Below, one piece after another: positions 1-64,000 of a DNA stretch of 64,000 nucleotides. The translations under genes and the position numbers were made by a program. Numbering within the stretch: position 1 is the stretch's first letter; each line of letters starts with the position of its first letter. Origin of the DNA: Candidatus Margulisiibacteriota bacterium (GTDB lineage: Bacteria > Margulisbacteria > Riflemargulisbacteria > GWF2-39-127); contig QKMY01000004.1 of assembly GCA_003242895.1 (NCBI GenBank), positions 1 to 64,000 of the forward strand, read 5' to 3'. The notes beneath the pieces are model-generated. The model did not search any database. It worked only from the letters and a program-made list of their open reading frames with translations, and was not told where the DNA came from.

Positions 1-108
1 TTGCAAAACAAGGTTGCAGCCTGGGAAAAATCTCAATCCAAACCGCCAACCAACTTCAAACTGCCAAAAGGTTATTTACCCACCGAAAGTATCTGCACCC
101 TTTCGTAA
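1..108 (+). CDS. 3' end of an unidentified gene (possible transposase remnant)
   Basis: A reading frame is open from the first base to a TAA at 106-108, giving about 35 residues. The stretch NKVAAWEK followed by a basic tail faintly recalls the C-terminal end of IS630-type transposases, but this is a weak resemblance and the upstream part lies outside the window. No terminal inverted repeat was recognised downstream. It could equally be the end of an ordinary gene. Confidence 0.25.
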   Translation: MQNKVAAWEKSQSKPPTNFKLPKGYLPTESICTLS

Positions 109-235
109 TGGGTCAATGGACGCTTAAGTATTTGTTTGGTACCATATAAGGAAAACCTGTTTCAGGTTCTGAATGACGTCCAGACTGGGGATGCTAATCC
201 GGTGTGACTTGAAAAAGCTATAGGGAGTAAGCGTA

Positions 236-261
236 GAGAGCTGAAGCAAGCCCCAGCTCTC
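236..261. other. Hairpin between the left-end gene fragment and the PhnD-like gene
   Basis: An 8-bp perfect inverted repeat (GAGAGCTG at 236-243 and CAGCTCTC at 254-261) encloses a 10-nt loop. It lies about 25 bp beyond the stop of the minus-strand binding-protein gene. No T-tract follows on either strand, so a terminator function is possible but not supported. Confidence 0.3.
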
Positions 262-287
262 GTCTTCATAAGAGCATCTCAGCCGCA

Positions 288-1184
288 TTACTCTGAGGTC
301 AAACTGTAGAATGCTTGTCCATGTACTTTGTCGATCATTTTTTTTACCGGATCATATGACTTCCAGGTTATCGGAACCCATTTTTCATACTTATCATCAA
401 TTGCCTGAATGGCTGTCAGATCTGTGTCATGCATTTTCAATAACGCTCTTCGTACCTTGTCAATTGCAGCCGGATGGATTGCATCGACATTGATACAGAT
501 CGGGAATTCAGGCACGGGAGGATGATTGTATATGGATACCAGTCCTGCTCCCTGGTTTCTAAACTTATTGAAATTCTTCTCATTGATCCAGCAGGCATCG
601 TAGTCACCGGCTAGTACGGCAAGTGCGGCTTTATCATGGGAACCGGCAAACTCCAAAGCAGCAAACTCTGACGTTTTGATCCCTTTTTCGAGCAAATATC
701 CTGCAGGCATAAGGTTTCCTGATGTGGAAGATTTGCTTGCTCCGATTACCCGCTTGCCCCTAAGGTCTTCCACTCGTTTTATACCCGAATCTTTCCGGAC
801 AGCGATTTGACCGATATAGGTTGGCGATCCTTCCCTCTGGGCACAAACAAGTACCTGGACCTTCGGATTATGATGACGCGCCTGGGCACTGGTGACCGAT
901 GCCAGATATGCAAAAGGTGTTACTCCTGATACGATATCCTTAACAGCAGAGGTATAGCCCCCTCGTGCACCTTTTGTCGGATACAGCTTCAGTTCAAAAT
1001 CTAAGCCCGTCTCTCTTTCAAGATAGTCTATGAGTGGATAGAAGCGCTCGAACATAGTCTCCGGCCGCTCAAGCGGCAAGACACCGAAAAAAATCGGTTG
1101 TTTTCCAGTAGCACAGAATACAGCATTCTGCAGGAGCAGCATGATTAACAAAAGAAAACTCGGTATGGATAGGTTTATTTTCAT
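288..1184 (-). CDS. PhnD-like periplasmic phosphate/phosphonate-type binding protein
   Basis: This 298-residue protein has a signal peptide (about residues 1-25, hydrophobic core LLLIMLLLQ) and the PhnD/SsuA periplasmic binding fold. Family features seen are the opening FGVLPLERPE strand, the segment AYLASVTSAQ, the hinge-region motif VEDLRGKRVIGAS and the ligand-side segment LAGDYDACW. It would bind a small anion or organic ligand outside the inner membrane. No permease or ATPase lies beside it. Instead it follows a chemoreceptor gene by 41 bp on the same strand, so it may feed ligand information to that receptor rather than to a transporter. A strong AGGAGG Shine-Dalgarno sequence precedes the ATG. 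The ligand is unknown. Confidence 0.85.
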   Translation of the reverse strand: MKINLSIPSFLLLIMLLLQNAVFCATGKQPIFFGVLPLERPETMFERFYPLIDYLERETGLDFELKLYPTKGARGGYTSAVKDIVSGVTPFAYLASVTSAQARHHNPKVQVLVCAQREGSPTYIGQIAVRKDSGIKRVEDLRGKRVIGASKSSTSGNLMPAGYLLEKGIKTSEFAALEFAGSHDKAALAVLAGDYDACWINEKNFNKFRNQGAGLVSIYNHPPVPEFPICINVDAIHPAAIDKVRRALLKMHDTDLTAIQAIDDKYEKWVPITWKSYDPVKKMIDKVHGQAFYSLTSE

Positions 1185-1225
1185 ATAGGACCTCCTTTTT
1201 TATTTTCACAGTAATAAAGAACCGG

Positions 1226-3271
1226 TTAAGCACCCCCTTGCATAAGTGAGTCCTCTTTATTGGTAACTTTGAATCGACCCACCAGCTGTATTAAGCCTTC
1301 CGCCATAGAGTACAGCTCTTCGGCGGAAGCACTAACGTCCTCGGTTGCCGCTGCCTGCTCTTCAGCTGCATTTGCCGCCTCATTGGCATGCTGTGTATTT
1401 TCGCTGGCTACATGAGCAATATCATTTATAGCAGTAACTGCTTCCCTGGTATCGGCAAGCTGCTTGTCTGTCAGATTCATCATGCTCTCGATCGAGGACA
1501 ATGTTTCAGACGAGCTGTTGACGATCAGGCTCATCGATCCGCCCATTTGACTGACGATCTTTCTGCCTTCCTCGACAGCCTGTAAAGAGGACCCCATGGA
1601 GTCGGTGACGTTGCTTACTTCTCTAACTATCTTCGATATTAAACTGCTGATATCTTTTGCGCGCTTATTAGCGTCTTCTGTTAATACCCTGATGCACTCA
1701 GCCATTTTTACAAATCTCTTCCCAGCCTCTTCCACCTGTTGTGACTGCTCATCAATTGCTGCGTTTGAGTTGCCGACATTCTCTACTTCATCATTGATCT
1801 CAAGGATCAGCTTGCTGATATCAACAGCTTTCTTATTGCTGTTTTCTGCCAGCTTTCTTATTTCGCTTGCAACTACAGCGAATCCTCTTCCTGCATCCCC
1901 GGCACGGGCTGCTTCGATCGCAGCGTTAAGTGCCAGCATATTGGTCTGTTCGGCAATAGACTTGACCATTTCTACCATATCGTTTATTTGGGTACTTCTT
2001 GAAACAAACGACTTTACGGCACCTGAGGACTTTTCAACCTCTTTTCTTATATCAGTCATCTTTGAGATCACTTCCTGCGAAGACTGGCTCAGCGTGTTCA
2101 GCTCTGTCTGATCCGTGATTGAAGTAAGCACATCGATAATATCGTTAATGTCCTTGCTGCTCTCGATGAACGAAGTGACAGTTCCATTTGCCCTGACAAT
2201 TTCCTCATTGATCCGTTCCATTATCCGGACTACGTTTTCTGCGGAGTCATTTCCTGTCTGAGCGATCTGTGAATTCTGGAATGAGACCTCCATTGTCTGC
2301 TTTGCATTCTTTGCGAACATTTCTGCAGAGATAGCGATATCCTGCATGATCCTGGAGGCTAACATCATTTTTTCCTGCTGTATGACATTGCCTTGGACAA
2401 TTTCTTCATTTATGGATCCGATCTCGACAGCTTTATGACTTATTTTCTGTGTCGACTCTGCGAGTGTACCGGTTGAATGCATGATTGTATTTGAGACATT
2501 GAAGAGCTCCCTCACAATATCTGACAAACTGTTTATCAGTATATTAAAAGCCTGAGCCAGTTGCTCGACTTCATCGCGTGAATGAATATGAACGTTCTGC
2601 GTCAGATCACCGTTTTTGGCTGTATTGGTTGCAATATTACAAAGGGTCTTGATCGGATTTACCAGATGCCTGACAAAAACGATCGATATGCCTATGCTGA
2701 TCGCGATAGCCATGATAGAAACTATCAATACCCATTTGATGGAGGACTTTATGAGGTTACTGGTTCTATGCAGGGATACTCCCAGATTTACCCCGCCGAG
2801 AAGCTTGTCACTCTTAGTCAGAGGGATAGCAAGATCATAAAGCAGGTTTCCGTCATGCTCTTTCTCCACAACGGTTATCCTGCCATACCCGGATACCTGC
2901 TTTTGCGAAATTTCCTGTGCTTTCTGTCTGATTCTCCCGAGCAGCTCCTCATCAACGGCAGTCCCTTCCTTGGCTGCGTTATTGTGTCCCTGGATCTTTC
3001 CATTTGCATCAAAGATCACTGCATATATAACGTCATGTTGTTTTGCCATATCACTTGTCATATCCCTGAGGCCAATGTAGTCGTATGACAGCAGAAACCC
3101 AAGGCTGTTATCGGCGAGGCTGGCAGCAAGAGTTTGGCTCCGCAGCAAGAACTCGTATTTCAGTGCCTTGTTGAGTTTGAAGAGCAGAATGATGCTCAGC
3201 GTGATGACAGTAAACATCAGGAGGGCGCAGATAATTATAACGAACTTACGGTTAATTCCTCTGAATATCAT
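1226..3271 (-). CDS. Methyl-accepting chemotaxis protein with Cache-like sensor
   Basis: The 681-residue receptor has an N-terminal membrane helix (about 9-31), an extracytoplasmic sensor of roughly 145 residues resembling a single Cache domain, a second helix (about 180-200), a HAMP region (about 200-255) and a long cytoplasmic coiled coil. The signalling hairpin tip is clear around 438-480 ([18 protein letters not shown] and the following [13 protein letters not shown]). A degenerate copy of the start of the same motif occurs at about 374-401 ([16 protein letters not shown]), which is unusual. The PhnD-like gene lies directly downstream in the same direction, suggesting that binding protein and receptor work as a pair. 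Its output would be a CheA kinase encoded elsewhere. Confidence 0.92.
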
Positions 3272-3898
3272 AATTCAATTCACTGATCCTTTAGAGATGA
3301 TACTACCTCTTGTGCTGAGAGGGGTAAAAAAAGTATATATATAATATACATAATATACATAATGATTTGTTAGTTACTTATATATTTACCAATGGTGTGT
3401 TAGTTATCGGTTGTTATTTATATATTAGCTTATAATTACTATTTATATGTTAATATGGAAAAAAACAAAAAGCAAACACAAAAATTGTAAATACCGAAAC
3501 CCGGAGTATCAGCCCTGCATACTCCGTCGCCGGTTCATTCGCAATTAAGTTGAAAGAAAATTGCCAATAAGCATAAGGGATTGAGTGTAAACAAACTTAA
3601 GAAAAGGCCTTTCTGCTAATGTCAAAACAATAAAAATGTGACTATGCTTTTGTTAGTAAGCTTTTAATGGACAGTCTGTTTTTTCAGTAATATAATCATT
3701 ATATTGTTTTATCTTGTTAAAGTTTTAGGAAGCACTATGGAGTGTTTGTTTTGCATGTATTATCCTTGCGAACAAAGGAGTCATAAATGTCGCTCTACAC
3801 GGGCTCAGTATCAACAGAGTACCGAATCAAATGATCTTGTTTGACATGTATATTTAGAAGTTGTATAACCCATAAAAAGAATTAAGGAGGGGGTTAAA
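3272..3898. other. AT-rich intergenic region with a hairpin
   Basis: This divergent region separates the chemoreceptor from the DUF2935 gene. The part nearest the chemoreceptor (about 3330-3450) is very AT-rich and should hold its promoter. A perfect 8-bp inverted repeat, CGGAGTAT (3502-3509) with ATACTCCG (3519-3526), is flanked by a further ACCG/CGGT pair, so a small structured element may be present. A short Cys-rich ORF at 3737-3844 is listed separately. Nothing else was recognised. Confidence 0.5.
3737..3844 (+). CDS. Possible small Cys-rich protein (35 aa)
   Basis: An ATG at 3737 opens a 35-codon frame ending in TGA at 3842-3844. Cysteines fall at residues 3, 6, 11 and 18, beginning ECLFCMYYPCEQ, a spacing compatible with binding one metal ion. 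The sequence TTAGGAAG lies 5 nt upstream and could serve as ribosome binding site. The ORF is 54 bp ahead of the DUF2935 gene on the same strand and may be cotranscribed. I do not recognise a family. The length is short enough that it could be chance. Confidence 0.4.
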   Translation: MECLFCMYYPCEQRSHKCRSTRAQYQQSTESNDLV

Positions 3899-4735
3899 AT
3901 GACTCAGTTACAGGAGTTTAAAAGTGGTGCAATGGGGCAAATATTTGTCCGTAGCGAAGGATTGAAACCCGTATATCTTGTTAATCCAGATAGTATCGAT
4001 CCCTATGTCACTGCCTTGTCTGAATTAATATTTTGGAGTGATCAGTTGATGGAACATGCAAAATTTATTGCTCTTCTTACTCCTATGGATGATCTAAAGG
4101 ATTATAGAGAGAGAGCCGTTGCATTGATGACTGGCCTTGCCGATGTTAACGAAGAAGCAAAGAATACGGATCTGGATGAACGTCAAATAAGAGAACTCTA
4201 TGCTCGTACAAAATCAAGATTAGAACAATTACTTGATCTGGAAATGGAAATAAGGGACAAACAGACAAGAGGCGAATTGCATACCCTGGTCTGGAATAGC
4301 TTTTTAGATCATGTTGCTCGCGAGCAAAGAAGATTCATGTCCAGGCAGGAAATGTTTATGAATAATGAAGTTAGATTTGATCGAGATGAAATTATTGATT
4401 TTTGGGCACAGATTATGGCAGAACATTCATCTTTTATTGCTCATTTGTTAGATCCGTCTGAGGGAAAACTTTTTATGCAGGCATTAGAAACAAGTAAAAA
4501 ATTTTGGGAAACGAAAAACAATCATCCTATTAGTTCAGGCAGAGAGGATGCTCTGGTTAAAGAAGTAGATATGATAATTGATTTCAAAACGGCTGCACTA
4601 AAAGGAATCCAAACAGGAGATATCGCATCGATTATTAAACCTGAACTTGCCGATCACGTGCGAAGAGAAGCAATACTCTTTGGACATGAGCTTAAGATTG
4701 CCGATGCAAGAAGTATTAATCTAAGAGCAGCATGA
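3899..4735 (+). CDS. DUF2935 domain protein (helical, ferritin-like)
   Basis: The 278-residue protein is predicted to be almost entirely helical and matches the DUF2935 family in pattern: two repeated halves, each with long helices carrying Glu and His residues suited to metal binding. Visible elements are SELIFWSDQLMEHAKF (residues about 41-56), DHVAREQRRF, AQIMAEHSSFIAHLLDP and, near the end, DHVRREAILFGHEL. Members of this family occur in anaerobic Firmicutes and related bacteria and have no established function. There is no signal peptide, so it should be cytoplasmic. A very strong GGAGGGGG ribosome binding site precedes the ATG. An intrinsic terminator closes the unit 26 bp after the stop codon. 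Confidence 0.8.
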   Translation: MTQLQEFKSGAMGQIFVRSEGLKPVYLVNPDSIDPYVTALSELIFWSDQLMEHAKFIALLTPMDDLKDYRERAVALMTGLADVNEEAKNTDLDERQIRELYARTKSRLEQLLDLEMEIRDKQTRGELHTLVWNSFLDHVAREQRRFMSRQEMFMNNEVRFDRDEIIDFWAQIMAEHSSFIAHLLDPSEGKLFMQALETSKKFWETKNNHPISSGREDALVKEVDMIIDFKTAALKGIQTGDIASIIKPELADHVRREAILFGHELKIADARSINLRAA

Positions 4736-4760
4736 TTGGAATGTATATTACATGTATGCA

Positions 4761-4796
4761 GGGAAGCAGATAAATGTATTATTGCTTCCCTTTTTT
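4761..4796 (+). terminator. Rho-independent terminator of the DUF2935 gene; intron target
   Basis: A perfect 8-bp stem, GGGAAGCA (4761-4768) with TGCTTCCC (4783-4790), is followed at once by six T residues. The group II intron begins two bases after the T-run, which is the typical target choice of group IIC introns. Confidence 0.9.
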
Positions 4797-4797
4797 C

Positions 4798-6712
4798 GTG
4801 CGCCCAGCATGGGCGCTTTCTTGTCGGTGAAAGTCCGATATGGGGGTTGATAGTGCCAACCATTAGCTTAAGACAAGGGTGTCCATCGCGAGGTGGAATC
4901 TGAAGGAAGTCGGCGGCAAAACTCCGGTCTGAGGAACACGAACTGCATAAAAGGCATATGCTTGTCGGGTGAGTTTGCGAAACAAAACGAAGCCCAAAAC
5001 TATTCGAGATAAGCGGTGTAAATGCAGCAGATAGATGGAGTGAAAGAAAGCGTTCTTACCTGGGGAGATCTGGCATATAAGTTGCGGATATGAATTTAGA
5101 AACAACAACCTGTGCAGTGATGTACAGCTGAATAGCCAGAAGTCAGCAGAGGTCGTAGTACTAAATTGAACATGAACAATTTAGGAAGGGCTGAACAATA
5201 GGAGGTTTTCGAAATTTGAAGGACACGAAGAGATACGTTGATAGCAGACAATTCCGTAAAGGAAGTTACCTGTATGAGAATAGAGAGGAACTCGAAGGTG
5301 ATACAGGAGCGCGGAGTATTTCTTCTATGTCAGAGAAGGCTGGAAACGGTGGACGTGGATACGCCAAAAAGATTACTTGAAGAAATTCTTGACCGAAACA
5401 ACATGAATAAGGCATATAAACGGATCAAGTTAAACAAAGGTAGCCATGGAATTGACGGAATGAGTGTGGATGAACTTCTGGGCTTTCTAAAAGAAAATGG
5501 CAGCCAAATCAGGCAATCTGTATTGGAAGGGACATATTGTCCCGCCGCAGTCAGAAGGGTGGAAATCCCCAAACCTGACGGCGGAGTAAGGCTACTTGGG
5601 ATACCCACAGTACTAGACAGAGTAATACAGCAAGCCATTTCCCAAATTTTAACACCGATTTATGAGAGAGAATTTTCAGATAACAGTTATGGGTTCAGAC
5701 CAGGAAGAAGTGCGCATCAAGCAGTAAAGAAATGCAAGGAATATATTGAAGCTGGGTATACTTGGGCAGTAGATATAGACCTTGCGAAATATTTTGATAC
5801 TGTGAATCATGACAAGCTTATGAGATTACTGTCGGAAAAGATAGAAGACAGAAGGGTGTTATCCTTGATAAGGAAATACCTGCAATCCGGAGTTATGATA
5901 AATGGTGTAGTTATTATGACGGAAGAAGGAACTCCGCAAGGAGGGAATCTCTCGCCACTTCTCAGCAATGTTATGCTGAACGACCTGGATAAGGAACTTG
6001 TAACAAGAGGATTGAAATTCTGTCGTTATGCGGATGACTGCAACATTTATGTCAAAAGTAGGAAAGCGGCAAATCGGGTAATGGCGAGCATTACGGGATT
6101 TATTGAAGATGAGTTAAAACTTAAAGTCAATAAAGAGAAAAGTGCGGTGGATAGACCATGGAAACTGAAATTTTTAGGGTTCTCGTTCTATCATAAAAAG
6201 GGTGGAATGGGATTGCGAGTACACTCAAAATCTGTAAGAAAATTCAAAGAAAAGCTGAAAGAAATTACAGGTAGAAGCAATGCGAAAAGTATGACGCAAA
6301 AAATGTTGGAACTTAAACAAGTGATAACAGGTTGGGTTAATTATTTTGGAATTGCAGATATGGTGAAACTCGTTAAGGAATTGGATGAATGGCTCAGAAG
6401 AAGGATAAGAATGTGTTACTGGAAGCAATGGAAGAAAATAAAAACTCGACATGACAATCTAGTCAGACTGGGAATTGAAGTTTCCAAGGCATGGGAATTT
6501 GCAAACACAAGAAAAGGTTACTGGAGAGTTTCCAACAGCCCTATATTATCAAGAACTTTTACCAATGAATGTCTTAAGAAGCTTGGTTTCCTATTTATAG
6601 CTGAAAGATACTCGGCAGTTCATTAATGTCTATTGAACCGCCGTATGCCGAACGGCACGTACGGTGGTGTGAGAGGTCGGTAGGTGAATTAATCACCTAC
6701 CTCCTACTTGAT
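4798..6712 (+). mobile_element. Group IIC intron, full length, inserted behind a terminator
   Basis: The 5' end GTGCGCCCAGCAT fits the group II consensus GUGYG. The next 450 bp form the expected ribozyme domains I-IV, with the maturase in domain IV. Domain V lies at about 6635-6670 and contains CCGTATGCC and GGCACGTACGG arms; the catalytic triad position reads CGC, as in class C introns, rather than AGC. Domain VI follows at about 6675-6712 (GGTAGGTG...CACCTACC) and ends in CTACTTGAT. Placement directly after a terminator stem with T-run and the lack of an endonuclease domain in the encoded protein both support class C. Exact 3' boundary is inferred to within a few bases. The element appears complete and may be active. 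Confidence 0.88.
5274..6626 (+). CDS. ltrA: Group II intron reverse transcriptase/maturase
   Basis: The intron-encoded protein (450 residues from the ATG at 5274, which has an AAAGGAAG site 9 nt upstream; an in-frame TTG at 5238 would add 12 residues) helps the intron splice and copies it into DNA. Reverse-transcriptase blocks are evident: NKGSHGIDGMS, IPKPDGGVRLLGIP, YGFRPGRSAHQA, the catalytic FCRYADD, and the thumb/maturase X region GWVNYFGIADM with LRRRIRMCYWKQW. The end carries the short KGYWRVSNSPIL tail seen in many maturases. No HNH endonuclease domain follows, matching class C proteins of 400-450 residues. The frame is intact. Confidence 0.93.
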   Translation: MRIERNSKVIQERGVFLLCQRRLETVDVDTPKRLLEEILDRNNMNKAYKRIKLNKGSHGIDGMSVDELLGFLKENGSQIRQSVLEGTYCPAAVRRVEIPKPDGGVRLLGIPTVLDRVIQQAISQILTPIYEREFSDNSYGFRPGRSAHQAVKKCKEYIEAGYTWAVDIDLAKYFDTVNHDKLMRLLSEKIEDRRVLSLIRKYLQSGVMINGVVIMTEEGTPQGGNLSPLLSNVMLNDLDKELVTRGLKFCRYADDCNIYVKSRKAANRVMASITGFIEDELKLKVNKEKSAVDRPWKLKFLGFSFYHKKGGMGLRVHSKSVRKFKEKLKEITGRSNAKSMTQKMLELKQVITGWVNYFGIADMVKLVKELDEWLRRRIRMCYWKQWKKIKTRHDNLVRLGIEVSKAWEFANTRKGYWRVSNSPILSRTFTNECLKKLGFLFIAERYSAVH

Positions 6713-7303
6713 TTTGCTGTTATTTCTTTTTTTGATGTTACACTACAGGTTGTATCTTCCGGTCAATTATAGATAAATATTAGGAATATAGGATTAATAG
6801 CGATTAATACAAACTAAAATATTATTTTCTTTCCATTCTCTAGATTTTTGGAAATTAAAAAAGAAGTTTAGGGTATTACGATAAGAAAGCAAAATTAAGA
6901 TATTTTATTTTGATATAAGATCAAGCATACCGCAATTCGCACAGCTTTTTCCTGATAAAAAAGGTGTGTGTTATGACGGGAGCGGTGAGCCAATTATAAA
7001 TCCGCAAGCCACTGAGAGATCGGTAGTTTTTTTGGATGTACTCCAAAGATGGGGGAATCCTGAATAACGCGACATAATATTCTAACCCACAATATATAGT
7101 TATTAAAGTTTCGGCTCTTCTTGAGAGCATCTCCATTTAAGTTCGACAAATCCGATTTTCCAATTAGTTAAAATGTGTTATTGTTAGGACCATATTTTAA
7201 AAAGTATTAGCTACTTCAATCCCGACGCTACGGAGCTTTTTATCCAACCCGTAACAAAAAAAGCAGGATTGTTTTTTAATATCGCATTTTATAAAGGAAT
7301 TTT
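6713..7303. other. Intergenic region with one copy of a dispersed repeat
   Basis: The 590 bp between the intron and the next gene hold the 67-bp repeat copy at 6925-6991. A 71-codon minus-strand frame here (6921-7136) has no ribosome binding site or recognisable domain and is not called. The region near 7150-7290 is AT-rich and should contain the promoter of the next gene. I see no RNA gene. Confidence 0.4.
6925..6991. repeat. 67-bp dispersed repeat, copy A
   Basis: This segment aligns without gaps to 9220-9286 over 67 bp, with 12 mismatches by eye. The best conserved core is GGTGTGTGTTATG, and a shared AATTCGC lies near the start. Both copies are intergenic. Confidence 0.6.
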
Positions 7304-7987
7304 ATGAAAAAAATATTGAAAACCCTCTCATTGGCGATACTTTTTATGCCTCTTCTTGTCATTTCCTCGAGTGCGTCAGATCAGGGATGGTTCTTTTTTA
7401 ATGGAGCCGACATCGCGACTGTCTATAGTAAGCCCTATTCAAAATCCGATGACCAGCCCTATGGCATAAATTCCCACTGCACCTTCGCGGAATTCGCATT
7501 GGGCAGCGGCACTGTTCACGGAAGTCTTAAATGTGTAGAGCTATTAGGGGGACCCGTTGCCCTTTTTGTTCCTTATCTATACATTGATATCTATCAGGAG
7601 ACAGGAACAGAAAGACGATTTGATGGAGGCGGAAGTTCTTATTCATCAAATACTGGTTATATTAATTATTATGGCGGTTCCGGGTGGCATAACACGACTG
7701 TCTTAGAACAGCATGCATTTTTATTTGCCGGATCTTCTGTCCTGAGTGTTTTTAATTTAATTACAGATAGTTTAAATCCGGCCCCTCAGTATATAAACTA
7801 TGGAGTAGAATACTTTTGGAACCGCATCCCCTTTACCATTCTGACCGGAAGTCTACGTCTGGGTGGGGTCACATATCTACCCCGGACTATTAAAGCCGAT
7901 GTTTTAAACACATACCAATCTGCCGGTCAAACCTCTTTCTATATTGGTCTTTCTGTGGGAATCCTCGCCGATTGGTCTGGGCTTTAG
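7304..7987 (+). CDS. Secreted protein of unknown function, possible outer-membrane protein
   Basis: A 227-residue protein begins with a clear signal peptide (hydrophobic LSLAILFMPLLVI, likely cleavage after SSSAS near residue 25). The mature part is rich in Gly, Ser, Tyr and alternating hydrophobic residues, with a GGGSSYSS...YYGGSG loop near 110-130 and an aromatic-rich C-terminal half, compatible with a small beta-barrel or extracellular beta protein. I do not recognise the family. AAAGGAA precedes the ATG, and a terminator follows the stop immediately, so it is a single-gene unit. Confidence 0.7.
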   Translation: MKKILKTLSLAILFMPLLVISSSASDQGWFFFNGADIATVYSKPYSKSDDQPYGINSHCTFAEFALGSGTVHGSLKCVELLGGPVALFVPYLYIDIYQETGTERRFDGGGSSYSSNTGYINYYGGSGWHNTTVLEQHAFLFAGSSVLSVFNLITDSLNPAPQYINYGVEYFWNRIPFTILTGSLRLGGVTYLPRTIKADVLNTYQSAGQTSFYIGLSVGILADWSGL

Positions 7988-7989
7988 GC

Positions 7990-8013
7990 GCCTACATTCG
8001 AGTGGGCTTTTTT
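7990..8013 (+). terminator. Intrinsic terminator
   Basis: GCCTAC (7990-7995) pairs with GTGGGC (8002-8007), including one GT pair, around a 6-nt loop, and six T residues follow. It starts 3 nt after the stop codon of the secreted protein. Confidence 0.75.
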
Positions 8014-8144
8014 ATTGGTGATAAAATTTGCATAATCGAAGGATGAAGACTCACTAATGTGTGGGAATCAAAAACAGGATCAGGCATAAACCCTGGCAAC
8101 CTCATGCACTCCTTCCTTGTTTATAAATATTTAATAGCAAATAA

Positions 8145-9035
8145 TCATCCCTCGTATGCTTTTTTCAAGCTTTCAATGTCAAATTTTTTCATTTTAAGGA
8201 ATGCTTCTGTTACTCGGGCCAGTTTACCCCTGTCAGTGTCCTTGAACATCTCCCTCATTAGGGTAGGAACAATCTGCCAGGAGAGACCATATTTGTCCTT
8301 TAGCCACCCGCACTGCTCCGCCTCTGGGACAGCGGAGAGCTTTTCCCAATAATAATCAATTTCTTCCTGGGTATCACAGTTCACAATGAATGAAATGGCT
8401 TCATTAAAAGTAAAATTGTGCTCATAAGCACTGTCCATAGCTGCAAACTCCTGCCCCTCAAGGATGAATGAGGCGTGCTTAACAGTCCCTTCTTTGTCAG
8501 GTTCTTCACCTTTACCGTACCGGTCAATATCGCCAACTTCTGCATTGTGGAACACCGAGGTATAGAAATTGATTGCCTCTTCTGCTTTCCCGTATTGCTC
8601 ACCGACAAACATAATTGTTGGGGTAATCTTTTGTTTTATCTTACGCTCCCCCGCAAACATTATCTGCCAGGAAAGGCCATACTTATCTTGAATCCATCCA
8701 TATTTTTCGCTGAAGGGATACTCGGCAAGCTCCATGAGTGCTGTGCCTCCTTCTATGAGTTTTTCCCAGAGGTTATTAACTTCATCTTTCGTCTTGCATG
8801 CAATAAGCAAGGATACAGACGGATTAAATGTAAAGTACGGTCCTGCATTGATAAGCATAAATTCCTGCCCCGCAAGATCAATGGTGATAATATCCACCGT
8901 GCCCGAAGGAGTATCATTCATCACTATAGAGCTTTTAATCCGTGAGTTCTCGAATAGGGATGTGTAGAATACGGCTGCCTCTTTAGCTTCTTTGTCGAAC
9001 CATAAATGGGGAGTGATCGGTAGCTTTTTTGTCAT
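8145..9035 (-). CDS. VOC-superfamily (PhnB-like) protein with two tandem domains
   Basis: The 296-residue protein contains two similar halves of the PhnB/3-dmu-9_3-mt branch of the vicinal-oxygen-chelate superfamily. The first runs from PHLWFDKEAKEAAVFY to about residue 130; the second starts at about 138 with PTIMFVGEQYGKAEEAINFY. Each half ends in the repeated signature W(I/L)(Q/K)DKYGLSWQI. Such proteins are cytoplasmic; most members have no assigned reaction and some act in resistance or small-molecule modification. The C-terminal 40 residues are the helical tail common in this family (MREMFKDTDRGKLARV). A GGAGAAGG ribosome site precedes the ATG. It stands alone, with no metabolic neighbour to suggest a substrate. 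Confidence 0.88.
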   Translation of the reverse strand: MTKKLPITPHLWFDKEAKEAAVFYTSLFENSRIKSSIVMNDTPSGTVDIITIDLAGQEFMLINAGPYFTFNPSVSLLIACKTKDEVNNLWEKLIEGGTALMELAEYPFSEKYGWIQDKYGLSWQIMFAGERKIKQKITPTIMFVGEQYGKAEEAINFYTSVFHNAEVGDIDRYGKGEEPDKEGTVKHASFILEGQEFAAMDSAYEHNFTFNEAISFIVNCDTQEEIDYYWEKLSAVPEAEQCGWLKDKYGLSWQIVPTLMREMFKDTDRGKLARVTEAFLKMKKFDIESLKKAYEG

Positions 9036-9598
9036 TTTCCTTCTCCTCGTATAATCGGGCCTTGATGCCCGTAAATATCTTTTTTGTTATTATTGGTAAC
9101 TAAATAGTTAACGTTCTCCTGATTTCTAATCAGAGACATCTTAGCAGCTATTGCTGATTCATCAAGGATTAGAGTGCCGGCAGGATATCGGTGCTTATTC
9201 TTTTGCATTATGTCATTAGGCATAACTCAATTCGCTAAGGTTTTCCCTTATTAAAAAGGTGTGTGTTATGCTGGGAGTGGGGAGCCCTTTAAACACTCTG
9301 ACAATTTTGTGATTTTTTCAAGGGTTCCAGGCCAAGAATGAGTAAGGTCTACGCCATCCCAAAAAAAGTTCTTTGATGTAGTGCCCATTTCCCTTCCCGT
9401 TTATTACGGTTAGGTTCGCTTTATGATATTCTGAAACGTGGAGGTCTTCTTCACCTTAAACCAGTACTTATAAGAGGTTCGGAATTTTTATTTCTCCAAA
9501 GCTTTGGGCATGTTATTTTTTTCATTAAATACTGTAAAGTTTACATTGTCTGAATGGAAGTTGCTATAATGTAGAATGTGATAGGTTAGGATTACGTT
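9036..9598. other. Divergent intergenic region with repeat copy B
   Basis: This stretch separates the VOC gene from the surface-protein operon. It holds the second 67-bp repeat copy (9220-9286). A possible promoter for the plus-strand operon is TTTACA (9540-9545) and TATAAT (9565-9570), although the 19-bp spacing is longer than ideal. A 63-codon minus-strand frame that overlaps the VOC start by 4 bp has no recognisable features and is not called. Confidence 0.4.
9220..9286. repeat. 67-bp dispersed repeat, copy B
   Basis: Partner of 6925-6991, about 82 percent identical without gaps. Here the ends read GCATAAC and GTTATGC, an inverted pair about 40 bp apart. The core GGTGTGTGTTATG is identical in both copies. 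Confidence 0.6.
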
Positions 9599-11368
9599 GT
9601 GACAAATAGCCATAAATTATCTTTTTTTCTATCGATTTTTGTTTTGATTGTCCTTACCTCTGCTTGCTTTGGCGAAGAGCAAAGTGGCGGCTATGCGTCT
9701 GATTTCCTGGATTATGGGATTGGAGCCAGGGCCTTGGGTATGGCAAGCGCTGGCCGTTCTTTTAGTGATGACTGTACTGCAGGGTATTGGAATAGTGCTT
9801 TGTTGCCATCAATCGCTACCCCTTCAATATCCTTCATGCGGGCCGACCTCCTGGCGAACTCCAAATACACCCACATCGGAATACTTATCCCTATTTTGGG
9901 TGAAAATGTAGCCTTTAATTACGTCGCAATTAACACAGATGGATTGGAACTGCATACAGGCGACGTGGCCAATTCTACACCTGCCGGATATTTTTCCGAT
10001 GCTAAAAGTGCAATATTTTTAAGTTATGGGAAAGAGATCCTACCCGATATATCAATAGGAACAACGCTTAAGTATGCTTCAAGGAAATTATATATCAGCG
10101 AAGATAACTTGTATGGCGCGGATATAGGATTTCTATGGAAAAAGGATATTTTTGCAATTGCAGCTAATCTGAATAATATCGTTGCATTTACGACTGGGGA
10201 TACTTCTGACAAATACAATATGGATCTGGCCTTCGCAGGTAGTATCTTTCTTGATAACAAATGGTTGCTCGAAATGGATGTTGCCAGAATATTTCGATCA
10301 GCTGGCAATCCCGATGTATATGGCGGACTTGAATATCAATTGCTCCCACATAACGGAGGGTTTGGCCTGAGTCTTAGATGCGGGCTCAATAACATAGAAA
10401 GAACAGTGGGCTTTGGATTATCTGTGTATGGGATGAGCATCGATTATGCCTATGGGTTTGGTACTGTAGAAAACTTGTCCCGGTTATCAGTTAAAATGAG
10501 TTATGATCCTTCCTGGGTTCACGGTGCTACAGGAACTGCGCATACGAAAGTAGCCCCCATCGCACAGGTCAACGTTGAGACGGAGACAGAATGTGCTGCT
10601 GTCCCATCGGTTAACCTTGCTTCTGCAACGCAGGTACCAGCGTTGTTACCCGCCACAGATAGTATAACCATTCCGTCTATGCCAGAAAGTGCTCCGGCCC
10701 TTCCTGAAAACAGGAATTCATTGCCCCGTACGGCCCTTGATGATGCAATCGATATTAAACTATTAACAGGATATCCTGATAATACACTTAGACCAAACAA
10801 GCTAATCACCAAAGAAGAATGCTTAATCGTAGTCCATAGACTGGTAAGGATGGTTACAGGTACAAATCCGGAACAAATCATGGCACTTCCGGTCAGCAGC
10901 AAAGATGAATATGTAAAAATCTCCGAACTTAAGGATATATTGAGTTTCTACGGGCTCGACATTTCGGTTGAACAGCCACTGATGAGCTGCCAGATACCGC
11001 AGAAAGAGCTCGGTTACAATACCGGCCGGTTTAGGAGACAGGTGGGGGAATTTCAGCAGCATTATATGTCGGATAAACCGCAGACGTTCTGGTTAGATAC
11101 CGATACAAAAAAGGCTATCAGTCAAGCATTTAAACAGACAGAATATTTTAATGCTCTTCCGGATAATGAGAAAGCCGACAAAACCTATAATCAGTATGCC
11201 GAAGCAGTTTATACCGGTCTCAATGAATTTAATTACGAGATATACCTGGCAGAAAACATGCTAAACAGGATTATGATGACGAACAATAGCGATATGGTGA
11301 TTTCCAGAATCGAATTAAGTAATCTTCTCATTGGCTATTTAAAGAAAAAAGGTCAATTTAATAGATGA
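9599..11368 (+). CDS. PorV/PorQ-family outer-membrane barrel with SLH-like C-terminal segment
   Basis: The 589-residue protein starts at GTG with a signal peptide ending near residue 26 (hydrophobic FLSIFVLIVLTSACFG). Residues about 30-305 match the PorV/PorQ (UPF0164) barrel family: the opening FLDYGIGARALGMASAG and AGYWNSALLPSI are characteristic, followed by alternating beta strands. PorV proteins in type IX secretion carry cargo with a C-terminal signal to the cell surface. After a Pro/Ser/Ala/Thr-rich linker, residues about 378-415 contain GYPDNTLRPNKLITKEE, which closely follows an S-layer homology motif that normally contacts the cell wall. The last 150 residues are of unknown fold. 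The stop overlaps the next gene by ATGA, so the two are translationally coupled. Confidence 0.8.
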   Translation: MTNSHKLSFFLSIFVLIVLTSACFGEEQSGGYASDFLDYGIGARALGMASAGRSFSDDCTAGYWNSALLPSIATPSISFMRADLLANSKYTHIGILIPILGENVAFNYVAINTDGLELHTGDVANSTPAGYFSDAKSAIFLSYGKEILPDISIGTTLKYASRKLYISEDNLYGADIGFLWKKDIFAIAANLNNIVAFTTGDTSDKYNMDLAFAGSIFLDNKWLLEMDVARIFRSAGNPDVYGGLEYQLLPHNGGFGLSLRCGLNNIERTVGFGLSVYGMSIDYAYGFGTVENLSRLSVKMSYDPSWVHGATGTAHTKVAPIAQVNVETETECAAVPSVNLASATQVPALLPATDSITIPSMPESAPALPENRNSLPRTALDDAIDIKLLTGYPDNTLRPNKLITKEECLIVVHRLVRMVTGTNPEQIMALPVSSKDEYVKISELKDILSFYGLDISVEQPLMSCQIPQKELGYNTGRFRRQVGEFQQHYMSDKPQTFWLDTDTKKAISQAFKQTEYFNALPDNEKADKTYNQYAEAVYTGLNEFNYEIYLAENMLNRIMMTNNSDMVISRIELSNLLIGYLKKKGQFNR

Positions 11369-13320
11369 AAAATAATATTATAATCGCCTTATTTTTAACG
11401 ATCAGCTTTGTGTTATCCGGCCCGGGATTTTCTCAAATGAATTCGGGGCGTTATCAGATTGACTGTTATTCTGATCTGGGACAGAGCATAACGTCCAATT
11501 CCAATACATATACAGCTATCAATACTACTAACAAAAGTTATATCGGAAGCGGCCGTCTTAATATTAGCGCAAATAACACCTGGAAAATCGAAGACCCGGC
11601 AGCCCTTTTCATCTACGAGTCTAGTCCCGGAGCTCCGGGAATAGCAGATTTAATTTTTTCTTCTTCTAATATAGCCCTTGGTGACAGTATTTATATTGAT
11701 ATGTCACTTAGTGAACCATTGAGATCATGGGATATCGCTATAAACGGTGTAACGGCAAATTTTAGTTATAATAATAAACATCTCTTAATAGAGTATCAAC
11801 CGCAGGGTTTTGCTACACAAATTGAGTTTGGCGGAAGTTTTGAAGACGTAAAAGGAACCTGGACTCAACTCAGTTCGGCGCATAACCTGGTGGTTGATTC
11901 TCCCACGGGATCAGTGCAGTTAGATGACGCTCCTGGTCAGGTAGTCGGAGAGGTATATCCCGGATCATCAAGTGAGCCTGCCATTTATTTTAGCTCCGAA
12001 TCATCCGGCAAAGATAAACTATTCCAGTTGGCAGATGTTCGGATAAATATTTCACCTTGGCTGTCAATTTTTAAAGAAATTTCGTTATATCAAGGTGATA
12101 ACAAACTCGGTTTTGTGTTAAATCCGGCGACTAACAATCTGAGCATTATTGCCACAACACAAAGTATGCTTGATGAAACGACTGTGACCTACTCCGTAAG
12201 ATACAGCTTGAAGGACGATGCTAGTTTAGGCGCTGCTTTTTCTTTTGATCTGATCTCTTTTGTATCATCAACGATATCTGGCAATATCGGCACAATTAAT
12301 ACACTAGCAGATATAAAGAGTATTACCTTTAATGTCATATCCAAAGAGGTTCCGATTATTGTTACCCAACAGGTAGACGCATATGTCGGGTCCGTAGATC
12401 TGCCAGTGTTCATGGAACATGAAGAAGTAACTGCAAATGTGATCCAGAAATTGCAGTATCGTCTTTTTGATGTGAGCAGCAATACATATTCTGCCTGGTT
12501 AGATACCGCTTATGCCTCGCTGCTCAGAGGACAGGAAGGCGTGTTTATCCTCCCTGAGGTAAATGGACTTGCTGTATCGCATAACCATATGTATCAGCTG
12601 GAGTTGGTCCTGGTCGGGGATCAAGCAAGCCATATCTCAACTACCAACAGATTTTTGGTTGATCTCACCCCGCCGGTAATTCCGCCGACCATGAATATAA
12701 TTGGAAACGGGATCGTTGGAACCTCGGCTTTGAGAACGAAAGCAAGTGCAGGGATATCGTTGTTAATTTACCCGGATCAATTGCTTGATCCGGAAAGCGG
12801 CATCAAAACGTATGAAGTATATGCCCAGACTAACAACAATCCTACATGGTTACTTGTGGGTAGCGGGAATGTCGTTAGTGCCAATCAGGTCACGCTTTCA
12901 GCCAGCGTAAGTGATCAGAGCAAATATTACTATAAATACCGAGTGCAGGATAAGGCTAAACATTGGTCGCAGTTCAGCGCGGTTACTTCTTTTGTCCCTG
13001 CGGCGATTTCAGGCAATACCGAGATTATTGGGACTCTCTTTAATCATCCTAATCCCTTTGACAGCCGCAAGCAGAAAACCACGATCTATTATAACTTGAA
13101 CGAAGCTTGTGACATCAATATTAAGATATATGATATTTTCGGCAGAGTTGTTTATATGTCCAATACCTATAACAGAGATAACGGAGACTTTGAGTGGACA
13201 GGCGAGAACATGGCCGGAGATAAAGTCAGCAAGGGTGTATATCTGCTGATATTTGAAGCCAGGAGTCTGGCAACCGGCACTAAAAAAACAAAAAAATATA
13301 AGATAGGCGTTATTCATTAA
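11365..13320 (+). CDS. Surface protein with T9SS/FlgD-like C-terminal domain
   Basis: A 651-residue exported protein with signal peptide (IIIALFLTISFVLSG, cleavage near residue 23). The body is beta-rich, with Ig/fibronectin-like stretches such as DLTPPVIPPT near residue 433. The last 95 residues, from NHPNPFDSRKQKTTIYY through IKIYDIFGRVV to the closing KGVYLLIFEA and KKTKKYKIGVIH, form the FlgD-Ig-like/T9SS type A sorting domain found on cargo of type IX secretion. It overlaps the PorV-like gene by 4 bp and precedes the fibre gene by 18 bp. A reasonable inference is that it is displayed or secreted with help from its PorV-like neighbour, although no other T9SS gene is in view. Confidence 0.8.
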   Translation: MKNNIIIALFLTISFVLSGPGFSQMNSGRYQIDCYSDLGQSITSNSNTYTAINTTNKSYIGSGRLNISANNTWKIEDPAALFIYESSPGAPGIADLIFSSSNIALGDSIYIDMSLSEPLRSWDIAINGVTANFSYNNKHLLIEYQPQGFATQIEFGGSFEDVKGTWTQLSSAHNLVVDSPTGSVQLDDAPGQVVGEVYPGSSSEPAIYFSSESSGKDKLFQLADVRINISPWLSIFKEISLYQGDNKLGFVLNPATNNLSIIATTQSMLDETTVTYSVRYSLKDDASLGAAFSFDLISFVSSTISGNIGTINTLADIKSITFNVISKEVPIIVTQQVDAYVGSVDLPVFMEHEEVTANVIQKLQYRLFDVSSNTYSAWLDTAYASLLRGQEGVFILPEVNGLAVSHNHMYQLELVLVGDQASHISTTNRFLVDLTPPVIPPTMNIIGNGIVGTSALRTKASAGISLLIYPDQLLDPESGIKTYEVYAQTNNNPTWLLVGSGNVVSANQVTLSASVSDQSKYYYKYRVQDKAKHWSQFSAVTSFVPAAISGNTEIIGTLFNHPNPFDSRKQKTTIYYNLNEACDINIKIYDIFGRVVYMSNTYNRDNGDFEWTGENMAGDKVSKGVYLLIFEARSLATGTKKTKKYKIGVIH

Positions 13321-13338
13321 ACCTGGAGGATTTGTAAG

Positions 13339-16300
13339 ATGAAAAACACAAAAAACTTATTAATGGCAGGCATTATGTTCGTTGTATTTTTGATATGTGC
13401 AACTAATGCAATAGCCGAGAATAAGTACTTCACGGAAACCGGATATTTGCGCAACAGCCAGGGCAAGCCAGTCACCGGCAACGCAAATATGCAGTTCAAA
13501 TTGTATAACCAAAGCTCCGGCGGCTCTGCTCTATGGCAATCCTCAGCCGGACTAGTCGCTGTTAATGAGGGGATATATTCCGTACAGGTTGGCCCGGTGG
13601 ATATCGCAGTTAGTGACAACGCCATTTATTTGGAGATCATAGTTAACTCCGAGGCACTTGCTCCTCGTAAACTCCTAACATATATGCCTAAATCGTTATT
13701 TGCATTATCAGCCGTTACAGCTAACGTTCTTACTAATATGAATATCAGTCAGTTTACCAATAATGCAGGGTATCTTACTACTGTTGGTTCGATAAACACT
13801 GCCAATTATTCGATCACCGCTGGTACGCTGAGCAATCTGAACATATCTCAGTTCAACAACAATACTGGATATCTGACATCAGCAGGTTCGATCAATACCG
13901 CCAATTATTCTGCGTTCAGTAATACGGCTAATGTGGTGGATTGGACAGGTATTACGAATAAACCAGCGAGCTATAACGCCTCCGCACATAGCCATGCAGG
14001 CAACGAGATAACTAGCACAGTGAATGCAGCCAGCACAGCCAGCTTTGCAACTATAGCAGGGACAGCAAGCGCGCTCTCTAATATGAATATCAGTCAATTC
14101 GCTAATAATGCCGGATACATAACCGCACTTTCTAGTGTAGCTTCAGCGAATAATGCAAGCACTGCAAACATGGCTATCACAGCTAATTACTCTAATGCAG
14201 CAACTACAGCCAACTATTCAACCATAGCGGGGGCTCTTAGCAACCTCAATATTTCACAATTCACTAATAATGCAGGGTATGTCACAGCATTATCGAATGT
14301 AGCAACTGCCAATTATGCACTGACAGCAAATATTGCACTAACAGCACAGAATGCAGACAGCATTGCCTGGGGCAGTGTAACTGGCAAACCAACGACAGTC
14401 GCCGGTTATGGGATTACTAATATCGCGACACAAATAATTAATACCGCGAACTATACTACAACTGCCAGTCACGCAACAACAGCCGGGACAGCAAGCACGC
14501 TATCTAATATGAATATTAGTCAGTTCGCCAATAATGCCGGATATATAACCTCAGCCGGCACAATAAGTACCGCCAACTATGCGGCTACTTCGAATTATGC
14601 CAGTACCGCCAGTTATACCACGACAGCTAATTATGCAACTACGGCCGGCAGTGTGAATAGCATGGCCTGGGGAAGCGTAACCGCTAAACCAACGACTGTA
14701 GTTGGCTATGGAATATCTGATATAGCGACACAGGTGGTCAATACGTCGAACTATGCGATTACCGCAAACGTATCTATGACAGCCAATTACTCTAGTGCAG
14801 CCAGCACTGCCAACTATGCAGCTACCGCTGGTACACTGATTAACCTGAATATCAGTCAATTCACCAACAACGCCGGATATTTGACTTCAATAGGTTCTGT
14901 AAGCACTGCTAATTATGCAAGCACAACTACGACAGCAAATTACGCTGCCCTCAGCAACACAGCTAATGTGGTTGACTGGACAGGTGTTACGAGCAAACCG
15001 GCAAGCTATACTCCCTCTACGCATACCCACACTGGCAGCGAGATTACTAGCACAGTCAATGCGGCTTCTACGGCAAATTATGCTGCCGCGGCCGGGACAG
15101 CAAGTGCCCTCTCAAATATGAGTATAAGCCAGTTCACCAATAATGCCGGATATCTTACCTCAGCAGGTTTAATCAATACCGCCAATTATGCCGCTACTTC
15201 TAATTACAGCAGCACAGCAAATTACGCCACTACAGCAGGCAGCGTAGGAAGTATTGCCTGGACCAGTGTAACCGGGAAACCAACGACTGTAGCCGGTTTT
15301 GGAATATCCGATATTGCGACACAAATAATCAATACCGCGAACTTTGCAATCACAGCGAATGCAGCAAACGCTTTAACTAATATGAATATTAACCAATTTG
15401 CCAATAATGCGGGATATCTAACGGCGGTTGGTTCGATAAGTACAGCCAATTATGCCGTTACTTCCAATTACTCAAGCTCAGCCAACTTTGCTAATTCCGC
15501 TGCTACTCTGTCGAACATGAACATCTCTCAGTTCACCAATAATGCAGGCTACCTGACTTCAGTGGGTTCGATCAATACAGCCAATTATGCCGCACTCAGT
15601 AATACGGCCAATGTAGTTGATTGGACAGGGGTTACAGGTAAGCCGGCAAGTTATACGGCCTCTGCACATACCCATGCTGGCAGCGAGATTACTACCACAG
15701 TCAATGCGGCGAGTACCGCTAATTATTCAATAACTGCTACGACAGCCAACTATGCAATCACAGCAAGTACGGCAAATTATGCTGCCGCGGCCGGGACAGC
15801 AAGTGCCCTCTCAAATATGAGTATAAGCCAGTTTACCAATAATGCCGGATATCTTACCTCAGCAGGTTTAATCAATACCGCCAATTATGCCGCTACTTCT
15901 AATTACAGCAGCACAGCAAATTACGCCACTACAGCAGGCAGCGTAGGAAGTATTGCCTGGACCAGTGTAACCGGGAAACCAACGACTGTAGCCGGTTTTG
16001 GAATATCCGATATTGCGACACAAATAATCAATACCGCGAACTTTGCAATCACAGCGAATGCAGCAACAACCGCAAACTACGCAGCCATTGCGGGAACAGC
16101 AATCTCACTATCTGATATGAATATCAGCCAGTTCACGAATAACACAGGATATCTCACTACAGTAAATACTGTTAATACAGCAAATTACTCTATATTAGCC
16201 GGGACAGCAAATGTGCTGGCTAACATGAGTATCAACCAGTTTGCCAATAACGCCGGTTATCTTACTACTGTCAACATAGTTAATACGGCTAATTATTCAA

Positions 16301-19300
16301 ACGTAGCGGGAACTCTAGGTAATCTCAATATTTCGCAATTCACCAATAACGCCGGATATTTGACTTCAATAGGTTCTATAAGTACTGCTAATTATGCAAG
16401 TACAGCTACGACAGCAAATTACGCGGCTCTAAGCAATACAGCTAATATAGTTGCCTGGACAGGGATAACCGGCAAGCCGTCTAGTTATAATGCCTCGGCG
16501 CATACACATGTCGGTAGCGAGGTAACCAATACAGTTAATGCGGCAACAACGGCCAGTTATGCAATCACAGCCGGGACACTAAGCAACCTCAATATATCGC
16601 AGTTCACCAACAATTCTGGATATCTCACTTCAGTGGGTTCGATTAACACTGCCAACTATGCCACTACATCCAACTATTCTAGTACAGCAGGTAGTGTGAG
16701 TAGTATTGCCTGGGGAAATGTGACCGCTAAACCAGCTACAGTAGCTGGTTATGGGATAACAGATATCGCAACTCAGGTGGTTAATACATCGAACTATGCA
16801 GCACAGAGCAACACTGCCAATATAGTTGCCTGGACAGGGATTAGCAGCAAGCCGTCCAGCTACAATGCTGTGGCGCATATGCATGTGGGGGGAGAGGTGA
16901 CCAGTACTGTCAGTGCAGCGAGTACCGCTAATTATGCCACAATTGCAGGGGCACTCAACAATTCGAACATTTCACAATTTACCAATGATATTGGGTATCA
17001 AACTGCAGCAAGTTTGGCACAGGTTGCACTTTCCGGTATTTATGATGATCTCACAAATAAGCCGACTAATCTCAGTACTTTTACCAACGATGTCGGGTAC
17101 CTAACCTCAGTACCCGTAGTTAACTCGGCCAATTATGCGATAACCGCCAATATTGCTCTTACGGCTAATTCCGTTGCCTGGGCTAACGTCAGTGGCAGAC
17201 CGACGAATATCAGTGCTTTTACCAATGATGCCGGATATATCACTTCGGCAAACTCAGTCAATACTGCTAATAATGCTACGACAGCCAATTACTCATCGGT
17301 AGCCAATACTGCCAATGCTGTTGCCTGGACAGGGATCACGAGCAAGCCTTCCAGCTACAATGCTATGGCACATACACATGCCGGCAGCGAGGTGACCAGT
17401 ACAGTCAGTGCGGCAACCACAGCCGGGACACTGAGTAATCTCAATATATCGCAGTTCACTAATAATTCGGGATATCTGACTTCCGTGGGAACGATTAACA
17501 CTGCCAACTATGCAGCTACCGCCGGCAGTGTGGGTAGCCTTGCCTGGGGAAGCGTGACTGGCAAGCCAACGACGGTAGCTGGGTTTGGAATAACAGATAT
17601 CGCAGCACAGGTAGTTAGTACTGCTAACTATGCCGCAACGGCGAGTGTGCTGATGTCAGGCGGTGACTATCTGCTCAGACTTGACACTTCTTCCAGTAAC
17701 ATATACCTCGGCTTATCTACAGGATTAAATAATACAACCGGGGCTCAGAACGTATTTATCGGCGATTATGCAGGAAATAGCAACATCCAGGGCGTGGGCA
17801 ATGTATTCACCGGCGCTTCGGCGGGATCTAGTAATACAACCGGATGGCACAACATTTTCAGTGGTAGTAGTGCAGGAGAGGCAAACACAACCGGTGGATC
17901 CAATCTCTTCATGGGCGAGTCTGCTGGCAGAAATAATACGACCGGTGGAAACAACATCATGCTGGGAGCAGAAGCCGGTCGTTTTCAGGCTGATGGCAGC
18001 ACAGACCTCACCGACCCGGAGAATTCGATCTATATTGGCGTTTATTCCATGGGCAAAGATAACGATGACTATAACAGTATCGTTATCGGTTCCTACGCCA
18101 CCGGCATTGGCGCCAACACGGTTGTGCTGGGTAACGACAACATTACCACCACAGCCCTGACCGGCAACGTTGGTATCGGGACCAAAACCCCGGCAGCTAA
18201 ACTTGATGTTGCAGGGACGGTGAATGCAGTGGCTTTTGTCGGCGATGGCAGCGGACTGACCAATCTGGATGTAGCATCAGCAGTTTTCACAATGATGAGT
18301 GATGGTTCCTTGCCATTCTCAAGCAGTTTTGGTAACGGTAATGTAGTAAGCGGTTATGCTGCTGGAAGCATTAATAATGGGTCAGAGAACGTATTTAACG
18401 GTGTTCAGGCAGGACAAAACAATACCTCGGGTTATGCTAATGTTTTCAGCGGCAGATCTGCCGGATGGGGGAATGGAAATGGCCATGACAACGTATTCAT
18501 CGGTAAAGAAGCAGGCTCTGCTAACTCATCCGGAGCAAATAATGTCGGTATTGGAACCAATGCCGGAAGATATAGAGGAGCAACCGGCACGGCCGGAATG
18601 AACCCGAACAATTCGGTCTATATCGGGTATACTGCCAGAGGTTATGATGACAACGACAATAACAGCATTGTTATTGGCTATAATGCAGTTGGTATTGGCG
18701 CCAATACCGTAGTGCTGGGCAATAGCAGTATCGTCACAACGGTCTTGACCGGTAACGTCGGGATAGGAAAGACTAACCCAGCACAGAAACTTGATGTGAA
18801 TGGCACTGTGAAAGCCACTGCTTTTGTGGGCGATGGCAGCGGGCTAACCAATCTGCCGGCAGCAGTAACTCCGAGCGTACTGATGTCGGGATCTACCTAC
18901 CTCTACCGCATCGGTACCGCCAATCTGTATAACACATTTGTAGGCAGTGATGCCGGAAATAGGAACATTTCCGGTGGAAATAATTTATTCACAGGTTATA
19001 AGGCAGGATATTATAACACTACCGGTGCATATAACGTTTTCAATGGCTATTATGCCGGGTATAGTAATACCACAGGTATGTACAATGTATTTGATGGCGT
19101 TAATGCTGGACAAAGTAACACAACTGGTGCCAATAATGTATTTAGCGGCTATTTAGCCGCCGGTGGGAATGTTGCCGGAACGGGTAATGTAATGATTGGA
19201 TATAAAGCCGGATCATCCTATGCAGGTGGTGGTGCTGCGTTACAAGATCCCCATAACTCGATCTATATTGGAGCCGAATCCGGAGGCTATTTTTATGATG

Positions 19301-19863
19301 ATAATAACAGCATCGTTATTGGTTATAATGCACAGGGTCTTGGCTCTAACACTGTTGTATTAGGTAACAAAAATATCGTGACTACCGTCCTGACCGGCAA
19401 CGTCGGCATCGGAACTACGAGTCCGGGAACGAAACTCGATATCATTGGTGGGAGCGGCAGAGTAGCCTCAGGGCAAAGCTGGCTGACCAATTCGGATGTG
19501 CGCTATAAGAAAAATATTACCACCTTAACGAATGCTCTTGAAAAAGTGATGAACCTTCGTGGCGTCCATTATGACCTCAAGGAAGATACCACGGTTACAC
19601 CTAATCAGGGGAAATATGTGGGTGTTATCGCACAGGAGCTGGAAGCACAGTACCCGGAACTTGTTGTGACCGACCACCAGACCGGATATAAGTCAGTGGC
19701 GTATGACAAGATCTCAGCGGTACTCCTTCAAGCACTCAAGGAATTGAAACAGGAAAAAGATGCACAACTGGAAAAATTAAAAGCTGAAAATGCAGACAAG
19801 GACAAGAAAATCGAGTTGATATTACAGAGACTGGAAACGGTAGAGAAAGTGGTTTCAAAGTAG
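13339..19863 (+). CDS. Giant repetitive fibre protein with C-terminal S74 self-cleaving chaperone domain
   Basis: The 2174-residue protein has a signal peptide (about 1-27) and an N-terminal beta domain (residues 28-130, including YFTETGYLRNSQGKPVTG). About 18 imperfect modules of the type LNISQFTNNAGYLTS...INTANYA follow, separated by variable linkers (VDWTGVTGKPASY, TTVAGFGISDIATQ). Three segments from about residue 1440 are built of AGxxNTTGxxNVFxG repeats, likely beta-helical, each ending near VGIGT. The C-terminus is a peptidase S74 domain: SDVRYKKNI at about 2052-2060 supplies the Ser and Lys needed for autocleavage before the Ser, followed by GVIAQELEAQYPELV and a final coiled coil. 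S74 domains trimerise phage tail spikes and then cut themselves off. Here the signal peptide and operon point to a cell-surface fibre. GGAGG precedes the ATG. Confidence 0.88.
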   Translation: MKNTKNLLMAGIMFVVFLICATNAIAENKYFTETGYLRNSQGKPVTGNANMQFKLYNQSSGGSALWQSSAGLVAVNEGIYSVQVGPVDIAVSDNAIYLEIIVNSEALAPRKLLTYMPKSLFALSAVTANVLTNMNISQFTNNAGYLTTVGSINTANYSITAGTLSNLNISQFNNNTGYLTSAGSINTANYSAFSNTANVVDWTGITNKPASYNASAHSHAGNEITSTVNAASTASFATIAGTASALSNMNISQFANNAGYITALSSVASANNASTANMAITANYSNAATTANYSTIAGALSNLNISQFTNNAGYVTALSNVATANYALTANIALTAQNADSIAWGSVTGKPTTVAGYGITNIATQIINTANYTTTASHATTAGTASTLSNMNISQFANNAGYITSAGTISTANYAATSNYASTASYTTTANYATTAGSVNSMAWGSVTAKPTTVVGYGISDIATQVVNTSNYAITANVSMTANYSSAASTANYAATAGTLINLNISQFTNNAGYLTSIGSVSTANYASTTTTANYAALSNTANVVDWTGVTSKPASYTPSTHTHTGSEITSTVNAASTANYAAAAGTASALSNMSISQFTNNAGYLTSAGLINTANYAATSNYSSTANYATTAGSVGSIAWTSVTGKPTTVAGFGISDIATQIINTANFAITANAANALTNMNINQFANNAGYLTAVGSISTANYAVTSNYSSSANFANSAATLSNMNISQFTNNAGYLTSVGSINTANYAALSNTANVVDWTGVTGKPASYTASAHTHAGSEITTTVNAASTANYSITATTANYAITASTANYAAAAGTASALSNMSISQFTNNAGYLTSAGLINTANYAATSNYSSTANYATTAGSVGSIAWTSVTGKPTTVAGFGISDIATQIINTANFAITANAATTANYAAIAGTAISLSDMNISQFTNNTGYLTTVNTVNTANYSILAGTANVLANMSINQFANNAGYLTTVNIVNTANYSNVAGTLGNLNISQFTNNAGYLTSIGSISTANYASTATTANYAALSNTANIVAWTGITGKPSSYNASAHTHVGSEVTNTVNAATTASYAITAGTLSNLNISQFTNNSGYLTSVGSINTANYATTSNYSSTAGSVSSIAWGNVTAKPATVAGYGITDIATQVVNTSNYAAQSNTANIVAWTGISSKPSSYNAVAHMHVGGEVTSTVSAASTANYATIAGALNNSNISQFTNDIGYQTAASLAQVALSGIYDDLTNKPTNLSTFTNDVGYLTSVPVVNSANYAITANIALTANSVAWANVSGRPTNISAFTNDAGYITSANSVNTANNATTANYSSVANTANAVAWTGITSKPSSYNAMAHTHAGSEVTSTVSAATTAGTLSNLNISQFTNNSGYLTSVGTINTANYAATAGSVGSLAWGSVTGKPTTVAGFGITDIAAQVVSTANYAATASVLMSGGDYLLRLDTSSSNIYLGLSTGLNNTTGAQNVFIGDYAGNSNIQGVGNVFTGASAGSSNTTGWHNIFSGSSAGEANTTGGSNLFMGESAGRNNTTGGNNIMLGAEAGRFQADGSTDLTDPENSIYIGVYSMGKDNDDYNSIVIGSYATGIGANTVVLGNDNITTTALTGNVGIGTKTPAAKLDVAGTVNAVAFVGDGSGLTNLDVASAVFTMMSDGSLPFSSSFGNGNVVSGYAAGSINNGSENVFNGVQAGQNNTSGYANVFSGRSAGWGNGNGHDNVFIGKEAGSANSSGANNVGIGTNAGRYRGATGTAGMNPNNSVYIGYTARGYDDNDNNSIVIGYNAVGIGANTVVLGNSSIVTTVLTGNVGIGKTNPAQKLDVNGTVKATAFVGDGSGLTNLPAAVTPSVLMSGSTYLYRIGTANLYNTFVGSDAGNRNISGGNNLFTGYKAGYYNTTGAYNVFNGYYAGYSNTTGMYNVFDGVNAGQSNTTGANNVFSGYLAAGGNVAGTGNVMIGYKAGSSYAGGGAALQDPHNSIYIGAESGGYFYDDNNSIVIGYNAQGLGSNTVVLGNKNIVTTVLTGNVGIGTTSPGTKLDIIGGSGRVASGQSWLTNSDVRYKKNITTLTNALEKVMNLRGVHYDLKEDTTVTPNQGKYVGVIAQELEAQYPELVVTDHQTGYKSVAYDKISAVLLQALKELKQEKDAQLEKLKAENADKDKKIELILQRLETVEKVVSK
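15070..15367 (+). repeat. 298-bp near-identical repeat inside the fibre gene, copy 1
   Basis: This segment recurs at 15769-16066, exactly 699 bp (233 codons) downstream. I found a single C/T difference across 298 bp, whereas other modules of the gene differ at many synonymous positions. This points to a recent duplication or gene conversion. Confidence 0.85.
15769..16066 (+). repeat. 298-bp near-identical repeat inside the fibre gene, copy 2
   Basis: Second copy of 15070-15367. The identity starts at ACGGCAAATTAT and ends after GCAGCAA, where the two flanks diverge abruptly. Confidence 0.85.
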
Positions 19864-20117
19864 TAGGTGATAAATATCCTGGTAGTGAATGTTTGGTTCC
19901 CCTTTATAACGGAGATCCATTCTTTTGCCGCTGATACCAGGCAAGAAAAACCTCTTTCTGTCCGTTCACCTGTATCCGGACCAATTTAATATGAAATCCT
20001 TCGGCTATTTTGGATTTAAGCCTGTTGAATAATTTTGCAAATTGAATTAAGTTCTACGAGACAGGGTAAACCAGTCTGTCCCGAATAAGGTAAACTACGA
20101 TCCCAAAGGGGTTAGCA

Positions 20118-21377
20118 ATGAAAGGCGTTGTTAGATTAGAACAGCCAGTGAATTTTATTGATAAAATAGATTCATTTACTATCATGGGTGATCCCGGCTG
20201 TGACGGGCTTGGAGCTGAGATCATGACAACATTTTCAAAAGCGCTGAGTTTAGAGGATACCGATTTTAAGATTATTTTGGGAGATCTTGTCCCGTTTGGC
20301 ATGGAGCAATTCTACGGACAAATCTATGAACTCATTAACGAGGTAGCCCTTTCACCTGTCTATACTTTATGTGGAAACCATGATACCGAGTATTATTCCA
20401 AATATTTCGGATTGCGCAATTATTGCCTGCTTAATAACGATCTGCTTATCGTTATGCTGGACGATTCCAGAAGGGTGTTCGAAGCTGAAACTCTCGATTT
20501 CCTGCGCGAAATACTAGCGAAACACCACCGAAGAAACATACTTGTTACGTTCCATATCCCGCCTCCTAACAATATTTCACCTAATAGTATAAGGCGGGAT
20601 GAGTGGGTAAAACTGCGCAGCATCATGGACCCCTACAAATCACAAATTAAGTACGTGCTTTCAGGACATGTCCATTCCTATTTCCGTGATAATGTTGATG
20701 GGTATGAGATTATAGTTTCTGCAGGTGCCGGAGCAAGATTGGAATTTTTAGGTCGTCTCCCGGAAAAGAAAAACTCATTCCATCACATATTACAATTTTA
20801 TTTTGACTCCAATTCCGATCTGAAGTTTTATTACCGGTCGCTTGCAGATGTTTCTTATAATCGAGAAGAGAATAACCAGACTATCAGCAAGTACCTTCTT
20901 CATTCTTTTATGAGCGAATCTTCTACACATATGAGGTATCAACTTTTTGCTGATGATGCATATGATAAAGGATATCTTGGGACAGAAAAACTATTCAGGG
21001 TGTTGGCAAAATCGGCTTTTTATCATGCCAGAAGCTACTTTAGCGTCCTTAATCAACTTTTTGATATAAATAGCAATTTCATACAATCCGAGCATCTTGA
21101 GGGTGAAGACCGGAAACACCTCTCTACAGAATACGTGCCTCAGGCGCTCGATACGCACGCTCCCCTTGCATTATATGCTTTTAATCAGACATATGCAGCA
21201 AAAACTAATTACTCTGACTTGTTACCGGAAGCCATCAAAGCATATGAGGAAGGCAGCGATATTGAGCGATATACTTATTTTGTATGCAGCTCCTGCGGCA
21301 ATACCGGTGTGTTAACCACCAAACTAGAGCGTTGCCCAATCTGCGGAGCGCCTCTCGATAAAATAATAACAATGTAG
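20118..21377 (+). CDS. Calcineurin-like metallophosphoesterase with C-terminal zinc ribbon
   Basis: The 419-residue protein carries the metal-binding motifs of the calcineurin-like phosphoesterase superfamily in order: GDPGCDG (25-30), LGDLVPFG (54-61), CGNHD (85-89), TFHIPPP (about 155) and LSGHVHSYF (about 191). These ligate two metal ions that activate water for phosphoester cleavage. The middle third is of unknown function. The extreme C-terminus (residues about 392-412) is a rubrerythrin-type zinc ribbon with paired CSSCG and CPICG, which is uncommon for this superfamily. No signal peptide is present. AAAGGGG precedes the ATG. The gene stands alone; the substrate cannot be inferred. Confidence 0.85.
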   Translation: MKGVVRLEQPVNFIDKIDSFTIMGDPGCDGLGAEIMTTFSKALSLEDTDFKIILGDLVPFGMEQFYGQIYELINEVALSPVYTLCGNHDTEYYSKYFGLRNYCLLNNDLLIVMLDDSRRVFEAETLDFLREILAKHHRRNILVTFHIPPPNNISPNSIRRDEWVKLRSIMDPYKSQIKYVLSGHVHSYFRDNVDGYEIIVSAGAGARLEFLGRLPEKKNSFHHILQFYFDSNSDLKFYYRSLADVSYNREENNQTISKYLLHSFMSESSTHMRYQLFADDAYDKGYLGTEKLFRVLAKSAFYHARSYFSVLNQLFDINSNFIQSEHLEGEDRKHLSTEYVPQALDTHAPLALYAFNQTYAAKTNYSDLLPEAIKAYEEGSDIERYTYFVCSSCGNTGVLTTKLERCPICGAPLDKIITM

Positions 21378-21546
21378 AAATTCGCGGTTGAATAGGCTGG
21401 GTATGACTTTTCGCCGAGGCTTTGTCAATCAATCTCTTTAGCTATGCTTAGACCAAATATTTATAGTTGCCAAACAGGTGAAACATGATAAATTAGGTGA
21501 TTTCCAATAATATATTTTGCTGCGATAATTAATTGAAGATTGCTAA

Positions 21547-21639
21547 GAGAATGAAAACCGCAAGGCAGGTCTTGAGATCGGAGTTGCATCGGGAACCACA
21601 GGTAATTTCATGAGTAATGTCTGGCATAGAGTCAAATAG
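21547..21639 (+). pseudogene. Possible short gene remnant (C-terminal fragment)
   Basis: A stop-bounded 30-codon frame reads as plausible protein, including LEIGVASGTTGNF and SNVWHRVK before a TAG. There is no start codon with a ribosome site. It looks like the tail of a decayed gene, but the family was not recognised and chance is possible. Confidence 0.2.
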
Positions 21640-21679
21640 CGAGCTGGAGGAAACACTGAATTGACAAGGGAGAAGGTCA

Positions 21680-22093
21680 ATGAGAAGTTATAAAAAAGAG
21701 TTGATATTTAACACAAAGAAACGTTATGAATTTGTACACATTACTCCACAAGTACAAGAAGCAGTTCAAGAAAGTAGTGTGAAGGAAGGCTTATGTCTGG
21801 TCAATGCCATGCACATCACAGCCAGCGTATTCATTAACGATAATGAATCCGGCTTGCACCAGGATTATCTGGATTGGCTTGAGAAACTGGCGCCATATAG
21901 TCGAGAGGGCTATCATCATAATATAGGCGAGGATAACGGAGATGCTCACTTAAAACGACAGATTATGGGGCGAGAAGTTGTCGTGGCAATTACAGAAGGC
22001 AAACTTGATCTCGGACCTTGGGAAGCTGTGTTTTATGGGGAGTTTGATGGTCAGAGAAGGAAACGGGTCCTAATCAAGATTATTGGCGAGTAA
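21680..22093 (+). CDS. yjbQ: YjbQ/UPF0047 family protein
   Basis: The 137-residue protein matches the small cytoplasmic YjbQ family over its full length. Typical motifs are [12 protein letters not shown] (about 46-57), the His/Asn-rich [19 protein letters not shown] and, at the end, [14 protein letters not shown] with [12 protein letters not shown]. Members have weak thiamin-phosphate synthase activity in vitro, and some databases therefore name it secondary thiamine-phosphate synthase; its real role is unsettled. AAGGGAGAAGG precedes the ATG. It converges with the DUF4015 gene, and a hairpin straddles the junction. Confidence 0.92.
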
Positions 22094-22117
22094 TTGTTTT
22101 TACCGGCTAACCTTTCG

Positions 22118-22152
22118 CCTTGCCCAGTGATCTGGTTCATTCGTGGGCAAGG
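22118..22152. other. Hairpin between converging genes
   Basis: CCTTGCCCA (22118-22126) and TGGGCAAGG (22144-22152) form a perfect 9-bp stem with a 17-nt loop that contains the stop codon of the minus-strand gene. No T-tract follows on either strand, so it may be a processing or weak termination signal. Confidence 0.4.
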
Positions 22153-23441
22153 GCACCTTCTTGGTATTTGTTCTGAGGGTTCCAGAGTATCCATTCCTTT
22201 AGGCCAGCTGCATAAACTGCTTTTTTTTGAGCAATTACGTGAGTTGCCGTATAGATAGGAGCTCCGAGAGAGAAGTCCTGAAGCCATGGCCGGATTATTG
22301 CTCCCCGGGTCTTTTTTACTGCTCTGATCATACTATTGTGGACCGTGTCATAAGGATTCGCGTTCGGGTTGGCAATCCCATATGTTCCGGGATAATAATG
22401 GGAAGGATAGACCATTGGGCAAATATAGTTAACGGAGGAGGATACTTTTTCGAACTTTTGACCGATTTGCAGGTCATCCGGAACGGAGGTTGTTAATCCA
22501 AATACATCTGCTGATATAAAAACATTGTAGGGCGCCAATTCCTTTTTTGCGTAGTTCAGAAAGTTTAAAATATTGTCTTCTTTAGACCCGGTTTTATTCG
22601 GATATATGGCCGTAGCGATGTTGCCATCGGAAACAAAGCGAACGTAATCAAATTGTATTTCTCTGAATCCAAGTCTGGCAGCAGCTTTAGCTATGTCTAT
22701 ATTGTATTTCCACACTTCCTGGTTATAAGGGTCAACCCAAGGTGCCCCTCTTCTGTCTCTCCAAACATTCCCATTACTTGTTTTAACTGCCAGGTCCGGT
22801 CGTTTCATTGCCAGCAGTGTATCTTTAAAGCAGACAATTCGTGCTATCGGATAAATATTGTGTTGTCGAAAAGCCTCAAGAACATCCGGTAGGTTTGCTT
22901 TATGGTATGAGGCCTTAATCTGCTGAGCGAGAGTAATTCCCATATCATCGCCGGTAAGTTGTCCTTCATCATCCTTCACATCCAGGACAACTGCATTAAG
23001 CTCCGTTCGGTCAATTAATGAGATTAGTTTGTTTCGTCGAGATGGTATTCCGGCTATCCACCCGGTCATGTAGAGTCCTTTAACTTCAACTGGGACCAAT
23101 GATTTCGGGCGATTATCAATCTGCGATGTTATTGGTACTCCTGTATTTGGTGAAACGGTTGCTATTCTTTCTTTTTGACCATTTAGTTTGGACGTAACAA
23201 TTTGTGATCCGGTAGCCATTAATTCTAGCGCAGCCGACGCCCGGGTGGGGACGAGCGGTTCGTTGGCCATCGCTGTTTTTGTGACCTGAGCATTTTGTAG
23301 TTTCGCTATAGGTGTCAGTGGGATGATAACTTCGTTAGGATCGTGTTTCCTGTTATTTATAACCAATAGGCATAATATCGCTAATACAGCAAGGATGCCG
23401 ATAATGATTACGATAAACACTTTTTTCTGCGAATTGCTCAT
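22137..23441 (-). CDS. Putative glycoside hydrolase (DUF4015 family), membrane-anchored
   Basis: The 434-residue protein has one N-terminal membrane helix (about 8-27) that probably anchors it facing outward, then a low-complexity linker to residue 115. Residues about 120-430 match the DUF4015 TIM-barrel family: VKGLYMTGWIAG, LNAVVLDVKDDEGQLT, ARIVCFKD, WVDPYNQEVWKYN, FREIQFDYVRFVSDG, FISADVFGLT and the late IRPWLQDFS. The Asp/Glu residues in KDDEG, QFDYVRF and ADVFG sit where catalytic acids are expected in such folds. Substrate is unknown. It converges with yjbQ and has no operon partner. Confidence 0.85.
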   Translation of the reverse strand: MSNSQKKVFIVIIIGILAVLAILCLLVINNRKHDPNEVIIPLTPIAKLQNAQVTKTAMANEPLVPTRASAALELMATGSQIVTSKLNGQKERIATVSPNTGVPITSQIDNRPKSLVPVEVKGLYMTGWIAGIPSRRNKLISLIDRTELNAVVLDVKDDEGQLTGDDMGITLAQQIKASYHKANLPDVLEAFRQHNIYPIARIVCFKDTLLAMKRPDLAVKTSNGNVWRDRRGAPWVDPYNQEVWKYNIDIAKAAARLGFREIQFDYVRFVSDGNIATAIYPNKTGSKEDNILNFLNYAKKELAPYNVFISADVFGLTTSVPDDLQIGQKFEKVSSSVNYICPMVYPSHYYPGTYGIANPNANPYDTVHNSMIRAVKKTRGAIIRPWLQDFSLGAPIYTATHVIAQKKAVYAAGLKEWILWNPQNKYQEGALAHE

Positions 23442-23877
23442 GCGAGAATTTCTCCTTCTTTAATGACTTCGATACTTTTCGTAATAAAAGGCAATCATAA
23501 GTCTGGGCATTCGCCATCCTTACTTTTATAAACCCTCTATGGCATTGATTAGTGATTCCAGATAACAGAAGTACTGTTAGGGTTTGTTTGCTTTTTAGCT
23601 TTAATAATGGGAAAAAATATGGTGCAGATACCTGGGCGATTAATCATGCTAACTCTATTGTAACAATAAATCAGCCATTAAGTCCAAGCATAATTTTATT
23701 AATTGGGGGTAGTGTTCTTGGGCTTTTTCCCAGATGCGCGTAGCTTCGCATGAAATGTTCCCGGAAGAATTCAACCTACAAAAAAGTACTATTTCTGCAA
23801 CATTATTCTGCTATTGTCCGTTAGCTATAATTCTTCTATATTTCCAGGAAAGATTAGTTGACGAGAGGAGCCTTGCC

Positions 23878-24939
23878 ATGGATTATGCTGATAGATTCAA
23901 TAAAGTCTTATTAAGCAATAATGAACTATCCTTAGCTACCAACAATAATATTATAATAACTGTTGATAATGATTTTTTAGATGCCTGGAACTGGCATCCC
24001 AAGACAAGTACTGCGAGCCTCGATATTTCTGCGATCAGGGATAAGTTAGAGATCCTCGGTAGAAACTTTAACCAGTTTGTTTTCCGGTATGCTGACCCGA
24101 AATATGGTAGCTCCCTTGGAATTACGGACAAAAAAGACCATGATCCTGTTACTGATATTGACAAGGGTCTTGAAGATCTTATTAGCTGTTGGATAAAGAC
24201 CAGGTTTCCTTCTCATAAGATCATAGGAGAGGAGCAACCTGAATTATATGGAGAAAGGGATTCTATTAACGGGGATGATTATGTCTGGTATATAGATCCG
24301 GTTGATGGGACTGAAAATTTTATAAATGCTGTAAACCAGGGGATAAATAGTAATACATATGTGGGTATTAATATTAGTCTTTATCATGGAGGGATACCGC
24401 TTGTTGCTTATCTGGGTATTCCGCTACTTGAATACTATTATATTGGAAGTGCCGGAACTAAAAACGTCTTAAGTGTGAGTCAAGGCGAAGTTACTGCCAT
24501 TCCTTCGATTGCGACTGTTAAGGAGGTCTCTGTCGGCACTGAGGATTCTCTTTGTGTTCCGGGGGGTGATTATTCTTTTTTTAGAGAGGAGCTTTGTGTA
24601 AAAGACGCTTATATTCTTAAGTGTAGCAGCATTAATCTTGCCGGCATTATTGAAAACAAAATCAATTTGTTCTATAAGAAGCGCGTTAAACTTTGGGACA
24701 TCATGACTGCCTTGGCATTAATCAGATTTGTTGATCCGGATAGAAGGTTTCGCGCAAAAATAGCAATTGATCATAATGAAATCTATGATTTCCCTGAAAA
24801 GTTTTTTAGTTCTAAGAAATGTGTCGCATTAGTTAATCAGGGAAATCGACAATCTGGAGAGACGGGATTTTTTATTATTTATGATAAATATAATTACGAT
24901 GATAAGCAAATTAGAAAGATTATCGAATTGTACAGATAA
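23878..24939 (+). CDS. Inositol monophosphatase family protein
   Basis: Starting at the ATG at 23878, which follows a good AGAGGAG site by 7 nt (the frame is open further upstream to 23734 but lacks such a site), the product is 353 residues. It has the metal- and phosphate-binding motifs of the IMPase/FBPase fold: DPVTDIDKGLE, IIGEEQPE, YIDPVDGTENF and, toward the C-terminus, KLWDIMTALAL. These enzymes hydrolyse small phosphate monoesters such as inositol phosphates, sugar phosphates or PAP with Mg2+. The N-terminal 80 residues are longer than in classical members and unassigned. Neighbours give no clue to the substrate. Confidence 0.85.
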   Translation: MDYADRFNKVLLSNNELSLATNNNIIITVDNDFLDAWNWHPKTSTASLDISAIRDKLEILGRNFNQFVFRYADPKYGSSLGITDKKDHDPVTDIDKGLEDLISCWIKTRFPSHKIIGEEQPELYGERDSINGDDYVWYIDPVDGTENFINAVNQGINSNTYVGINISLYHGGIPLVAYLGIPLLEYYYIGSAGTKNVLSVSQGEVTAIPSIATVKEVSVGTEDSLCVPGGDYSFFREELCVKDAYILKCSSINLAGIIENKINLFYKKRVKLWDIMTALALIRFVDPDRRFRAKIAIDHNEIYDFPEKFFSSKKCVALVNQGNRQSGETGFFIIYDKYNYDDKQIRKIIELYR

Positions 24940-25074
24940 TAATCAGGGAAGCTACTTGGGGCTAACGGCAGTCGTCCTGAAATGTGCCTAATTATTGGGA
25001 ATGATGTTGCTATTAACATACCATGTTTTACGGACTGCGCTTAATCAAGATATTTTAGGAACCCTGAAACGTGA

Positions 25075-25428
25075 TTTGTCTTCAGAGTGGATCAATACAC
25101 TTTTAGCTGCTTGAACGATGAACAACTATTTCAATAGGATAATTACGGAGGGACCGGAGCAGGCGAGACATCCGATATTAAGGTAGATTTTTTTGATCAT
25201 AACAGGCAACCTTTTGAGTCGATCGCCCTGGATTATGGCCCGCAACCGGAAGTTATGGTTAATCCTTTTATCCTTACCTATGATACCGTTATTTCTTTAT
25301 CGCAGTTGAAAGATCACAACAGGGCAGAGGATTGTGTCGCGGCAGATGCTGTTGGGGCCAGAATGAAAGCCTGGCTTTTTTTTCGTTATATAATTATACT
25401 TGTATTGATTCGTATCACGGATTTATAA
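25075..25428 (+). pseudogene. Decayed gene remnant upstream of ttcA
   Basis: Within the 535-bp gap between the IMPase and ttcA genes one frame reads like protein for about 117 codons. It is interrupted by a TAG at 25135-25137 and begins after a TGA, without any start signal. The translated text (for instance SDIKVDFFDHNRQPF and VMVNPFILTYDTVISL) looks like a beta-rich protein, but I do not recognise it. A terminator-like hairpin lies inside its end. The rest of the gap (24940-25074 and 25430-25474) shows no gene. Confidence 0.35.
25357..25383 (+). terminator. Intrinsic terminator in the ttcA upstream gap
   Basis: GCCAG (25357-25361) pairs with CTGGC (25371-25375) around a 9-nt loop, followed by eight T residues (25376-25383). 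The stem is short but the T-run is strong. Confidence 0.65.
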
Positions 25429-25474
25429 ACCTTAATACCTCGCTTTTTGCCGGGTTAAGGCAAAAAGGTATTCT

Positions 25475-26233
25475 ATGAAGAATGTAAGAGATAAAATTAT
25501 ACGTTCCGCTGGAAAAGCGGTCGCTGATTTCGGACTCATTAAAGACGGTGACAATATTCTTGTCGGATTGTCAGGCGGCAAGGACAGCTACACTATGGTG
25601 GATGTCTTGCTTGCCCTGCAAAAAAAAGCCCCGATTCAATTCTCCCTTACAGGGATTACTATCGATTCCGGATTTGAAGGCTTCAAAGGCGAAACGATCG
25701 AGTATTACTGTAAAGAAAAAAAAGTCCCTTTTATTTATAAAAAAGCCGATATTCTCAATATTATTAAAGAGCATAAAAATCCTCGTAAAAGTGTTTGTTC
25801 TTTCTGTGCCCGTCTGCGCCGAGGCGCCTTATATACCTACGCCGCTGAGCACGGGTACAATAAGATCGCTCTTGGCCATCACGCTGATGATTTTATTGAG
25901 ACAGTACTCATGAACATGTTCTATTCCGGCTCACTTAAGGCGATGGCGCCGTATCATGTTGCTGACGATAAACGTAATATTGTTATCCGGCCGCTTGTAT
26001 ACGTTTTCGAAGAAGACATTATTACCTATGCGCTGCAAAAGAAGTTTCCGATTATCTGTTGTGTTTGTCCTGTTTCTAAAGGTGCTGAGTCAAAACGTAA
26101 TCGAGTAAAACGACTGCTGCGTGAACTGCAAGAGGAAACCCCTCATATTAAATCTAACATTCTTAATTCGTTGTCGAATGTCGCCTATTCCCATCTGCTT
26201 GCTCAAAAGGCTGTTGTCGGAATTGTTGGCTAA
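25475..26233 (+). CDS. ttcA: TtcA-like tRNA 2-thiocytidine synthetase
   Basis: The 252-residue protein has the PP-loop ATPase motif SGGKDS (33-38) and the TtcA-type cysteine motif CSFCARLRRG (about 109-118), followed by ALGHHADDFIET and a later PVSKG segment preceded by CCVC. In the characterised family three conserved cysteines hold an Fe-S cluster that supports thiolation of cytidine 32 in certain tRNAs with ATP. The protein is close to the short end of the family's length range. It is cytoplasmic and stands alone after a terminator. Related PP-loop proteins modify other bases, so the exact target is inferred. Confidence 0.88.
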   Translation: MKNVRDKIIRSAGKAVADFGLIKDGDNILVGLSGGKDSYTMVDVLLALQKKAPIQFSLTGITIDSGFEGFKGETIEYYCKEKKVPFIYKKADILNIIKEHKNPRKSVCSFCARLRRGALYTYAAEHGYNKIALGHHADDFIETVLMNMFYSGSLKAMAPYHVADDKRNIVIRPLVYVFEEDIITYALQKKFPIICCVCPVSKGAESKRNRVKRLLRELQEETPHIKSNILNSLSNVAYSHLLAQKAVVGIVG

Positions 26234-26331
26234 CCGGGATAATTGACAAAAGCCAGGCATTAAACAATAATTAAAATGATGTCAGTAAGTTAAATCCTAA
26301 GATTTTGTGAATATGGTTAATTAAACATTTT

Positions 26332-27162
26332 ATGAAGAAACTTCCCCTCATAATTTTTGAAAAATCCGATACTAATTTTATATTATTCAATAATGATGCC
26401 CTGTCCCAAACTTTAATGAAGGAAAAAGATTGGGAACCTCATTTCAAAGATGTAATTCAACGAGTATTATTCTCAGGAGATAGTGCAATAGATTTAGGCG
26501 CAAATTTTGGATATCATACTGTTTCCATGGCCAGTCTTGTCGGGAATCAAGGGAAAATATATGCTTTCGAGCCTCTAAGGATTATTTTCCAACAATTATG
26601 CTGTAATTGTTTTATTAATGGATTAGATAATGTCTATCCCTATAATTGTGCGGTGGGAGATGCCTCTTCAACAGCATATATGCGCTCGCTCGATTATTAT
26701 TCAACCACCACGATTAATATCGGGGACACGTCTCTGCTCAATAATGTCGATAAAGCGCCGGGCGACGAAATTATGGTAAAGGCTCTCGATAGTTTTGATC
26801 TCAAAAAAATAAAATTTATAAAGATAGATGTTCAAGGCTGTGAGTTGTTTGCCTTAAAAGGTGCAAAAGATACGATTGATAGAGACCGCCCGATAATGTT
26901 TATCGAAATTGAAGAGCATCAATGCCGAAAGTTTGGCTATACGTCAGAGGACTTGATAGAATATTTGTTCTCGATCGGATATTATCTGTTGAGGATAAAA
27001 ACCAATTATCCCTGCGATCATATTGCGCTCCCTCTTGAAAAAGAATGTGAAGAGTCCGTATTTCATGGTATGCCTTATCACGTTGAAAAGCTAAAAGGAA
27101 AAAAGATAGAATTAACCTTTACGAATCCCATATATTACAATCAGTTTAAGATTTTAGAATGA
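26332..27162 (+). CDS. FkbM-family methyltransferase
   Basis: A 276-residue SAM-dependent methyltransferase of the FkbM family. The SAM-binding motif I is AIDLGANFGYHT (about 52-63), followed by the acidic motif YAFEPLR, CAVGDA, and the family signature FIKIDVQGCELFALKGA (about 163-179). FkbM proteins usually O-methylate sugars or polyketides. Its stop overlaps the start of the following glycosyltransferase by ATGA, so the two are coupled and probably act on the same glycan. Confidence 0.88.
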   Translation: MKKLPLIIFEKSDTNFILFNNDALSQTLMKEKDWEPHFKDVIQRVLFSGDSAIDLGANFGYHTVSMASLVGNQGKIYAFEPLRIIFQQLCCNCFINGLDNVYPYNCAVGDASSTAYMRSLDYYSTTTINIGDTSLLNNVDKAPGDEIMVKALDSFDLKKIKFIKIDVQGCELFALKGAKDTIDRDRPIMFIEIEEHQCRKFGYTSEDLIEYLFSIGYYLLRIKTNYPCDHIALPLEKECEESVFHGMPYHVEKLKGKKIELTFTNPIYYNQFKILE

Positions 27163-28121
27163 AAATGAAAATAGCCTTCCATTCAAATCAATTAGGGGAA
27201 AGAGGTACTGAAGTAGCCTTATACGATTATGCGCTATACAACGAAGTACTTCTCAGCAATCAATCAATTATTATATCAAATAAAAATAATGATCTTTTTT
27301 CACTTCAAAAATTCAGGAATAGGTTTGCGGTCTATTTATACGACAACTTTTCCGAAGTGGATGTTATTCTAAAAGAAAATGCTGTCGACGTCTTCTATGC
27401 CATAAAGAGCGGGTTGAAAGATCACGTGATATCAACGCAGTGCAAGAATGTTGTCCATTGTGTGTTTACAACAGCTCAACCGCATGGAGATGTCTATGCT
27501 TCAATATCCCCATGGCTTGCAGACCAGTCGAGTGTAAGAGTTCCGGTTGTGCCGCATATGGTTGCGAGTATCGAGAGCCCGGATGATCTAAGGTCCGAAC
27601 TGCATATTCCTGAAGATGCCGTAGTTTTTGGACGGTATGGCGGATGGGAGCAATTCGATCTTCCCTTTGTTCATAGAACAGTCGAGTACATCTCCCGAAG
27701 AAGAAAGGATATATACTTTCTTTTTATGAACACGGCTCCATTTAATCGGCAGAGCTATCAGGAAAATAATAAGCAGATTATTCATCTGCCGAAATCTTCA
27801 GATGATTTTTATAAAGCGGCATTTATAAATACCTGTGATGCTATGCTCCATGCACGATATGAGGGTGAAACTTTTGGCTTGGCAATAGCAGAGTTTTCTA
27901 TTAGAAATAAGCCTGTTCTGACGTGGTCACAATCTTCGCAAAAGGCTCATTTGGATATTCTGGGTGAGAAATGCATCCGGTACCATGACGAAAAAGACCT
28001 TTTTCGAATAATAAATAACTTTAACAAAGAAGCAATAAGAAAATTGGCTTGGGATTGTTACGGTGCAAGCTATAATCCCCAAGAAGTCATGAAGGTTTTT
28101 AAACAGGTATTCCTCGACTGA
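27159..28121 (+). CDS. Glycosyltransferase (GT-B type)
   Basis: The 320-residue protein has the layout of a family 4-like glycosyltransferase: an N-terminal half starting AFHSNQLGERGTEVALYDYA, and a C-terminal nucleotide-sugar half with YGGWEQFDLPFV and the loop CDAMLHARYEGETFGLAIAE, where the Glu residues usually contact the donor sugar. This particular N-terminus often occurs next to FkbM methyltransferases. It is translationally coupled to the preceding methyltransferase, which supports a shared role in surface glycan or glycoprotein decoration. It converges with the next gene, with only 6 bp between stops. Confidence 0.8.
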   Translation: MKMKIAFHSNQLGERGTEVALYDYALYNEVLLSNQSIIISNKNNDLFSLQKFRNRFAVYLYDNFSEVDVILKENAVDVFYAIKSGLKDHVISTQCKNVVHCVFTTAQPHGDVYASISPWLADQSSVRVPVVPHMVASIESPDDLRSELHIPEDAVVFGRYGGWEQFDLPFVHRTVEYISRRRKDIYFLFMNTAPFNRQSYQENNKQIIHLPKSSDDFYKAAFINTCDAMLHARYEGETFGLAIAEFSIRNKPVLTWSQSSQKAHLDILGEKCIRYHDEKDLFRIINNFNKEAIRKLAWDCYGASYNPQEVMKVFKQVFLD

Positions 28122-28127
28122 TATGGG

Positions 28128-28946
28128 CTATTTTGTGGAAAGTTGTTCTTTCGCAATAAATTCCTGAAGTTGGACCGGCAGTGTTTCTCTTTTTTCGGGG
28201 ATAGCCCGTTTGTATTGGCTTGGAATGACCGGATGGATGTCTCTCATTTCTAGTGTCCATTTAAGCCAGATATTCTCGTACCAGGTAACACTGACTCCTC
28301 CTGCATGAGGACTTGTCTCAATTTTCCGTTTGATTTTTTCATCGGCCCGCGCATATGACAAATGATAACAGATTGCAAGTGCCGGCGGGATTAGCATTCC
28401 GTTATAGGTGGCAGAATCAGTTCTCTGCACCATAGTGCCGTCTCGTTTAATAGCAGTGATTCCATCCCTGATATGCGTGAAAAGAAAACTGTTGGTTTTA
28501 ACCGCAATGACCGGTTTGAAATTTTCTCTGGGAAATATTCTATGATAGTCTTTTTTCCAATAAGTATTCCACTCAATATGAAAGACTGAAATATCCGGAT
28601 AGAGTTTGATGAAGCTAATGATATCCGCAAATTGCTGTTCATGGTAGACTTCATCTGAATCTATAATAAACGCATAATCTATCCCTTGGCTGTAGAGTAT
28701 TTCAATCCCGCTATTACGCTGGTCATGATCTGTTTCCCAGTGGCCAGTGACAATCTCGATATTCGGGTAGCGTTTGGCCATATCCTTTATCAGTGTCAGT
28801 GTTTCAGAATTATCTTCAACTTTCCCGTTCCACGGGATGTCAGATACTGTAAACAGGATTTTTTCAAGTTTATCAGCGAGTGGGCCAACTGATATCTCTA
28901 AATACTCATGATCGTCATAAATACAATAAATCGCTCCGAATTTCAT
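28128..28946 (-). CDS. Glycosyltransferase family 2-like protein
   Basis: A 272-residue protein with a GT-A fold pattern: the start FGAIYCIYDDHEYLEIS, then RNSGIEILYSQGIDYAFIIDSDEVY (about 77-101), where IDSDE supplies the DxD-type metal and nucleotide-sugar site. The C-terminal part (HLSYARADEKIKRKIE) resembles short GT2-like proteins of glycan clusters. No membrane segment is present. It converges with the FkbM/GT pair and may belong to the same decoration pathway. Confidence 0.72.
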   Translation of the reverse strand: MKFGAIYCIYDDHEYLEISVGPLADKLEKILFTVSDIPWNGKVEDNSETLTLIKDMAKRYPNIEIVTGHWETDHDQRNSGIEILYSQGIDYAFIIDSDEVYHEQQFADIISFIKLYPDISVFHIEWNTYWKKDYHRIFPRENFKPVIAVKTNSFLFTHIRDGITAIKRDGTMVQRTDSATYNGMLIPPALAICYHLSYARADEKIKRKIETSPHAGGVSVTWYENIWLKWTLEMRDIHPVIPSQYKRAIPEKRETLPVQLQEFIAKEQLSTK

Positions 28947-29040
28947 GTAATCACCTGTTCCTTTTGTGGCTGCTTTTATTATAGCAAATAAGTCGCTGTG
29001 CTGGTAAATTGGTCTTTGTGTTTGTTGCGATCAGCTTGTT

Positions 29041-29817
29041 TTACGAAGAAAGTAATTTATAGTAAAGCAGTCCGAGGTACTCATGCAAAGCAATATAACT
29101 GTTGGTTAAACAGCTCATTGAGGGGATGAGGTTGAGTAAAGAATAACGGGTAGTGACCGCTTTATAATCAGTTGGTGCCGGTGTGGCTTTAATCCCGAAT
29201 TTGGTGAAAGAATACATGCTTCTCGGCATATGATAGGCAGAGGTAACGAGGATAACGCTCGAAAACTTGTTGTTATCTAATACTATTTTTGAGAGCTTTG
29301 CATTTTCGTGGGTGTTTCTGCTGCCTGGTTCTATAAAGATATTTGTTCCTTTTACTCCAAGCCTTAAAAGAGTGTTCTGCATGACCATAGCTTCCGGGGT
29401 CGCCAGTTTGTTTAAGGTTGTTCCTCCGCTGAGAACGAGAGGGAGGTGAAGCTGTTTCGCCAGATGCCAGCCATAAAATAATCGTTTCAGTGATGATGGA
29501 TCTAAGCTCGGACCTCCGTTTTCTTCCGGAGAACTTTCGATTGACCCTCCGCCTAAAACAACTACTGCATTATATTTGGCGGCGTTATTTATTTGAAATG
29601 GCTCATATTTGTTTTGCAGCGGGGATAATAATGTGTCTTTTACCGGTTCGACTGATAACAGATAGAGAGAGAGGAAGCAAAAGCAGAGCAGCATGAGAAA
29701 GGTTTTTTTTCTATTGGTAAATGCACAATAAAACATAGGAAGAAAGAAAAATAAAATAATTCCTGGAGGTAACAAAATATTAGTGAGTATTTTCGATAAA
29801 AGAAACATAAGTCTCAA
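29041..29817 (-). CDS. YdcF/ElyC family (DUF218) membrane protein
   Basis: A 258-residue protein with two N-terminal membrane helices (about 10-55) followed by a DUF218 domain: AVVVLGGGSIES, LPLVLSGGTTLN, EPGSRNTHENAKLS and VILVTSAYHMPRSM. This layout is that of YdcF/SanA/ElyC proteins, which act at the envelope; E. coli ElyC affects use of the undecaprenyl carrier. The ElyC biochemical reaction is not settled. The gene stands alone. Confidence 0.88.
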   Translation of the reverse strand: MRLMFLLSKILTNILLPPGIILFFFLPMFYCAFTNRKKTFLMLLCFCFLSLYLLSVEPVKDTLLSPLQNKYEPFQINNAAKYNAVVVLGGGSIESSPEENGGPSLDPSSLKRLFYGWHLAKQLHLPLVLSGGTTLNKLATPEAMVMQNTLLRLGVKGTNIFIEPGSRNTHENAKLSKIVLDNNKFSSVILVTSAYHMPRSMYSFTKFGIKATPAPTDYKAVTTRYSLLNLIPSMSCLTNSYIALHEYLGLLYYKLLSS

Positions 29818-29941
29818 TCCCCGATTGATTATTATCTGGGATTATTATAGAGTAATTAGTTCAAAAATAATACAGAATTGATAATAGCAGAGACGCAAAA
29901 TCTTGTGTTGATACCTTACGATAATCAATTCGTTCTGTTAA

Positions 29942-30790
29942 TCATGCGTAGAGGGTTATGTGTAATCCCATCACATTTGAATGGAATGCCGTAATTTTGC
30001 GAATAGGTTTTCTGCCCTGTTCGTCAGGTTTATTGTATTCTTCCTCCAACTGTTTATCGCGTCTAATTTCTTGCTCGGCTTGCATTTTCATGGCGGCGGC
30101 TCTTCCAACGACGCTTCTGTCCTGAGGAGAAGGATTAAGCGGTGCCATTGCCGCGCTAATGACCCGCTCCATCTTCCTAACAGTTTCTTCGGGACTTGCG
30201 GCTGCCGATGAATCCAGATTCACTTCCCCCTGTACCTTGTAGTTTTTCCCGTCAGGCCCTACTGCCATCGTGTAGGTCACGAATCCGGCATACATTCCGC
30301 CAACCATCTTATGTGCCATTTCATGCGCCTCAAGCTGAGCTTCCGCAGCTTTAAGTTTCTGTATTTCAACTTTCTGTTTTAGCTCTTCATTCTGATTTGC
30401 TGATTTATGCTCCATATACCGTTCTATTTTTTTTTGGAGATTAGTTTTCTCAGGATTTTTGGAATTATTTTCTTTTTCGGTGTCTTTATTTTGGGGAGAT
30501 GCATTGTTTGTGTTTTGTATTTCCTTGGCAATAGATGAATAGGTCGATACCCTGCTTGTTCCGGTATCCGTTACTTTCTCATAATGGTCATGGTTGTCGA
30601 TTTTATTTTTTTTGTCAGGGTTTTCTAAAAAAACAGGGGGCTTGTCTTTTTTTTGTTCCGAAGCGTTAATCCTGTTCGGTTTTCTGACGATAGTATCGAA
30701 TTTATAAGAAAGATCATTATTATAATTATAAGTTTCTAGCATAGAAAAACTAAGCCCACTTTTAGATTTGGTCTTATTGTTGAAAAGCAC
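29942..30790 (-). CDS. Putative metalloprotease of the CJM1_0395/SprA-related family
   Basis: A 282-residue protein with a long, polar, low-complexity N-terminal half (rich in Lys, Asn, Asp and Glu) and a conserved C-terminal domain. This contains LEAHEMAHKMVGG (about 154-166), whose HEMAH is a classical HExxH zinc-protease motif, followed by GPDGKNYKVQGEVNLD and SPQDRSVVGRAAAMKMQAEQEI. These match the SprA-related putative metalloproteases described in epsilonproteobacteria and other diderms. No signal peptide is evident. Substrates are unknown. Confidence 0.82.
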   Translation of the reverse strand: MLFNNKTKSKSGLSFSMLETYNYNNDLSYKFDTIVRKPNRINASEQKKDKPPVFLENPDKKNKIDNHDHYEKVTDTGTSRVSTYSSIAKEIQNTNNASPQNKDTEKENNSKNPEKTNLQKKIERYMEHKSANQNEELKQKVEIQKLKAAEAQLEAHEMAHKMVGGMYAGFVTYTMAVGPDGKNYKVQGEVNLDSSAAASPEETVRKMERVISAAMAPLNPSPQDRSVVGRAAAMKMQAEQEIRRDKQLEEEYNKPDEQGRKPIRKITAFHSNVMGLHITLYA

Positions 30791-30845
30791 AATTTTATTA
30801 GCTTATTATTCCCACTTTTTGCCAAAAATAAACTTTTCTTGAATA

Positions 30846-31577
30846 ATGTATAATATGATTATGATAAGTGAGGAAATTAAACTATATTTTTTGACCAAAA
30901 AACAGTTATTTGCTTTATTCTTTTTTTTCTTCATATCGGCTACCTCTTGCTATGCGGAGAAGTTAGCCCCCGGGCTCTATCATTTTGATCAAGCTCAGGG
31001 TAATTATTCGCTTTTTGTTCCTTCAAGGAATTCGCAGGTTATGGTCGTTGCACTTCATGGTTCTGGTGAGCGTGCGCCCGGGTACATCGCTAATTGGGTC
31101 TCTGATGCCGCACGTTCAGGCTATGTTATCCTGGTGCCAAATGCCATTGATAAAAATGGTTGGCAAGGGAAGGATATTCCGCCAATTATTGAAAAAACAC
31201 TCGCTTATCAAAAAGATTATGATATAAATAAGACAATAATTTCTGGTGCCTCATCCGGTGGGCACTTCGCTTTATTGCTTGGTATTAATTATTATCAATA
31301 TTTTGATGGTATTGCCGTGTTTATGGGGATTATCTCTCAGAATCTCGGACGATGGATTGAGTTCCAGGAAGAACCTTGGAATCGACGGCCTATATTCATG
31401 GTCCATGGAGATAAGGACACCATGGTCCCAATTCAATATGGGAGAATGACTGCCAAAATGTTGCAGGGGAAAGGGTATCCGACAACATTTGTTGAAGAAA
31501 AAGACATGGCGCATGAGCATTACCGAAAAGCGAATATAAAAATTATTAATTGGATCCAAGGCATAAAAAAGAAGTAG
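30846..31577 (+). CDS. Exported alpha/beta-hydrolase (esterase-like)
   Basis: A 243-residue protein with a basic N-terminus and hydrophobic signal (LFALFFFFFISATSC, cleavage near CYA/EK at about 37). The fold is an alpha/beta hydrolase of the carboxylesterase/feruloyl-esterase type: VVALHGSGERAPG (oxyanion region), the nucleophile elbow SGASSGGH with the catalytic Ser, HGDKDTMVP with the Asp region, and a late His in MAHEHY. The predicted product acts outside the cytoplasm on an unknown ester. A second hydrolase-like protein follows 62 bp downstream, so the two may form an operon. The start could also be one of the Met codons 5 or 7 residues in. Confidence 0.8.
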   Translation: MYNMIMISEEIKLYFLTKKQLFALFFFFFISATSCYAEKLAPGLYHFDQAQGNYSLFVPSRNSQVMVVALHGSGERAPGYIANWVSDAARSGYVILVPNAIDKNGWQGKDIPPIIEKTLAYQKDYDINKTIISGASSGGHFALLLGINYYQYFDGIAVFMGIISQNLGRWIEFQEEPWNRRPIFMVHGDKDTMVPIQYGRMTAKMLQGKGYPTTFVEEKDMAHEHYRKANIKIINWIQGIKKK

Positions 31578-31639
31578 ACCTTTGCGGCGGTTATAATATG
31601 GGGATACAATTCAAAAAATCAGTAATAAGGTAATCTATT

Positions 31640-33442
31640 ATGAAAAAATATTTTCCGGTTATTATTGTTTTCTTTTTAGTTGCCCTTGGCTCCGGTCTTT
31701 TAGCGGTGCAGAGAGAGTCAACTGCCAATCTGCGGTATTCTGAAGATACAGTCTATAGCCGATACTACGTTTATACGACTTCCAGTGGAGATGTGAAGAT
31801 CAGCAGGCATGTTGAAACCTTTCGCGTCAATATCCCCTCGTTGAGCTTTCTCTCTGACCAGCCTGACTACTTTTTGCGACCGGTCACGGTTTGGGAGAAT
31901 AATTCCTACCTTTTTCTGAAAAATACTAATTTCGAGGGAACACTCTTTGACAAAAATAATATGGCAAAAATCAACGAATATAGTATTAATAAAAAAGGTT
32001 CTGATACGATAGAACTTACTCTCAGGGATAAAAGGAAATATACGTTGGTAAGTAAGCCGGCATCGGACGTGACCACTGTCTCTGAAAATATTATAACTAA
32101 AATAAGAACTATTGATAATCTTAAGCTAACCTATACCTTACAACAAATGAGCCTGCAAAATCCTACGAATAATGTTCTTAGTCGTCAGGGTCTGGTATCG
32201 CCGGAAATGACAGTAACCTGCTGGGAAGGCATTGTCGGATCACTCAATGTTCTAGTTCAGAAAACTGATAGAGGGAACTTTTTTGCTTTTGTGTCCGGTA
32301 ACGGCGAGTATCTGCAAACGGATGAATACACGTTACTTCAGGTTGCTTCGAAGAAGAACGGGCTTTATATTCGTAGCGAGGGTCGGCTCTATTCCCTGCG
32401 CGGTCTTCCTCTCGCTGGGTTTCATCGCTATTATTACCTGAAAGAGAAAGATAATGGCAAAACAAAAGCTATCTCCGACTTTGCTATTTGCATTTTTCTT
32501 TTTCCCGAGGATAATGCACCCAAAATCAAATCCGACATTATTTATGAGACCGGGTACTCTTCTCCTGCGCAGATAATTTCCCGGAGAGAAAATCGGGTGC
32601 TGGGAGAAGGTCCGTCTGTTGCTATCAGCGAATATAATTATGGATTTTTGAGCATAGCGAATTCGCCATTCCCGCATAAGGAAAGGGATGACGGACATAT
32701 TTATGCCGGAGAGTATTATCCTGCCCAATCGCATTATAATGATCAACGGATTGCATATTATGTCCCTTCAGCTTTTGATATTGAAAAGGACTTTTATTTT
32801 CTTGTTTATTTGCATGGCTGGGGAAATAATATCGAAAATGTTCTTAGTACTGAGCGGCTTGCTGAGCAGATCTCGTTAAGCAAAAAAAATATTATCCTGA
32901 TAATTCCTGAGTTAGCCAGAAATGCCAGGGATGGTTTTGGCGGAATGCTCGAAGATCCGAACGGGTTTAAAAGTATGATGGATAGTGTTAAAGCTCAATT
33001 AGCCGGGTATAACAGCTGGAATCGGGAATCCTTGAATGCCGGCAAGTTCATTCTCTCCGCCCATAGTGGTGGGTATTCTCCTATGGCAACCAGTCTGATG
33101 TATGGCGGTGAGAATATCAATGAGGCCTATTTATTTGACGGATTGTATGGACATAGGGATAGGTTTTTGTTATGGAAAAGAGATAATCCCAGATCAAGAT
33201 TTGTCGTTCTCTATACTCAAGCCGGAGGTACGTCCAAGGAAGTTGCCCAGCTAATTAAAACGGTTAAAGGATTTAAGTTCCGTGATCCTTTGCGCGCGGT
33301 CGACATGCCGACGGTTTCTGATACCCCTGATAATGATGCAGCCCTGAAACAGGGGGGACTTATTATTATCAATACCGGGAATACTTCCCATCACAAGATT
33401 GTCAGTAAAGGCTACTTGCAATTACTCCTCAAAAGCCTGTGA
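31640..33442 (+). CDS. Secreted protein with C-terminal alpha/beta-hydrolase-like domain
   Basis: The 600-residue protein has a signal peptide (about 1-23). Residues about 30-330 are a beta-rich region of unknown family, and residues about 370-600 resemble an alpha/beta hydrolase. Matching elements are VYLHGWGNNIENV, IPELARNARDGFGGM, and LSAHSGGYSPM, where the Ser after AH takes the nucleophile position in a GxSxG-like turn (A-H-S-G-G). A C-terminal NTGNTSHHKIV may supply the His. No family was recognised for the N-terminal part. It lies close behind another exported hydrolase on the same strand, so both may process the same extracellular material. Confidence 0.65.
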   Translation: MKKYFPVIIVFFLVALGSGLLAVQRESTANLRYSEDTVYSRYYVYTTSSGDVKISRHVETFRVNIPSLSFLSDQPDYFLRPVTVWENNSYLFLKNTNFEGTLFDKNNMAKINEYSINKKGSDTIELTLRDKRKYTLVSKPASDVTTVSENIITKIRTIDNLKLTYTLQQMSLQNPTNNVLSRQGLVSPEMTVTCWEGIVGSLNVLVQKTDRGNFFAFVSGNGEYLQTDEYTLLQVASKKNGLYIRSEGRLYSLRGLPLAGFHRYYYLKEKDNGKTKAISDFAICIFLFPEDNAPKIKSDIIYETGYSSPAQIISRRENRVLGEGPSVAISEYNYGFLSIANSPFPHKERDDGHIYAGEYYPAQSHYNDQRIAYYVPSAFDIEKDFYFLVYLHGWGNNIENVLSTERLAEQISLSKKNIILIIPELARNARDGFGGMLEDPNGFKSMMDSVKAQLAGYNSWNRESLNAGKFILSAHSGGYSPMATSLMYGGENINEAYLFDGLYGHRDRFLLWKRDNPRSRFVVLYTQAGGTSKEVAQLIKTVKGFKFRDPLRAVDMPTVSDTPDNDAALKQGGLIIINTGNTSHHKIVSKGYLQLLLKSL

Positions 33443-33499
33443 GAGGGCCTGCGTAATCTTTTTCTTGTATCTTTACTAAATTATTATTCTTATGCTACC

Positions 33500-33521
33500 A
33501 TTATGTTTGTTTGAACATAAT
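33500..33521 (+). promoter_or_regulatory. Inverted-repeat operator candidate before wtpA
   Basis: ATTATGTT (33500-33507) and AACATAAT (33514-33521) form a perfect 8-bp dyad around a 6-bp centre, 17 bp before the wtpA start. The size and AT-rich arms recall ModE-type operators, and a ModE-like protein is encoded at the other end of the wtp genes. The link is inference. Confidence 0.5.
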
Positions 33522-33538
33522 AGATGTGGAGGTTTGTT

Positions 33539-34510
33539 ATGAAAAAAGAGAAAAACAGTATTATCTCATTGGTGTATTTATTCCTTCTTTGCTTTGCGAT
33601 TTCGGGTGTGCCGGCTACGCCCGGTGTTCAGGCAGAACAGAACGAAAAACTGGTCATATTTCATGCCGGAAGCTTGTCGGTTCCGCTTAAAGATATGACC
33701 GAAGCATTCAAAAAAAAATATCCTAAGGTAGAAGTTATTCGAGAGTCTGCCGGAAGTCGGCAATGTGCGAGAAAGATCACGGAGCTCAACAAACAGGCCG
33801 ACATTATGTTTTCTGCTGATACTTCTGTAATCAAGACGCTGCTTATGCCTGAATATACGCAGTGGAGCATTAATTTTGCTACAAATGAAATGATCATAAT
33901 GTATCGGAACGATAGTAAGTATGCAGACAGGATCAATGGTAAAAACTGGGGAGAGATTTTGCTGAAAGATGGAGTGACCTATGGACATGCCGATCCGAAT
34001 GCCGATCCCTGCGGATATCGCTCACAACTTACCTGGCAGCTAGCAGAGAAATATTATAAAACACCTGGGCTTTATTCGAAACTACGTGCAAAAAGCCATA
34101 TAGTAAGGCCAAAAGAGACAGATCTCCTGGCTTTGCTTGAATCCGGACAAATTGATTACCTTTTTATCTATAAGTCAGTTGCGGAGCAGCATAATGCCAA
34201 ATTCGTGGTTTTACCTGACGAAGTTAACCTTAAGAACGAAAAATACGAATCGATTTATGGTACCGTAAGTATTGATCTCACCGGGAAAGAACCGGGAGAG
34301 ATTATTAAGCAAAAAGGCGGTTCTATGGTCTATGGTGTGACTATTCCCAAGAATGCGCCGAATTATAAGCTGGCGCTGGAATATGTTAAACTAGTGATTG
34401 GACCGGAAGGGCAGAAAATTATGGCTAAAAATGGTCAAATACCTTTTAATCCTGCAACCTCAGATGAAAAAGACAAATTACCGGCTGAATTAAAAGCGCT
34501 AGTAAAATAA
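33539..34510 (+). CDS. wtpA: Tungstate/molybdate ABC transporter, substrate-binding protein
   Basis: The 323-residue protein starts at the ATG at 33539, behind GGAGG (a Met 5 residues upstream lacks such a site). It has a signal peptide (to about residue 33) and the WtpA/ModA-like fold: VIFHAGSLSVPLKDM, the oxyanion-binding region ESAGSRQCARKI, ADIMFSADTSVI, FATNEMIIMYR, YGHADPNADPCGYRSQ and a late YGVTIPKNAPN. WtpA-type proteins bind tungstate and molybdate very tightly outside the inner membrane. It heads a three-gene transporter operon. Tungsten or molybdenum is needed by the formate dehydrogenase encoded nearby, which fits the context. Confidence 0.93.
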   Translation: MKKEKNSIISLVYLFLLCFAISGVPATPGVQAEQNEKLVIFHAGSLSVPLKDMTEAFKKKYPKVEVIRESAGSRQCARKITELNKQADIMFSADTSVIKTLLMPEYTQWSINFATNEMIIMYRNDSKYADRINGKNWGEILLKDGVTYGHADPNADPCGYRSQLTWQLAEKYYKTPGLYSKLRAKSHIVRPKETDLLALLESGQIDYLFIYKSVAEQHNAKFVVLPDEVNLKNEKYESIYGTVSIDLTGKEPGEIIKQKGGSMVYGVTIPKNAPNYKLALEYVKLVIGPEGQKIMAKNGQIPFNPATSDEKDKLPAELKALVK

Positions 34511-34536
34511 TTCAGGTAATTTCGAAAGGGCAGAGG

Positions 34537-35328
34537 ATGCATAGGTATCATATTCCAATAATCATTTTAGCTGTGCTGGCAGGAATCCTTGCTGTCGTAT
34601 TAATCTTCCCCGTGATCAATATCATAATAACTTCAGATCCTGGGTTGTTATTGGCGGCAATAAGAGACAAGGAAGTTTTCCATTCAATAACCCTTACCTT
34701 GGAATGTGCCGGATATGCGACACTTCTGGCCCTGGTTTTTGGCGTGCCTCTAGCGTATCTGCTTGCGCGATTCTCTTTTTGGGGAAAATCTTTTATCGAA
34801 GCTGCAATCAATATTCCGATCATCATACCCCACGCGGCAGCGGGCATCGCTTTGCTGACGGTTCTCTCTCACGGTTTTGTTGTCGGTGATATTGTAAAAA
34901 TGACAAATGTCCAGATTATTGATACAAAGCTTGGGATAACAATTGCTATGTTTTTTGTCAGCTCTCCTTTTTTAATCAATAATGCTATCATCGCTTTTAA
35001 TTCATTTGATGCTAAACTCGAGAAAACTGCCCGGACGCTTGGCGCTGGGTTCTGGCGTACTTTTTTTGCCATCTCGTTACCGCTTTCATTTAGAGGGATA
35101 ATTAAAGGAGCTCTAATGATGTGGGGCCGGGGAATCTCGGAATTTGGCGCTGTCGTTATCCTGGCCTATCATCCGATGATCACGTCGACACTGATTTTCG
35201 AGCGGTTTGAGTCATACGGGCTTAAGCATTCTAAACCTGTAGCCGCGCTGTTAATACTGCTTTGCTTAGTATTTTTTTCATTTATAATCTATGCGGGGAA
35301 CAGTCATGCTCGTCACAAAGAATATTAA
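34537..35328 (+). CDS. wtpB: Tungstate/molybdate ABC transporter, permease
   Basis: The 263-residue membrane protein has five to six predicted helices, starting at about 5-28. The cytoplasmic EAA loop that docks onto the ATPase is visible as LGAGFWRTFFAISLPLSFRGIIKG, and AAINIPIIIPHAAAGIALL is a typical permease segment of this family. It lies 26 bp after wtpA and its end overlaps the ATPase gene by about 23 bp, so the three are one operon. Confidence 0.92.
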   Translation: MHRYHIPIIILAVLAGILAVVLIFPVINIIITSDPGLLLAAIRDKEVFHSITLTLECAGYATLLALVFGVPLAYLLARFSFWGKSFIEAAINIPIIIPHAAAGIALLTVLSHGFVVGDIVKMTNVQIIDTKLGITIAMFFVSSPFLINNAIIAFNSFDAKLEKTARTLGAGFWRTFFAISLPLSFRGIIKGALMMWGRGISEFGAVVILAYHPMITSTLIFERFESYGLKHSKPVAALLILLCLVFFSFIIYAGNSHARHKEY

Positions 35329-36343
35329 TAAAAAACTTACGCGATTTCAGCTCAATAATATTTCCTTTCACGTCGAGAAAGGCGACTATCTCGTAGTTCT
35401 CGGGCCATCAGGGGCTGGGAAAACCGTTTTATTGGAAATACTCGCAGGCGTTCAGAAACAGCAAAGCGGCTCTATTCTTTTGAATGGGACGGACGTCTCT
35501 GAGAGTGCGCCGGAAATGCGAAATATTGGGCTGCTGTATCAACATTATATGTTGTTTCCTCATATGACCGTGAGAAAGAATATCTCTTTTAGCTTGCAAG
35601 TAAAAAGAAAAAAAAAGGAGATTATTGCTCAGCAGGTTTCTCATTACGCGGGATTGCTGCAAATTGATCATCTGCTTGATAGATATCCGGACAACTTAAG
35701 TGGCGGAGAGAAACAACGGGTAGCCTTAGCCAGGGCACTCGCAATGAACCCTCAGCTGCTTCTTCTCGATGAGCCGTTTGCTTCGGTTGATTCTAACCTT
35801 AAGCGGAGACTTATTGAGGTTCTGAAAAATCTGCATAAACAATTCAACCTTACCGTAATTCATGTTACCCATGATATCAACGAAGCCCTCTATTTAGCGA
35901 ATAAGATTGCTATTATACAAGATGGCGCTATCGTTCAGTTCGGTCCCAAAGACAGCGTATTCAAAAATCCGGCTAATACCTTTGTCGCGGATTTCCTGGG
36001 GTATAAGAATATTTTCAAAGGGGTTATTGTTGATAGGGAATATTTTTCTACCAATGATATAAGGATTCATCTTGATGCGGTGTATGAGGATCGAGAATCG
36101 GTCATCCTTATCCCTCCGGAAAGCATTATTCTCTCGCCCCGGAATACTGCAACCAGCGCCAGGAATTCCTTCGAGGGTAATGTCGCTGATATTATTCACA
36201 AGAACGGTTTTTATGAGATTATCATCGAAATCGGGATACGGCTCTCGGTATATATAACGCATGATTCCTTTAATTCATTAATGATCGAAAACGGCATGCG
36301 TATCCACGTTCTTTTTAAAGCCACTGCAGTTAAGATCTATTAG
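35306..36343 (+). CDS. wtpC: Tungstate/molybdate ABC transporter, ATP-binding protein
   Basis: Taking the ATG at 35306, which has GGGGAA 5 nt upstream (an upstream in-frame ATG at 35291 is less well placed), the protein has 345 residues. Walker A is GPSGAGKT, the Q-loop region LLYQHYMLFPHMTV, the signature LSGGEKQRVALARAL, Walker B LLLLDEPFAS, and the switch HVTHD. The C-terminal 110 residues form a TOBE-like oxyanion-binding extension. It energises the WtpAB importer at the inner membrane. Its 3' end overlaps the end of the converging MobB/ModE-like gene by 14 bp. Confidence 0.92.
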   Translation: MLVTKNINKKLTRFQLNNISFHVEKGDYLVVLGPSGAGKTVLLEILAGVQKQQSGSILLNGTDVSESAPEMRNIGLLYQHYMLFPHMTVRKNISFSLQVKRKKKEIIAQQVSHYAGLLQIDHLLDRYPDNLSGGEKQRVALARALAMNPQLLLLDEPFASVDSNLKRRLIEVLKNLHKQFNLTVIHVTHDINEALYLANKIAIIQDGAIVQFGPKDSVFKNPANTFVADFLGYKNIFKGVIVDREYFSTNDIRIHLDAVYEDRESVILIPPESIILSPRNTATSARNSFEGNVADIIHKNGFYEIIIEIGIRLSVYITHDSFNSLMIENGMRIHVLFKATAVKIY

Positions 36344-37106
36344 CTGCTTTCATGACAGCATTTAGCTTTTCATCTATAGCCTTGTATCTATTGAGTAGTT
36401 TTTGTGCGAATTCTGTAAGGTTCGACCCGGACTTTTTACTTCCCGAAAGTGTGGTTTCGAGTATCTTTTCTCCCAAACGTTCTTCCATGGATTTGATGTA
36501 TGCCCAGGCATGGCGATAGGACATTTTCAGTTCGTGCGCTGCCTTGTTCAATGATTTGAGTTCCTCGATTTTTTGAAGCAATACGTATTTGCCGTGCCCA
36601 AAAACTGCTTGATTATTGACTTCAATCCAGATTTTGGTTTTTACCTGAAGGCTTTCGACGCGGTAATTGTAGTAGAAGTCGAGGATTAAGGTGTATGCGG
36701 CATTATCGAGCGGAGGTGCGAATAGTTTTTTGTCAGCCAATTTCTGCTTTGCTAATTCTTTATCAAAGGTAGTGGCAATGAGTATTTCGGCCTTAGTTTT
36801 TGCGAACTGAGAAGTCTTTTTCGCCGGGTTCTCGAATCCTTCGATGAAGATTGCCAGGTCCGGAGTAATAACCTCCAGGATGCTATTGCTTTCTATAATG
36901 AGATATTTGAGGTTGGTATTCTTGAGTCGCTCGATTTCGGTAATGGCACTGGGCACATCGTGAAATAATTGTTCCGGTTTGTTTTTATCCTGACCATGGC
37001 CTATTTTGATTATGGCGGCACTTTCCTGTAGAAGCTCTTTTAGCTTGCGGGCGAGTGTTGTTTTTCCAAGCGAACTATATGAACTGGAAATGGTGATAAT
37101 CTTCAT
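36330..37106 (-). CDS. MobB-like P-loop protein fused to a ModE-type winged-helix domain
   Basis: The 258-residue protein combines two parts. Residues 1-170 resemble MobB-type P-loop GTP-binding proteins of molybdenum-cofactor assembly: ITISSSYSSLGKTTLARKL has the Walker A shape but with Ser in place of the first Gly, and IIKIGHGQDKN and LKYLIIESNS follow. Residues about 175-258 match the LysR/ModE-type DNA-binding domain: GKYVLLQKIEEL, SLNKAAHELKMSYRHAWAYI, then KSGSNLTEFAQKLL. A metal-cofactor sensor that also controls transcription is a reasonable inference. The gene abuts fdhD with no gap and overlaps the end of wtpC, placing it between metal uptake and metal use. No molybdate-binding (Mop) domain is present. 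Confidence 0.72.
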   Translation of the reverse strand: MKIITISSSYSSLGKTTLARKLKELLQESAAIIKIGHGQDKNKPEQLFHDVPSAITEIERLKNTNLKYLIIESNSILEVITPDLAIFIEGFENPAKKTSQFAKTKAEILIATTFDKELAKQKLADKKLFAPPLDNAAYTLILDFYYNYRVESLQVKTKIWIEVNNQAVFGHGKYVLLQKIEELKSLNKAAHELKMSYRHAWAYIKSMEERLGEKILETTLSGSKKSGSNLTEFAQKLLNRYKAIDEKLNAVMKAANRS

Positions 37107-37925
37107 TTATTCTGCAACTATCCTTTCCGGACAGCTATAGATCGTAGCCTTTGTCCCTCTGGCATAGCCCAGTAAAGTAATGTTGTAACTTTGAGCGAAT
37201 CTGACCGCTGAAGCTGTTGGTGCTGAGCGTGATACGAGCACTGGAATATTAAGCCGAACAATCTTCGTCATGATTTCTGAAGAAATTCTTCCGCTTGAGA
37301 ATAGTATCCCTTCCGTTGCGTCCTTTATTCGATTTTCCTTCAGTAGTATTCCTGTTATCTTATCGACACAATTATGCCGTCCGATGTCTTCATTTAAAAT
37401 CGTCCGGGTTTTATCCTGAAACAGCACACTATGTACGCCTCCGATAACCGTGTATATTTCCGATTGTCGATTAAAGTTTTTCATCATTTCCCATATTCGG
37501 CTTATCGAAATTGTAATCGGACTTGTTGCCGGAGAAAAATTATTGGTTTTCAGCGGATTAATATAGGTGAGCCCTTTCCCGCACCCGGAAGTTATGCTTC
37601 TGAGGTTCTCCTGGGTATTGAGGACGAGTCCGTCTTTCAGCTGGATAATGACAGCGAACATTCGCTCATTGAAATAGATGCCAGCGACATCGTCAAATGA
37701 ATCAATGAACCCTTCGTTATAGAGAAATCCTAGCGCGAGTTCTTCCGGAAATTGGTTAAGACAGAGTAGCGAAACGAATTCTTCTCCATTAATAATCAGT
37801 TTTAGTGAAATCTCCGAGATAACCTGTTTGTCGACAAGATTCACGTGAATTCCCGAATCATCTTTTGATAGCTCGGTAACCGGTAATTCGAGATATATAT
37901 TTTCATCCATAATTTTAGTAATCAC
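37107..37925 (-). CDS. fdhD: Formate dehydrogenase accessory sulfurtransferase FdhD
   Basis: A 272-residue protein with the FdhD pattern: EFVSLLCLNQFPEELALGFL, YNEGFIDS, SGCGKG (about 124-129), TGGVH-like VIGGVHSVLF, EDIGRHNCVDKI (about 188-199), and the C-terminal SSGRISSEIMTKIVR with VSRSAPTASAVR. FdhD passes sulfur from a cysteine desulfurase to the Mo/W-bis-MGD cofactor of formate dehydrogenase. The CxxC loop of E. coli FdhD is reduced here to a single Cys in SGCG, as in many family members. It is adjacent to the MobB/ModE-like gene and downstream of fdhA on the same strand but separated from it by a terminator. Confidence 0.94.
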   Translation of the reverse strand: MITKIMDENIYLELPVTELSKDDSGIHVNLVDKQVISEISLKLIINGEEFVSLLCLNQFPEELALGFLYNEGFIDSFDDVAGIYFNERMFAVIIQLKDGLVLNTQENLRSITSGCGKGLTYINPLKTNNFSPATSPITISISRIWEMMKNFNRQSEIYTVIGGVHSVLFQDKTRTILNEDIGRHNCVDKITGILLKENRIKDATEGILFSSGRISSEIMTKIVRLNIPVLVSRSAPTASAVRFAQSYNITLLGYARGTKATIYSCPERIVAE

Positions 37926-38023
37926 CAGAATGTTTTTTCGCGCTTTAACTCACCCAAGGATTGAGCTTTGGCTATTCCTGCAAAATTTATAATCCTATCT
38001 TAACGCATAAGCGGGTATAAATA

Positions 38024-38052
38024 AATACACCAGGAAAAATGCCTGGTGTATT
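38024..38052 (-). terminator. Terminator behind fdhA
   Basis: AATACACCAGG (38024-38034) and CCTGGTGTATT (38042-38052) form a perfect 11-bp stem with a 7-nt loop, 31 nt beyond the fdhA stop. On the minus strand a T-rich TATTTATT follows. It should reduce read-through into fdhD. Confidence 0.75.
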
Positions 38053-38083
38053 GTCGTATTATCGTATTGTGGGAAACTATTGA

Positions 38084-40768
38084 TTAAATTTTTGAAACCT
38101 TAACCGCACACACTTTGAATTCCGGTATCTTCGCGATCGGATCAACGGCTGTATTTGTAAGAACGTTTGCTGCAGCTTCTTTATAATGGAATGGCATAAA
38201 TATTGTACCTTTATTAATGCCATCGGTAACAAACGCCGGAGCTTGTATTTCACCTCTCCTTGATGTGATTTTGATAGTTTCCTTGTCGGCTATGCCAAGC
38301 TCTTGTGCATCAGCAATCGAGATCATCACCATCGGTCCTGCCAGTTGGTTGAGCCCGTCAGTTTTTCTGGTCATAGTCCCGGTATGGAATTGCTCCAGGA
38401 CCCTGCCTGTAGTCAGGACCAAGGGATAGTTCTGGTCTGGTAGTTCCGCGGGCGGTATATACGGTATGGCTTTAAACATTCCTAAACCCCGCGTGAATTT
38501 TTCGGTATGTAGAATTGGCGTTCCAGGGTGTTCGCTATTTGGACAAGGCCAGGTGAGTCCCATACCTTCAAGTCTTTCCCATGAAATGCCGGCATATTGC
38601 GGTGTAAGTTTGTTGATTTCCTTTGAGATGTCTTGCGCTGTTGTATAACTCCAGCCAGCACCCATTGAGTTTGCTATATCTTGGACTATCTGCCAGTCTT
38701 CTTTCGCGAGGCCTGGTGATTTGATCGCTTTTCTTATTCTTTGCACTCTGCGCTCAGTATTGGCAAAAGTCCCGTCTTTTTCGGCATATGATGCTGTTGG
38801 TAATACGACGTCTGCTAACTGGGCGGTTTCCGTCATAAAAATATCCTGTACTACCAATAATTCAAGACCTTTCAGCGAATGCTCGGTATGGTGGCTGTCC
38901 GGATCGCTTAGCATAGGGTTCTCACCCATAATATAAATTGCTTTTAATATCCCTTCGTCGGCAGCCGTGAGCATTTCAGTAACGGTAAGGCCGATTTTGT
39001 CAGTTAAGGTAGTATTCCAGGCAGTCTGGAATTTCAATCTGGCATTCTCATCTGTTACTGCCTGATAGCCAGGGTATACATTCGGTAAAGCCCCCATATC
39101 GCATGCGCCCTGTACGTTGTTCTGTCCGCGTAGTGCGTTTACGCCTACGCCAGGCCTTCCTATATTTCCACACAGCATTTGCAGGTTAGCGACGGAACAT
39201 ACATTGTCTACGCCCGTTGTGTGCTGGGTGATACCCATGGAATAAAAAATGGCTGCATTTTTAGCCTTGCCGAAAAGTTTTGCTATAGCTTCAAGCTTAT
39301 CAGCCGGAATTCCGGATATTTCCGCAACCAGGTTAGCTGGGTATTTTGCGACTTCTTCTTTAAACGCTTCAAAATTTTCACATCTGGTCTCAACAAAATT
39401 TTTGTCGTACCAACTGTTATTAATAATAATATTCATGATCCCGTTAAGAACGGCGACGTCAGTTCCGCATCGTTGGCGAACATTAATTGCGGCATGTTTT
39501 GACATCGGGATGTCTTTCGGATCAATAATAATGAGTTTGGTTTTTCCATGTTTTACCGCCTGTTTTAGTACTGAGCCTATAACCGGGTGCGCTTCGGAGG
39601 TGTTAGACCCGATCAGCAAGGCGACGTCAGCTTCCTTGATCCCGGCAATGTCATTGGTCATCGCTCCGGATCCGAATGATTGGGCAAGCCCTGCCACAGT
39701 TGAGGCATGACAAAGTCTTGCGCAGTGATCTACATTATTGGTCCCAATTACGGATCTGACAAATTTCTGGAAAATATAATTTTCTTCGTTGCTGACTTTG
39801 GCAGAAGCAAGTCCTGCAATTGCATCCGGCCCGTGCTTGGTTTTTATTTCTGTAAGCTTTTTTGATATAAAAGAAATGGCTTCTTCCCACGTTGTTTCTT
39901 TAAGTTCTCCGCCTTTTTTATCTCTGATAAGAGGGGTCGTGAGTCTTTCGTTGCTATTTACAAAATCAAACCCGAAGCGGCCTTTGACACAAAGCATTCC
40001 GTTATTTACCGCATCTTCTTCCCCGGTTATTTTTACTATGGTATTGGTTTTTTCATTTACATGTAATATTAACTGGCAGCCAACTCCGCAGTAAGGACAG
40101 GTTGTTCTGACTTTTTTTGTTTCCCAGTTGCGGGCTTTGCCGATGGCTTTTTTGTCGATTATGGCACCGACCGGACAAAGCTGTGAACACTCACCGCATT
40201 GAACGCAGGTTGATTCCCCCATAGGTTTGTCGTCATCGCAGATCACTTTGGTATCGCGTCCGCGAAAACCGAGGTCAAGGACATTATTTACTACAACATT
40301 GTTGCATGCCGCAACGCATCTGCCGCAAGATATGCATTTTTTTCTGTCGATCATTACGAAAGGCGAGCTTGTGTCTGGCTGGTCAAATTCATTGGCAAAC
40401 TGGATGCTGGGTTTTTCTATCCCGAAGTGGTAAGCCACATCCTGTAATTCGCAGTTTCCGGATTTTTCACAGGCTAAACAATTATGTTCTCCGCTTGCGA
40501 GCAGCAGGTTAACTAAGGATTTCTGAGTGGAAATTATTTCTTCAGTTTCGGTTTTGATGTCCATGCCGTCTTGGGCAGCTACTGAACAGGAGGTTTGAAG
40601 GCCTCTCATTCCTGCGATTTCTACCACGCAGATCCGGCATTTGCTGGCTGGTCCGGTTTTTTCATGGTAACACAGCGTTGGTACGTAGAACCCATGCGCC
40701 CTTGCTGCCTGAAGTACGGTCTGGCCTGGATGTGCTTCTACTGTGCGGCCGTTAATTGTAATTTTCAT
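38084..40768 (-). CDS. fdhA: Formate dehydrogenase catalytic subunit (Mo/W-bis-MGD, NuoG-like N-terminus)
   Basis: The 894-residue protein oxidises formate (or reduces CO2) at a Mo/W-bis-MGD site. A [2Fe-2S] ferredoxin domain holds Cys33, 44, 47 and 61; a NuoG-type His/Cys cluster uses His95, Cys97, 100 and 106; two [4Fe-4S] clusters use Cys145/148/151/155 and 188/191/194/198. The catalytic part begins with its own cluster (Cys224, 227, 231 and 260). In DHCARLCHASTVAGL the residue at the selenocysteine position is Cys353 (no in-frame TGA), followed by the invariant His. The layout is that of cytoplasmic NAD- or ferredoxin-linked dehydrogenases, and the NuoE/NuoF-like subunits encoded divergently are its likely partners. 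AAAGGAT precedes the ATG. Confidence 0.93.
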   Translation of the reverse strand: MKITINGRTVEAHPGQTVLQAARAHGFYVPTLCYHEKTGPASKCRICVVEIAGMRGLQTSCSVAAQDGMDIKTETEEIISTQKSLVNLLLASGEHNCLACEKSGNCELQDVAYHFGIEKPSIQFANEFDQPDTSSPFVMIDRKKCISCGRCVAACNNVVVNNVLDLGFRGRDTKVICDDDKPMGESTCVQCGECSQLCPVGAIIDKKAIGKARNWETKKVRTTCPYCGVGCQLILHVNEKTNTIVKITGEEDAVNNGMLCVKGRFGFDFVNSNERLTTPLIRDKKGGELKETTWEEAISFISKKLTEIKTKHGPDAIAGLASAKVSNEENYIFQKFVRSVIGTNNVDHCARLCHASTVAGLAQSFGSGAMTNDIAGIKEADVALLIGSNTSEAHPVIGSVLKQAVKHGKTKLIIIDPKDIPMSKHAAINVRQRCGTDVAVLNGIMNIIINNSWYDKNFVETRCENFEAFKEEVAKYPANLVAEISGIPADKLEAIAKLFGKAKNAAIFYSMGITQHTTGVDNVCSVANLQMLCGNIGRPGVGVNALRGQNNVQGACDMGALPNVYPGYQAVTDENARLKFQTAWNTTLTDKIGLTVTEMLTAADEGILKAIYIMGENPMLSDPDSHHTEHSLKGLELLVVQDIFMTETAQLADVVLPTASYAEKDGTFANTERRVQRIRKAIKSPGLAKEDWQIVQDIANSMGAGWSYTTAQDISKEINKLTPQYAGISWERLEGMGLTWPCPNSEHPGTPILHTEKFTRGLGMFKAIPYIPPAELPDQNYPLVLTTGRVLEQFHTGTMTRKTDGLNQLAGPMVMISIADAQELGIADKETIKITSRRGEIQAPAFVTDGINKGTIFMPFHYKEAAANVLTNTAVDPIAKIPEFKVCAVKVSKI

Positions 40769-41033
40769 ATAGTATCCTTTCTTTGTGAACTTGCTTATGT
40801 ACTAATTTTTTGAATGTTGAAGGGTTCGCAACCTTATGTAAAAACTAAATAATTATAATTTGAGTGGCACGCTATTAATAATAACTACAATAGAGCTGAT
40901 TAGATAATAAATAATTTAGGGCAGTCTTTTATTCAATGCGTCGATATTTGTATTCCTGTATGTGTAAATTATGTAATGGTTAGGCGGGAATCCATGTTGT
41001 ACCAGATGGTCCTTATTCTTATATAAAACCTAA

Positions 41034-41062
41034 TTGACATTCTTTCACATCATTTGTACTAT
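41034..41062 (+). promoter_or_regulatory. Sigma70-type promoter of the NuoEF-like operon
   Basis: TTGACA (41034-41039) is separated by exactly 17 bp from TACTAT (41057-41062). It would give a 5' untranslated leader of roughly 190 nt. Confidence 0.6.
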
Positions 41063-41195
41063 TTATAGCGTTGATGCGTAATATTTCACAAGACAATTGT
41101 AATTGCATTTAAATAAAAATGCAACTGGAAAATACAGTCAGCAGAGCATATTCCATGTCGCTAATCCGAACAAATGGAAATTTTAGTGGCTTAAA

Positions 41196-41215
41196 TTAAC
41201 GGGCTTATTAACGGG
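41196..41215 (+). promoter_or_regulatory. Direct repeat TTAACGGG, possible operator
   Basis: Two identical copies of TTAACGGG lie 12 bp apart start to start (41196-41203 and 41208-41215), 44 bp before the first gene of the operon. A near-copy sits ahead of the CZB chemoreceptor at 44104-44123. Confidence 0.45.
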
Positions 41216-41259
41216 TTAAATTATAAAATAATAACGGTAGGAAAATGGAGGCTTTTTAT

Positions 41260-41616
41260 ATGGGTTCACCTATGGATATTATCAAGAAAAAGCGTGAAGA
41301 AGCAGATCGGAGAATTCGTGAACACCGTTCCGGTATAAGCAAAAGGGTTTACGTGGGGATGGCAACCTGCGAAATAGCTGCCGGATCAGAAGACGTTATG
41401 CAGGTATTTAAAACTGCTATTAATAATGGCCTTCCTGCCGTGCAACTAAGCCAAAAAGGGTGTGTCGGCCGTTGTAACCTTGAACCTACCGTAGAAGTGC
41501 TCGAAGAGGGTAAGCTATCTGTTAAGTACTGTAAGGTTGATCCTGATAAAGCTCGTCAGATCATAGAGCGCCATCTCAAGAACGGCGAAGTAATTAAAGA
41601 GTGGGTATTACAATAA
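41260..41616 (+). CDS. Thioredoxin-like [2Fe-2S] ferredoxin subunit
   Basis: A 118-residue protein from the ATG at 41260, behind ATGGAGG (an in-frame ATG at 41245 is less well placed). It has the thioredoxin-like [2Fe-2S] ferredoxin pattern: a first Cys in GMATCEIAAGS and two in QKGCVGRCNLEPTVEV; a further Cys lies in VKYCKVDPDKA. Such small subunits accompany NuoF-type diaphorases in multimeric, often bifurcating, hydrogenases and formate dehydrogenases. It is 18 bp ahead of the NuoF-like gene. Confidence 0.82.
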   Translation: MGSPMDIIKKKREEADRRIREHRSGISKRVYVGMATCEIAAGSEDVMQVFKTAINNGLPAVQLSQKGCVGRCNLEPTVEVLEEGKLSVKYCKVDPDKARQIIERHLKNGEVIKEWVLQ

Positions 41617-41634
41617 GAAAGGACAATAGCGCAG

Positions 41635-43437
41635 ATGGCGGATAACAAAACAACAAATGAAAAAGTAATAATAATGTGCGATGGCTCAAGATGTGCGCAC
41701 AACAAGTCTCAAGAGCTAATTGCACGTGTTAATGAAGAATTGGCCGCTAAAGGCCTGAGCGGACATGTTCGAGTATGTACTTCCGGATGTCAGGGATTTT
41801 GTAATCAGGGTCCGATCATGATCGTTAATCCGGAGTTTACGATTTATGGCGGGGTTCAATCGAGCGATATTGAAGAAATCATTGATAGCCATGTAGTAAA
41901 TGATAAAGTCGTTGACCGGCTTGCTATCAAAGAAGATCATTTATATAACCGGTTTTTTAAGGTTTTTGGGGATGTGGGCTTTTTCGGTAAACAAATGAGA
42001 ATTTGTTTGAGGAACTGCGGCATCATCGATCCTGAGAATATTGATGAATATTTTTCTGTGCGGGGCTATGAAGCCTTAGCAAAAGTTCTTTCTGATATGG
42101 CTCCTGAACAAGTAATTGCAGAAGTTAAGAAATCCGGACTGCGTGGACGAGGCGGCGGTGGTTTTTCTGCTGGAATGAAATGGGAATTTACTGCAAAAGC
42201 AGAAAGCGAACTTAAATATGTTGTTTGTAACGCTGATGAAGGTGATCCTGGCGCATTTATGGATAGGTCCTCTATTGAGGGTGATCCCCATTCGCTTATC
42301 GAAGGTATGTCTATTGGCGGTTATGCGACCGGCGCTTCGAGGGGCATTGTTTATATTCGAGCTGAGTATCCGCTGGCAATTAGCCGGCTAGAGATTGCAA
42401 TCGCAGATGCTCGCAAACATGGTCTGCTTGGCAAGAATATAATGGGCTCAGACTTTTCTTTCGACATTGAAATAAGATTAGGAGCAGGCGCGTTTGTCTG
42501 CGGTGAGGAAACCGCACTTATTCATTCTATTGAAGGACAGCGTGGTGTTCCGCGCCCTCGTCCTCCGTTTCCGGCCGTCAAAGGTGTCTTTGGATATCCT
42601 ACTGTACTTAATAATGTAGAGACCTGGTTCAATGTGCCGGTAATTATTCTTGACGGCGCAGATTGGTTTAGCAGTATCGGTACAGAGAAGAGCAAGGGCA
42701 CAAAAGTGTTCGCGTTGGCTGGAAATGTTAAGAATACCGGACTTATAGAGGTGCCGATGGGTACAACGCTTCGTGACATTATATTCGATATCGGTGGCGG
42801 TATTTCTAATGGCAAAAAGTTTAAAGCCGTACAAACCGGCGGACCGGCTGGCGGATGTCTGCCCGAGGAATACCTTGATACTCCAATTGATTATGACAGC
42901 TTGATTAAAGCTGGTTCTATGATGGGTTCCGGTGGCATGATCGTGGCAGACGAAGATAATTGCATGGTTAATTTAGCTAAGTTTTTTATGGACTTTATCA
43001 GGAGTGAGTCTTGTGGCAAATGCGTTCCCTGTAGAGAAGGAACCCGTAGAATGTATGATATTCTAGAACTTATTTGTGCAGGTAAAGCTGAAATGGGCCA
43101 TATTGATGAGTTGGAATCCCTCGGTAAGGTTATTATTGCTTCTTCTCTCTGTGGTCTGGGCAAAGCTGCACCTAATCCGATCCTGAGTACGCTTAGATAT
43201 TTCCGACATGAATATGAAGAGCATATCAATGAAAAAAAATGTCGTGCCAGTGTCTGCAAGGATCTATTGTCTTACGAAATAATCGATTCTTGTATCGGTT
43301 GCGGCGCGTGCAAACGAGCATGCCCAACCAGCGCGATCAGGGGAGAAGTAAAAGCGAAGCACGTTATTGATCAGGCCAAATGTATTAAGTGCGGTCAGTG
43401 TTTTGCAACATGCAAGTTCAGTGCAATTATAAGGTAA
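41635..43437 (+). CDS. nuoF: NuoF/HydB/HylB-like NADH- and FMN-binding subunit
   Basis: The 600-residue subunit has, in order, an N-terminal thioredoxin-like [2Fe-2S] domain (CDGSRCAHNKS and CTSGCQGFCNQGP), the NuoF core with the NADH/FMN glycine-rich region GLRGRGGGGFSAGMKW, CNADEGDPGAFMDR and VCGEETALIHSIEGQRG, a [4Fe-4S] motif SCGKCVPCREGTRRM, and two C-terminal [4Fe-4S] ferredoxin motifs (CIGCGACKRACP and CIKCGQCFATC). This layout is the HydB/HylB type that exchanges electrons between NAD and ferredoxin. With the NuoE-like subunit and the divergent FdhA it probably forms a cytoplasmic, possibly electron-bifurcating formate dehydrogenase. A hydrogenase partner elsewhere in the genome cannot be excluded. 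Confidence 0.93.
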   Translation: MADNKTTNEKVIIMCDGSRCAHNKSQELIARVNEELAAKGLSGHVRVCTSGCQGFCNQGPIMIVNPEFTIYGGVQSSDIEEIIDSHVVNDKVVDRLAIKEDHLYNRFFKVFGDVGFFGKQMRICLRNCGIIDPENIDEYFSVRGYEALAKVLSDMAPEQVIAEVKKSGLRGRGGGGFSAGMKWEFTAKAESELKYVVCNADEGDPGAFMDRSSIEGDPHSLIEGMSIGGYATGASRGIVYIRAEYPLAISRLEIAIADARKHGLLGKNIMGSDFSFDIEIRLGAGAFVCGEETALIHSIEGQRGVPRPRPPFPAVKGVFGYPTVLNNVETWFNVPVIILDGADWFSSIGTEKSKGTKVFALAGNVKNTGLIEVPMGTTLRDIIFDIGGGISNGKKFKAVQTGGPAGGCLPEEYLDTPIDYDSLIKAGSMMGSGGMIVADEDNCMVNLAKFFMDFIRSESCGKCVPCREGTRRMYDILELICAGKAEMGHIDELESLGKVIIASSLCGLGKAAPNPILSTLRYFRHEYEEHINEKKCRASVCKDLLSYEIIDSCIGCGACKRACPTSAIRGEVKAKHVIDQAKCIKCGQCFATCKFSAIIR

Positions 43438-43443
43438 TCGTTG

Positions 43444-43465
43444 GGGCGCACCAATGTGTGCGTCC
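43444..43465 (+). other. Intercistronic hairpin between nuoF- and nuoE-like genes
   Basis: GGGCGCAC (43444-43451) pairs with GTGCGTCC (43458-43465), including one GT pair, around a 6-nt loop. No T-run follows, so it more likely stabilises or processes the mRNA than terminates it. Confidence 0.5.
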
Positions 43466-43505
43466 TCATCGAACACTTTCCCAGGAATAGAAAGGAAGAT
43501 CAATT

Positions 43506-43997
43506 ATGCCACAAATGGTAATTAGTGAAAAATTGCAGCAGTTAAGAGATTTTATTGATAAACTTCAAGAGCGTGAAAACCCGGATTCCTATTTGATTGC
43601 CATTCTGCACAAGGCGCAGAGCTTATATGGTTATATCGATAAAGCAGTTGTTGAAGATATTTCCGTTCGAACCAAGATTAGTCTGGCTAAGATCTGGGGA
43701 GTGGTTACCTTCTATCATTTTTTTAAGCTCAAGCCTGCTGGAGAATATGAAATATCTGTTTGTCTTGGAACCGCCTGCTATGTTAAGGGAGCAGAGCGGA
43801 TACTCGACGCTATCAAAGAGACAATTGGGGTCGGAATCGGAGATACTACCGAAGACAAGCTTTTTACTCTGCAGGAAACCCGATGTATAGGCGCTTGCGG
43901 GATCGCTCCTGTTGCAACGATTAATGGCAAAGTATACGGTGAGCTTTCACCGAATAAAATTGTAAAGATCATTAACGATATTAAAGCAAAAAAATAA
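43506..43997 (+). CDS. nuoE: NuoE/HydC-like [2Fe-2S] subunit
   Basis: A 163-residue thioredoxin-like [2Fe-2S] protein of the NuoE/HydC/HylC type. The helical N-terminus has YLIAILHKAQSLYGYI and KIWGVVTFYHFFKLKP; the cluster ligands are in CLGTACYVKGA and, after a spacer, ETRCIGACGIAP. It passes electrons between the NADH-binding subunit and the other clusters. It follows the NuoF-like gene by 68 bp with a hairpin in the gap and has a GGAAAGGAAG ribosome site. Confidence 0.93.
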   Translation: MPQMVISEKLQQLRDFIDKLQERENPDSYLIAILHKAQSLYGYIDKAVVEDISVRTKISLAKIWGVVTFYHFFKLKPAGEYEISVCLGTACYVKGAERILDAIKETIGVGIGDTTEDKLFTLQETRCIGACGIAPVATINGKVYGELSPNKIVKIINDIKAKK

Positions 43998-44103
43998 GTT
44001 CAGCTATTTCGGCGTGATTCGGCAACAAGAAGACATTTGATGGGTTCGTCTAAAAAACCGGCAGCATTATAGTTAATTAAGTTCAAGATTATCAACTTAA
44101 TTA

Positions 44104-44123
44104 CGAACGGGCCTATTAACGGG
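44104..44123 (+). promoter_or_regulatory. AACGGG direct repeat upstream of the CZB chemoreceptor
   Basis: AACGGG occurs at 44106-44111 and 44118-44123, 12 bp apart, with TATTAACGGGT shared exactly with the element at 41207-41216. The copy is 66 bp ahead of the chemoreceptor start. Confidence 0.45.
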
Positions 44124-44189
44124 TGGACGCTCTTTTTTATATCCCTATTAATTTATATGGGTTACCAATAATTTGAGGAGATCACGTCT

Positions 44190-46010
44190 ATGTTTAAAAA
44201 AATGAGTTTAAATAAGAGGTTGTTATACTCTTTTATAACGGTCTCTACTATATCCATAATTGTTGGCCTGGTTGGTTTTGTTAGTCTGAAAAATACGAAC
44301 AGGAACGTTCTGGAGGTTACCTCCTTGAGGCTTCCCAGTATCCATTATCTGCTAACTATTCATAAGGAATTCGAAAGTATCAGGGTTGCTCAAAGGACTA
44401 TAATTATTCCTTACCTTGAAAACAAAGACCGTGAGCGCCAATATAGTAACGTTAATTTATCTTATGAAAGTATTAAATCTGCAATGGATAGTTATAGCAG
44501 GTTACCTAAAACAAAAGGCGAGTCTGTGCTTTGGCAGCAGTTTGAAGTAGCTCTGCTTGACTGGAAAAAGCTTAATGAGGAGATATTTAATTCGGCCAGG
44601 AAATTAGAATCTATAGGTATAACTAATCCTGACAATTTTAAAGGTCTTCTGGAAGGTTTCAGGGGCGATCACTACCGGCTTATGGCTGAGGTAGGCAAAA
44701 TATTCCAGACCAAAACAATATTTGAAGGCGGGACTGATTATGCCTCATGTCGGTTTGGGAAATGGCTTGCTCAAAATGTTGCTCTAGGACCTGAGCTTAA
44801 AGCGTTAGTTGATAATGCTGTTCGCCATCATGAAGATTTTCACAACACTGTTACCAATATAAAATCCAGTCTTCAGCGTAATGATTTTAAATCTGCGCAA
44901 AAATTATATATTAATGAGCTGGTTCCTCAGGCTGAAGCCGAATTCACAGCCTTTGATGCTCTTCGTAATAATGCTGAAAATGGCCTGACCATATACAAAG
45001 GAATGTCTGATATAAGTATGAAAGAATGTCGAGATAAGCAATTGATCGCACTAGACCTATTAACGCAATTGCTCTCAATTAATGAAAAACTTGCTAGCGA
45101 TGCTGAGATTTCTTCACGAAAGTTGGCCATGAACGCATATGCTGTAATGGTGGCTGCAATTTTCATAGGTGTTGTAATCGCAATTGTTCTGGGAATATTC
45201 CTGTCAATGACAATCGCTACTCCTATTAACAGGATTGTGTCTCAGCTCAAATCAGGAGCGGAACAAGTTGCCTCCGCCTCAAACGATGTTTCTAAGGCTG
45301 GCGAACAGATGGCTACAGGAGCTAATGAGCAGGCAGCCAGCCTGGAGGAAACCTCTTCTACGTTAGAGCAAATGTCTGCAATGATCAACCGTTGTGCGGA
45401 TGATACTAAAGAGGCGGATCATATGTCAAAAAAGGTTTTGGAATCTGCCAGCTATAGTACTGCTGCAGTTTCCCGGCTCAGGGAAGCAATTGCCAAGATA
45501 AAAGTTTCATCAGATGATACAGCCAAAATTGTCAAGACAATTGACGAAATTGCTTTCCAGACTAATTTACTATCATTAAACGCCGCAGTTGAGGCTGCCA
45601 GGGCTGGAGATTCGGGAAAAGGTTTCGCAGTTGTCGCCGACGAAGTCAGAAGTTTGGCTCAACGAAGTGCTATAGCCGCCAAGTCTACGACTGAGCTTAT
45701 TGATGGAGCTAAGGCCAATGCCGAACAAGGGGTCGTTGTAACAAACGAAGCGTCTGCAATAATGCATGATATTGCTTCCAGTATCGAAAAAATAACTATA
45801 TTGATCTCATCTATTGCTCTAGCTTCGGTTGAGCAGGCTAACGGGGTAGATCAGGTTAATAAAGCAGTTTCACAAATGAATTTAGTTACCCAGGCTAGTG
45901 CTTCTTTGTCCGAAGAATCTTCCTCTTCATCAGAAAAACTGGCAAATCAGGCGAATAACCTTAATTCCTTAGTCAGGGAGTTGAATAATATAGTAAATGG
46001 GAATGAATAG
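44190..46010 (+). CDS. Methyl-accepting chemotaxis protein with extracytoplasmic CZB zinc-binding domain
   Basis: The 606-residue receptor has helices at about 11-33 and 316-340 that bracket a 280-residue helical sensor. Inside the sensor, residues 160-220 match the CZB (chemoreceptor zinc-binding) pattern: His161, Cys187 in SCRFGKW, and His214/His218 in HHEDFH. The C-terminal part is a normal signalling coiled coil with the tip [18 protein letters not shown] and [19 protein letters not shown] domains sense zinc or oxidants such as hypochlorite, usually from the cytoplasm; here the domain faces outward. The gene lies between the NuoE-like and Nfn genes and shares an upstream motif with the first, suggesting common control. 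AGGAG precedes the ATG. Confidence 0.92.
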
Positions 46011-46021
46011 TTTTAATCGGT

Positions 46022-46055
46022 AGGGGTGTGATTAATCGCGCTCCTTCAATTTTTT
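46022..46055. terminator. Terminator between the chemoreceptor and nfnB
   Basis: AGGGGTGTG (46022-46030) pairs with CGCGCTCCT (46037-46045), with several GT pairs, around a 6-nt loop. A T-run (46050-46055) follows on the plus strand. Confidence 0.6.
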
Positions 46056-47458
46056 ATATAACTATCTATTTGGATTGCGGCTTTTTTCCCCGCACCCATT
46101 GCGGTAATGACCGTAGCCGCACCAGTAACAATATCTCCTCCGGCAAATATCCCGGGAATTGATGTCATGCCTTGGTCATCGACCTCTATTTCCCCTCGCT
46201 TTTTAGTTTTAAGCCCGGGGGTGGTTCGTGCAATTATGGGGTGAGGTGTTGTACCTACAGCTATAATTGCTTCATCAATGCTAAGGGAATACTCTGATCC
46301 TGACTTTGGTGTCGGGCGTTTTCTTCCCGAAGCATCAAGGTCACCGAGTATCATTTTTTCGCACATAACCTGTGTCACGAAACCAGCCTCATCTCCGGTA
46401 TATGCAACCGGATTAGTTAGCAGATGGAATTGTATCCCTTCTTCTCTTGCATGGTGGATTTCTTCTGTTCGTGCAGGCATTTCTTCTTCTGTTCTTCTGT
46501 AGATAAGGTGTACCTGTTCTGCCCCTAATCGAAGCGCTGTTCTCGCGCAATCCATTGCGACATTCCCAGCGCCTATAACCGCAACCTTTTTTCCTCTTTT
46601 TATGGGGGTATCGAAATCCGGGAATTTATAGGCTTTCATAAGGTTGACTCGAGTGAGAAACTCATTTGCTGAATATATCCCATTTAGATTTTCACCCGGT
46701 ATCCCCATGAAATTCGGCAATCCTGCTCCAGTACCAATAAATATTGCGCTGAATCCTTCTTGGAAGAGTTCTTCTAATGTCAGCGCTTTTCCAATAAGAA
46801 TATTTGTCGCGAAAATAACGCCTAGATCTTTAAGCTGGTTTATTTCTTTTGAAACAATAACTTTGGGCAAACGAAACTCGGGAATGCCATAAACGAGTAC
46901 GCCGCCTACTTCGTGAAATCCTTCAAAAACGGTCACTTCGTAGTCCATTTTTGCAAGATCAACCGCACAACTAAGTCCGGCAGGTCCTGATCCGACAATC
47001 GCTACCCTATGTAACGCTGTACGGTCGTATGTCTTTACAATCTTTTTGTTAATAACTGGGATTGTCATGGTTTTTCTGTTATTTAGGTCCCAGTCTGCCA
47101 GGAACCTTTCCAATCTGCCGATAGAGACGGGCTCTCCTGCTTTTTTCATTACACAAACTGACTGGCACTGTTTCTCTTGTGGACATACTCTTCCGGTAAC
47201 AGCCGGCAGTGAGTTGGATTTATGAATAATATCGATAGCTTTTTGAAAATTTTCGTTACGCAATTCTTTTATGAAATCCGGGATATTTATACATACCGGA
47301 CAGCCTGAGACGCAAGGGCGGGTTGCGCATTGCAAACACCGGCTAGCTTCCTTGATTGCTTCTTCAATTGAATAACCGAGAGGAACCTCTTCGAAGTTGG
47401 TAACCCTTAATTCCGGAGATTGCTCGCGCATGGGTACGGAATTTTTTTTTACGCTCAT
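46046..47458 (-). CDS. nfnB: NADPH-dependent NfnB/glutamate-synthase small-subunit-like flavoprotein
   Basis: The 470-residue protein starts with a double [4Fe-4S] domain (CLQCATRPCVSGCPVCINIPDF at about 38-59, then CPQEKQCQSVC), followed by an FAD-binding Rossmann fold (AIVGSGPAGLSCAVDLA), an NADPH-binding one (AVIGAGNVAMDCARTALRLGA with YRRTEEEMPAR) and the closing FAD motif FAGGDIVTGAATVI. By itself it resembles GltD, but its gene overlaps by 4 bp with an upstream gene for a [2Fe-2S]/FAD partner. That pairing defines NfnAB, which couples NADH, ferredoxin and NADP by flavin-based electron bifurcation. No large glutamate synthase subunit is in the window. Confidence 0.9.
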   Translation of the reverse strand: MSVKKNSVPMREQSPELRVTNFEEVPLGYSIEEAIKEASRCLQCATRPCVSGCPVCINIPDFIKELRNENFQKAIDIIHKSNSLPAVTGRVCPQEKQCQSVCVMKKAGEPVSIGRLERFLADWDLNNRKTMTIPVINKKIVKTYDRTALHRVAIVGSGPAGLSCAVDLAKMDYEVTVFEGFHEVGGVLVYGIPEFRLPKVIVSKEINQLKDLGVIFATNILIGKALTLEELFQEGFSAIFIGTGAGLPNFMGIPGENLNGIYSANEFLTRVNLMKAYKFPDFDTPIKRGKKVAVIGAGNVAMDCARTALRLGAEQVHLIYRRTEEEMPARTEEIHHAREEGIQFHLLTNPVAYTGDEAGFVTQVMCEKMILGDLDASGRKRPTPKSGSEYSLSIDEAIIAVGTTPHPIIARTTPGLKTKKRGEIEVDDQGMTSIPGIFAGGDIVTGAATVITAMGAGKKAAIQIDSYIKN

Positions 47459-48258
47459 TTACAGGAACACTCCTCTGGTTTATAAGTATCCAGCCTTTTC
47501 ATGAGTTCATCAAAGTTAACTGCATGTCCGTCTACATCAGGACCATCCATGCAGGTGAATTTAGTTGCTTTATCCAGGGAAACGCGGCATGCGCCGCACA
47601 TTCCCATTCCGCAAACCATCATGGAGTTCAAGCTGACGATCGTGGGAATGCCTAAGTCTCTGGTCAAGTCCGCAACGGCTTTCATCATGACCGCAGGTCC
47701 GATTGCAACAACCCTGTCTATTTTTTCTTGTTGCATAAGGTTCTTGAGAATATCAGTGACGAATCCTTTTTTGCCATAAGAACCGTCATTTGTACTTATT
47801 AGTAATCTATCCGAGACCGACTTCATTTTGTCTTCCCAGAACACATGGTCTTTACTTCTATAACCAATGATTGAAGTAACCTTGTTCCCGGCTTTTTTTA
47901 ATTCCCGGGCAAGCGGATAGATGGGGGCAATACCGATTCCGCCACCAATGACAATCGTATTTCCAAAATTGGCTATTTCACTCGGAGTTCCTTGCGGGCC
48001 CAAGAGGTCGATCAGAAAATCTCCGCTTTTTAATTCCGCAAAATTTTTCGTGGTTTTCCCTAACTCTTGGAAGACAATTGTGATTGTTCCGTTATCTCTA
48101 TCGAAGTCAGCGATAGTTAGCGGTATTTTCTCGCCTTTTTCGCTTACTCTGACCATTACGAATTGCCCGGCAAGCGCTTTTTTTGCAATGATCGGCGCAT
48201 CAATCACCACATGGTGAATCGCTGGGCCAATAAGCTGTTTGTCTAGAATGTTAAACAT
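47455..48258 (-). CDS. nfnA: NfnA-like FAD/NAD-binding [2Fe-2S] subunit
   Basis: From the ATG at 48258 (267 residues; a GTG 4 codons upstream is also possible), this is a ferredoxin-NADP reductase-like protein of the NfnA/SudB/PyrK type. It has an FAD-binding barrel (AGQFVMVRV, IPLTIADFD), a nucleotide-binding domain (VIGGGIGIAPIYPLAREL, SIIGYRSKDH) and a C-terminal [2Fe-2S] site CGMGMCGACR followed by a Cys in FTCMDGPDV. In NfnAB this subunit binds NADH and a bifurcating FAD. Its stop overlaps the start of nfnB. Confidence 0.9.
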   Translation of the reverse strand: MFNILDKQLIGPAIHHVVIDAPIIAKKALAGQFVMVRVSEKGEKIPLTIADFDRDNGTITIVFQELGKTTKNFAELKSGDFLIDLLGPQGTPSEIANFGNTIVIGGGIGIAPIYPLARELKKAGNKVTSIIGYRSKDHVFWEDKMKSVSDRLLISTNDGSYGKKGFVTDILKNLMQQEKIDRVVAIGPAVMMKAVADLTRDLGIPTIVSLNSMMVCGMGMCGACRVSLDKATKFTCMDGPDVDGHAVNFDELMKRLDTYKPEECSCK

Positions 48259-48349
48259 AGTTAATCCCACATTGTTTTTCGTAATTATATAGAACTTTCA
48301 AATATTTAACAATTATCTAAAATATAAATATAAAATTTTACTTCCCAGT

Positions 48350-48430
48350 TTCGGCATGACCGTAAGTGCAACCGGGGAAAGCCTAGAAACCCATACGGAA
48401 TGAACGCTGTAATGCCGAAGGTGTTCCCCG
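48350..48430 (+). ncRNA. Candidate structured RNA leader with H-type pseudoknot
   Basis: Two perfect pairings interlock. TTCGGCAT (48350-48357) pairs with ATGCCGAA (48412-48419), and CGGGGAA (48373-48379), inside that first helix, pairs with TTCCCCG (48424-48430), outside it. A small CCGTA/TACGG helix (48360-48364 and 48394-48398) is possible within. A weak AAACT/AGTTT hairpin and T-runs (48451-48463) follow. It lies between nfnA and the response-regulator gene, so on the plus strand it would be the leader of the latter. The pairings are symmetric, so the minus strand is possible. I could not match it to a riboswitch family. Confidence 0.45.
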
Positions 48431-48528
48431 TATTGAGATAAACTAGAAGTTTTTTGATTTTTTGCTATAATTAGCCTATGTGTTTTTTTTGTCTGTAAGT
48501 CTTATATTTGTGTTTTCGGATTATTGTA

Positions 48529-49284
48529 ATGGTCAATACAATCATAATTTATAGCAAGGATAATTCTGAGCGATTGCAATATATAAGTGTCCTTAGGGCA
48601 AGAGGACATGATGTTATCGGTGTTTCAGACGGATTTGATGTTCTGATCAAGTCCCGGAAGTACTCACCGCAGGTAATTATTGTCTGTTCCTCTCGTAATG
48701 ATAACGAATACCTCGAAGTTGCCAAATCCATTAAGGCGAATGATAAAATAAATACTATTCCTACAATTTTAGTTCTTGATAATGAGGATAGTAATGTGAG
48801 TGAGACTGTCCAAGAAGCAATAAAAAATAGTATCGACGCTTTTATCTTTCGCCCTTTTGATAATAATTTTGCCAATTGCATTATCTCTGATCTGCAAAGA
48901 GCAAAAGATTTTCCTACTCGCAAATGTATACTTATTGCTGATGATGAGCGAGTTGTTTTAGATGCATTATCCTTTGGCTTGCAGAAAGAAGGGTACGTTG
49001 TTTTTACTGCTGACGACGGTCGTGAAGCCTTTGAAAAGGCTAAGAGCCTGATCCCTGATTTGATAATTATGGACTACAATATGCCTCAATGTAATGGCCT
49101 TTATAGCGTTCGAAGAATTCGGGAAGTCTCATATTTGAAATCAATACCGGTAATCGGGCATACCGCTCTCGTTAACCCGGATATTATTGCGAAGAGTATT
49201 AATGCCGGCTGTTCCACTATCATAAAAAAACCCACTGCCTTAAAGGAAATTTGCAGCAAGATCAAAGCTATAATCGGCGAATGA
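48529..49284 (+). CDS. Response regulator with two receiver domains
   Basis: From the ATG at 48529 (251 residues) the protein contains two CheY-like domains and no output domain. The first (1-120) has lost the phosphorylatable Asp: the strand-3 end reads PQVIIVCSSRND. The second (about 128-251) is canonical, with ILIADDERVV, LIIMDYNMPQCNG carrying the acceptor Asp, GHTAL and IIKKPT. Such proteins act in chemotaxis or phosphorelays; two chemoreceptors are encoded in the window. The ribosome site is weak. The gene sits behind the candidate RNA leader. Confidence 0.85.
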   Translation: MVNTIIIYSKDNSERLQYISVLRARGHDVIGVSDGFDVLIKSRKYSPQVIIVCSSRNDNEYLEVAKSIKANDKINTIPTILVLDNEDSNVSETVQEAIKNSIDAFIFRPFDNNFANCIISDLQRAKDFPTRKCILIADDERVVLDALSFGLQKEGYVVFTADDGREAFEKAKSLIPDLIIMDYNMPQCNGLYSVRRIREVSYLKSIPVIGHTALVNPDIIAKSINAGCSTIIKKPTALKEICSKIKAIIGE

Positions 49285-49431
49285 TTTCTTCTCCCAAGGG
49301 TATTGATCGGATGAAAGTCCTTTCGGGTTTTTATTGTGGTTTCAATGTTTGTTGAAAAATAATGAAGGAAACCACTTGTCTATTTTTTTTTTTTAGAATA
49401 CAATTTTTAAAAAATATTGAAAGAGGATTAT

Positions 49432-50625
49432 ATGGTTATCTCGAAAAAAGCTCGTGGTATACAACCTTCGGCAACGCTGGCTATATCCGCCAAAGCTAAA
49501 CAAATGGAATCTCAAGGCATAGATGTTGTTGGTTTCGGCGCTGGCGAACCGGATTTTGACACTCCGGAAAACATTAAAAAAATGGGTATTGAAGCGATTT
49601 CCGGTGGAGACACTAAGTACACTCCGGTGTCTGGTACAAATGAATTAAAAAAGGCTATCGCAGCGAAGTTTAAGAAAGATAACAATCTGGAATACGAAAT
49701 TTCTCAAATAAGCGTTGGCTGCGGTGCAAAACATTCGATTTATAATATTCTTATGGTCCTTTGCGATCCGGGTGATGAAGTCCTTATTCCGGCACCATAT
49801 TGGGTTAGTTATCCTGAGCAAGTTAAATTAGCTGACGGAGTTCCTGTGTTTATAAGGACGGATGATTCTACCTCTTTTAAAATTAATGCTGAACTTCTCA
49901 GGAACTCGATTACCCCGAAAACGAAGGTACTGATTCTAAATAGCCCCTCTAATCCGACGGGAATGATCTACACGAAAGAAGAGTTAATAGAACTTGCTCA
50001 AGTAATTAAAGAGCATAAGCTCATTGTTATTTCCGATGAAATATACGAAAAATTAACCTATGACGGCAACAAATATGTAAGCATCGCTTCTTTGGACGAG
50101 GAAATTAAAGCCTTAACTGTTGTCGTTAATGGAGTCTCAAAATCTTATGCTATGACTGGCTGGAGAATCGGGTATATCGCCGGACCAAAGGAAATTATTA
50201 CGGCTGTAAATAACTTGCAGAGCCACAGCACCTCAAATCCTACGTCAATATCTCAGAAGGCTAGTGTCGAAGCAATAACTGGCCCTCAGGAGGCTGTTGA
50301 GGTTATGCGAAAGGCTTTTGATGAAAGAAGAAAGTATGTTGTAGCTGAACTTAACAGGATTCCTGGAGTTAGCTGTTTGATGCCGGAAGGCGCGTTCTAT
50401 GTTTTCCCGAATATATCAGGACTTTTCGGTAAATTTTATAATGGTAAAATTATTTCAAATTCAATGGATTTTAGTGCGCTATTGCTTGAGGAAGCTCATG
50501 TAGCTGTCGTTCCTGGAATTGAGTTCGGCAATGACAATTGTGTCCGGCTTTCTTATGCCACTTCAATGTTGAGCATTAAAAAAGGGATCGAAAGGATCTC
50601 TGATTTTGTTAAAACCTTATCATGA
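49432..50625 (+). CDS. aspC: Pyridoxal-phosphate aspartate aminotransferase
   Basis: From the ATG at 49432, behind AGAGGA, the 397-residue protein is a class I aminotransferase of the aspartate/prephenate type. Motifs include GAGEPDFDTPENIK, GGDTKYTPVSGTNELKKAI, PAPYWVSYPEQ, NSPSNPTGMIYTKEEL, SDEIYEKLTYDG and the PLP-lysine segment NGVSKSYAMTGWRIGY, followed by MPEGAFYVFPN. It interconverts aspartate and oxaloacetate with glutamate/2-oxoglutarate in the cytoplasm. It lies 23 bp ahead of the phosphofructokinase gene, so both are probably cotranscribed. Confidence 0.92.
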   Translation: MVISKKARGIQPSATLAISAKAKQMESQGIDVVGFGAGEPDFDTPENIKKMGIEAISGGDTKYTPVSGTNELKKAIAAKFKKDNNLEYEISQISVGCGAKHSIYNILMVLCDPGDEVLIPAPYWVSYPEQVKLADGVPVFIRTDDSTSFKINAELLRNSITPKTKVLILNSPSNPTGMIYTKEELIELAQVIKEHKLIVISDEIYEKLTYDGNKYVSIASLDEEIKALTVVVNGVSKSYAMTGWRIGYIAGPKEIITAVNNLQSHSTSNPTSISQKASVEAITGPQEAVEVMRKAFDERRKYVVAELNRIPGVSCLMPEGAFYVFPNISGLFGKFYNGKIISNSMDFSALLLEEAHVAVVPGIEFGNDNCVRLSYATSMLSIKKGIERISDFVKTLS

Positions 50626-50648
50626 AAATTATAAAGGAGAATATCTAA

Positions 50649-52307
50649 ATGAGTAAAGAAATCTCAGAATTACAAAAGGCTCGATTTGCTTACGAACCGA
50701 AACTTCCGCCAGCGTTATCAGCTGGAGCTAAAGTTGTTGTCAATATTGGAGAACCAACAACAGCTGTTGCGGATAAAGATAAAATTAGAAATCTATTCCC
50801 TGCAACCTACGGAAGTCCTCAGATTCGATTTGAAAGAAGTGACGGAGGAAAACTTGATAGCCCTATTCATCTTGGGGTTATTCTGTCGGGAGGACAAGCC
50901 CCAGGCGGGCACAATGTTATTGCAGGCATTTTTGACGGTCTGAAGTCGCTGCATCCGGAGAGCAAGCTCTATGGTTTTATCGGCGGGCCTAGCGGATTAG
51001 TTGACAACAAATATATAGAAATAACCGGTGAATTAATAGCCGGGTATCGAAATACCGGAGGATTTGATATTATTGGGTCTGGAAGGACTAAGCTTGAGAC
51101 AAAAGATCAGTTTGATGCTGCCAGGGCCAACTGCGAAGTACTAGGGATATCGGCTCTTGTTGTTGTCGGCGGAGATGATTCTAATACAAATGCCTGCTTG
51201 TTAGCAGAATATTATAAGAGCAGTAATATTCCCATAAATGTTATTGGTTGCCCAAAAACTATTGATGGAGACCTCAAAAATGAGCAGGTAGAGACTTCTT
51301 TTGGTTTTGATACTGCTTGCAGGGTTTATAGTGAATTGATTGGCAATATTCAGCGTGACGCAAACTCAGCAAAGAAATATTGGCATTTTATTAAGCTGAT
51401 GGGAAGAAGTGCCTCGCATATTGCGCTTGAATGTGCACTCCAAACTCACGCTAATGTAACTGTAATTTCTGAGGAAGTGGCAGAAAAAAAACAGACCCTG
51501 GGAGAGATTGTTGATTATATCGCAAGCGTGGTTGCCCAAAGGGCAGCTAATGGAGATAATTTCGGGGTTGCTTTAATTCCTGAAGGATTAATTGAATTTA
51601 TACCGGAGATGAAATCCTTAATTGACGAGCTAAATGAGGTGCTTTCCAAAGAGGAAACCGTATTTAATTCCCTAGGTTCACTTGATGAGAAGATTGTTTT
51701 TGTTAATAAGAACCTTTCAGATGAGTCCTCCCATGCTTATAGCACATTACCTCGTGCAATCCAGATTCAGTTGTCTATGGACCGTGATCCGCACGGCAAT
51801 GTTCAGGTTTCACTCGTTGAAACTGAGAAACTGCTTATCGAGATGGTCGACATTAAATTGAAAGAAATGAAGAGTATCGGTAACTTTAACGGATCATTTA
51901 AAGCCCAAAATCACTTTTTTGGTTATGAAGGTCGGTGTGCTGCGCCTTCTAATTTTGATGCTGACTACTGCTATTCTCTTGGCTTTAATGCCGCTGCTTT
52001 AGTTGCCGCAGGGAAGACCGGATACATGTCTTCTATCCAGAATCTGACAAAACCTGCAAGTCAATGGCTCGCCGGAGGTATTCCAATCACCATGATGATG
52101 AATGTTGAGAGACGTCATGGCGCAGATAAGCCGGTTATTCAGAAGGCATTGGTCAAACTTGATGGCGCCCCTTTTTTACAGTTAATTAAGAACCGGGACA
52201 AATGGGCAAGCAGCACTAACTATTTGTATCCGGGGCCAATACAATACTTTGGTCCAAGTGAAGTTTGTGATCAGGTTACCAAAACGCTTCAGCTTGAACA
52301 TCAATAA
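50649..52307 (+). CDS. pfp: PPi-dependent phosphofructokinase (long form)
   Basis: The 552-residue protein matches the long, plant- and spirochaete-type diphosphate-fructose-6-phosphate 1-phosphotransferase. Key motifs are [25 protein letters not shown] (the second Asp in GGDD distinguishes PPi- from ATP-using enzymes), [38 protein letters not shown] and [10 protein letters not shown]. It phosphorylates fructose 6-phosphate reversibly with pyrophosphate, saving ATP in anaerobic glycolysis. AAAGGAG precedes the ATG; a strong terminator follows 27 bp after the stop. Confidence 0.94.
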
Positions 52308-52334
52308 AAAGAAAACTCTAGAAACAACGAAAGG

Positions 52335-52363
52335 GCGATATGGATTCATATCGCTTTTTTTTT
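52335..52363 (+). terminator. Strong intrinsic terminator behind pfp
   Basis: GCGATAT (52335-52341) pairs with ATATCGC (52348-52354) around a 6-nt loop, followed by nine T residues. It separates pfp from the following operon. Confidence 0.92.
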
Positions 52364-52389
52364 CATCGAGGGACTCAATAAAAAAACAA

Positions 52390-52439
52390 TTGAATTATTC
52401 AAACAATAATGTTATATTCGAATATAGCATTATTGTTTG
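52390..52439 (+). promoter_or_regulatory. Promoter embedded in a 40-bp palindrome, candidate ArsR-family operator
   Basis: CAAACAATAATG (52400-52411) and CATTATTGTTTG (52428-52439) are perfect 12-bp arms around a centre that is itself palindromic (TATATTCGAATATA). A sigma70-type promoter, TTGAAT (52390-52395) and TATATT (52413-52418) with 17-bp spacing, overlaps the palindrome. A repressor bound there would block the promoter, and an ArsR-family repressor is encoded in the operon. GTTTTTT follows the palindrome, so an alternative reading is a terminator. Confidence 0.6.
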
Positions 52440-52514
52440 GTTTTTTACATGCGTAATTTAGCGATGAATAAAGAGTGTCTCGAGGATTCTTGTCTATTTT
52501 GGAAAGAGTAATAT

Positions 52515-53123
52515 ATGAGCGATTTTATTCGAAATCGGTATACGTCTAAAGTAAGTTCAGCAAATTTAGGGTGTGCAAATTTGCTACCCTATCTTCACGT
52601 GAAAACTGGAAATTACGTCTTGGACCTCGGATGCGGCAGCGGAGGGACAGTTTTTGCTATAGCTCCGCAGGTAGGTTCGACTGGACGTATTTATGGATTA
52701 GATCTAACATCCGGCATGATTGAAGCGGCGATAGCCAGGAATAATTATCAGAATGTTTTTTTCCATATCGGCGATATTCATTCCTTGCCTTTTGAAAATG
52801 CTCTTTTTGATACGGTACTAAGCAACTGTGTCATCAACCATTCTCAAGACAAAGCAACGGTATTCAGCGAGATTTTTAGAGTGCTGAAACCTGATGGATG
52901 TTTTATGATCGGAGACGTAATGGCGGTTGGGAAGCTTCCTGAAGAAATCGCAAATAATTCTTGTAATGTTGCTGCTTGCTGGGGGGGAGCTATTCCGAAA
53001 GATGAATATTTTTGTATGATAAAGGCACAAGGATTTTGTAAAATAGAACAATTAAGCTCTCGGTTCTATCAAAAAGAAAATTATCCGATGGAGAGCATAA
53101 TCGTGAAAGGGGTAAAATCATGA
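52515..53123 (+). CDS. ArsM-like SAM-dependent methyltransferase
   Basis: The 202-residue protein has a class I methyltransferase fold: DLGCGSGG (37-44), IYGLDLTSGMIEAA (59-72), HIGDIHSLPFENALFD (84-99) and VLKPDGCFMIGD (123-134). Two features match arsenite methyltransferases of the ArsM/AS3MT type rather than general enzymes: Cys105 in SNCVINHS and Cys155 in CWGGAI, the positions of the As(III)-binding cysteines in that family. It is shorter than typical ArsM (about 260 residues or more). As first gene of the operon with an ArsR regulator and thioredoxin partners, an arsenic or other thiol-linked substrate is plausible. The stop overlaps the start of the small Cys-rich peptide by ATGA, implying translational coupling. 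Confidence 0.82.
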   Translation: MSDFIRNRYTSKVSSANLGCANLLPYLHVKTGNYVLDLGCGSGGTVFAIAPQVGSTGRIYGLDLTSGMIEAAIARNNYQNVFFHIGDIHSLPFENALFDTVLSNCVINHSQDKATVFSEIFRVLKPDGCFMIGDVMAVGKLPEEIANNSCNVAACWGGAIPKDEYFCMIKAQGFCKIEQLSSRFYQKENYPMESIIVKGVKS

Positions 53124-53239
53124 AAAAAATCACAAACGTTAATATTAAAGCCAAGAAGTCTTCTTGTGGCTGTGCAACGAAAAAGGTAGCACAATGCTGC
53201 GCTAAACAATCAAAGTTAGTAGCGGGATGTCACGACTAA
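53120..53239 (+). CDS. 39-residue Cys-rich peptide, candidate RiPP precursor
   Basis: The ORF starts at an ATG overlapping the methyltransferase stop (ATGA), with AAAGGGG 7 nt upstream, and ends at TAA 53237-53239, 12 bp before the radical SAM gene. The first 13 residues are leader-like and basic (MKKITNVNIKAKK). The rest is a core-like segment with five cysteines at 16, 18, 26, 27 and 37 (CGC, CC and a C-terminal GCHD). There is no acidic or hydrophobic part that would suggest a normal folded protein. Position directly before a radical SAM/SPASM enzyme is the usual arrangement of a ribosomally made, post-translationally modified peptide. It could alternatively be a small metal-binding protein. 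Confidence 0.75.
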   Translation: MKKITNVNIKAKKSSCGCATKKVAQCCAKQSKLVAGCHD

Positions 53240-53251
53240 AAAGGTAAGAAA

Positions 53252-54616
53252 ATGATTAAAGCAAAAAATAATTTGATCACCGAAATAGATGCTGATCATT
53301 ACGCGATCTATAATCCTCTTTCAGGAGCGTTTGATATAGCTTCGAAGGAAGAGCTGGACCGTTTTGTGTCGGGTATCCCTTGTGACGAGCACGAGCGGCA
53401 ACTGTGGCTTGAACGGGGATATTGTTTTGATTCGGACGAAGAAGCACGAGAGTATACTTCTCAGCGCTACAATGATTTCTTAGTCGAAAATCGAAAGAAT
53501 ACTGTGCAATTTCTGCTAATACCATCATATGGGTGCAATTTTAACTGTAGCTACTGTTATCAGAAAGGCGTTGAGGCGAGTACTCCTTTGATAAGCATCG
53601 GGATGATTGATTCTTTTATTGATTTTGTTATAAAGTATAGGGAAAAAGAACATAAAGAAGTTGTTGTCACCCTTTTTGGAGGGGAACCGCTGTTGCCGGG
53701 AGAGAATAATCGCAATATGTTGTCGCACTTGATTACCGCACTTGCAAGAGAGTCCATCAGATTATCAGTTGTAACTAATGGCTACTACCTGTCAGAATAT
53801 ATGAACATCCTGTCACACGCAGATATCCTTGAGGTCCACGTTAGTCTGGATGGAGACGAAGACTTTCATAATGAAAGGCGGCGGACAAAAGACGGTAAAG
53901 ATAGTTTTTCTAAGATTATGCAGGGGATTGATGCTGCAGTTCAGCAAGGGTTCCCTATCAATATAAGGATGATTGTCGATAAACTAAATATTTCAAGTTT
54001 GCCGGGACTTGCAGCTAAATTCGCACAACGAGGGTATCTTGGGCTGCCTAAAGAAAAGTTTAAGTCGACATTGGGTAGGAACTATGAGTTGATTAATGAG
54101 TATCGTAATGCGAAAGACCTATTTGGGTTAACTGAAATGTTTGAAGAATATGTTAAATTGATGATCGAGTATCCATTACTGGAAAAACTATACGTTCCTG
54201 AGTTTTTTGGCATTACAGCTATGATGAACAATAAAGAAATGTATATTCCCAATTTTGATACATGTCCTGCAGCCAAGTCCGAATACGTTTTTGACTGTGC
54301 GGGCACTATCTATGGATGTACGGCAAGTTGTGGGCAAAAAGGCTATGAACTGGGGACCTATTACCCTGTCGTTGCCTGGAACGAACCGGAGTTAAACCTT
54401 TGGAGGTCAAGATCTGTCCTGACGATCGAAAAGTGCAGAGACTGTGTTGTTGACGTTGTTTGTGGCGGCGGCTGCGGCGTCTTGGCAAAAGAGAAAAATG
54501 GCTCGATCAACGCACCTCTATGTAAGCCGGTGAAAGAGGTTATGGATATCGGTATTCGCTATTACAAAGACGAATTATTAAGAAGCGGCGCTCAATGTTG
54601 CGTTGCCGGAACTTAA
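53252..54616 (+). CDS. Radical SAM/SPASM peptide-maturase-type enzyme
   Basis: A 454-residue enzyme. Residues 1-80 (HYAIYNPLSGAFDIASKEE) form the N-terminal part common in SPASM peptide maturases. The radical SAM cluster motif is CNFNCSYC (Cys95, 99 and 102), followed by TLFGGEPLL, VVTNGYYL and HVSLDGDEDFHN. The C-terminal SPASM region has many cysteines (about 338, 349, 356, 360, 395, 398, 404, 408 and 424), enough for two auxiliary [4Fe-4S] clusters, and the protein ends with a CC pair. Such enzymes form thioether or carbon-carbon links in small peptides. The Cys-rich peptide encoded 12 bp upstream is the obvious substrate candidate. It is not a close match by eye to the named maturase subfamilies I know. 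Confidence 0.88.
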   Translation: MIKAKNNLITEIDADHYAIYNPLSGAFDIASKEELDRFVSGIPCDEHERQLWLERGYCFDSDEEAREYTSQRYNDFLVENRKNTVQFLLIPSYGCNFNCSYCYQKGVEASTPLISIGMIDSFIDFVIKYREKEHKEVVVTLFGGEPLLPGENNRNMLSHLITALARESIRLSVVTNGYYLSEYMNILSHADILEVHVSLDGDEDFHNERRRTKDGKDSFSKIMQGIDAAVQQGFPINIRMIVDKLNISSLPGLAAKFAQRGYLGLPKEKFKSTLGRNYELINEYRNAKDLFGLTEMFEEYVKLMIEYPLLEKLYVPEFFGITAMMNNKEMYIPNFDTCPAAKSEYVFDCAGTIYGCTASCGQKGYELGTYYPVVAWNEPELNLWRSRSVLTIEKCRDCVVDVVCGGGCGVLAKEKNGSINAPLCKPVKEVMDIGIRYYKDELLRSGAQCCVAGT

Positions 54617-54650
54617 AGGTAATATAGTTAATAAAGGCGGGTGTTAAATT

Positions 54651-55964
54651 ATGATCAAAGAGATTTCCGAAAAAGATTATGATGAGCTGGTATTCTGTTC
54701 GAAAGGCCCGGTTATTGTAGATTTTTATTCTACTGAATGCCCCCCTTGTGAAGCTCTGGCACCTAAATTCCAGTTTTTTGCTGAAAAATATGTTAACGAG
54801 ATTAAGTTTTACAAAATATTCCGGCAAGGTAATAGAGACCTCTCACGGCAGTTAGGAGTTAAAGGCAGCCCGACAATTCTATTTTATAATAATGGAGAAG
54901 AACTCGGAAAGAGATTGTCTGGCGCGATAAAAAAGAGTGAGATTAACTCCAGCATTCTAAATCTTTATGGCCTGCAGGATAAAAGCCAAGGCATTAAAAG
55001 AGAAGAACTGCACTGTAATGTTGCGATTATCGGAGCCGGACCTGCCGGACTCACGGCCGCTTTATATGCTGCAAATGCAAAATTAAGCACAGTAGTTATC
55101 GATAAAGGAAATACCGGAGGAACTGTTAATATAACGCATTCGGTAAGTAACTACCCAGGGACTGGAAGTTCAATGCAGGGATTCATGCTAATGCATAACA
55201 TGACTGAACAGGTGAAAGCATTTCAGGCTACCATTATGACAGCCGTCGACATTACCGGTATTAATTTGAATGATAAAATAATATATATTGATGACGATAA
55301 AGTAATTCGTGCGGATTCTATCATCCTGGACACTGGGTCGAACCCTAGACCGCTTAATATTCCTGGCGAGAAAGAGTTCTCGGGAAAAGGGATCTCGTAT
55401 TGCGCGACCTGCGATGGGAGTTTTTATGAAGGGAAGAACGTTTTTGTTGTTGGAGGGGGTAATTCTGCAATTGAAGAAGCATTGTATTTGGCCAGATTTG
55501 TTAATAAGCTGACGGTGATACACCAGTTTGACGAGTTTCAAGCTAATAAAGTGGCAGTCGATGAGCTTCTGTCGCATCCGAAGATTAGTGTTTTATGGTC
55601 TCATGAGCCGCGGGCCTTTCTCGGAAATGCCTCTTACGAGCGGGTAGAAGTTGAAGACCTTAAAACCGGAAAAAAGCGAATTCTTGATGATGCCGAAGGT
55701 GTTTTTGTTTTTGTTGGGTATGTCCCGCAAACGGATTTGTTTAAGAATACTCTTGCCTTAGATAACTATGGATATGTGTTTTCGTCTGAACACATGGAAA
55801 CAAATATTCCAGGTGTTTTCGTAGCCGGAGATGTGAGGCAAAAACGATATCGGCAGATTACCACTGCAGTAAGTGATGGGACGATAGCCGCACTTGCAGC
55901 GGGTGAATATCTGAAACAGTTATCAAGGTCCGGGACAAAGGATCTAATCAAGGTAGTGAGGTAG
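54651..55964 (+). CDS. trxB: Thioredoxin-thioredoxin reductase fusion protein
   Basis: The 437-residue protein joins an N-terminal thioredoxin-like domain (1-110, active site CPPC at 30-33 in STECPPCEALAP) to a thioredoxin reductase (about 120-437). The reductase has FAD motif AIIGAGPAGLTAALYA, redox-active CATC (251-254) in GISYCATCDGSFY, pyridine-nucleotide motif VGGGNSAIEEALYLA and the final FAD motif VFVAGDVRQKRYRQI. After the nucleotide motif the usual NADPH-selecting HRRxxFR is changed to HQFDEF, so the cosubstrate may not be NADPH. The order is reversed from the known mycobacterial TrxR-Trx fusion. It would deliver electrons to the operon's chemistry, such as keeping the Cys-rich peptide or methyltransferase cysteines reduced. 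Confidence 0.9.
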   Translation: MIKEISEKDYDELVFCSKGPVIVDFYSTECPPCEALAPKFQFFAEKYVNEIKFYKIFRQGNRDLSRQLGVKGSPTILFYNNGEELGKRLSGAIKKSEINSSILNLYGLQDKSQGIKREELHCNVAIIGAGPAGLTAALYAANAKLSTVVIDKGNTGGTVNITHSVSNYPGTGSSMQGFMLMHNMTEQVKAFQATIMTAVDITGINLNDKIIYIDDDKVIRADSIILDTGSNPRPLNIPGEKEFSGKGISYCATCDGSFYEGKNVFVVGGGNSAIEEALYLARFVNKLTVIHQFDEFQANKVAVDELLSHPKISVLWSHEPRAFLGNASYERVEVEDLKTGKKRILDDAEGVFVFVGYVPQTDLFKNTLALDNYGYVFSSEHMETNIPGVFVAGDVRQKRYRQITTAVSDGTIAALAAGEYLKQLSRSGTKDLIKVVR

Positions 55965-55971
55965 TATTGTT

Positions 55972-56244
55972 ATGGAGCATAATTTTGAAGAGCAGGCAAA
56001 TATTTTGAAGGCGCTAGGCCATCCGACACGGTTACGGATTGTGAAAGGAATTTGCGAGAATGGCTGTAATGTGAGCCGCATGGTTGAAGGGCTCGGAATG
56101 CCGCAAGCAACAGTATCACAGCATCTGGGAGTATTACGGGCGAGTGGTATAATAAAGGGAGAAAAAAGGGGATTGGAGATCTGTTACCGGATAATAAATG
56201 AGAAGGTTAAAAAAATCCTTGAGGTGATGGCCTCTGATAGTTAA
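55972..56244 (+). CDS. ArsR-family transcriptional regulator
   Basis: The 90-residue protein is a winged-helix ArsR/SmtB repressor: ILKALGHPTRLRIVKGI (11-27), the recognition helix QATVSQHLGVLRASGII (45-61), and the wing KGEKRGLEICYRI. Cys28 and Cys32 lie in the helix that in ArsR holds the metalloid-binding cysteines, though not in the classical ELCVCDL form, so the inducer may be arsenic, another thiophilic ion or a redox signal. The gene starts 7 bp after the fusion reductase and lies in the middle of the operon, so it probably autoregulates via the palindrome at 52400-52439. Confidence 0.9.
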   Translation: MEHNFEEQANILKALGHPTRLRIVKGICENGCNVSRMVEGLGMPQATVSQHLGVLRASGIIKGEKRGLEICYRIINEKVKKILEVMASDS

Positions 56245-56307
56245 GAAAATAACGTAAAAGGACCGAAGTATTGTCGGTTAATTTTAATAAGCAGGAAGGA
56301 GATATTT

Positions 56308-56631
56308 ATGAGCGTTATACAAGTAACAGATGCAACATTCGAGCAGGAGGTCCTCAAATCGGATAAACCTGTTATGGTTGATTTCTGGGCTCCATGGTGC
56401 GGTCCGTGTAGAATGATTGCTCCGGTAGTTGAGGGTATTGCAAATGAATACGAAGCCAAGCTGAAAGCTGCAAAACTCAATACTGATGACAACAGCACTA
56501 CTGCTGCAGAATATGGCATAACCGGCATTCCGTGCCTTGTATTCTTCAAAGACGGGAAAGAAGTTGAGCGGCTTGTTGGATTTTTGCCAAAAGAGCATAT
56601 TGAAAAGAAGGTTCAAAACATTATTGGCTAA
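56308..56631 (+). CDS. trxA: Thioredoxin
   Basis: A 107-residue canonical thioredoxin with [13 protein letters not shown] (active-site CGPC), the cis-Pro segment [12 protein letters not shown], in which an extra Cys precedes the strand, and the C-terminal helix. It reduces protein disulfides in the cytoplasm. It has a good AGGAAGGAG ribosome site and sits between the ArsR regulator and a zinc-ribbon gene in the same direction. ArsM-type enzymes use thioredoxin as reductant, which fits the operon. Confidence 0.96.
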
Positions 56632-56736
56632 TCTCCCAATTATCGAAAATTTTGACCGAAAAGTTCTGCCGGATGATATTTTCTCGCAGGAGTGTGCTTT
56701 TTCTATGTATTTTAAGAATAATAAAGGAGTTCTCTT

Positions 56737-56958
56737 ATGCCTTCGTTTGACTATAAATGTAATGAATGCGGTCATGGGTTTGAAGTTTATACTGCTACTC
56801 TGGCTACAGAAAAAAACACTGATTGTCCGCATTGCAGCGGCAAAGATACCAGAAAGATATTTCATGCGCTAAATATCGGTTCGGTTTCAAAAGGCAATGA
56901 TTTCCCGGCTCCGGATAAGTGCGAGTCATGTTGCCATGGAGGAATGTGCGGGCATTAA
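56737..56958 (+). CDS. FmdB-family zinc-ribbon protein
   Basis: A 73-residue protein that begins with the FmdB/CxxC putative regulatory signature: PSFDYKCNECGHGFEV, a second CPHCSGKDTRKIF pair, and a tail rich in Cys and His (CESCCHGGMCGH). The first two pairs make a zinc ribbon; the tail could hold another metal or be reactive thiols. FmdB proteins are small and of uncertain function. AAAGGAG precedes the ATG, and the stop lies 24 bp before the next reductase gene. Confidence 0.88.
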   Translation: MPSFDYKCNECGHGFEVYTATLATEKNTDCPHCSGKDTRKIFHALNIGSVSKGNDFPAPDKCESCCHGGMCGH

Positions 56959-56981
56959 AATATCAAAAACTGGAGTGGGCC

Positions 56982-57896
56982 ATGATCGAAGATAAAACGA
57001 CAGACGTTTTAATAATAGGTGCCGGACCGGCTGGGCTCTCGGCTGCTATCTATACTGCCCGCGCAAATAGGAAGACAGTAGTTCTGCGCGGAAAGGCGAA
57101 ATCAAGATTAGAACAGGCACATTTGATTGAGAATTATCCAGGTGTCATGTCAATCAAGGGAACTGAGCTTCTTTTGCAGTTTGAGGAACAAGCCCGGCAT
57201 TTTGGTGTGGAAATTATTGAAACGGACGCAATCGATCTTGGATTAGGCTTTGCCCCCAAGATGATAAATACCCGTAGCGGAATGATTATCGCTGATACCG
57301 TAATTCTTGCTATGGGAAAAGGAAGCAGTAAGGTTGCCATTGAAAATGAAGAAGACTATATCGGACTTGGGGTTTCTTACTGTGTTGTTTGTGATGGTGC
57401 TTTATATAAGAATAAAGTAACTGTCGTCTATGGCAATGATAATGATTCATTTGAGGATGCGTTGATGCTTGAACAATTAGGTTGTAAGGTAACGCTCATT
57501 GTCTCGGGAAAAGAGGCTCAGTACAATAGCGAACTTATTGCGAAAATAAAGAGCAAAGACATTCCTTGTATAAATGAAGCGCGGGTTACGAAGGTTATCG
57601 GTGAAAATGTTCTGACAGGGATTGAATATGAGAAAGCAAGTGAAAAGTCGGTGTTACCGGCAAATGCTCTGTTTATCATCACACATGGCCCTGGTTCGAC
57701 ATTGCTTAAGCGCGCTGGACTAGAGATTGATGCGACAAATTGTATAGAGGTTAACCGGAGTCAGGAGACGAACCTGCAAGGGGTCTTTGCAGCCGGTGAT
57801 ATTATTTGTGGCGGAATGCAAATTGCTACTGCTGTTGGCGATGGTGTCAACGCAGCGCTCAGCTGTCTCCGATATTTGCGGGCAAAAAAAACGTAA
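56982..57896 (+). CDS. Thioredoxin reductase-like flavoprotein lacking the NADPH motif
   Basis: From the ATG at 56982 (304 residues; the upstream in-frame extension overlaps the zinc-ribbon gene and is rejected). The FAD motif LIIGAGPAGLSAAIYTAR is intact and the redox pair is CVVC (134-137) in SYCVVCDGALY. Where normal enzymes have GxGxxA, this one has YGNDNDSFEDAL (150-161), and the HRRxxxR segment is also gone. Loss of both elements is known from ferredoxin-dependent flavin thioredoxin reductases of clostridia and from related oddities, so ferredoxin or another protein may be the donor. It closes the operon. Confidence 0.85.
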   Translation: MIEDKTTDVLIIGAGPAGLSAAIYTARANRKTVVLRGKAKSRLEQAHLIENYPGVMSIKGTELLLQFEEQARHFGVEIIETDAIDLGLGFAPKMINTRSGMIIADTVILAMGKGSSKVAIENEEDYIGLGVSYCVVCDGALYKNKVTVVYGNDNDSFEDALMLEQLGCKVTLIVSGKEAQYNSELIAKIKSKDIPCINEARVTKVIGENVLTGIEYEKASEKSVLPANALFIITHGPGSTLLKRAGLEIDATNCIEVNRSQETNLQGVFAAGDIICGGMQIATAVGDGVNAALSCLRYLRAKKT

Positions 57897-58037
57897 TTGA
57901 TTTTTTATATGCCGTAATTATTATAACTAATGAGTTTCTGTACAAATCACAAGGTAATATATAAAAAGTATTATTATAAAAGCAAAAATTATAGTATACT
58001 TATATTGTATTAAATAATCCACTAAACAGGTATTTTA

Positions 58038-59597
58038 ATGGCCGAGATCAAGTGTGAAAATGATTTAATCCCTTATATCATAGGCGATTCGATGATTTTT
58101 AACCTGGACAATAATCTCGTACAGATTGGTCCTATTTCTGTAAAAGATTTATCTATACATGACCTGGAAGTGCCAGAAAATATCATTTTTCGCCCGAATG
58201 ATTACTTGACCATTGAGTTCAATTTTTTTCATCTTTTTTTTATTCATAAAAAACGCCTAAACGTATATGCACTTAAAGACCAGATTGTAAAATTAAAAAA
58301 AATTATGCAAATATCTCTTTTTGCTGGTAAAAAGGATTGGGCCGCTGAGTTGTTGTATCGTGATATCAATACGTTAAACGACGAAGATAAACAGTTTTTA
58401 ATGGTGTATATCCAGAATTACCTCGCAGGGAAGATCGGACATTCTGATATTTTGAATAAGCTGGGAGAATGCTTTCAACGATTTCCCGAATCTCTTCAGG
58501 AAACATTTCGATTGTTTTTGAACCAGGAGTTGGCTAAGAGGGCTTTCGCGATATTTAAGAATAATGATCTCATTTCGGAAGTTGAAGATTTTGATTGCGA
58601 TAGTCTGTGCTTTATTGAATATCAGGAAGGGAAAGATATTTGTCTGTTGAATCATTCAATTAATATAACCGGAGATACAATGATGATATCGAATCCTACA
58701 AAGGTATTGTACCAGGGCGACCGGAAAGTACGCTTTCCGACCACGCTGTTATTGACCCGGTTTAAACCGCAAATGGTCACTGCGTTAGTGGCACAGTTTC
58801 GATATAAATTAATTGAGAATGGCATCGCTCAAATCGGCAGTGGTGATGGCATGGCCTATACCCCGAACCAGGATACCTCTTGTACATTGATCAGGCAAAA
58901 CGGGAATACATTTCTTCTTGATGCTTCAGTTCAGAGTATCCTTAAATCGGCGTACCTTGGGGTTAACGTCTATGAAGATGACATCGTTGCTCTGTTAACT
59001 CACGGATGTCATGGTGATCACGGTGCCGGTTTGTATTTTATTGCTAAAATAAGAACTTTTTTAAATATAAACAATAAGTTAAAGATATTCTGCCATCCGA
59101 TTGTCCTGGATAATTATGTTGAAAAGTGTGCCTATGTTTATCAGGTTGAGTACGAAGGGCAGGATATTGAAAAAGTAAAAGAAGAAATAAGCAGTTTATT
59201 CCAATGTGTAGAGCCTGAAAATGTTGTTATTACACCGTTCAATACTCATTCGGTGCCGACAACAGGGTTTTATTTTTCTTCCATTAATTTTTATGTTACC
59301 GGAGACATGAGCGGGGCAGAATTGGAGAGAAACAAAGTGATCAAAGAAAGTAACATTGATATAACGAAATTTTATTTGGAAAAAGATCTGCAGCAATTTG
59401 ACAAAATCAAACAATTTGTTGTTGACCAGGGCTTTATTGCTATGGAATGCGGGCAGCCTCCGATCCATATTCCAAAAGATCTTATTATAGATATTCTTGG
59501 CGGTGAAGACAATTTAATCAATAAGATTAACGAAAATAAGCTGTTTCTCTACCATACAAGTGGACAGAAAGATGCAAGTGAGTGGGTCGTCTGTTAG
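58038..59597 (+). CDS. Metallo-beta-lactamase-like protein with unusual metal motif
   Basis: A 519-residue protein. Residues 1-220 are of unknown fold with mostly helical character around 85-180. Residues about 225-519 show metallo-beta-lactamase features: DTSCTLIRQNGNTFLLDAS, LLTHGCHGDHGAGLYFI, FNTHSVPTTGFYF, FYVTGDMSG and GQPPIHIP. The key motif is spaced HxxHxDH instead of HxHxDH, one residue longer. No signal peptide is present. The gene comes 141 bp after the reductase gene and precedes a GGDEF protein on the same strand. Function unknown. Confidence 0.65.
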   Translation: MAEIKCENDLIPYIIGDSMIFNLDNNLVQIGPISVKDLSIHDLEVPENIIFRPNDYLTIEFNFFHLFFIHKKRLNVYALKDQIVKLKKIMQISLFAGKKDWAAELLYRDINTLNDEDKQFLMVYIQNYLAGKIGHSDILNKLGECFQRFPESLQETFRLFLNQELAKRAFAIFKNNDLISEVEDFDCDSLCFIEYQEGKDICLLNHSINITGDTMMISNPTKVLYQGDRKVRFPTTLLLTRFKPQMVTALVAQFRYKLIENGIAQIGSGDGMAYTPNQDTSCTLIRQNGNTFLLDASVQSILKSAYLGVNVYEDDIVALLTHGCHGDHGAGLYFIAKIRTFLNINNKLKIFCHPIVLDNYVEKCAYVYQVEYEGQDIEKVKEEISSLFQCVEPENVVITPFNTHSVPTTGFYFSSINFYVTGDMSGAELERNKVIKESNIDITKFYLEKDLQQFDKIKQFVVDQGFIAMECGQPPIHIPKDLIIDILGGEDNLINKINENKLFLYHTSGQKDASEWVVC

Positions 59598-59688
59598 TCG
59601 ATAGCTGCTCATCCTTTTGATACTTCATTACAGTGAAATATATTTTAATAACTGACGATACATGAATAGCTTCGGTGTGGAGATTCTT

Positions 59689-61248
59689 ATGAAGAATAAA
59701 GTATTATCAGTCAGGGACACAGTTCAGCCAAACTCAACTGCTTATGAACAGCGTACTGCTTTGTATCGCGCAAAAGCAAAGGCCTTTATTTCGTTGGGTG
59801 ATCGTAACCTGGGTGTTGATTCCCCGCAGTATCAAAGTCAGTTTAAGGACTTAACGAGAGTGTGTCTTGAAGATCCGGGCAATGTAGATATAGGCGTGAC
59901 GCTTGCAGACCTTAGACAGATAATTAAGTTGAGCTCGTCACTTACTGAGGAGCTTAATTTTATAGTTAACTCTGTTCTTCGCAAAATTGAGCAATCGAAA
60001 GATCAGCAGCTACCAAATAAACTCCGGGAAGATTTTTTCTGGAATATGTTCAAGGCTTTTTCGCAACCGCTTACTGAAATGGGTGTGAACGTAAAGGTCT
60101 ATATAGTAGACAAGTTACGTGTTCAAGGGTATTCCGTCCAGACTTTTGCGAAATTTTATAACGATAGCGGGTTTGTGGGGAGTAAACGGTTTGTTTCTCG
60201 GTTCAGCCCTTCAAATAAACAAGAGAACAGGATTGTTCCTAATAACGAAGCATTTTTCCATTCACTTACAACAAACGATAAATTGTTATTTATATCCCGT
60301 GAAGAAACGGGGCAGCAAGGTAGTATCCATGACTTAAAAGATTTTTTTAGTGTGCATATAACCTCTAAAGGAAGGGATCATCTTCTTAAATTAGAAGTTT
60401 TTGATAACTTCAGAGGGCAGATCGTTGGATCGGAAAAAGCAGCGCAGCTTCTTATCCTTCCTGAACTCCTGGAAAACTTTACGACAAACCTTCAATCAGC
60501 AATTGATATGTTTGATACTGTTATTCGTCTGCGAAACAGGTCGCTTGATTTGGAAAAAGACGCTTATTTTGATGGGCTAACAAAGTTAATTGCAGCGAAA
60601 AGATATGAAGAAGTATTCGAAAAAGCTTTGCTGAAAGCAGTGAGAGATAAAAAAAATCTAGCATTTCTAGAGTTTGATCTGGACTATTTCTCCTTTTTTA
60701 ATGATGTGTTTGGTCATAGTGTCGGAGATATTATACTCCAGGAGTTTTCTTCCTGTTTGTCGGGACTATTTCGGAAAACCGATTTCATTGTTAGAAAAGG
60801 TGGGGAAGAAATCGTTGTTATACTTCCAGATGCAAGTCAGAAGGATCTCGTGAAATTGTATGAAAAGCTTCAAGGTCAATTAGTTAATTTATCAAATTGC
60901 GATAAGATGAAGCCGCATATCACTGTCTCGGATCAAATAGTTGCGCCGGATGAAAAGAAGGTACATGTTAAATCTCAAATAAAATATGGATTAGGCCACA
61001 TCCAACCAATTTGTGTGTCTGCCGGAGGTACCGATCTTCAGGAGATTCTTGAGGACCCCTCAATAAAAAGACTTATAAAAGAACATGGCGGGATTGAATG
61101 GGTTTTTAAACAAAAAGATTTAGTAAAAATGATTATGGGGTTGATTTTTACGATAGCGGATGACAGACTTTTGTCTGCTAAGGAGTCTGGGCGAAATTGT
61201 ATATATATTGAGTCTGGTAGCAACAAAGATCATCTTGATAAGACTTAA
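59689..61248 (+). CDS. GGDEF-domain protein (putative diguanylate cyclase)
   Basis: Taking the ATG at 59689 behind TGTGGAG (an ATG 27 bp upstream is possible), the protein has 519 residues. Residues 1-290 form an N-terminal region of unknown type, perhaps a GAF-like sensor (FVGSKRFVSRFSPS, LFISREETGQQG). The C-terminal catalytic domain has AYFDGLTKLI, LEFDLDYFSFFNDVFGHSVGD for the metal and guanine sites, and RKGGEEIVVILPDA, where GGEE replaces GGDEF as in active cyclases. An extra segment of about 40 residues (KPHITVSDQIV to QIKYGLGHIQP) interrupts the end of the domain. The product would make cyclic di-GMP in the cytoplasm. Confidence 0.82.
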   Translation: MKNKVLSVRDTVQPNSTAYEQRTALYRAKAKAFISLGDRNLGVDSPQYQSQFKDLTRVCLEDPGNVDIGVTLADLRQIIKLSSSLTEELNFIVNSVLRKIEQSKDQQLPNKLREDFFWNMFKAFSQPLTEMGVNVKVYIVDKLRVQGYSVQTFAKFYNDSGFVGSKRFVSRFSPSNKQENRIVPNNEAFFHSLTTNDKLLFISREETGQQGSIHDLKDFFSVHITSKGRDHLLKLEVFDNFRGQIVGSEKAAQLLILPELLENFTTNLQSAIDMFDTVIRLRNRSLDLEKDAYFDGLTKLIAAKRYEEVFEKALLKAVRDKKNLAFLEFDLDYFSFFNDVFGHSVGDIILQEFSSCLSGLFRKTDFIVRKGGEEIVVILPDASQKDLVKLYEKLQGQLVNLSNCDKMKPHITVSDQIVAPDEKKVHVKSQIKYGLGHIQPICVSAGGTDLQEILEDPSIKRLIKEHGGIEWVFKQKDLVKMIMGLIFTIADDRLLSAKESGRNCIYIESGSNKDHLDKT

Positions 61249-61283
61249 TTACCCTTTATTAAAAATACCAAGAAAGAAAAAGG

Positions 61284-61612
61284 CATCCTGTTCTTTTGCC
61301 GGGTTCAATGGGGTATTCGAGCTACATTATGGTGGGGGACGCTGGAAGCAAAGGAATCATATTATTCAATTAACCATGGAGCAGGAAGGAAGTTTTCTCG
61401 AACTCAAGCGAGATCCCGGGTTAACTAAAAAAAAAAAGGAAGAAGCATTAATGGCAGATATTCCAATTAACCTTGGAAAACTAAGCAGTGTTATTGACGA
61501 AACCTCCTCCTGTTATAAAGATATTGATGAGATTATTGATTCTGTGTATGAAGCCGGAATTGCAAAAAAAGTTGCAAGGCTAGTTCCCATAGGGGTTATC
61601 AAAGGGAAATAA
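61284..61612 (+). pseudogene. rtcB: Frameshifted 3' fragment of rtcB (RNA ligase)
   Basis: Three adjoining frames together spell the C-terminal part of RtcB, the GTP-dependent RNA ligase: HPVLLPGSMGYSSYIM (from 61284), then after a frameshift SINHGAGRKFSRTQA, which contains the guanylated-His motif, then after a second shift KDIDEIIDSVYEAG to the end VARLVPIGVIKGK with its stop at 61612. The N-terminal three quarters of the gene are absent; the GGDEF gene ends 35 bp upstream. It is a clear dead remnant. Confidence 0.85.
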
Positions 61613-61815
61613 CACACCAGTAAAATTTCATGCAAGTTATTCATTGCTTATCCCGATTATATTGTAACCTGGAAGCCTTTTCTGTAAGGTAGTTCTCTCC
61701 CCTCGATTTTATACCTTTATAAATTCAAATGTTTAAAAATTCCCAAAAAAGGGTATATTTAAAATAGGTACTTTGCTTTTTTTTCTATTAATGTCTTTTC
61801 TAGGAGGAAATATTT
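61613..61815. other. Short intergenic region
   Basis: About 200 bp between the rtcB remnant and the FecR-domain gene. It is AT-rich and presumably carries the promoter; I see no hairpin with a T-run or small gene. Confidence 0.3.
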
Positions 61816-64000
61816 ATGAAAAAGATACGCATGTTTACAATCTGCTTTCTTTGTTGTCTTACATTGAATGCCAGCTATTTACTCGCTGATGTGGGAAGAG
61901 TTCTTAACTTCGAAGGTGACGTGTTTTACTCCAAGGAAGAAGGCAATAAGGTCTGGAATAGAGTAACCAACGGGACAACTCTGGAAACCAATAATGTGAT
62001 CAGAACCAATGCAAATTCCCAGATAGAAATTCAATTTTCGAAGGATGACGTTATTCATCTTGATGAAAATACTGTTTTTGTAGTTAAGGAATATCAGCAT
62101 AACTCCAAAAAAGCTGCATTCCTGCTTAAAGTAGGCAGGATCTGGTCAGCAGTTAACCCCCATCAAAAAAACTATTCACGATTTGAGGTTCACACTCCGG
62201 TAGCTGTCGCTTCGGTAAAAGGAACAATTTATTCTGTTGCAATAAATAAAGACAAGGTAACCAACATCGAAGTACTTGAGGGCGCTGTGAATGTTATGAA
62301 CAAAAACACTATGCAGTCGATCCTTGTTAATTCGGGTTATTATGCAGATGTAATGTCTTCGCAACGTAGATTAGCTGCTAAAGAAATGCCTAAAGAGAAA
62401 GTGATTGAATTTGAGAACAAAGTGAAAGATACCTATATCCCGATTATACATAATGGCGGGATTATTGAGGAAAATAAGAGCTCCTTAGAAAAAGCGGTTC
62501 AAAATAATAAAAGTGGGGAAGTGGATAAGGCAGCTCCTCCCAAGTCTGTGACTGTTACGCAAGGTAACCCTGAAGATTTCAAGGCTAAGGAAATAGATAT
62601 TGAGAAACGATTGAATGATGTATCTAATAGTAATCAGGGAGCTGAAGATGCCGTTGACGAAAAAATAGAAGAAGGGGCTGTAGTAAATAATGAATTAACT
62701 GTAATGAATCAGAACCTGGAAAATGCTCAGTTAGAAGCAGCCGAAAGTAAGAAACCTGAAGCTGACGTGATGATGAGCGCTGAAAAAGAAGTAGAATTAA
62801 AGGCAGAACTGGGAGCTAAAAAGAAGTCTGAGATAGAAGCAAAATCCAATTTAACGAATGCTACGGTTAATAAGAAGGAACTTGAGACAAAACTGGAAAC
62901 AGCTTCAGCTATTAAGGTGAAAGCCATTGATGAAGTCAACCAGAGAACTGAAGATGACACAAAAGCCAAAGCAGAGCTTGAGGCTAAAACGAAGGCAGAA
63001 TTAGCAGCAAAACAAAATGCAGAAGCAGAGGCGAAGGCACTATCAGAACTCGAAGCCAAGCAGAACGCAGCTCAAGAGGCTACTGCAAAAGCAGAGCTCG
63101 AGGGAAAAAAGAAAGCCGAAGCAGAAGCAAAGGCCAAAGCAGAGCTTGAGGCTAAAACGAAGTCAGCTGAAGAGGCGAAAGTAAAAGCAGCACAAGCAGC
63201 AAAAGCACAGGCAGAGTTAGAAGCCAATCAGAAAGTTGAATTGGAAGCCAAGAAGAAGTCGGAGTTAGAGGCGAAGAAGAAAGCCGAAGCCGAAGCAAAG
63301 AAAAAAGCAGAATTGGAGTCGAAGCAGAAAGCAGCCGAAGAAGTCAAAGCCAAAGCAGAGCTGGACGCTAAAAAGAAAGCCGAAGCTGAGGCTAAGAAAA
63401 AAGCCGACTTTGAAGCAAAGGCGAAAGCAGCGTTAGAAGTGAAGGCGAAAGCAGCCGAAGAAGCTAAGAAGAAGGCAGAGCAGGAAGTCAAAAAGAAAGC
63501 CGAAGTCGAGGCAAAAATAAAAGCCGACTTTGAATCAAAGAGAGCTGAAATGACTGCTAAAAAGAAAGCCGAATTCCAAGCTAAGCAGACTGCAGCAGAA
63601 GAGGCGAGGAAAAAGGCAGAGTTAGAGACGAAGAAAAAAACTGAAGCCGAAGTTAAGGTCAAGGCAGAGTTAGAAGCTAAAAAGAAAGCTGCTGAAGAAG
63701 CCAAAGTAAAAGCGGAAAAAGAATCGAAGCAGCGAGCAGAGCTGGAAGTAAAACAAAAAGCTGCAGAAGAAGCGAGAAAAAAGGCAGAGTTAGAGACGAA
63801 GAAAAAAACTGAAGCCGAAGTTAAGGTCAAGGCAGAGTTAGAAGCTAAAAAGAAAGCTGCTGAAGAAGCCAAAGTAAAAGCGGAAAAAGAATCGAAGCAG
63901 CGAGCAGAGCTGGAAGTAAAACAAAAAGCTGCAGAAGAAGCGAGAAAAAAGACAGAGTTAGAGACGAAGAAAAAAACTGAAGCTGAAGCTAAGGGCAAGG
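61816..64000 (+). CDS. FecR-domain protein with long Lys/Ala/Glu repeat region (5' part, runs off window)
   Basis: The frame starts at ATG 61816 behind AGGAGGA and stays open to the window end (728 codons). A signal peptide (MFTICFLCCLTLNAS, cleavage after residue 24) is followed by a FecR-type domain (about 30-170): VGRVLNFEGDVFYS, GTTLETNNVIRTNANSQIEIQF, LLKVGRIWSAV and FEVHTPVAVASVKGT. Stand-alone FecR domains of this sort occur in exported proteins that bind cell-wall glycan or act in envelope sensing. After an acidic linker, from about residue 330, the sequence becomes an almost pure Ala/Lys/Glu helix (units like KAEAEAKKKAELE), resembling the TolA stalk. Its end contains near-identical 168-bp repeats. 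The true length is unknown. Confidence 0.85.
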   Translation, partial: MKKIRMFTICFLCCLTLNASYLLADVGRVLNFEGDVFYSKEEGNKVWNRVTNGTTLETNNVIRTNANSQIEIQFSKDDVIHLDENTVFVVKEYQHNSKKAAFLLKVGRIWSAVNPHQKNYSRFEVHTPVAVASVKGTIYSVAINKDKVTNIEVLEGAVNVMNKNTMQSILVNSGYYADVMSSQRRLAAKEMPKEKVIEFENKVKDTYIPIIHNGGIIEENKSSLEKAVQNNKSGEVDKAAPPKSVTVTQGNPEDFKAKEIDIEKRLNDVSNSNQGAEDAVDEKIEEGAVVNNELTVMNQNLENAQLEAAESKKPEADVMMSAEKEVELKAELGAKKKSEIEAKSNLTNATVNKKELETKLETASAIKVKAIDEVNQRTEDDTKAKAELEAKTKAELAAKQNAEAEAKALSELEAKQNAAQEATAKAELEGKKKAEAEAKAKAELEAKTKSAEEAKVKAAQAAKAQAELEANQKVELEAKKKSELEAKKKAEAEAKKKAELESKQKAAEEVKAKAELDAKKKAEAEAKKKADFEAKAKAALEVKAKAAEEAKKKAEQEVKKKAEVEAKIKADFESKRAEMTAKKKAEFQAKQTAAEEARKKAELETKKKTEAEVKVKAELEAKKKAAEEAKVKAEKESKQRAELEVKQKAAEEARKKAELETKKKTEAEVKVKAELEAKKKAAEEAKVKAEKESKQRAELEVKQKAAEEARKKTELETKKKTEAEAKGK
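63613..64000 (+). repeat. 168-bp tandem repeats in the FecR-domain gene
   Basis: A 168-bp (56-codon) unit starting AAGGCAGAGTTAGAGACG occurs at 63613-63780, again at 63781-63948 and begins a third time at 63949 (with one G-to-A change, Ala to Thr). The first two appear identical by eye. The array continues beyond the window. Confidence 0.88.

Follow-up and report, generated by a model that had tools for sequence, protein, structure and literature searches.

A conserved gene cassette pairing a cysteine-rich peptide with a radical SAM/SPASM enzyme, an ArsM-like methyltransferase and a thioredoxin-thioredoxin reductase fusion

Introduction

What is the role of a very short, cysteine-rich peptide encoded between a methyltransferase resembling ArsM and an enzyme resembling a peptide maturase? 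The question is raised by a locus in the window, meaning here the whole 64,000-nucleotide stretch of Candidatus Margulisiibacteriota DNA that was analysed, in which eight genes lie on the + strand at 52515-57896 (Table 1). A preliminary description had listed these eight co-directional genes in this order and had noted the ATGA coupling of the methyltransferase gene to that of a 39-residue peptide with five cysteines; the gene coordinates, with a 4-bp ATGA overlap, agree with it on both points, and its family assignments hold in profile and Pfam searches. Both of the thioredoxin reductase-like proteins that it named are present, but the first also carries a thioredoxin domain (CPPC) fused to its N-terminus.

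Table 1. Features of the locus and their positions in the window
Feature	Position	Strand	Basis
Palindrome, 20+20 nt, 95% complementary, candidate ArsR operator	52400..52439		inverted-repeat search
ArsM-like SAM methyltransferase, 202 aa	52515..53123	+	Pfam Methyltransf_31; NF008823 below cut-off
Cys-rich precursor peptide MKKITNVNIKAKKSSCGCATKKVAQCCAKQSKLVAGCHD, 39 aa, 5 Cys	53120..53239	+	predicted precursor
Conserved 17-residue C-terminal core VAQCCAKQSKLVAGCHD of the peptide	53186..53236	+	72 distinct homologous peptides
Radical SAM/SPASM enzyme, predicted peptide maturase, 454 aa	53252..54616	+	Pfam PF04055
Thioredoxin (CPPC)-thioredoxin reductase (CATC) fusion, 437 aa	54651..55964	+	profile and Pfam matches
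ArsR/SmtB-family repressor, 90 aa	55972..56244	+	NF033788, 84.4 bits vs cut-off 55
Thioredoxin, local addition	56308..56631	+	TIGR01068, 131.6 bits vs 96.8
FmdB-family zinc ribbon, Cys-rich tail, local addition	56737..56958	+	TIGR02605, 51.8 bits vs 31.3
Second thioredoxin reductase-like flavoprotein (CVVC)	56979..57896	+	TIGR01292, 248 bits vs cut-off 343

Results

Only the first four of the eight genes, encoding the methyltransferase, the peptide, the radical SAM enzyme and the thioredoxin-thioredoxin reductase (Trx-TrxR) fusion, are widely conserved, and the ArsR repressor, the FmdB zinc ribbon and the separate thioredoxin are local additions to this cassette. A weak terminator-like hairpin lies between the ArsR and thioredoxin genes (56261-56279). 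The second thioredoxin reductase-like flavoprotein is common to Margulisbacteria relatives, and its homologues adjoin the cassette in genomes G001, G002 and G006.

The peptide has homologues of 31-39 residues and is present as a single copy in the genome. Across 72 distinct homologous peptides the last 17 residues follow the fixed spacing x-A-Q-C-C-A-K-x-S-x4-G-C-H-D-COOH, with A, C, C, K, G, C, H and D invariant; the codons for the invariant residues vary synonymously among the homologues. Conservation thus includes the non-cysteine residues A, Q, K, G, H and D, and it extends to the leader. Neither the peptide nor the radical SAM subfamily scored above the cut-off of any library family, which leaves the peptide family nameless in the libraries searched, and the cassette looks undescribed: no account of the core motif or the system was found in a literature search that included the closest surveys and covered few subscription journals.

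Many unrelated anaerobic bacteria share the cassette, which was found in 80 relatives belonging to at least seven phyla (Bacteroidota, Spirochaetota, Margulisbacteria, Bacillota, Myxococcota, Ignavibacteriota and Acidobacteriota), with the same gene order in 58 of the 80 loci. That the block is kept in many phyla indicates that the arrangement is more than chance. Besides the window, the peptide is present in 77 of the 80 loci, so that the database check proposed in the preliminary description, a search for peptide and radical SAM genes as neighbours in other genomes, came out in its favour. In two Marinamargulisbacteria (G002 and G006) the peptide is unlinked and yet retained elsewhere in the genome, in a version with cysteine and not selenocysteine, which explains two cassettes that have no adjacent peptide, and in three genomes without a close radical SAM homologue (G003, G005 and G020) the peptide is absent. 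Among 295 genomes of one Bacteroidota order, 33 carry both genes, 259 carry neither and three are mismatched (33/1/2/259; Fisher p 3.5e-40), with 0 matches to a control pattern. The distances of the methyltransferase, the radical SAM enzyme and the Trx-TrxR fusion covary (r 0.85-0.91), and cysteines of the fusion are conserved in 55-56 of 56 sequences. Several Bacteroidales have no adjacent Trx-TrxR gene, and the step assigned to this protein is therefore not universal in that form.

The preliminary description had named one finding as fatal to its proposal, namely that homologous radical SAM genes never neighbour a cysteine-rich small ORF; the 77 loci, the genome-wide co-inheritance and the retention of unlinked peptides show the opposite. 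These comparisons of sequence support the view that the radical SAM gene has a dedicated partner in the peptide, and a short ribosomal precursor co-inherited with a predicted modifying enzyme is one trait that the cassette shares with RiPP systems. A viral origin was considered and rejected, as none of 2.9 million viral contigs matched the core pattern and the radical SAM matches there were distant. Spread by plasmids was rejected likewise, the one match being a distant radical SAM protein (25%) in Rhodococcus, where the cassette is absent.

The radical SAM enzyme carries CxxxCxxC at 95/99/102 and seven SPASM cysteines (C338, C356, C395, C398, C404, C408 and C424) that are invariant in 75 of 75 sequences. 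In its AF2 model (pLDDT 93.4), residues 1-81 form three strands and three helices (bbb-aaa) in an RRE-like arrangement, and the nearest fold is that of CteB (5WHY/5WGG), whose match covers this region. The RRE-like N-terminus and the SPASM region agree with its earlier assignment to the peptide-maturase type. CteB likewise has seven SPASM cysteines, and it forms Cys-Thr thioethers (PMC10352776). The cassette resembles the SCIFF/ranthipeptide systems (CteA/CteB, TIGR03974; PapA/PapB, NF047865) in its RRE-like N-terminus, radical SAM domain and seven-Cys SPASM, in the gene of a small Cys-rich predicted substrate adjoining the enzyme, and in having CteB as the nearest solved structure. However, the enzyme falls below the membership score of both families (83.5 bits vs a cut-off of 425 for TIGR03974, 124 vs 340 for NF047865), the peptide has neither six cysteines in 45 residues nor CX3D repeats, and the cassette adds the methyltransferase and Trx-TrxR partners. 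The enzyme is in fact below the cut-off of every NCBIfam radical SAM maturase family listed, including others among its top-scoring profiles, CefB (131/600 bits), TIGR04463 (121/525), Clo7bot (92/600) and geopeptide (87/400), whose precursors are unlike the cassette peptide.

For the methyltransferase, the top PDB matches both by sequence and by fold are arsenite methyltransferases, with a query TM of 0.79-0.87 against CrArsM, AS3MT and CmArsM. Its C20, C105 and C155, invariant in 71 of 71 sequences, align with ArsM Cys72, Cys174 and Cys224, which in CmArsM are the As(III)-binding sites (PMC3877260). The preliminary description was right in calling the protein ArsM-like, but all three cysteine positions are kept rather than two. 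Alike as they are in fold and in these cysteines, the protein differs from ArsM and AS3MT in having 202 residues rather than 320-390 and in lacking the ArsM C-terminal domain, and its substrate may accordingly differ; with 177.4 bits against NF008823 (cut-off 263) it is short of both the curated score and the full length expected of ArsM. The ArsM-type selenoprotein fusions and the DVU_1556 methyltransferase/TrsS radical SAM set (NF041536, NF041537, NF047649, NF045667 and NF045646) also associate ArsM-like methyltransferases with thiol/selenol or radical SAM proteins, but our methyltransferase scores 93-129 bits, below all their cut-offs, and we know of no GCHD peptide in either set.

The palindrome at the start of the predicted operon is the strongest inverted repeat of the window and overlaps a promoter-like site at 52390-52418. 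An ArsR gene adjoins the cassette not only in the window but also in G001 and L116, and the operon of this genome would be turned on through an ArsR-type repressor that acts at the palindrome, as the predicted operator. The palindrome core, TATATTCGAATATA, has no second copy in the 3.35-Mb genome and no comparable palindrome was found upstream of the other cassettes, suggesting that the candidate operator is local. The palindrome could instead be an AT-rich terminator hairpin.

Discussion

We strongly infer that the radical SAM enzyme matures the peptide. What the product does is a more tentative matter, and the reading that we favour, with due reserve, is that a RiPP-like tri-thiol peptide works together with the ArsM-like methyltransferase on a thiophilic metal or metalloid and is reduced by the Trx-TrxR fusion. 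According to this model, the RRE-like N-terminus would bind the MKSL-type leader and the radical SAM/SPASM centre would act on the core A-Q-C-C-A-K-x-S-x4-G-C-H-D at the C-terminus. The likeliest outcome is a C-S (thioether-type) bond or some other change at a carbon atom close to the conserved Cys, His or Asp; of this step we are fairly confident. With less assurance, the mature peptide would serve inside the cell as a tri-thiol/imidazole ligand for a thiophilic element, which by analogy would be arsenite or antimonite, and would hand this element on to the methyltransferase with its three invariant As-binding cysteines. The Trx-TrxR fusion may then reduce the cysteines of the peptide and the methyltransferase after each cycle. 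The analogy for the ligand is ArsD, in which As(III) transfer involves the vicinal Cys12-Cys13 pair and Cys18 (PMC12607644); the peptide, with its own vicinal pair and distal cysteine, may form a similar tri-thiol metalloid site. Yet the peptide has no sequence relation to ArsD above chance (NF047871, E 0.18), and ArsD is a chaperone partnered by the ArsA ATPase, whereas here a 31-39-residue peptide is partnered by a radical SAM enzyme.

A metalloid role of the cassette is plausible. The link drawn in the preliminary description gains from the three invariant ArsM cysteines and the adjoining ArsR genes; the association of the cassette with acr3 (OR 5.2, p 1e-4) is modest and may be ecological. 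We do not regard this association as proving an arsenic role, since it may reflect only a free-living versus a gut lifestyle. Also counted in favour of the metalloid reading were an association of the cassette with DUF1847 (OR 26, p 4e-14) and the likeness of its DUF5714 neighbours to MbdU, a metal-binding selenoprotein. Genes for arsenic efflux or for an arsenate reductase do not recur in the cassette, however, and we are aware of no earlier case in which a RiPP supplies an ArsM.

The main rival is a sulfane-sulfur or thiol-redox role, in which the modified peptide would be a ribosomal low-molecular-weight thiol or persulfide carrier, a redox or sulfane-sulfur cofactor whose role would compare with that of coenzyme A or bacillithiol. 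The methyltransferase would then cap or detoxify sulfide or persulfide, or else methylate the peptide, which Trx-TrxR would reduce. We consider this somewhat unlikely. The unlinked peptides of G002 and G006 lie with rhodanese, DUF5714, a YgaP-like membrane domain, a Trx-TrxR paralogue and DUF1847, in G002 also with a CoA-disulfide reductase/rhodanese/TusA/DsrE-like fusion; that of G097 likewise lies near DsrE-like and Hdr-like genes. A CoADR homologue adjoins the cassette in G007, and rhodanese, YgaP-like and DUF302 genes are recurring neighbours. As DUF1847, DUF5714/MbdU-like and sulfane-sulfur genes recur at other loci, a sulfur role keeps its place beside the metalloid one. However, the methyltransferase retains the three arsenite-binding cysteines without exception, ArsR neighbours occur, and a simple thiol carrier needs no radical chemistry.

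The unlinked peptides in sulfane-sulfur loci were counted against the metalloid reading.

Returning to the metalloid reading, one may speculate further that the methyltransferase has in the modified tri-thiol peptide a dedicated carrier of arsenite or another metalloid, or else a dedicated acceptor, an idea that we regard as unlikely as it stands but worth stating. If this idea is true, a RiPP would stand in for glutathione in the metalloid biochemistry of anaerobic phyla, possibly with an organometalloid peptide as product.

Three further explanations fare less well. The C-terminal residues might give rise to a small PQQ- or mycofactocin-like cofactor for a flavoprotein or the DUF1847/DUF5714 proteins, as the very short single-copy precursor, its near-invariant extreme C-terminus, its wide conservation and the absence of export genes would allow; but no peptidase recurs in the cassette and spacing is conserved over 17 residues rather than two or three, making this quite improbable. 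RRE/SPASM maturases commonly yield secreted RiPPs, and a conventional bacteriocin or metallophore has been weighed on that ground; we hold it very unlikely, with a single-copy core almost invariant across phyla and no transporter or immunity gene recurring beside the cassette. Least credible of all is an unmodified metallothionein-like peptide next to the radical SAM gene by chance, which would suit the cysteines but not the conserved leader and non-cysteine residues or co-inheritance even when unlinked.

The almost fixed core, the spread over seven phyla and the co-inheritance with the maturase are signs of a basic function inside the cell rather than of an antibiotic. Should the ArsM link prove real, RiPP chemistry would be joined with the metabolism of metalloids; should it be the sulfur link instead, the peptide would be a new ribosomal thiol cofactor. 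The cassette is directly testable, since some of its carriers are recorded as strains rather than metagenome bins, namely Thermoanaerobacterium saccharolyticum NTOU1 and Anaeromyxobacter SG22 and SG29.

Gene layout and conservation of the cassette

The open reading frames, gene order and strand of the operon were all correct as first described; the methyltransferase and peptide genes overlap by ATGA, and the gaps downstream of the peptide gene are, in order, 12, 34, 7, 63, 105 and 20 bp. Family searches upheld the calls in the preliminary description of an ArsM-type methyltransferase (in ArsM-like form), a radical SAM/SPASM protein (rSAM) as third gene and an ArsR gene (ArsR/SmtB), which is the fifth. 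The fourth gene had been read as a plain reductase; the thioredoxin reductase part holds, but the protein is a thioredoxin-thioredoxin reductase (Trx-TrxR) fusion.

Scanning a genome collection with a five-sequence rSAM alignment yielded 80 loci from many phyla, with 36-55% identity to the window rSAM. The order methyltransferase, peptide, rSAM, Trx-TrxR (the cassette) occurs in 58 of them, the remainder being truncated or permuted versions, and the same partner genes adjoin rSAM in most loci having enough flanking sequence. The Trx-TrxR gene is missing in some Bacteroidales, several from soda-lake sediment, although the flank is ample; Bacteroidales loci L066, L072, L075, L087, L095 and L106 have methyltransferase-peptide-rSAM or peptide-rSAM with no adjacent Trx-TrxR gene. 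In Anaeromyxobacter and its kin (loci L079, L113, L085, L105, L111) the cassette is permuted, the peptide lying after the rSAM gene or apart from it. Searches of libraries and literature turned up neither the peptide family, nor the rSAM subfamily, nor their partnership with an ArsM-like methyltransferase and a Trx-TrxR fusion; the pairing of an RRE/SPASM maturase with a small Cys peptide is itself of a known kind.

Features in the window and at other loci (L) in genomes (G)
Feature	Location	Position	Strand
Terminator-like inverted repeat	window	52330-52359	
Palindrome	window	52400-52439	
ArsM-like methyltransferase	window	52515-53123	+
Peptide, 39 aa	window	53120-53239	+
Peptide core	window	53186-53236	+
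rSAM	window	53252-54616	+
rSAM residue 283	window	54098-54100	+
Trx-TrxR fusion	window	54651-55964	+
ArsR	window	55972-56244	+
Thioredoxin	window	56308-56631	+
FmdB zinc ribbon	window	56737-56958	+
Second TrxR-like	window	56979-57896	+
519-aa protein	window	58038-59597	
DUF1847 and DUF5714 genes	L043	5010-6265	
Unlinked-peptide locus	L132 (G002:C29)	5947-12665	
DUF1847 and DUF5714 genes	L132	6526-9565	
CPPC thioredoxin fused to the window's second TrxR-like type	L132	7640-8941	
Unlinked core peptide	L145 (G097)	7296-7394	-

The peptide and its co-inheritance with rSAM

In a six-frame search the peptide turned up in 77 of the 80 rSAM loci; the three lacking an adjacent copy are one at a contig edge (L045) and two from Marinamargulisbacteria, where a single copy lies well away from the rSAM gene. 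Most of the 72 distinct peptides have 30-39 residues, and most start with MKSL or MKTL; they vary in the middle and end in a 17-residue core of constant spacing, x-A-[QL]-C-C-[AST]-K-x-[STA]-x4-G-C-H-D-stop. The search pattern demanded CC, K and GCHD and allowed 3-9 residues where the spacing proved constant; that spacing and the remaining core positions are results independent of the pattern, including the A, S and Q of the core (Q in 71/72). A looser scan recovered the same peptides. Since codon choice at the invariant core residues varies freely, selection acts on the protein. The window peptide matched no family in NCBIfam or Pfam, and four homologues matched none in NCBIfam beyond one chance-level ArsD-related family (E 0.18).

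In the 3.35-Mb genome carrying the window, the DNA pattern for the core has exactly one copy. The nearest cassette-bearing relatives are Margulisbacteria, and all five genomes of the same class with a close rSAM have one core-pattern copy; in three further genomes the peptide was found in none, and an rSAM match was absent from two and only distant in the third (G020, same phylum). Among 295 genomes of the order to which locus L062 belongs, the peptide occurs in 34, an rSAM match in 35 and both in 33 (Fisher p 3.5e-40, uncorrected for relatedness of the genomes), and a reversed control pattern gave zero matches. Of the two rSAM-only genomes, one has a fragmentary gene at the end of a contig and the other a distant relative (29%); G097, the one genome with the peptide but no rSAM match, carries it unlinked.

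Pairwise distances of the methyltransferase, rSAM and Trx-TrxR proteins are correlated, with r 0.85-0.91, a level that none of 2000 permutations reached. In the rSAM tree the window protein groups with Spirochaetes and other Margulisbacteria, whereas Margulisbacteria GWF2_35_9 falls within the Bacteroidota-Spirochaetota group. The cassette has likely moved between phyla by transfer.

The enzymes

Residues 1-81 of the high-confidence AlphaFold2 model of the window rSAM (pLDDT 93.4) form three strands and then three helices, the topology of an RRE. CxxxCxxC and seven SPASM cysteines are invariant in 75/75 proteins. By profile and fold, the nearest solved structure is CteB, followed by anaerobic sulfatase maturase, TigE, ChlB and SuiB; CteB, whose product carries Cys-Thr thioethers, likewise has seven SPASM cysteines (PMC10352776). 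Since the window rSAM approached no NCBIfam maturase cut-off, we regard it as a distinct subfamily. Residue 283 is Glu in the window protein and an extra Cys in 68 of 75 homologues.

The methyltransferase (METHYLTRANSFERASE) aligns best with CrArsM, human AS3MT and CmArsM, against which its model scores TM 0.79-0.87 on query length. Its C20, C105 and C155, invariant in 71/71, correspond in the alignment to Cys72, Cys174 and Cys224 of CmArsM, which bind As (PMC3877260). It is nevertheless named ArsM-like rather than ArsM because it is missing the ArsM C-terminal domain and scores under the curated cut-off. In the fusion protein, CPPC of the Trx part and CATC of the TrxR part are both conserved; Bacillus sp. 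CDB3 offers a loose precedent with arsT, a TrxR gene within an arsenic operon (PMC12607644).

Proposed function and neighbours

We infer with good support that the rSAM enzyme matures the peptide. The mature product is likely an intracellular ligand or carrier rather than an exported antibiotic, because there is no recurring transporter, a single copy and a near-invariant core. Our best guess, a tentative one, is that its cargo is a metalloid used by the methyltransferase; acr3 is associated with the peptide only modestly (OR 5.2, p 1e-4). A somewhat less likely alternative is a sulfane-sulfur or thiol-redox role, the former being conceivable because the unlinked peptide of G002, one of the two Marinamargulisbacteria, sits among genes for rhodanese, DUF5714 and what we take, from sequence similarity and general knowledge, to be YgaP-like and DUF1847 proteins and a CoADR/rhodanese/TusA/DsrE-like fusion. 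DUF1847 and DUF5714 were confirmed there by further search.

Recurring neighbours of the cassette are DUF1847, DUF5714 (MbdU-like), thioredoxins, DUF302, DUF6132, YgaP-like membrane domains and MarR/ArsR regulators; one gene run in genome G001 includes ArsR, TrxR-like, DUF1847, DUF5714 and the whole cassette. DUF1847 is strongly associated with the peptide (OR 26, p 4e-14). We consider DUF1847 and DUF5714 accessories because the window genome lacks DUF5714 and, away from the operon, carries no more than a short DUF1847-like fragment. Both are Cys-rich and uncharacterised, accompany the cassette across phyla and had no mention in the literature searched. In G097, where no rSAM partner was detected, the unlinked peptide lies near DsrE-like, HdrC-like, peroxiredoxin, Fur-type and TrxR genes.

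Regulation and flanking genes

The palindrome upstream of the operon is the window's strongest inverted repeat and overlaps a promoter-like site, and its core is present nowhere else in the genome; it could be the ArsR operator. T residues follow it, and it could alternatively be a terminator hairpin, but the upstream gene is already followed by a terminator-like inverted repeat with a T run.

The 519-aa protein downstream of the operon gave a weak RNase Z-like match (metallo-beta-lactamase type) and none in Pfam. The FmdB zinc ribbon ends in the tail CESCCHGGMCGH, possibly a metal site itself.

Follow-up and report, generated by a model that had tools for sequence, protein, structure and literature searches.

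A probable RiPP-like precursor family with an invariant Cys-rich tail, encoded beside a CteB-like radical SAM/SPASM enzyme and an ArsM-like methyltransferase

The window, a stretch of 64,000 nucleotides from a Candidatus Margulisiibacteriota genome, carries an operon on the forward strand. Its second gene is a short ORF (53120..53239), the 39-residue product of which is MKKITNVNIKAKKSSCGCATKKVAQCCAKQSKLVAGCHD; the CGC, CC and GCHD motifs that the initial annotation had read in it are present. The start of the ORF overlaps the end of the preceding gene exactly as described (ATGA at 53120-53123, the upstream stop TGA being 53121-53123), and 12 bp, including a ribosome-binding sequence (53240..53251), separate its stop codon from the ATG of the radical SAM (rSAM) gene at 53252. 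The genetic signals had been called perfect. A Shine-Dalgarno sequence does precede the ORF, but in the window it is moderate (GAAAGGGGTAAAATC-ATG); it is stronger, e.g. AGGAGGTGA, in most orthologs outside Bacteroidota. We conclude that the 39-residue peptide gene is real, and that it is an ORF that gene finders would overlook.

The core module has the order methyltransferase (202 aa, 52515..53123), peptide, rSAM/SPASM enzyme (454 aa, 53252..54616) and thioredoxin-thioredoxin reductase (Trx-TrxR) fusion (437 aa, 54651..55964), both CxxC motifs of the fusion (C30/C33 and C251/C254) being invariant. In the window the operon continues with an ArsR/SmtB-family repressor (55972..56244; above the cutoff of NCBIfam HTH_metalloreg), which is likely the operon regulator. 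Then follow an accessory thioredoxin (56308..56631; above the TIGR01068 cutoff, with separate thioredoxins in four other loci), an FmdB-type zinc ribbon, and a second, accessory TrxR-like flavoprotein (56919..57896), the true start of which is probably near 56982 and relatives of which adjoin the module in genomes G001, G004 and G005. Further along, 58038-59597 encodes a protein of 519 aa that matches ribonuclease Z weakly (E = 1e-7; metallo-beta-lactamase fold) and belongs to no Pfam family.

Upstream of the operon a consensus scan located a promoter-like site with an extended -10 (TTGAAT-17-TATATT, 52390..52418); the scan found 15 sites against 14.1 expected in shuffled sequences, so the site is weak on its own. 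It is overlapped by a near-perfect palindrome of 40 bp (52400..52439; a 20+20 nt inverted repeat, 95% complementary, with no spacer), which is unique in the window and is a candidate operator for the ArsR-family repressor. Alternatively it is a leader hairpin or terminator, as it also scores as a terminator-like hairpin with a T run. Loci in other genomes gave no match to its central ATATTCGAATAT. Between the peptide and rSAM genes, stable hairpins were found in about 10 of 24 loci (L056, L058, L062, L063, L068, L074, L075, L080, L081 and L083), some with T runs and several terminator-like. Such hairpins would reduce expression of the rSAM compared with that of the peptide, which would fit an excess of precursor over enzyme.

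About 60 peptide orthologs were collected from Margulisbacteria, Spirochaetota, Bacteroidota, Bacillota, Myxococcota and Bdellovibrionota, and all of them share the C-terminal core A-[QL]-C-C-[AST]-K-x6-G-C-H-D-stop. The initial annotation had proposed aligning the small ORFs beside homologous rSAM genes, with a conserved Cys pattern on a variable background as the expected outcome and broken frames as the opposite one. The alignment revealed the former, and no broken frame was found in the orthologous loci. In 30 aligned peptides M1, A24, C26, C27, K29, G36, C37, H38 and D39 do not vary, the core spacing is exact in 32 distinct 16-residue cores, and 32 additional Spirochaetota peptides agree with this. 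The basic, leader-like first third and the Cys-rich remainder that had been proposed are borne out, since the N-terminal part (about residues 1-22) is Lys-rich and variable among orthologs and the C-terminal core, AQCCAKQSKLVAGCHD, is invariant; a variable, charged leader followed by a conserved core is what is looked for in a RiPP precursor. The proposed Cys-rich core needs one correction: CC and GCHD are conserved, but CGC is not, relatives having CC at that place or nothing, and the core is AQCC(A/S)K-x6-GCHD. Hence three of the five cysteines of the window peptide (CC-x9-C) are conserved. The peptide of locus L178 (G536), MKTLIKKKSAAQCCATAQCCAKISSIVAGCHD, contains AQCC twice, which may be how the accessory CC arose. 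A fourth Bacteroidia match (G199, E = 7e-4) is interrupted by a stop codon and was discarded as spurious. Nineteen peptide-carrying genomes have one convincing copy each (20 were checked; G094 gave only a chance-level match).

In the subgroup of 39-aa peptides the mean differences at codon positions 1, 2 and 3 were 9.3, 5.8 and 23.4, a pattern that indicates strong purifying selection on the protein. With about 60 orthologs keeping frame and tail, this places the ORF far beyond chance. The ORF is short, lies between two genes and is followed by hairpins in several loci, as would a regulatory or leader ORF, or a chance one, with Cys codons that matter at the nucleotide level only. Such an origin is contradicted by the third codon positions, where variation is about 2.5 to 4 times that at the first and second, and by the retention of the protein after a move to another locus (see below), and we regard it as extremely improbable.

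The adjoining enzyme has the marks of a SPASM radical SAM peptide maturase. Its CX3CX2C cluster (C95, C99 and C102) is kept in 35/35 homologs, as are seven further cysteines (C338, C356, C395, C398, C404, C408 and C424), which include the C-terminal auxiliary-cluster cysteines. The model (pLDDT 90.7) has CteB (5why/5wgg) as its best PDB fold match, and CteB is also the best profile match (E = 1.3e-24). Residues 1-82 are modelled as a b3-a3 domain with RRE-like topology, and an alignment with TigE covers the N-terminus of the latter; a Pfam hmmscan of this segment gave no PqqD/RRE match, and we call the domain RRE-like from its modelled topology and the similarity of the whole model. The remark that the rSAM protein itself ends in CC, like the peptide core, holds in part: the window enzyme has AQCCVAGT, with CC not at the very end, and the motif is absent from the aligned rSAM orthologs. 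A distant rSAM (L069) ends in NQCC.

The enzyme reaches the cutoff of none of the NCBIfam rSAM families among the matches listed. CteB, the thioether-forming SPASM rSAM of the SCIFF system, is its closest solved-structure relative by sequence profile and fold, and in both cases a short Cys-containing precursor, conserved between species, adjoins the enzyme gene. However, the window rSAM scores 83.5 bits against a TIGR03974 cutoff of 425, and its peptide has three invariant cysteines in CC-x9-C instead of the six-Cys SCIFF motif. To our knowledge, SCIFF loci have no ArsM-like or Trx-TrxR partners. The best NCBIfam matches, CefB (NF038107), PapB (NF047865) and TIGR04463, likewise act with Cys-rich precursors, but the scores of 132, 124 and 121 are far from the cutoffs of 600, 340 and 525, and the precursor motif is different.

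A search with the rSAM as query returned homologs from Spirochaetota, Bacillota (Thermoanaerobacterium), Bacteroidota, Myxococcota, Bdellovibrionota and more Margulisbacteria. The nearest genomes are Margulisbacteria, and public records give the same-class relatives the labels Termititenax, Marinamargulisbacteria and Margulisbacteria GWF2_35_9. In 26 of 29 rSAM loci (L055-L083) a short same-strand ORF with the same terminal motif lies just upstream. The genomes without an adjacent upstream ORF are G003, G004 and G005. In G003 the rSAM contig begins inside the gene, and the peptide is found at the edge of another contig, behind a methyltransferase; an in-frame TGA in this rSAM, considered as a selenocysteine codon, is an ordinary stop codon. 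G004 and G005 have the peptide gene at a second locus (L052 and L054), after DUF5714 and rhodanese genes and beside a YgaP-like protein, with a second Trx-TrxR fusion nearby. There the peptide is off the rSAM operon, yet both are retained in the genome.

Within the class, peptide and rSAM are both present in six genomes and both absent from two (6/6 versus 0/2). The same distribution holds for the methyltransferase and the Trx-TrxR fusion of the operon, the fusion in its operonic form being confined to class genomes that have peptide and rSAM. In Bacteroidia, peptide and rSAM occur in the identical 3 of 345 genomes. Among 393 Spirochaetota genomes 37 have the peptide, 36 have the rSAM and 35 have the two together (hypergeometric P ~2e-46, with genomes treated as independent); in the three exceptions (G618, G653 and G497) the absent partner would fall at or beyond a contig end. 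A short conserved precursor gene is thus genetically linked to a peptide-modifying enzyme. Since this short protein, its Cys-rich tail unchanged, stands beside the same rSAM in several phyla, comparative sequence evidence makes it very likely that the peptide is the substrate of the adjacent rSAM. The rSAM tree mixes phyla, with many forks unresolved, which suggests horizontal transfer. In IMG/VR the rSAM search gave distant relatives only and the peptide DNA pattern had no match, so we see no phage link there; the plasmids searched gave one distant rSAM.

Of some 54 stretches, 51 contain the rSAM cluster, 49 the methyltransferase and 48 the TrxR cluster, counts that include a few non-operonic paralogs. 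Accessory neighbours in these stretches are DUF5714 (9), MarR (8), DUF1847 (5), thioredoxin (4) and ArsR (3).

The ArsM-like SAM methyltransferase was assigned from NCBIfam, PDB and model comparisons. Its score against the NCBIfam arsenite methyltransferase PRK11873 is 177 bits (E = 4e-52), below the cutoff of 263. Its best PDB match is CrArsM (5evj), and the top 10 PDB folds for its AlphaFold model (pLDDT 89.8) are all ArsM/AS3MT, so that the fold is that of ArsM. ArsM/AS3MT enzymes are its top matches in both structure and sequence, with the GC, SNC and C-x-GA cysteines aligned, and C20, C105 and C155 are invariant in all aligned operonic members. Unlike ArsM/AS3MT, the protein is short (about 202 aa) and lacks the ArsM C-terminal domain, which carries the third As-binding Cys, and the operonic form is always beside the peptide or the rSAM; a separate, additional ArsM-like gene lies elsewhere in the genome. 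The DVU_1556 family (NF045667) is another ArsM-like family, the members of which may lie near an rSAM gene, but here the methyltransferase scores 93 against a cutoff of 155. Many operonic methyltransferases of a second subfamily have Cys-rich C-terminal tails. Those with vicinal cysteines (GCCCG, SCCCC, CCSCS and CSCCH; L125, L126, L127, L132, L136, L137 and L045) also have an N-terminal CCLSCGGA, and among the aligned members these tails go with peptides that have no extra N-terminal CC.

Genes for metalloid resistance are near some loci: ACR3, ArsC and ArsR near two (L126 and L204), one of which also has a canonical ArsM, and ArsP_1 permeases near four (L204, L213, L137 and L183). At L204 (G449) the peptide, rSAM, methyltransferase, ArsR, ArsC, ACR3 and ArsP_1 permease fall inside about 14 kb. 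The ArsM-like enzyme and these neighbours raise a metalloid role, and because most loci have no ars genes nearby, the link is suggestive only. Margulisbacterial module copies have rhodanese, YgaP-TM, CoADR-Rhd-TusA-DsrE2 and SLAC1 genes nearby, and from the sulfur-transfer genes among the neighbours we infer a possible reactive-sulfur role. Overall, the partner genes suggest sulfur or metalloid chemistry rather than warfare.

This bears on the class of RiPP to which the peptide might belong. A rSAM maturase acting on a Cys-rich core, as the family matches of the enzyme indicate, recalls sactipeptide and ranthipeptide clusters, and a conventional secreted product, antimicrobial or signalling, could be made in this way. 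The clustered neighbours, however, include no recurrent exporter, protease or immunity gene, and a Pfam tally of the neighbours has no recurring exporter or protease among the 25 of 90 families listed. The partners are redox and ArsM-like proteins, and the core is invariant over several phyla in a single-copy gene. We therefore consider a secreted RiPP very unlikely. The invariant core, the single copy and the lack of a recurrent transporter, protease or immunity gene argue instead for an intracellular peptide, probably of redox or soft-element function, and the thiol-rich partners point to the same chemistry. As no dedicated leader protease was seen at the loci, leader cleavage may not occur.

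A different possibility is that the peptide works unmodified, as a free-standing Cys-rich metal- or thiol-binding protein of the metallothionein type, co-regulated with a rSAM that acts on another substrate. Three invariant cysteines and a His-Asp pair could ligate a soft metal without modification, the window operon includes an ArsR, and the peptide has been relocated away from the rSAM operon in G004 and G005. Against this, the rSAM is specifically CteB-like, its co-occurrence with the peptide is nearly exclusive, and among the recurrent neighbours (ORFs of at least 70 aa, besides the peptide) there is no other conserved small substrate gene. This makes an unmodified binding protein an improbable reading, though less so than a secreted one.

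The claim of the initial annotation that the ORF is a candidate RiPP precursor is thus strongly supported as far as precursor status goes, by synteny, co-occurrence and the CteB-like rSAM, and what is argued against is a classical antimicrobial RiPP. Taken as a whole, the best explanation, which we hold to be probable, is that the peptide is the precursor in a new RiPP-like family and is matured by the adjoining rSAM into an intracellular thiol factor. Through the RRE-like domain at its N-terminus, the rSAM would probably recognise the N-terminal part of the peptide, and it would modify the invariant core CC(A/S)K-x6-GCHD. A Cys-derived thioether or other Cys-centred crosslink appears the most likely modification; it counts against a thioether that, with no more than three thiols conserved, at least one of them would be consumed. 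The mature peptide would probably remain in the cell as a thiol factor, working with the ArsM-like methyltransferase and the dedicated Trx-TrxR reductase, and may handle a thiol-bound soft element such as trivalent arsenic, a related metalloid or sulfane sulfur. A more specific version, which we put forward as speculative and rather unlikely in its details, is that the matured tri-Cys peptide is a dedicated carrier of trivalent arsenic, or of another thiophilic element such as sulfane sulfur, to its own ArsM-like methyltransferase, with Trx-TrxR as reductant, replacing glutathione in anaerobes.

No model in NCBIfam (June 2026), Pfam or PHROGs covers the peptide. A literature search, which covered few subscription journals and is therefore weak evidence, found no paper with the motif, DUF5714 or the gene combination, and the passages of the survey PMC9062424 that match the search terms do not describe the peptide family. 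The finding is best called a new precursor family with an unusual partner set within a known kind of system, the RiPP-like rSAM systems. It adds a widespread family absent from these three collections, and it is unusual in how little the core changes from phylum to phylum. A core so constant suggests that the peptide gives rise to a physiological factor, like PQQ and mycofactocin, rather than to a weapon. Peptide-carrying Thermoanaerobacterium strains are culturable, and the association of a rSAM, an ArsM-like methyltransferase and a thioredoxin reductase with one peptide offers a testable link between RiPPs and metalloid or sulfur metabolism.
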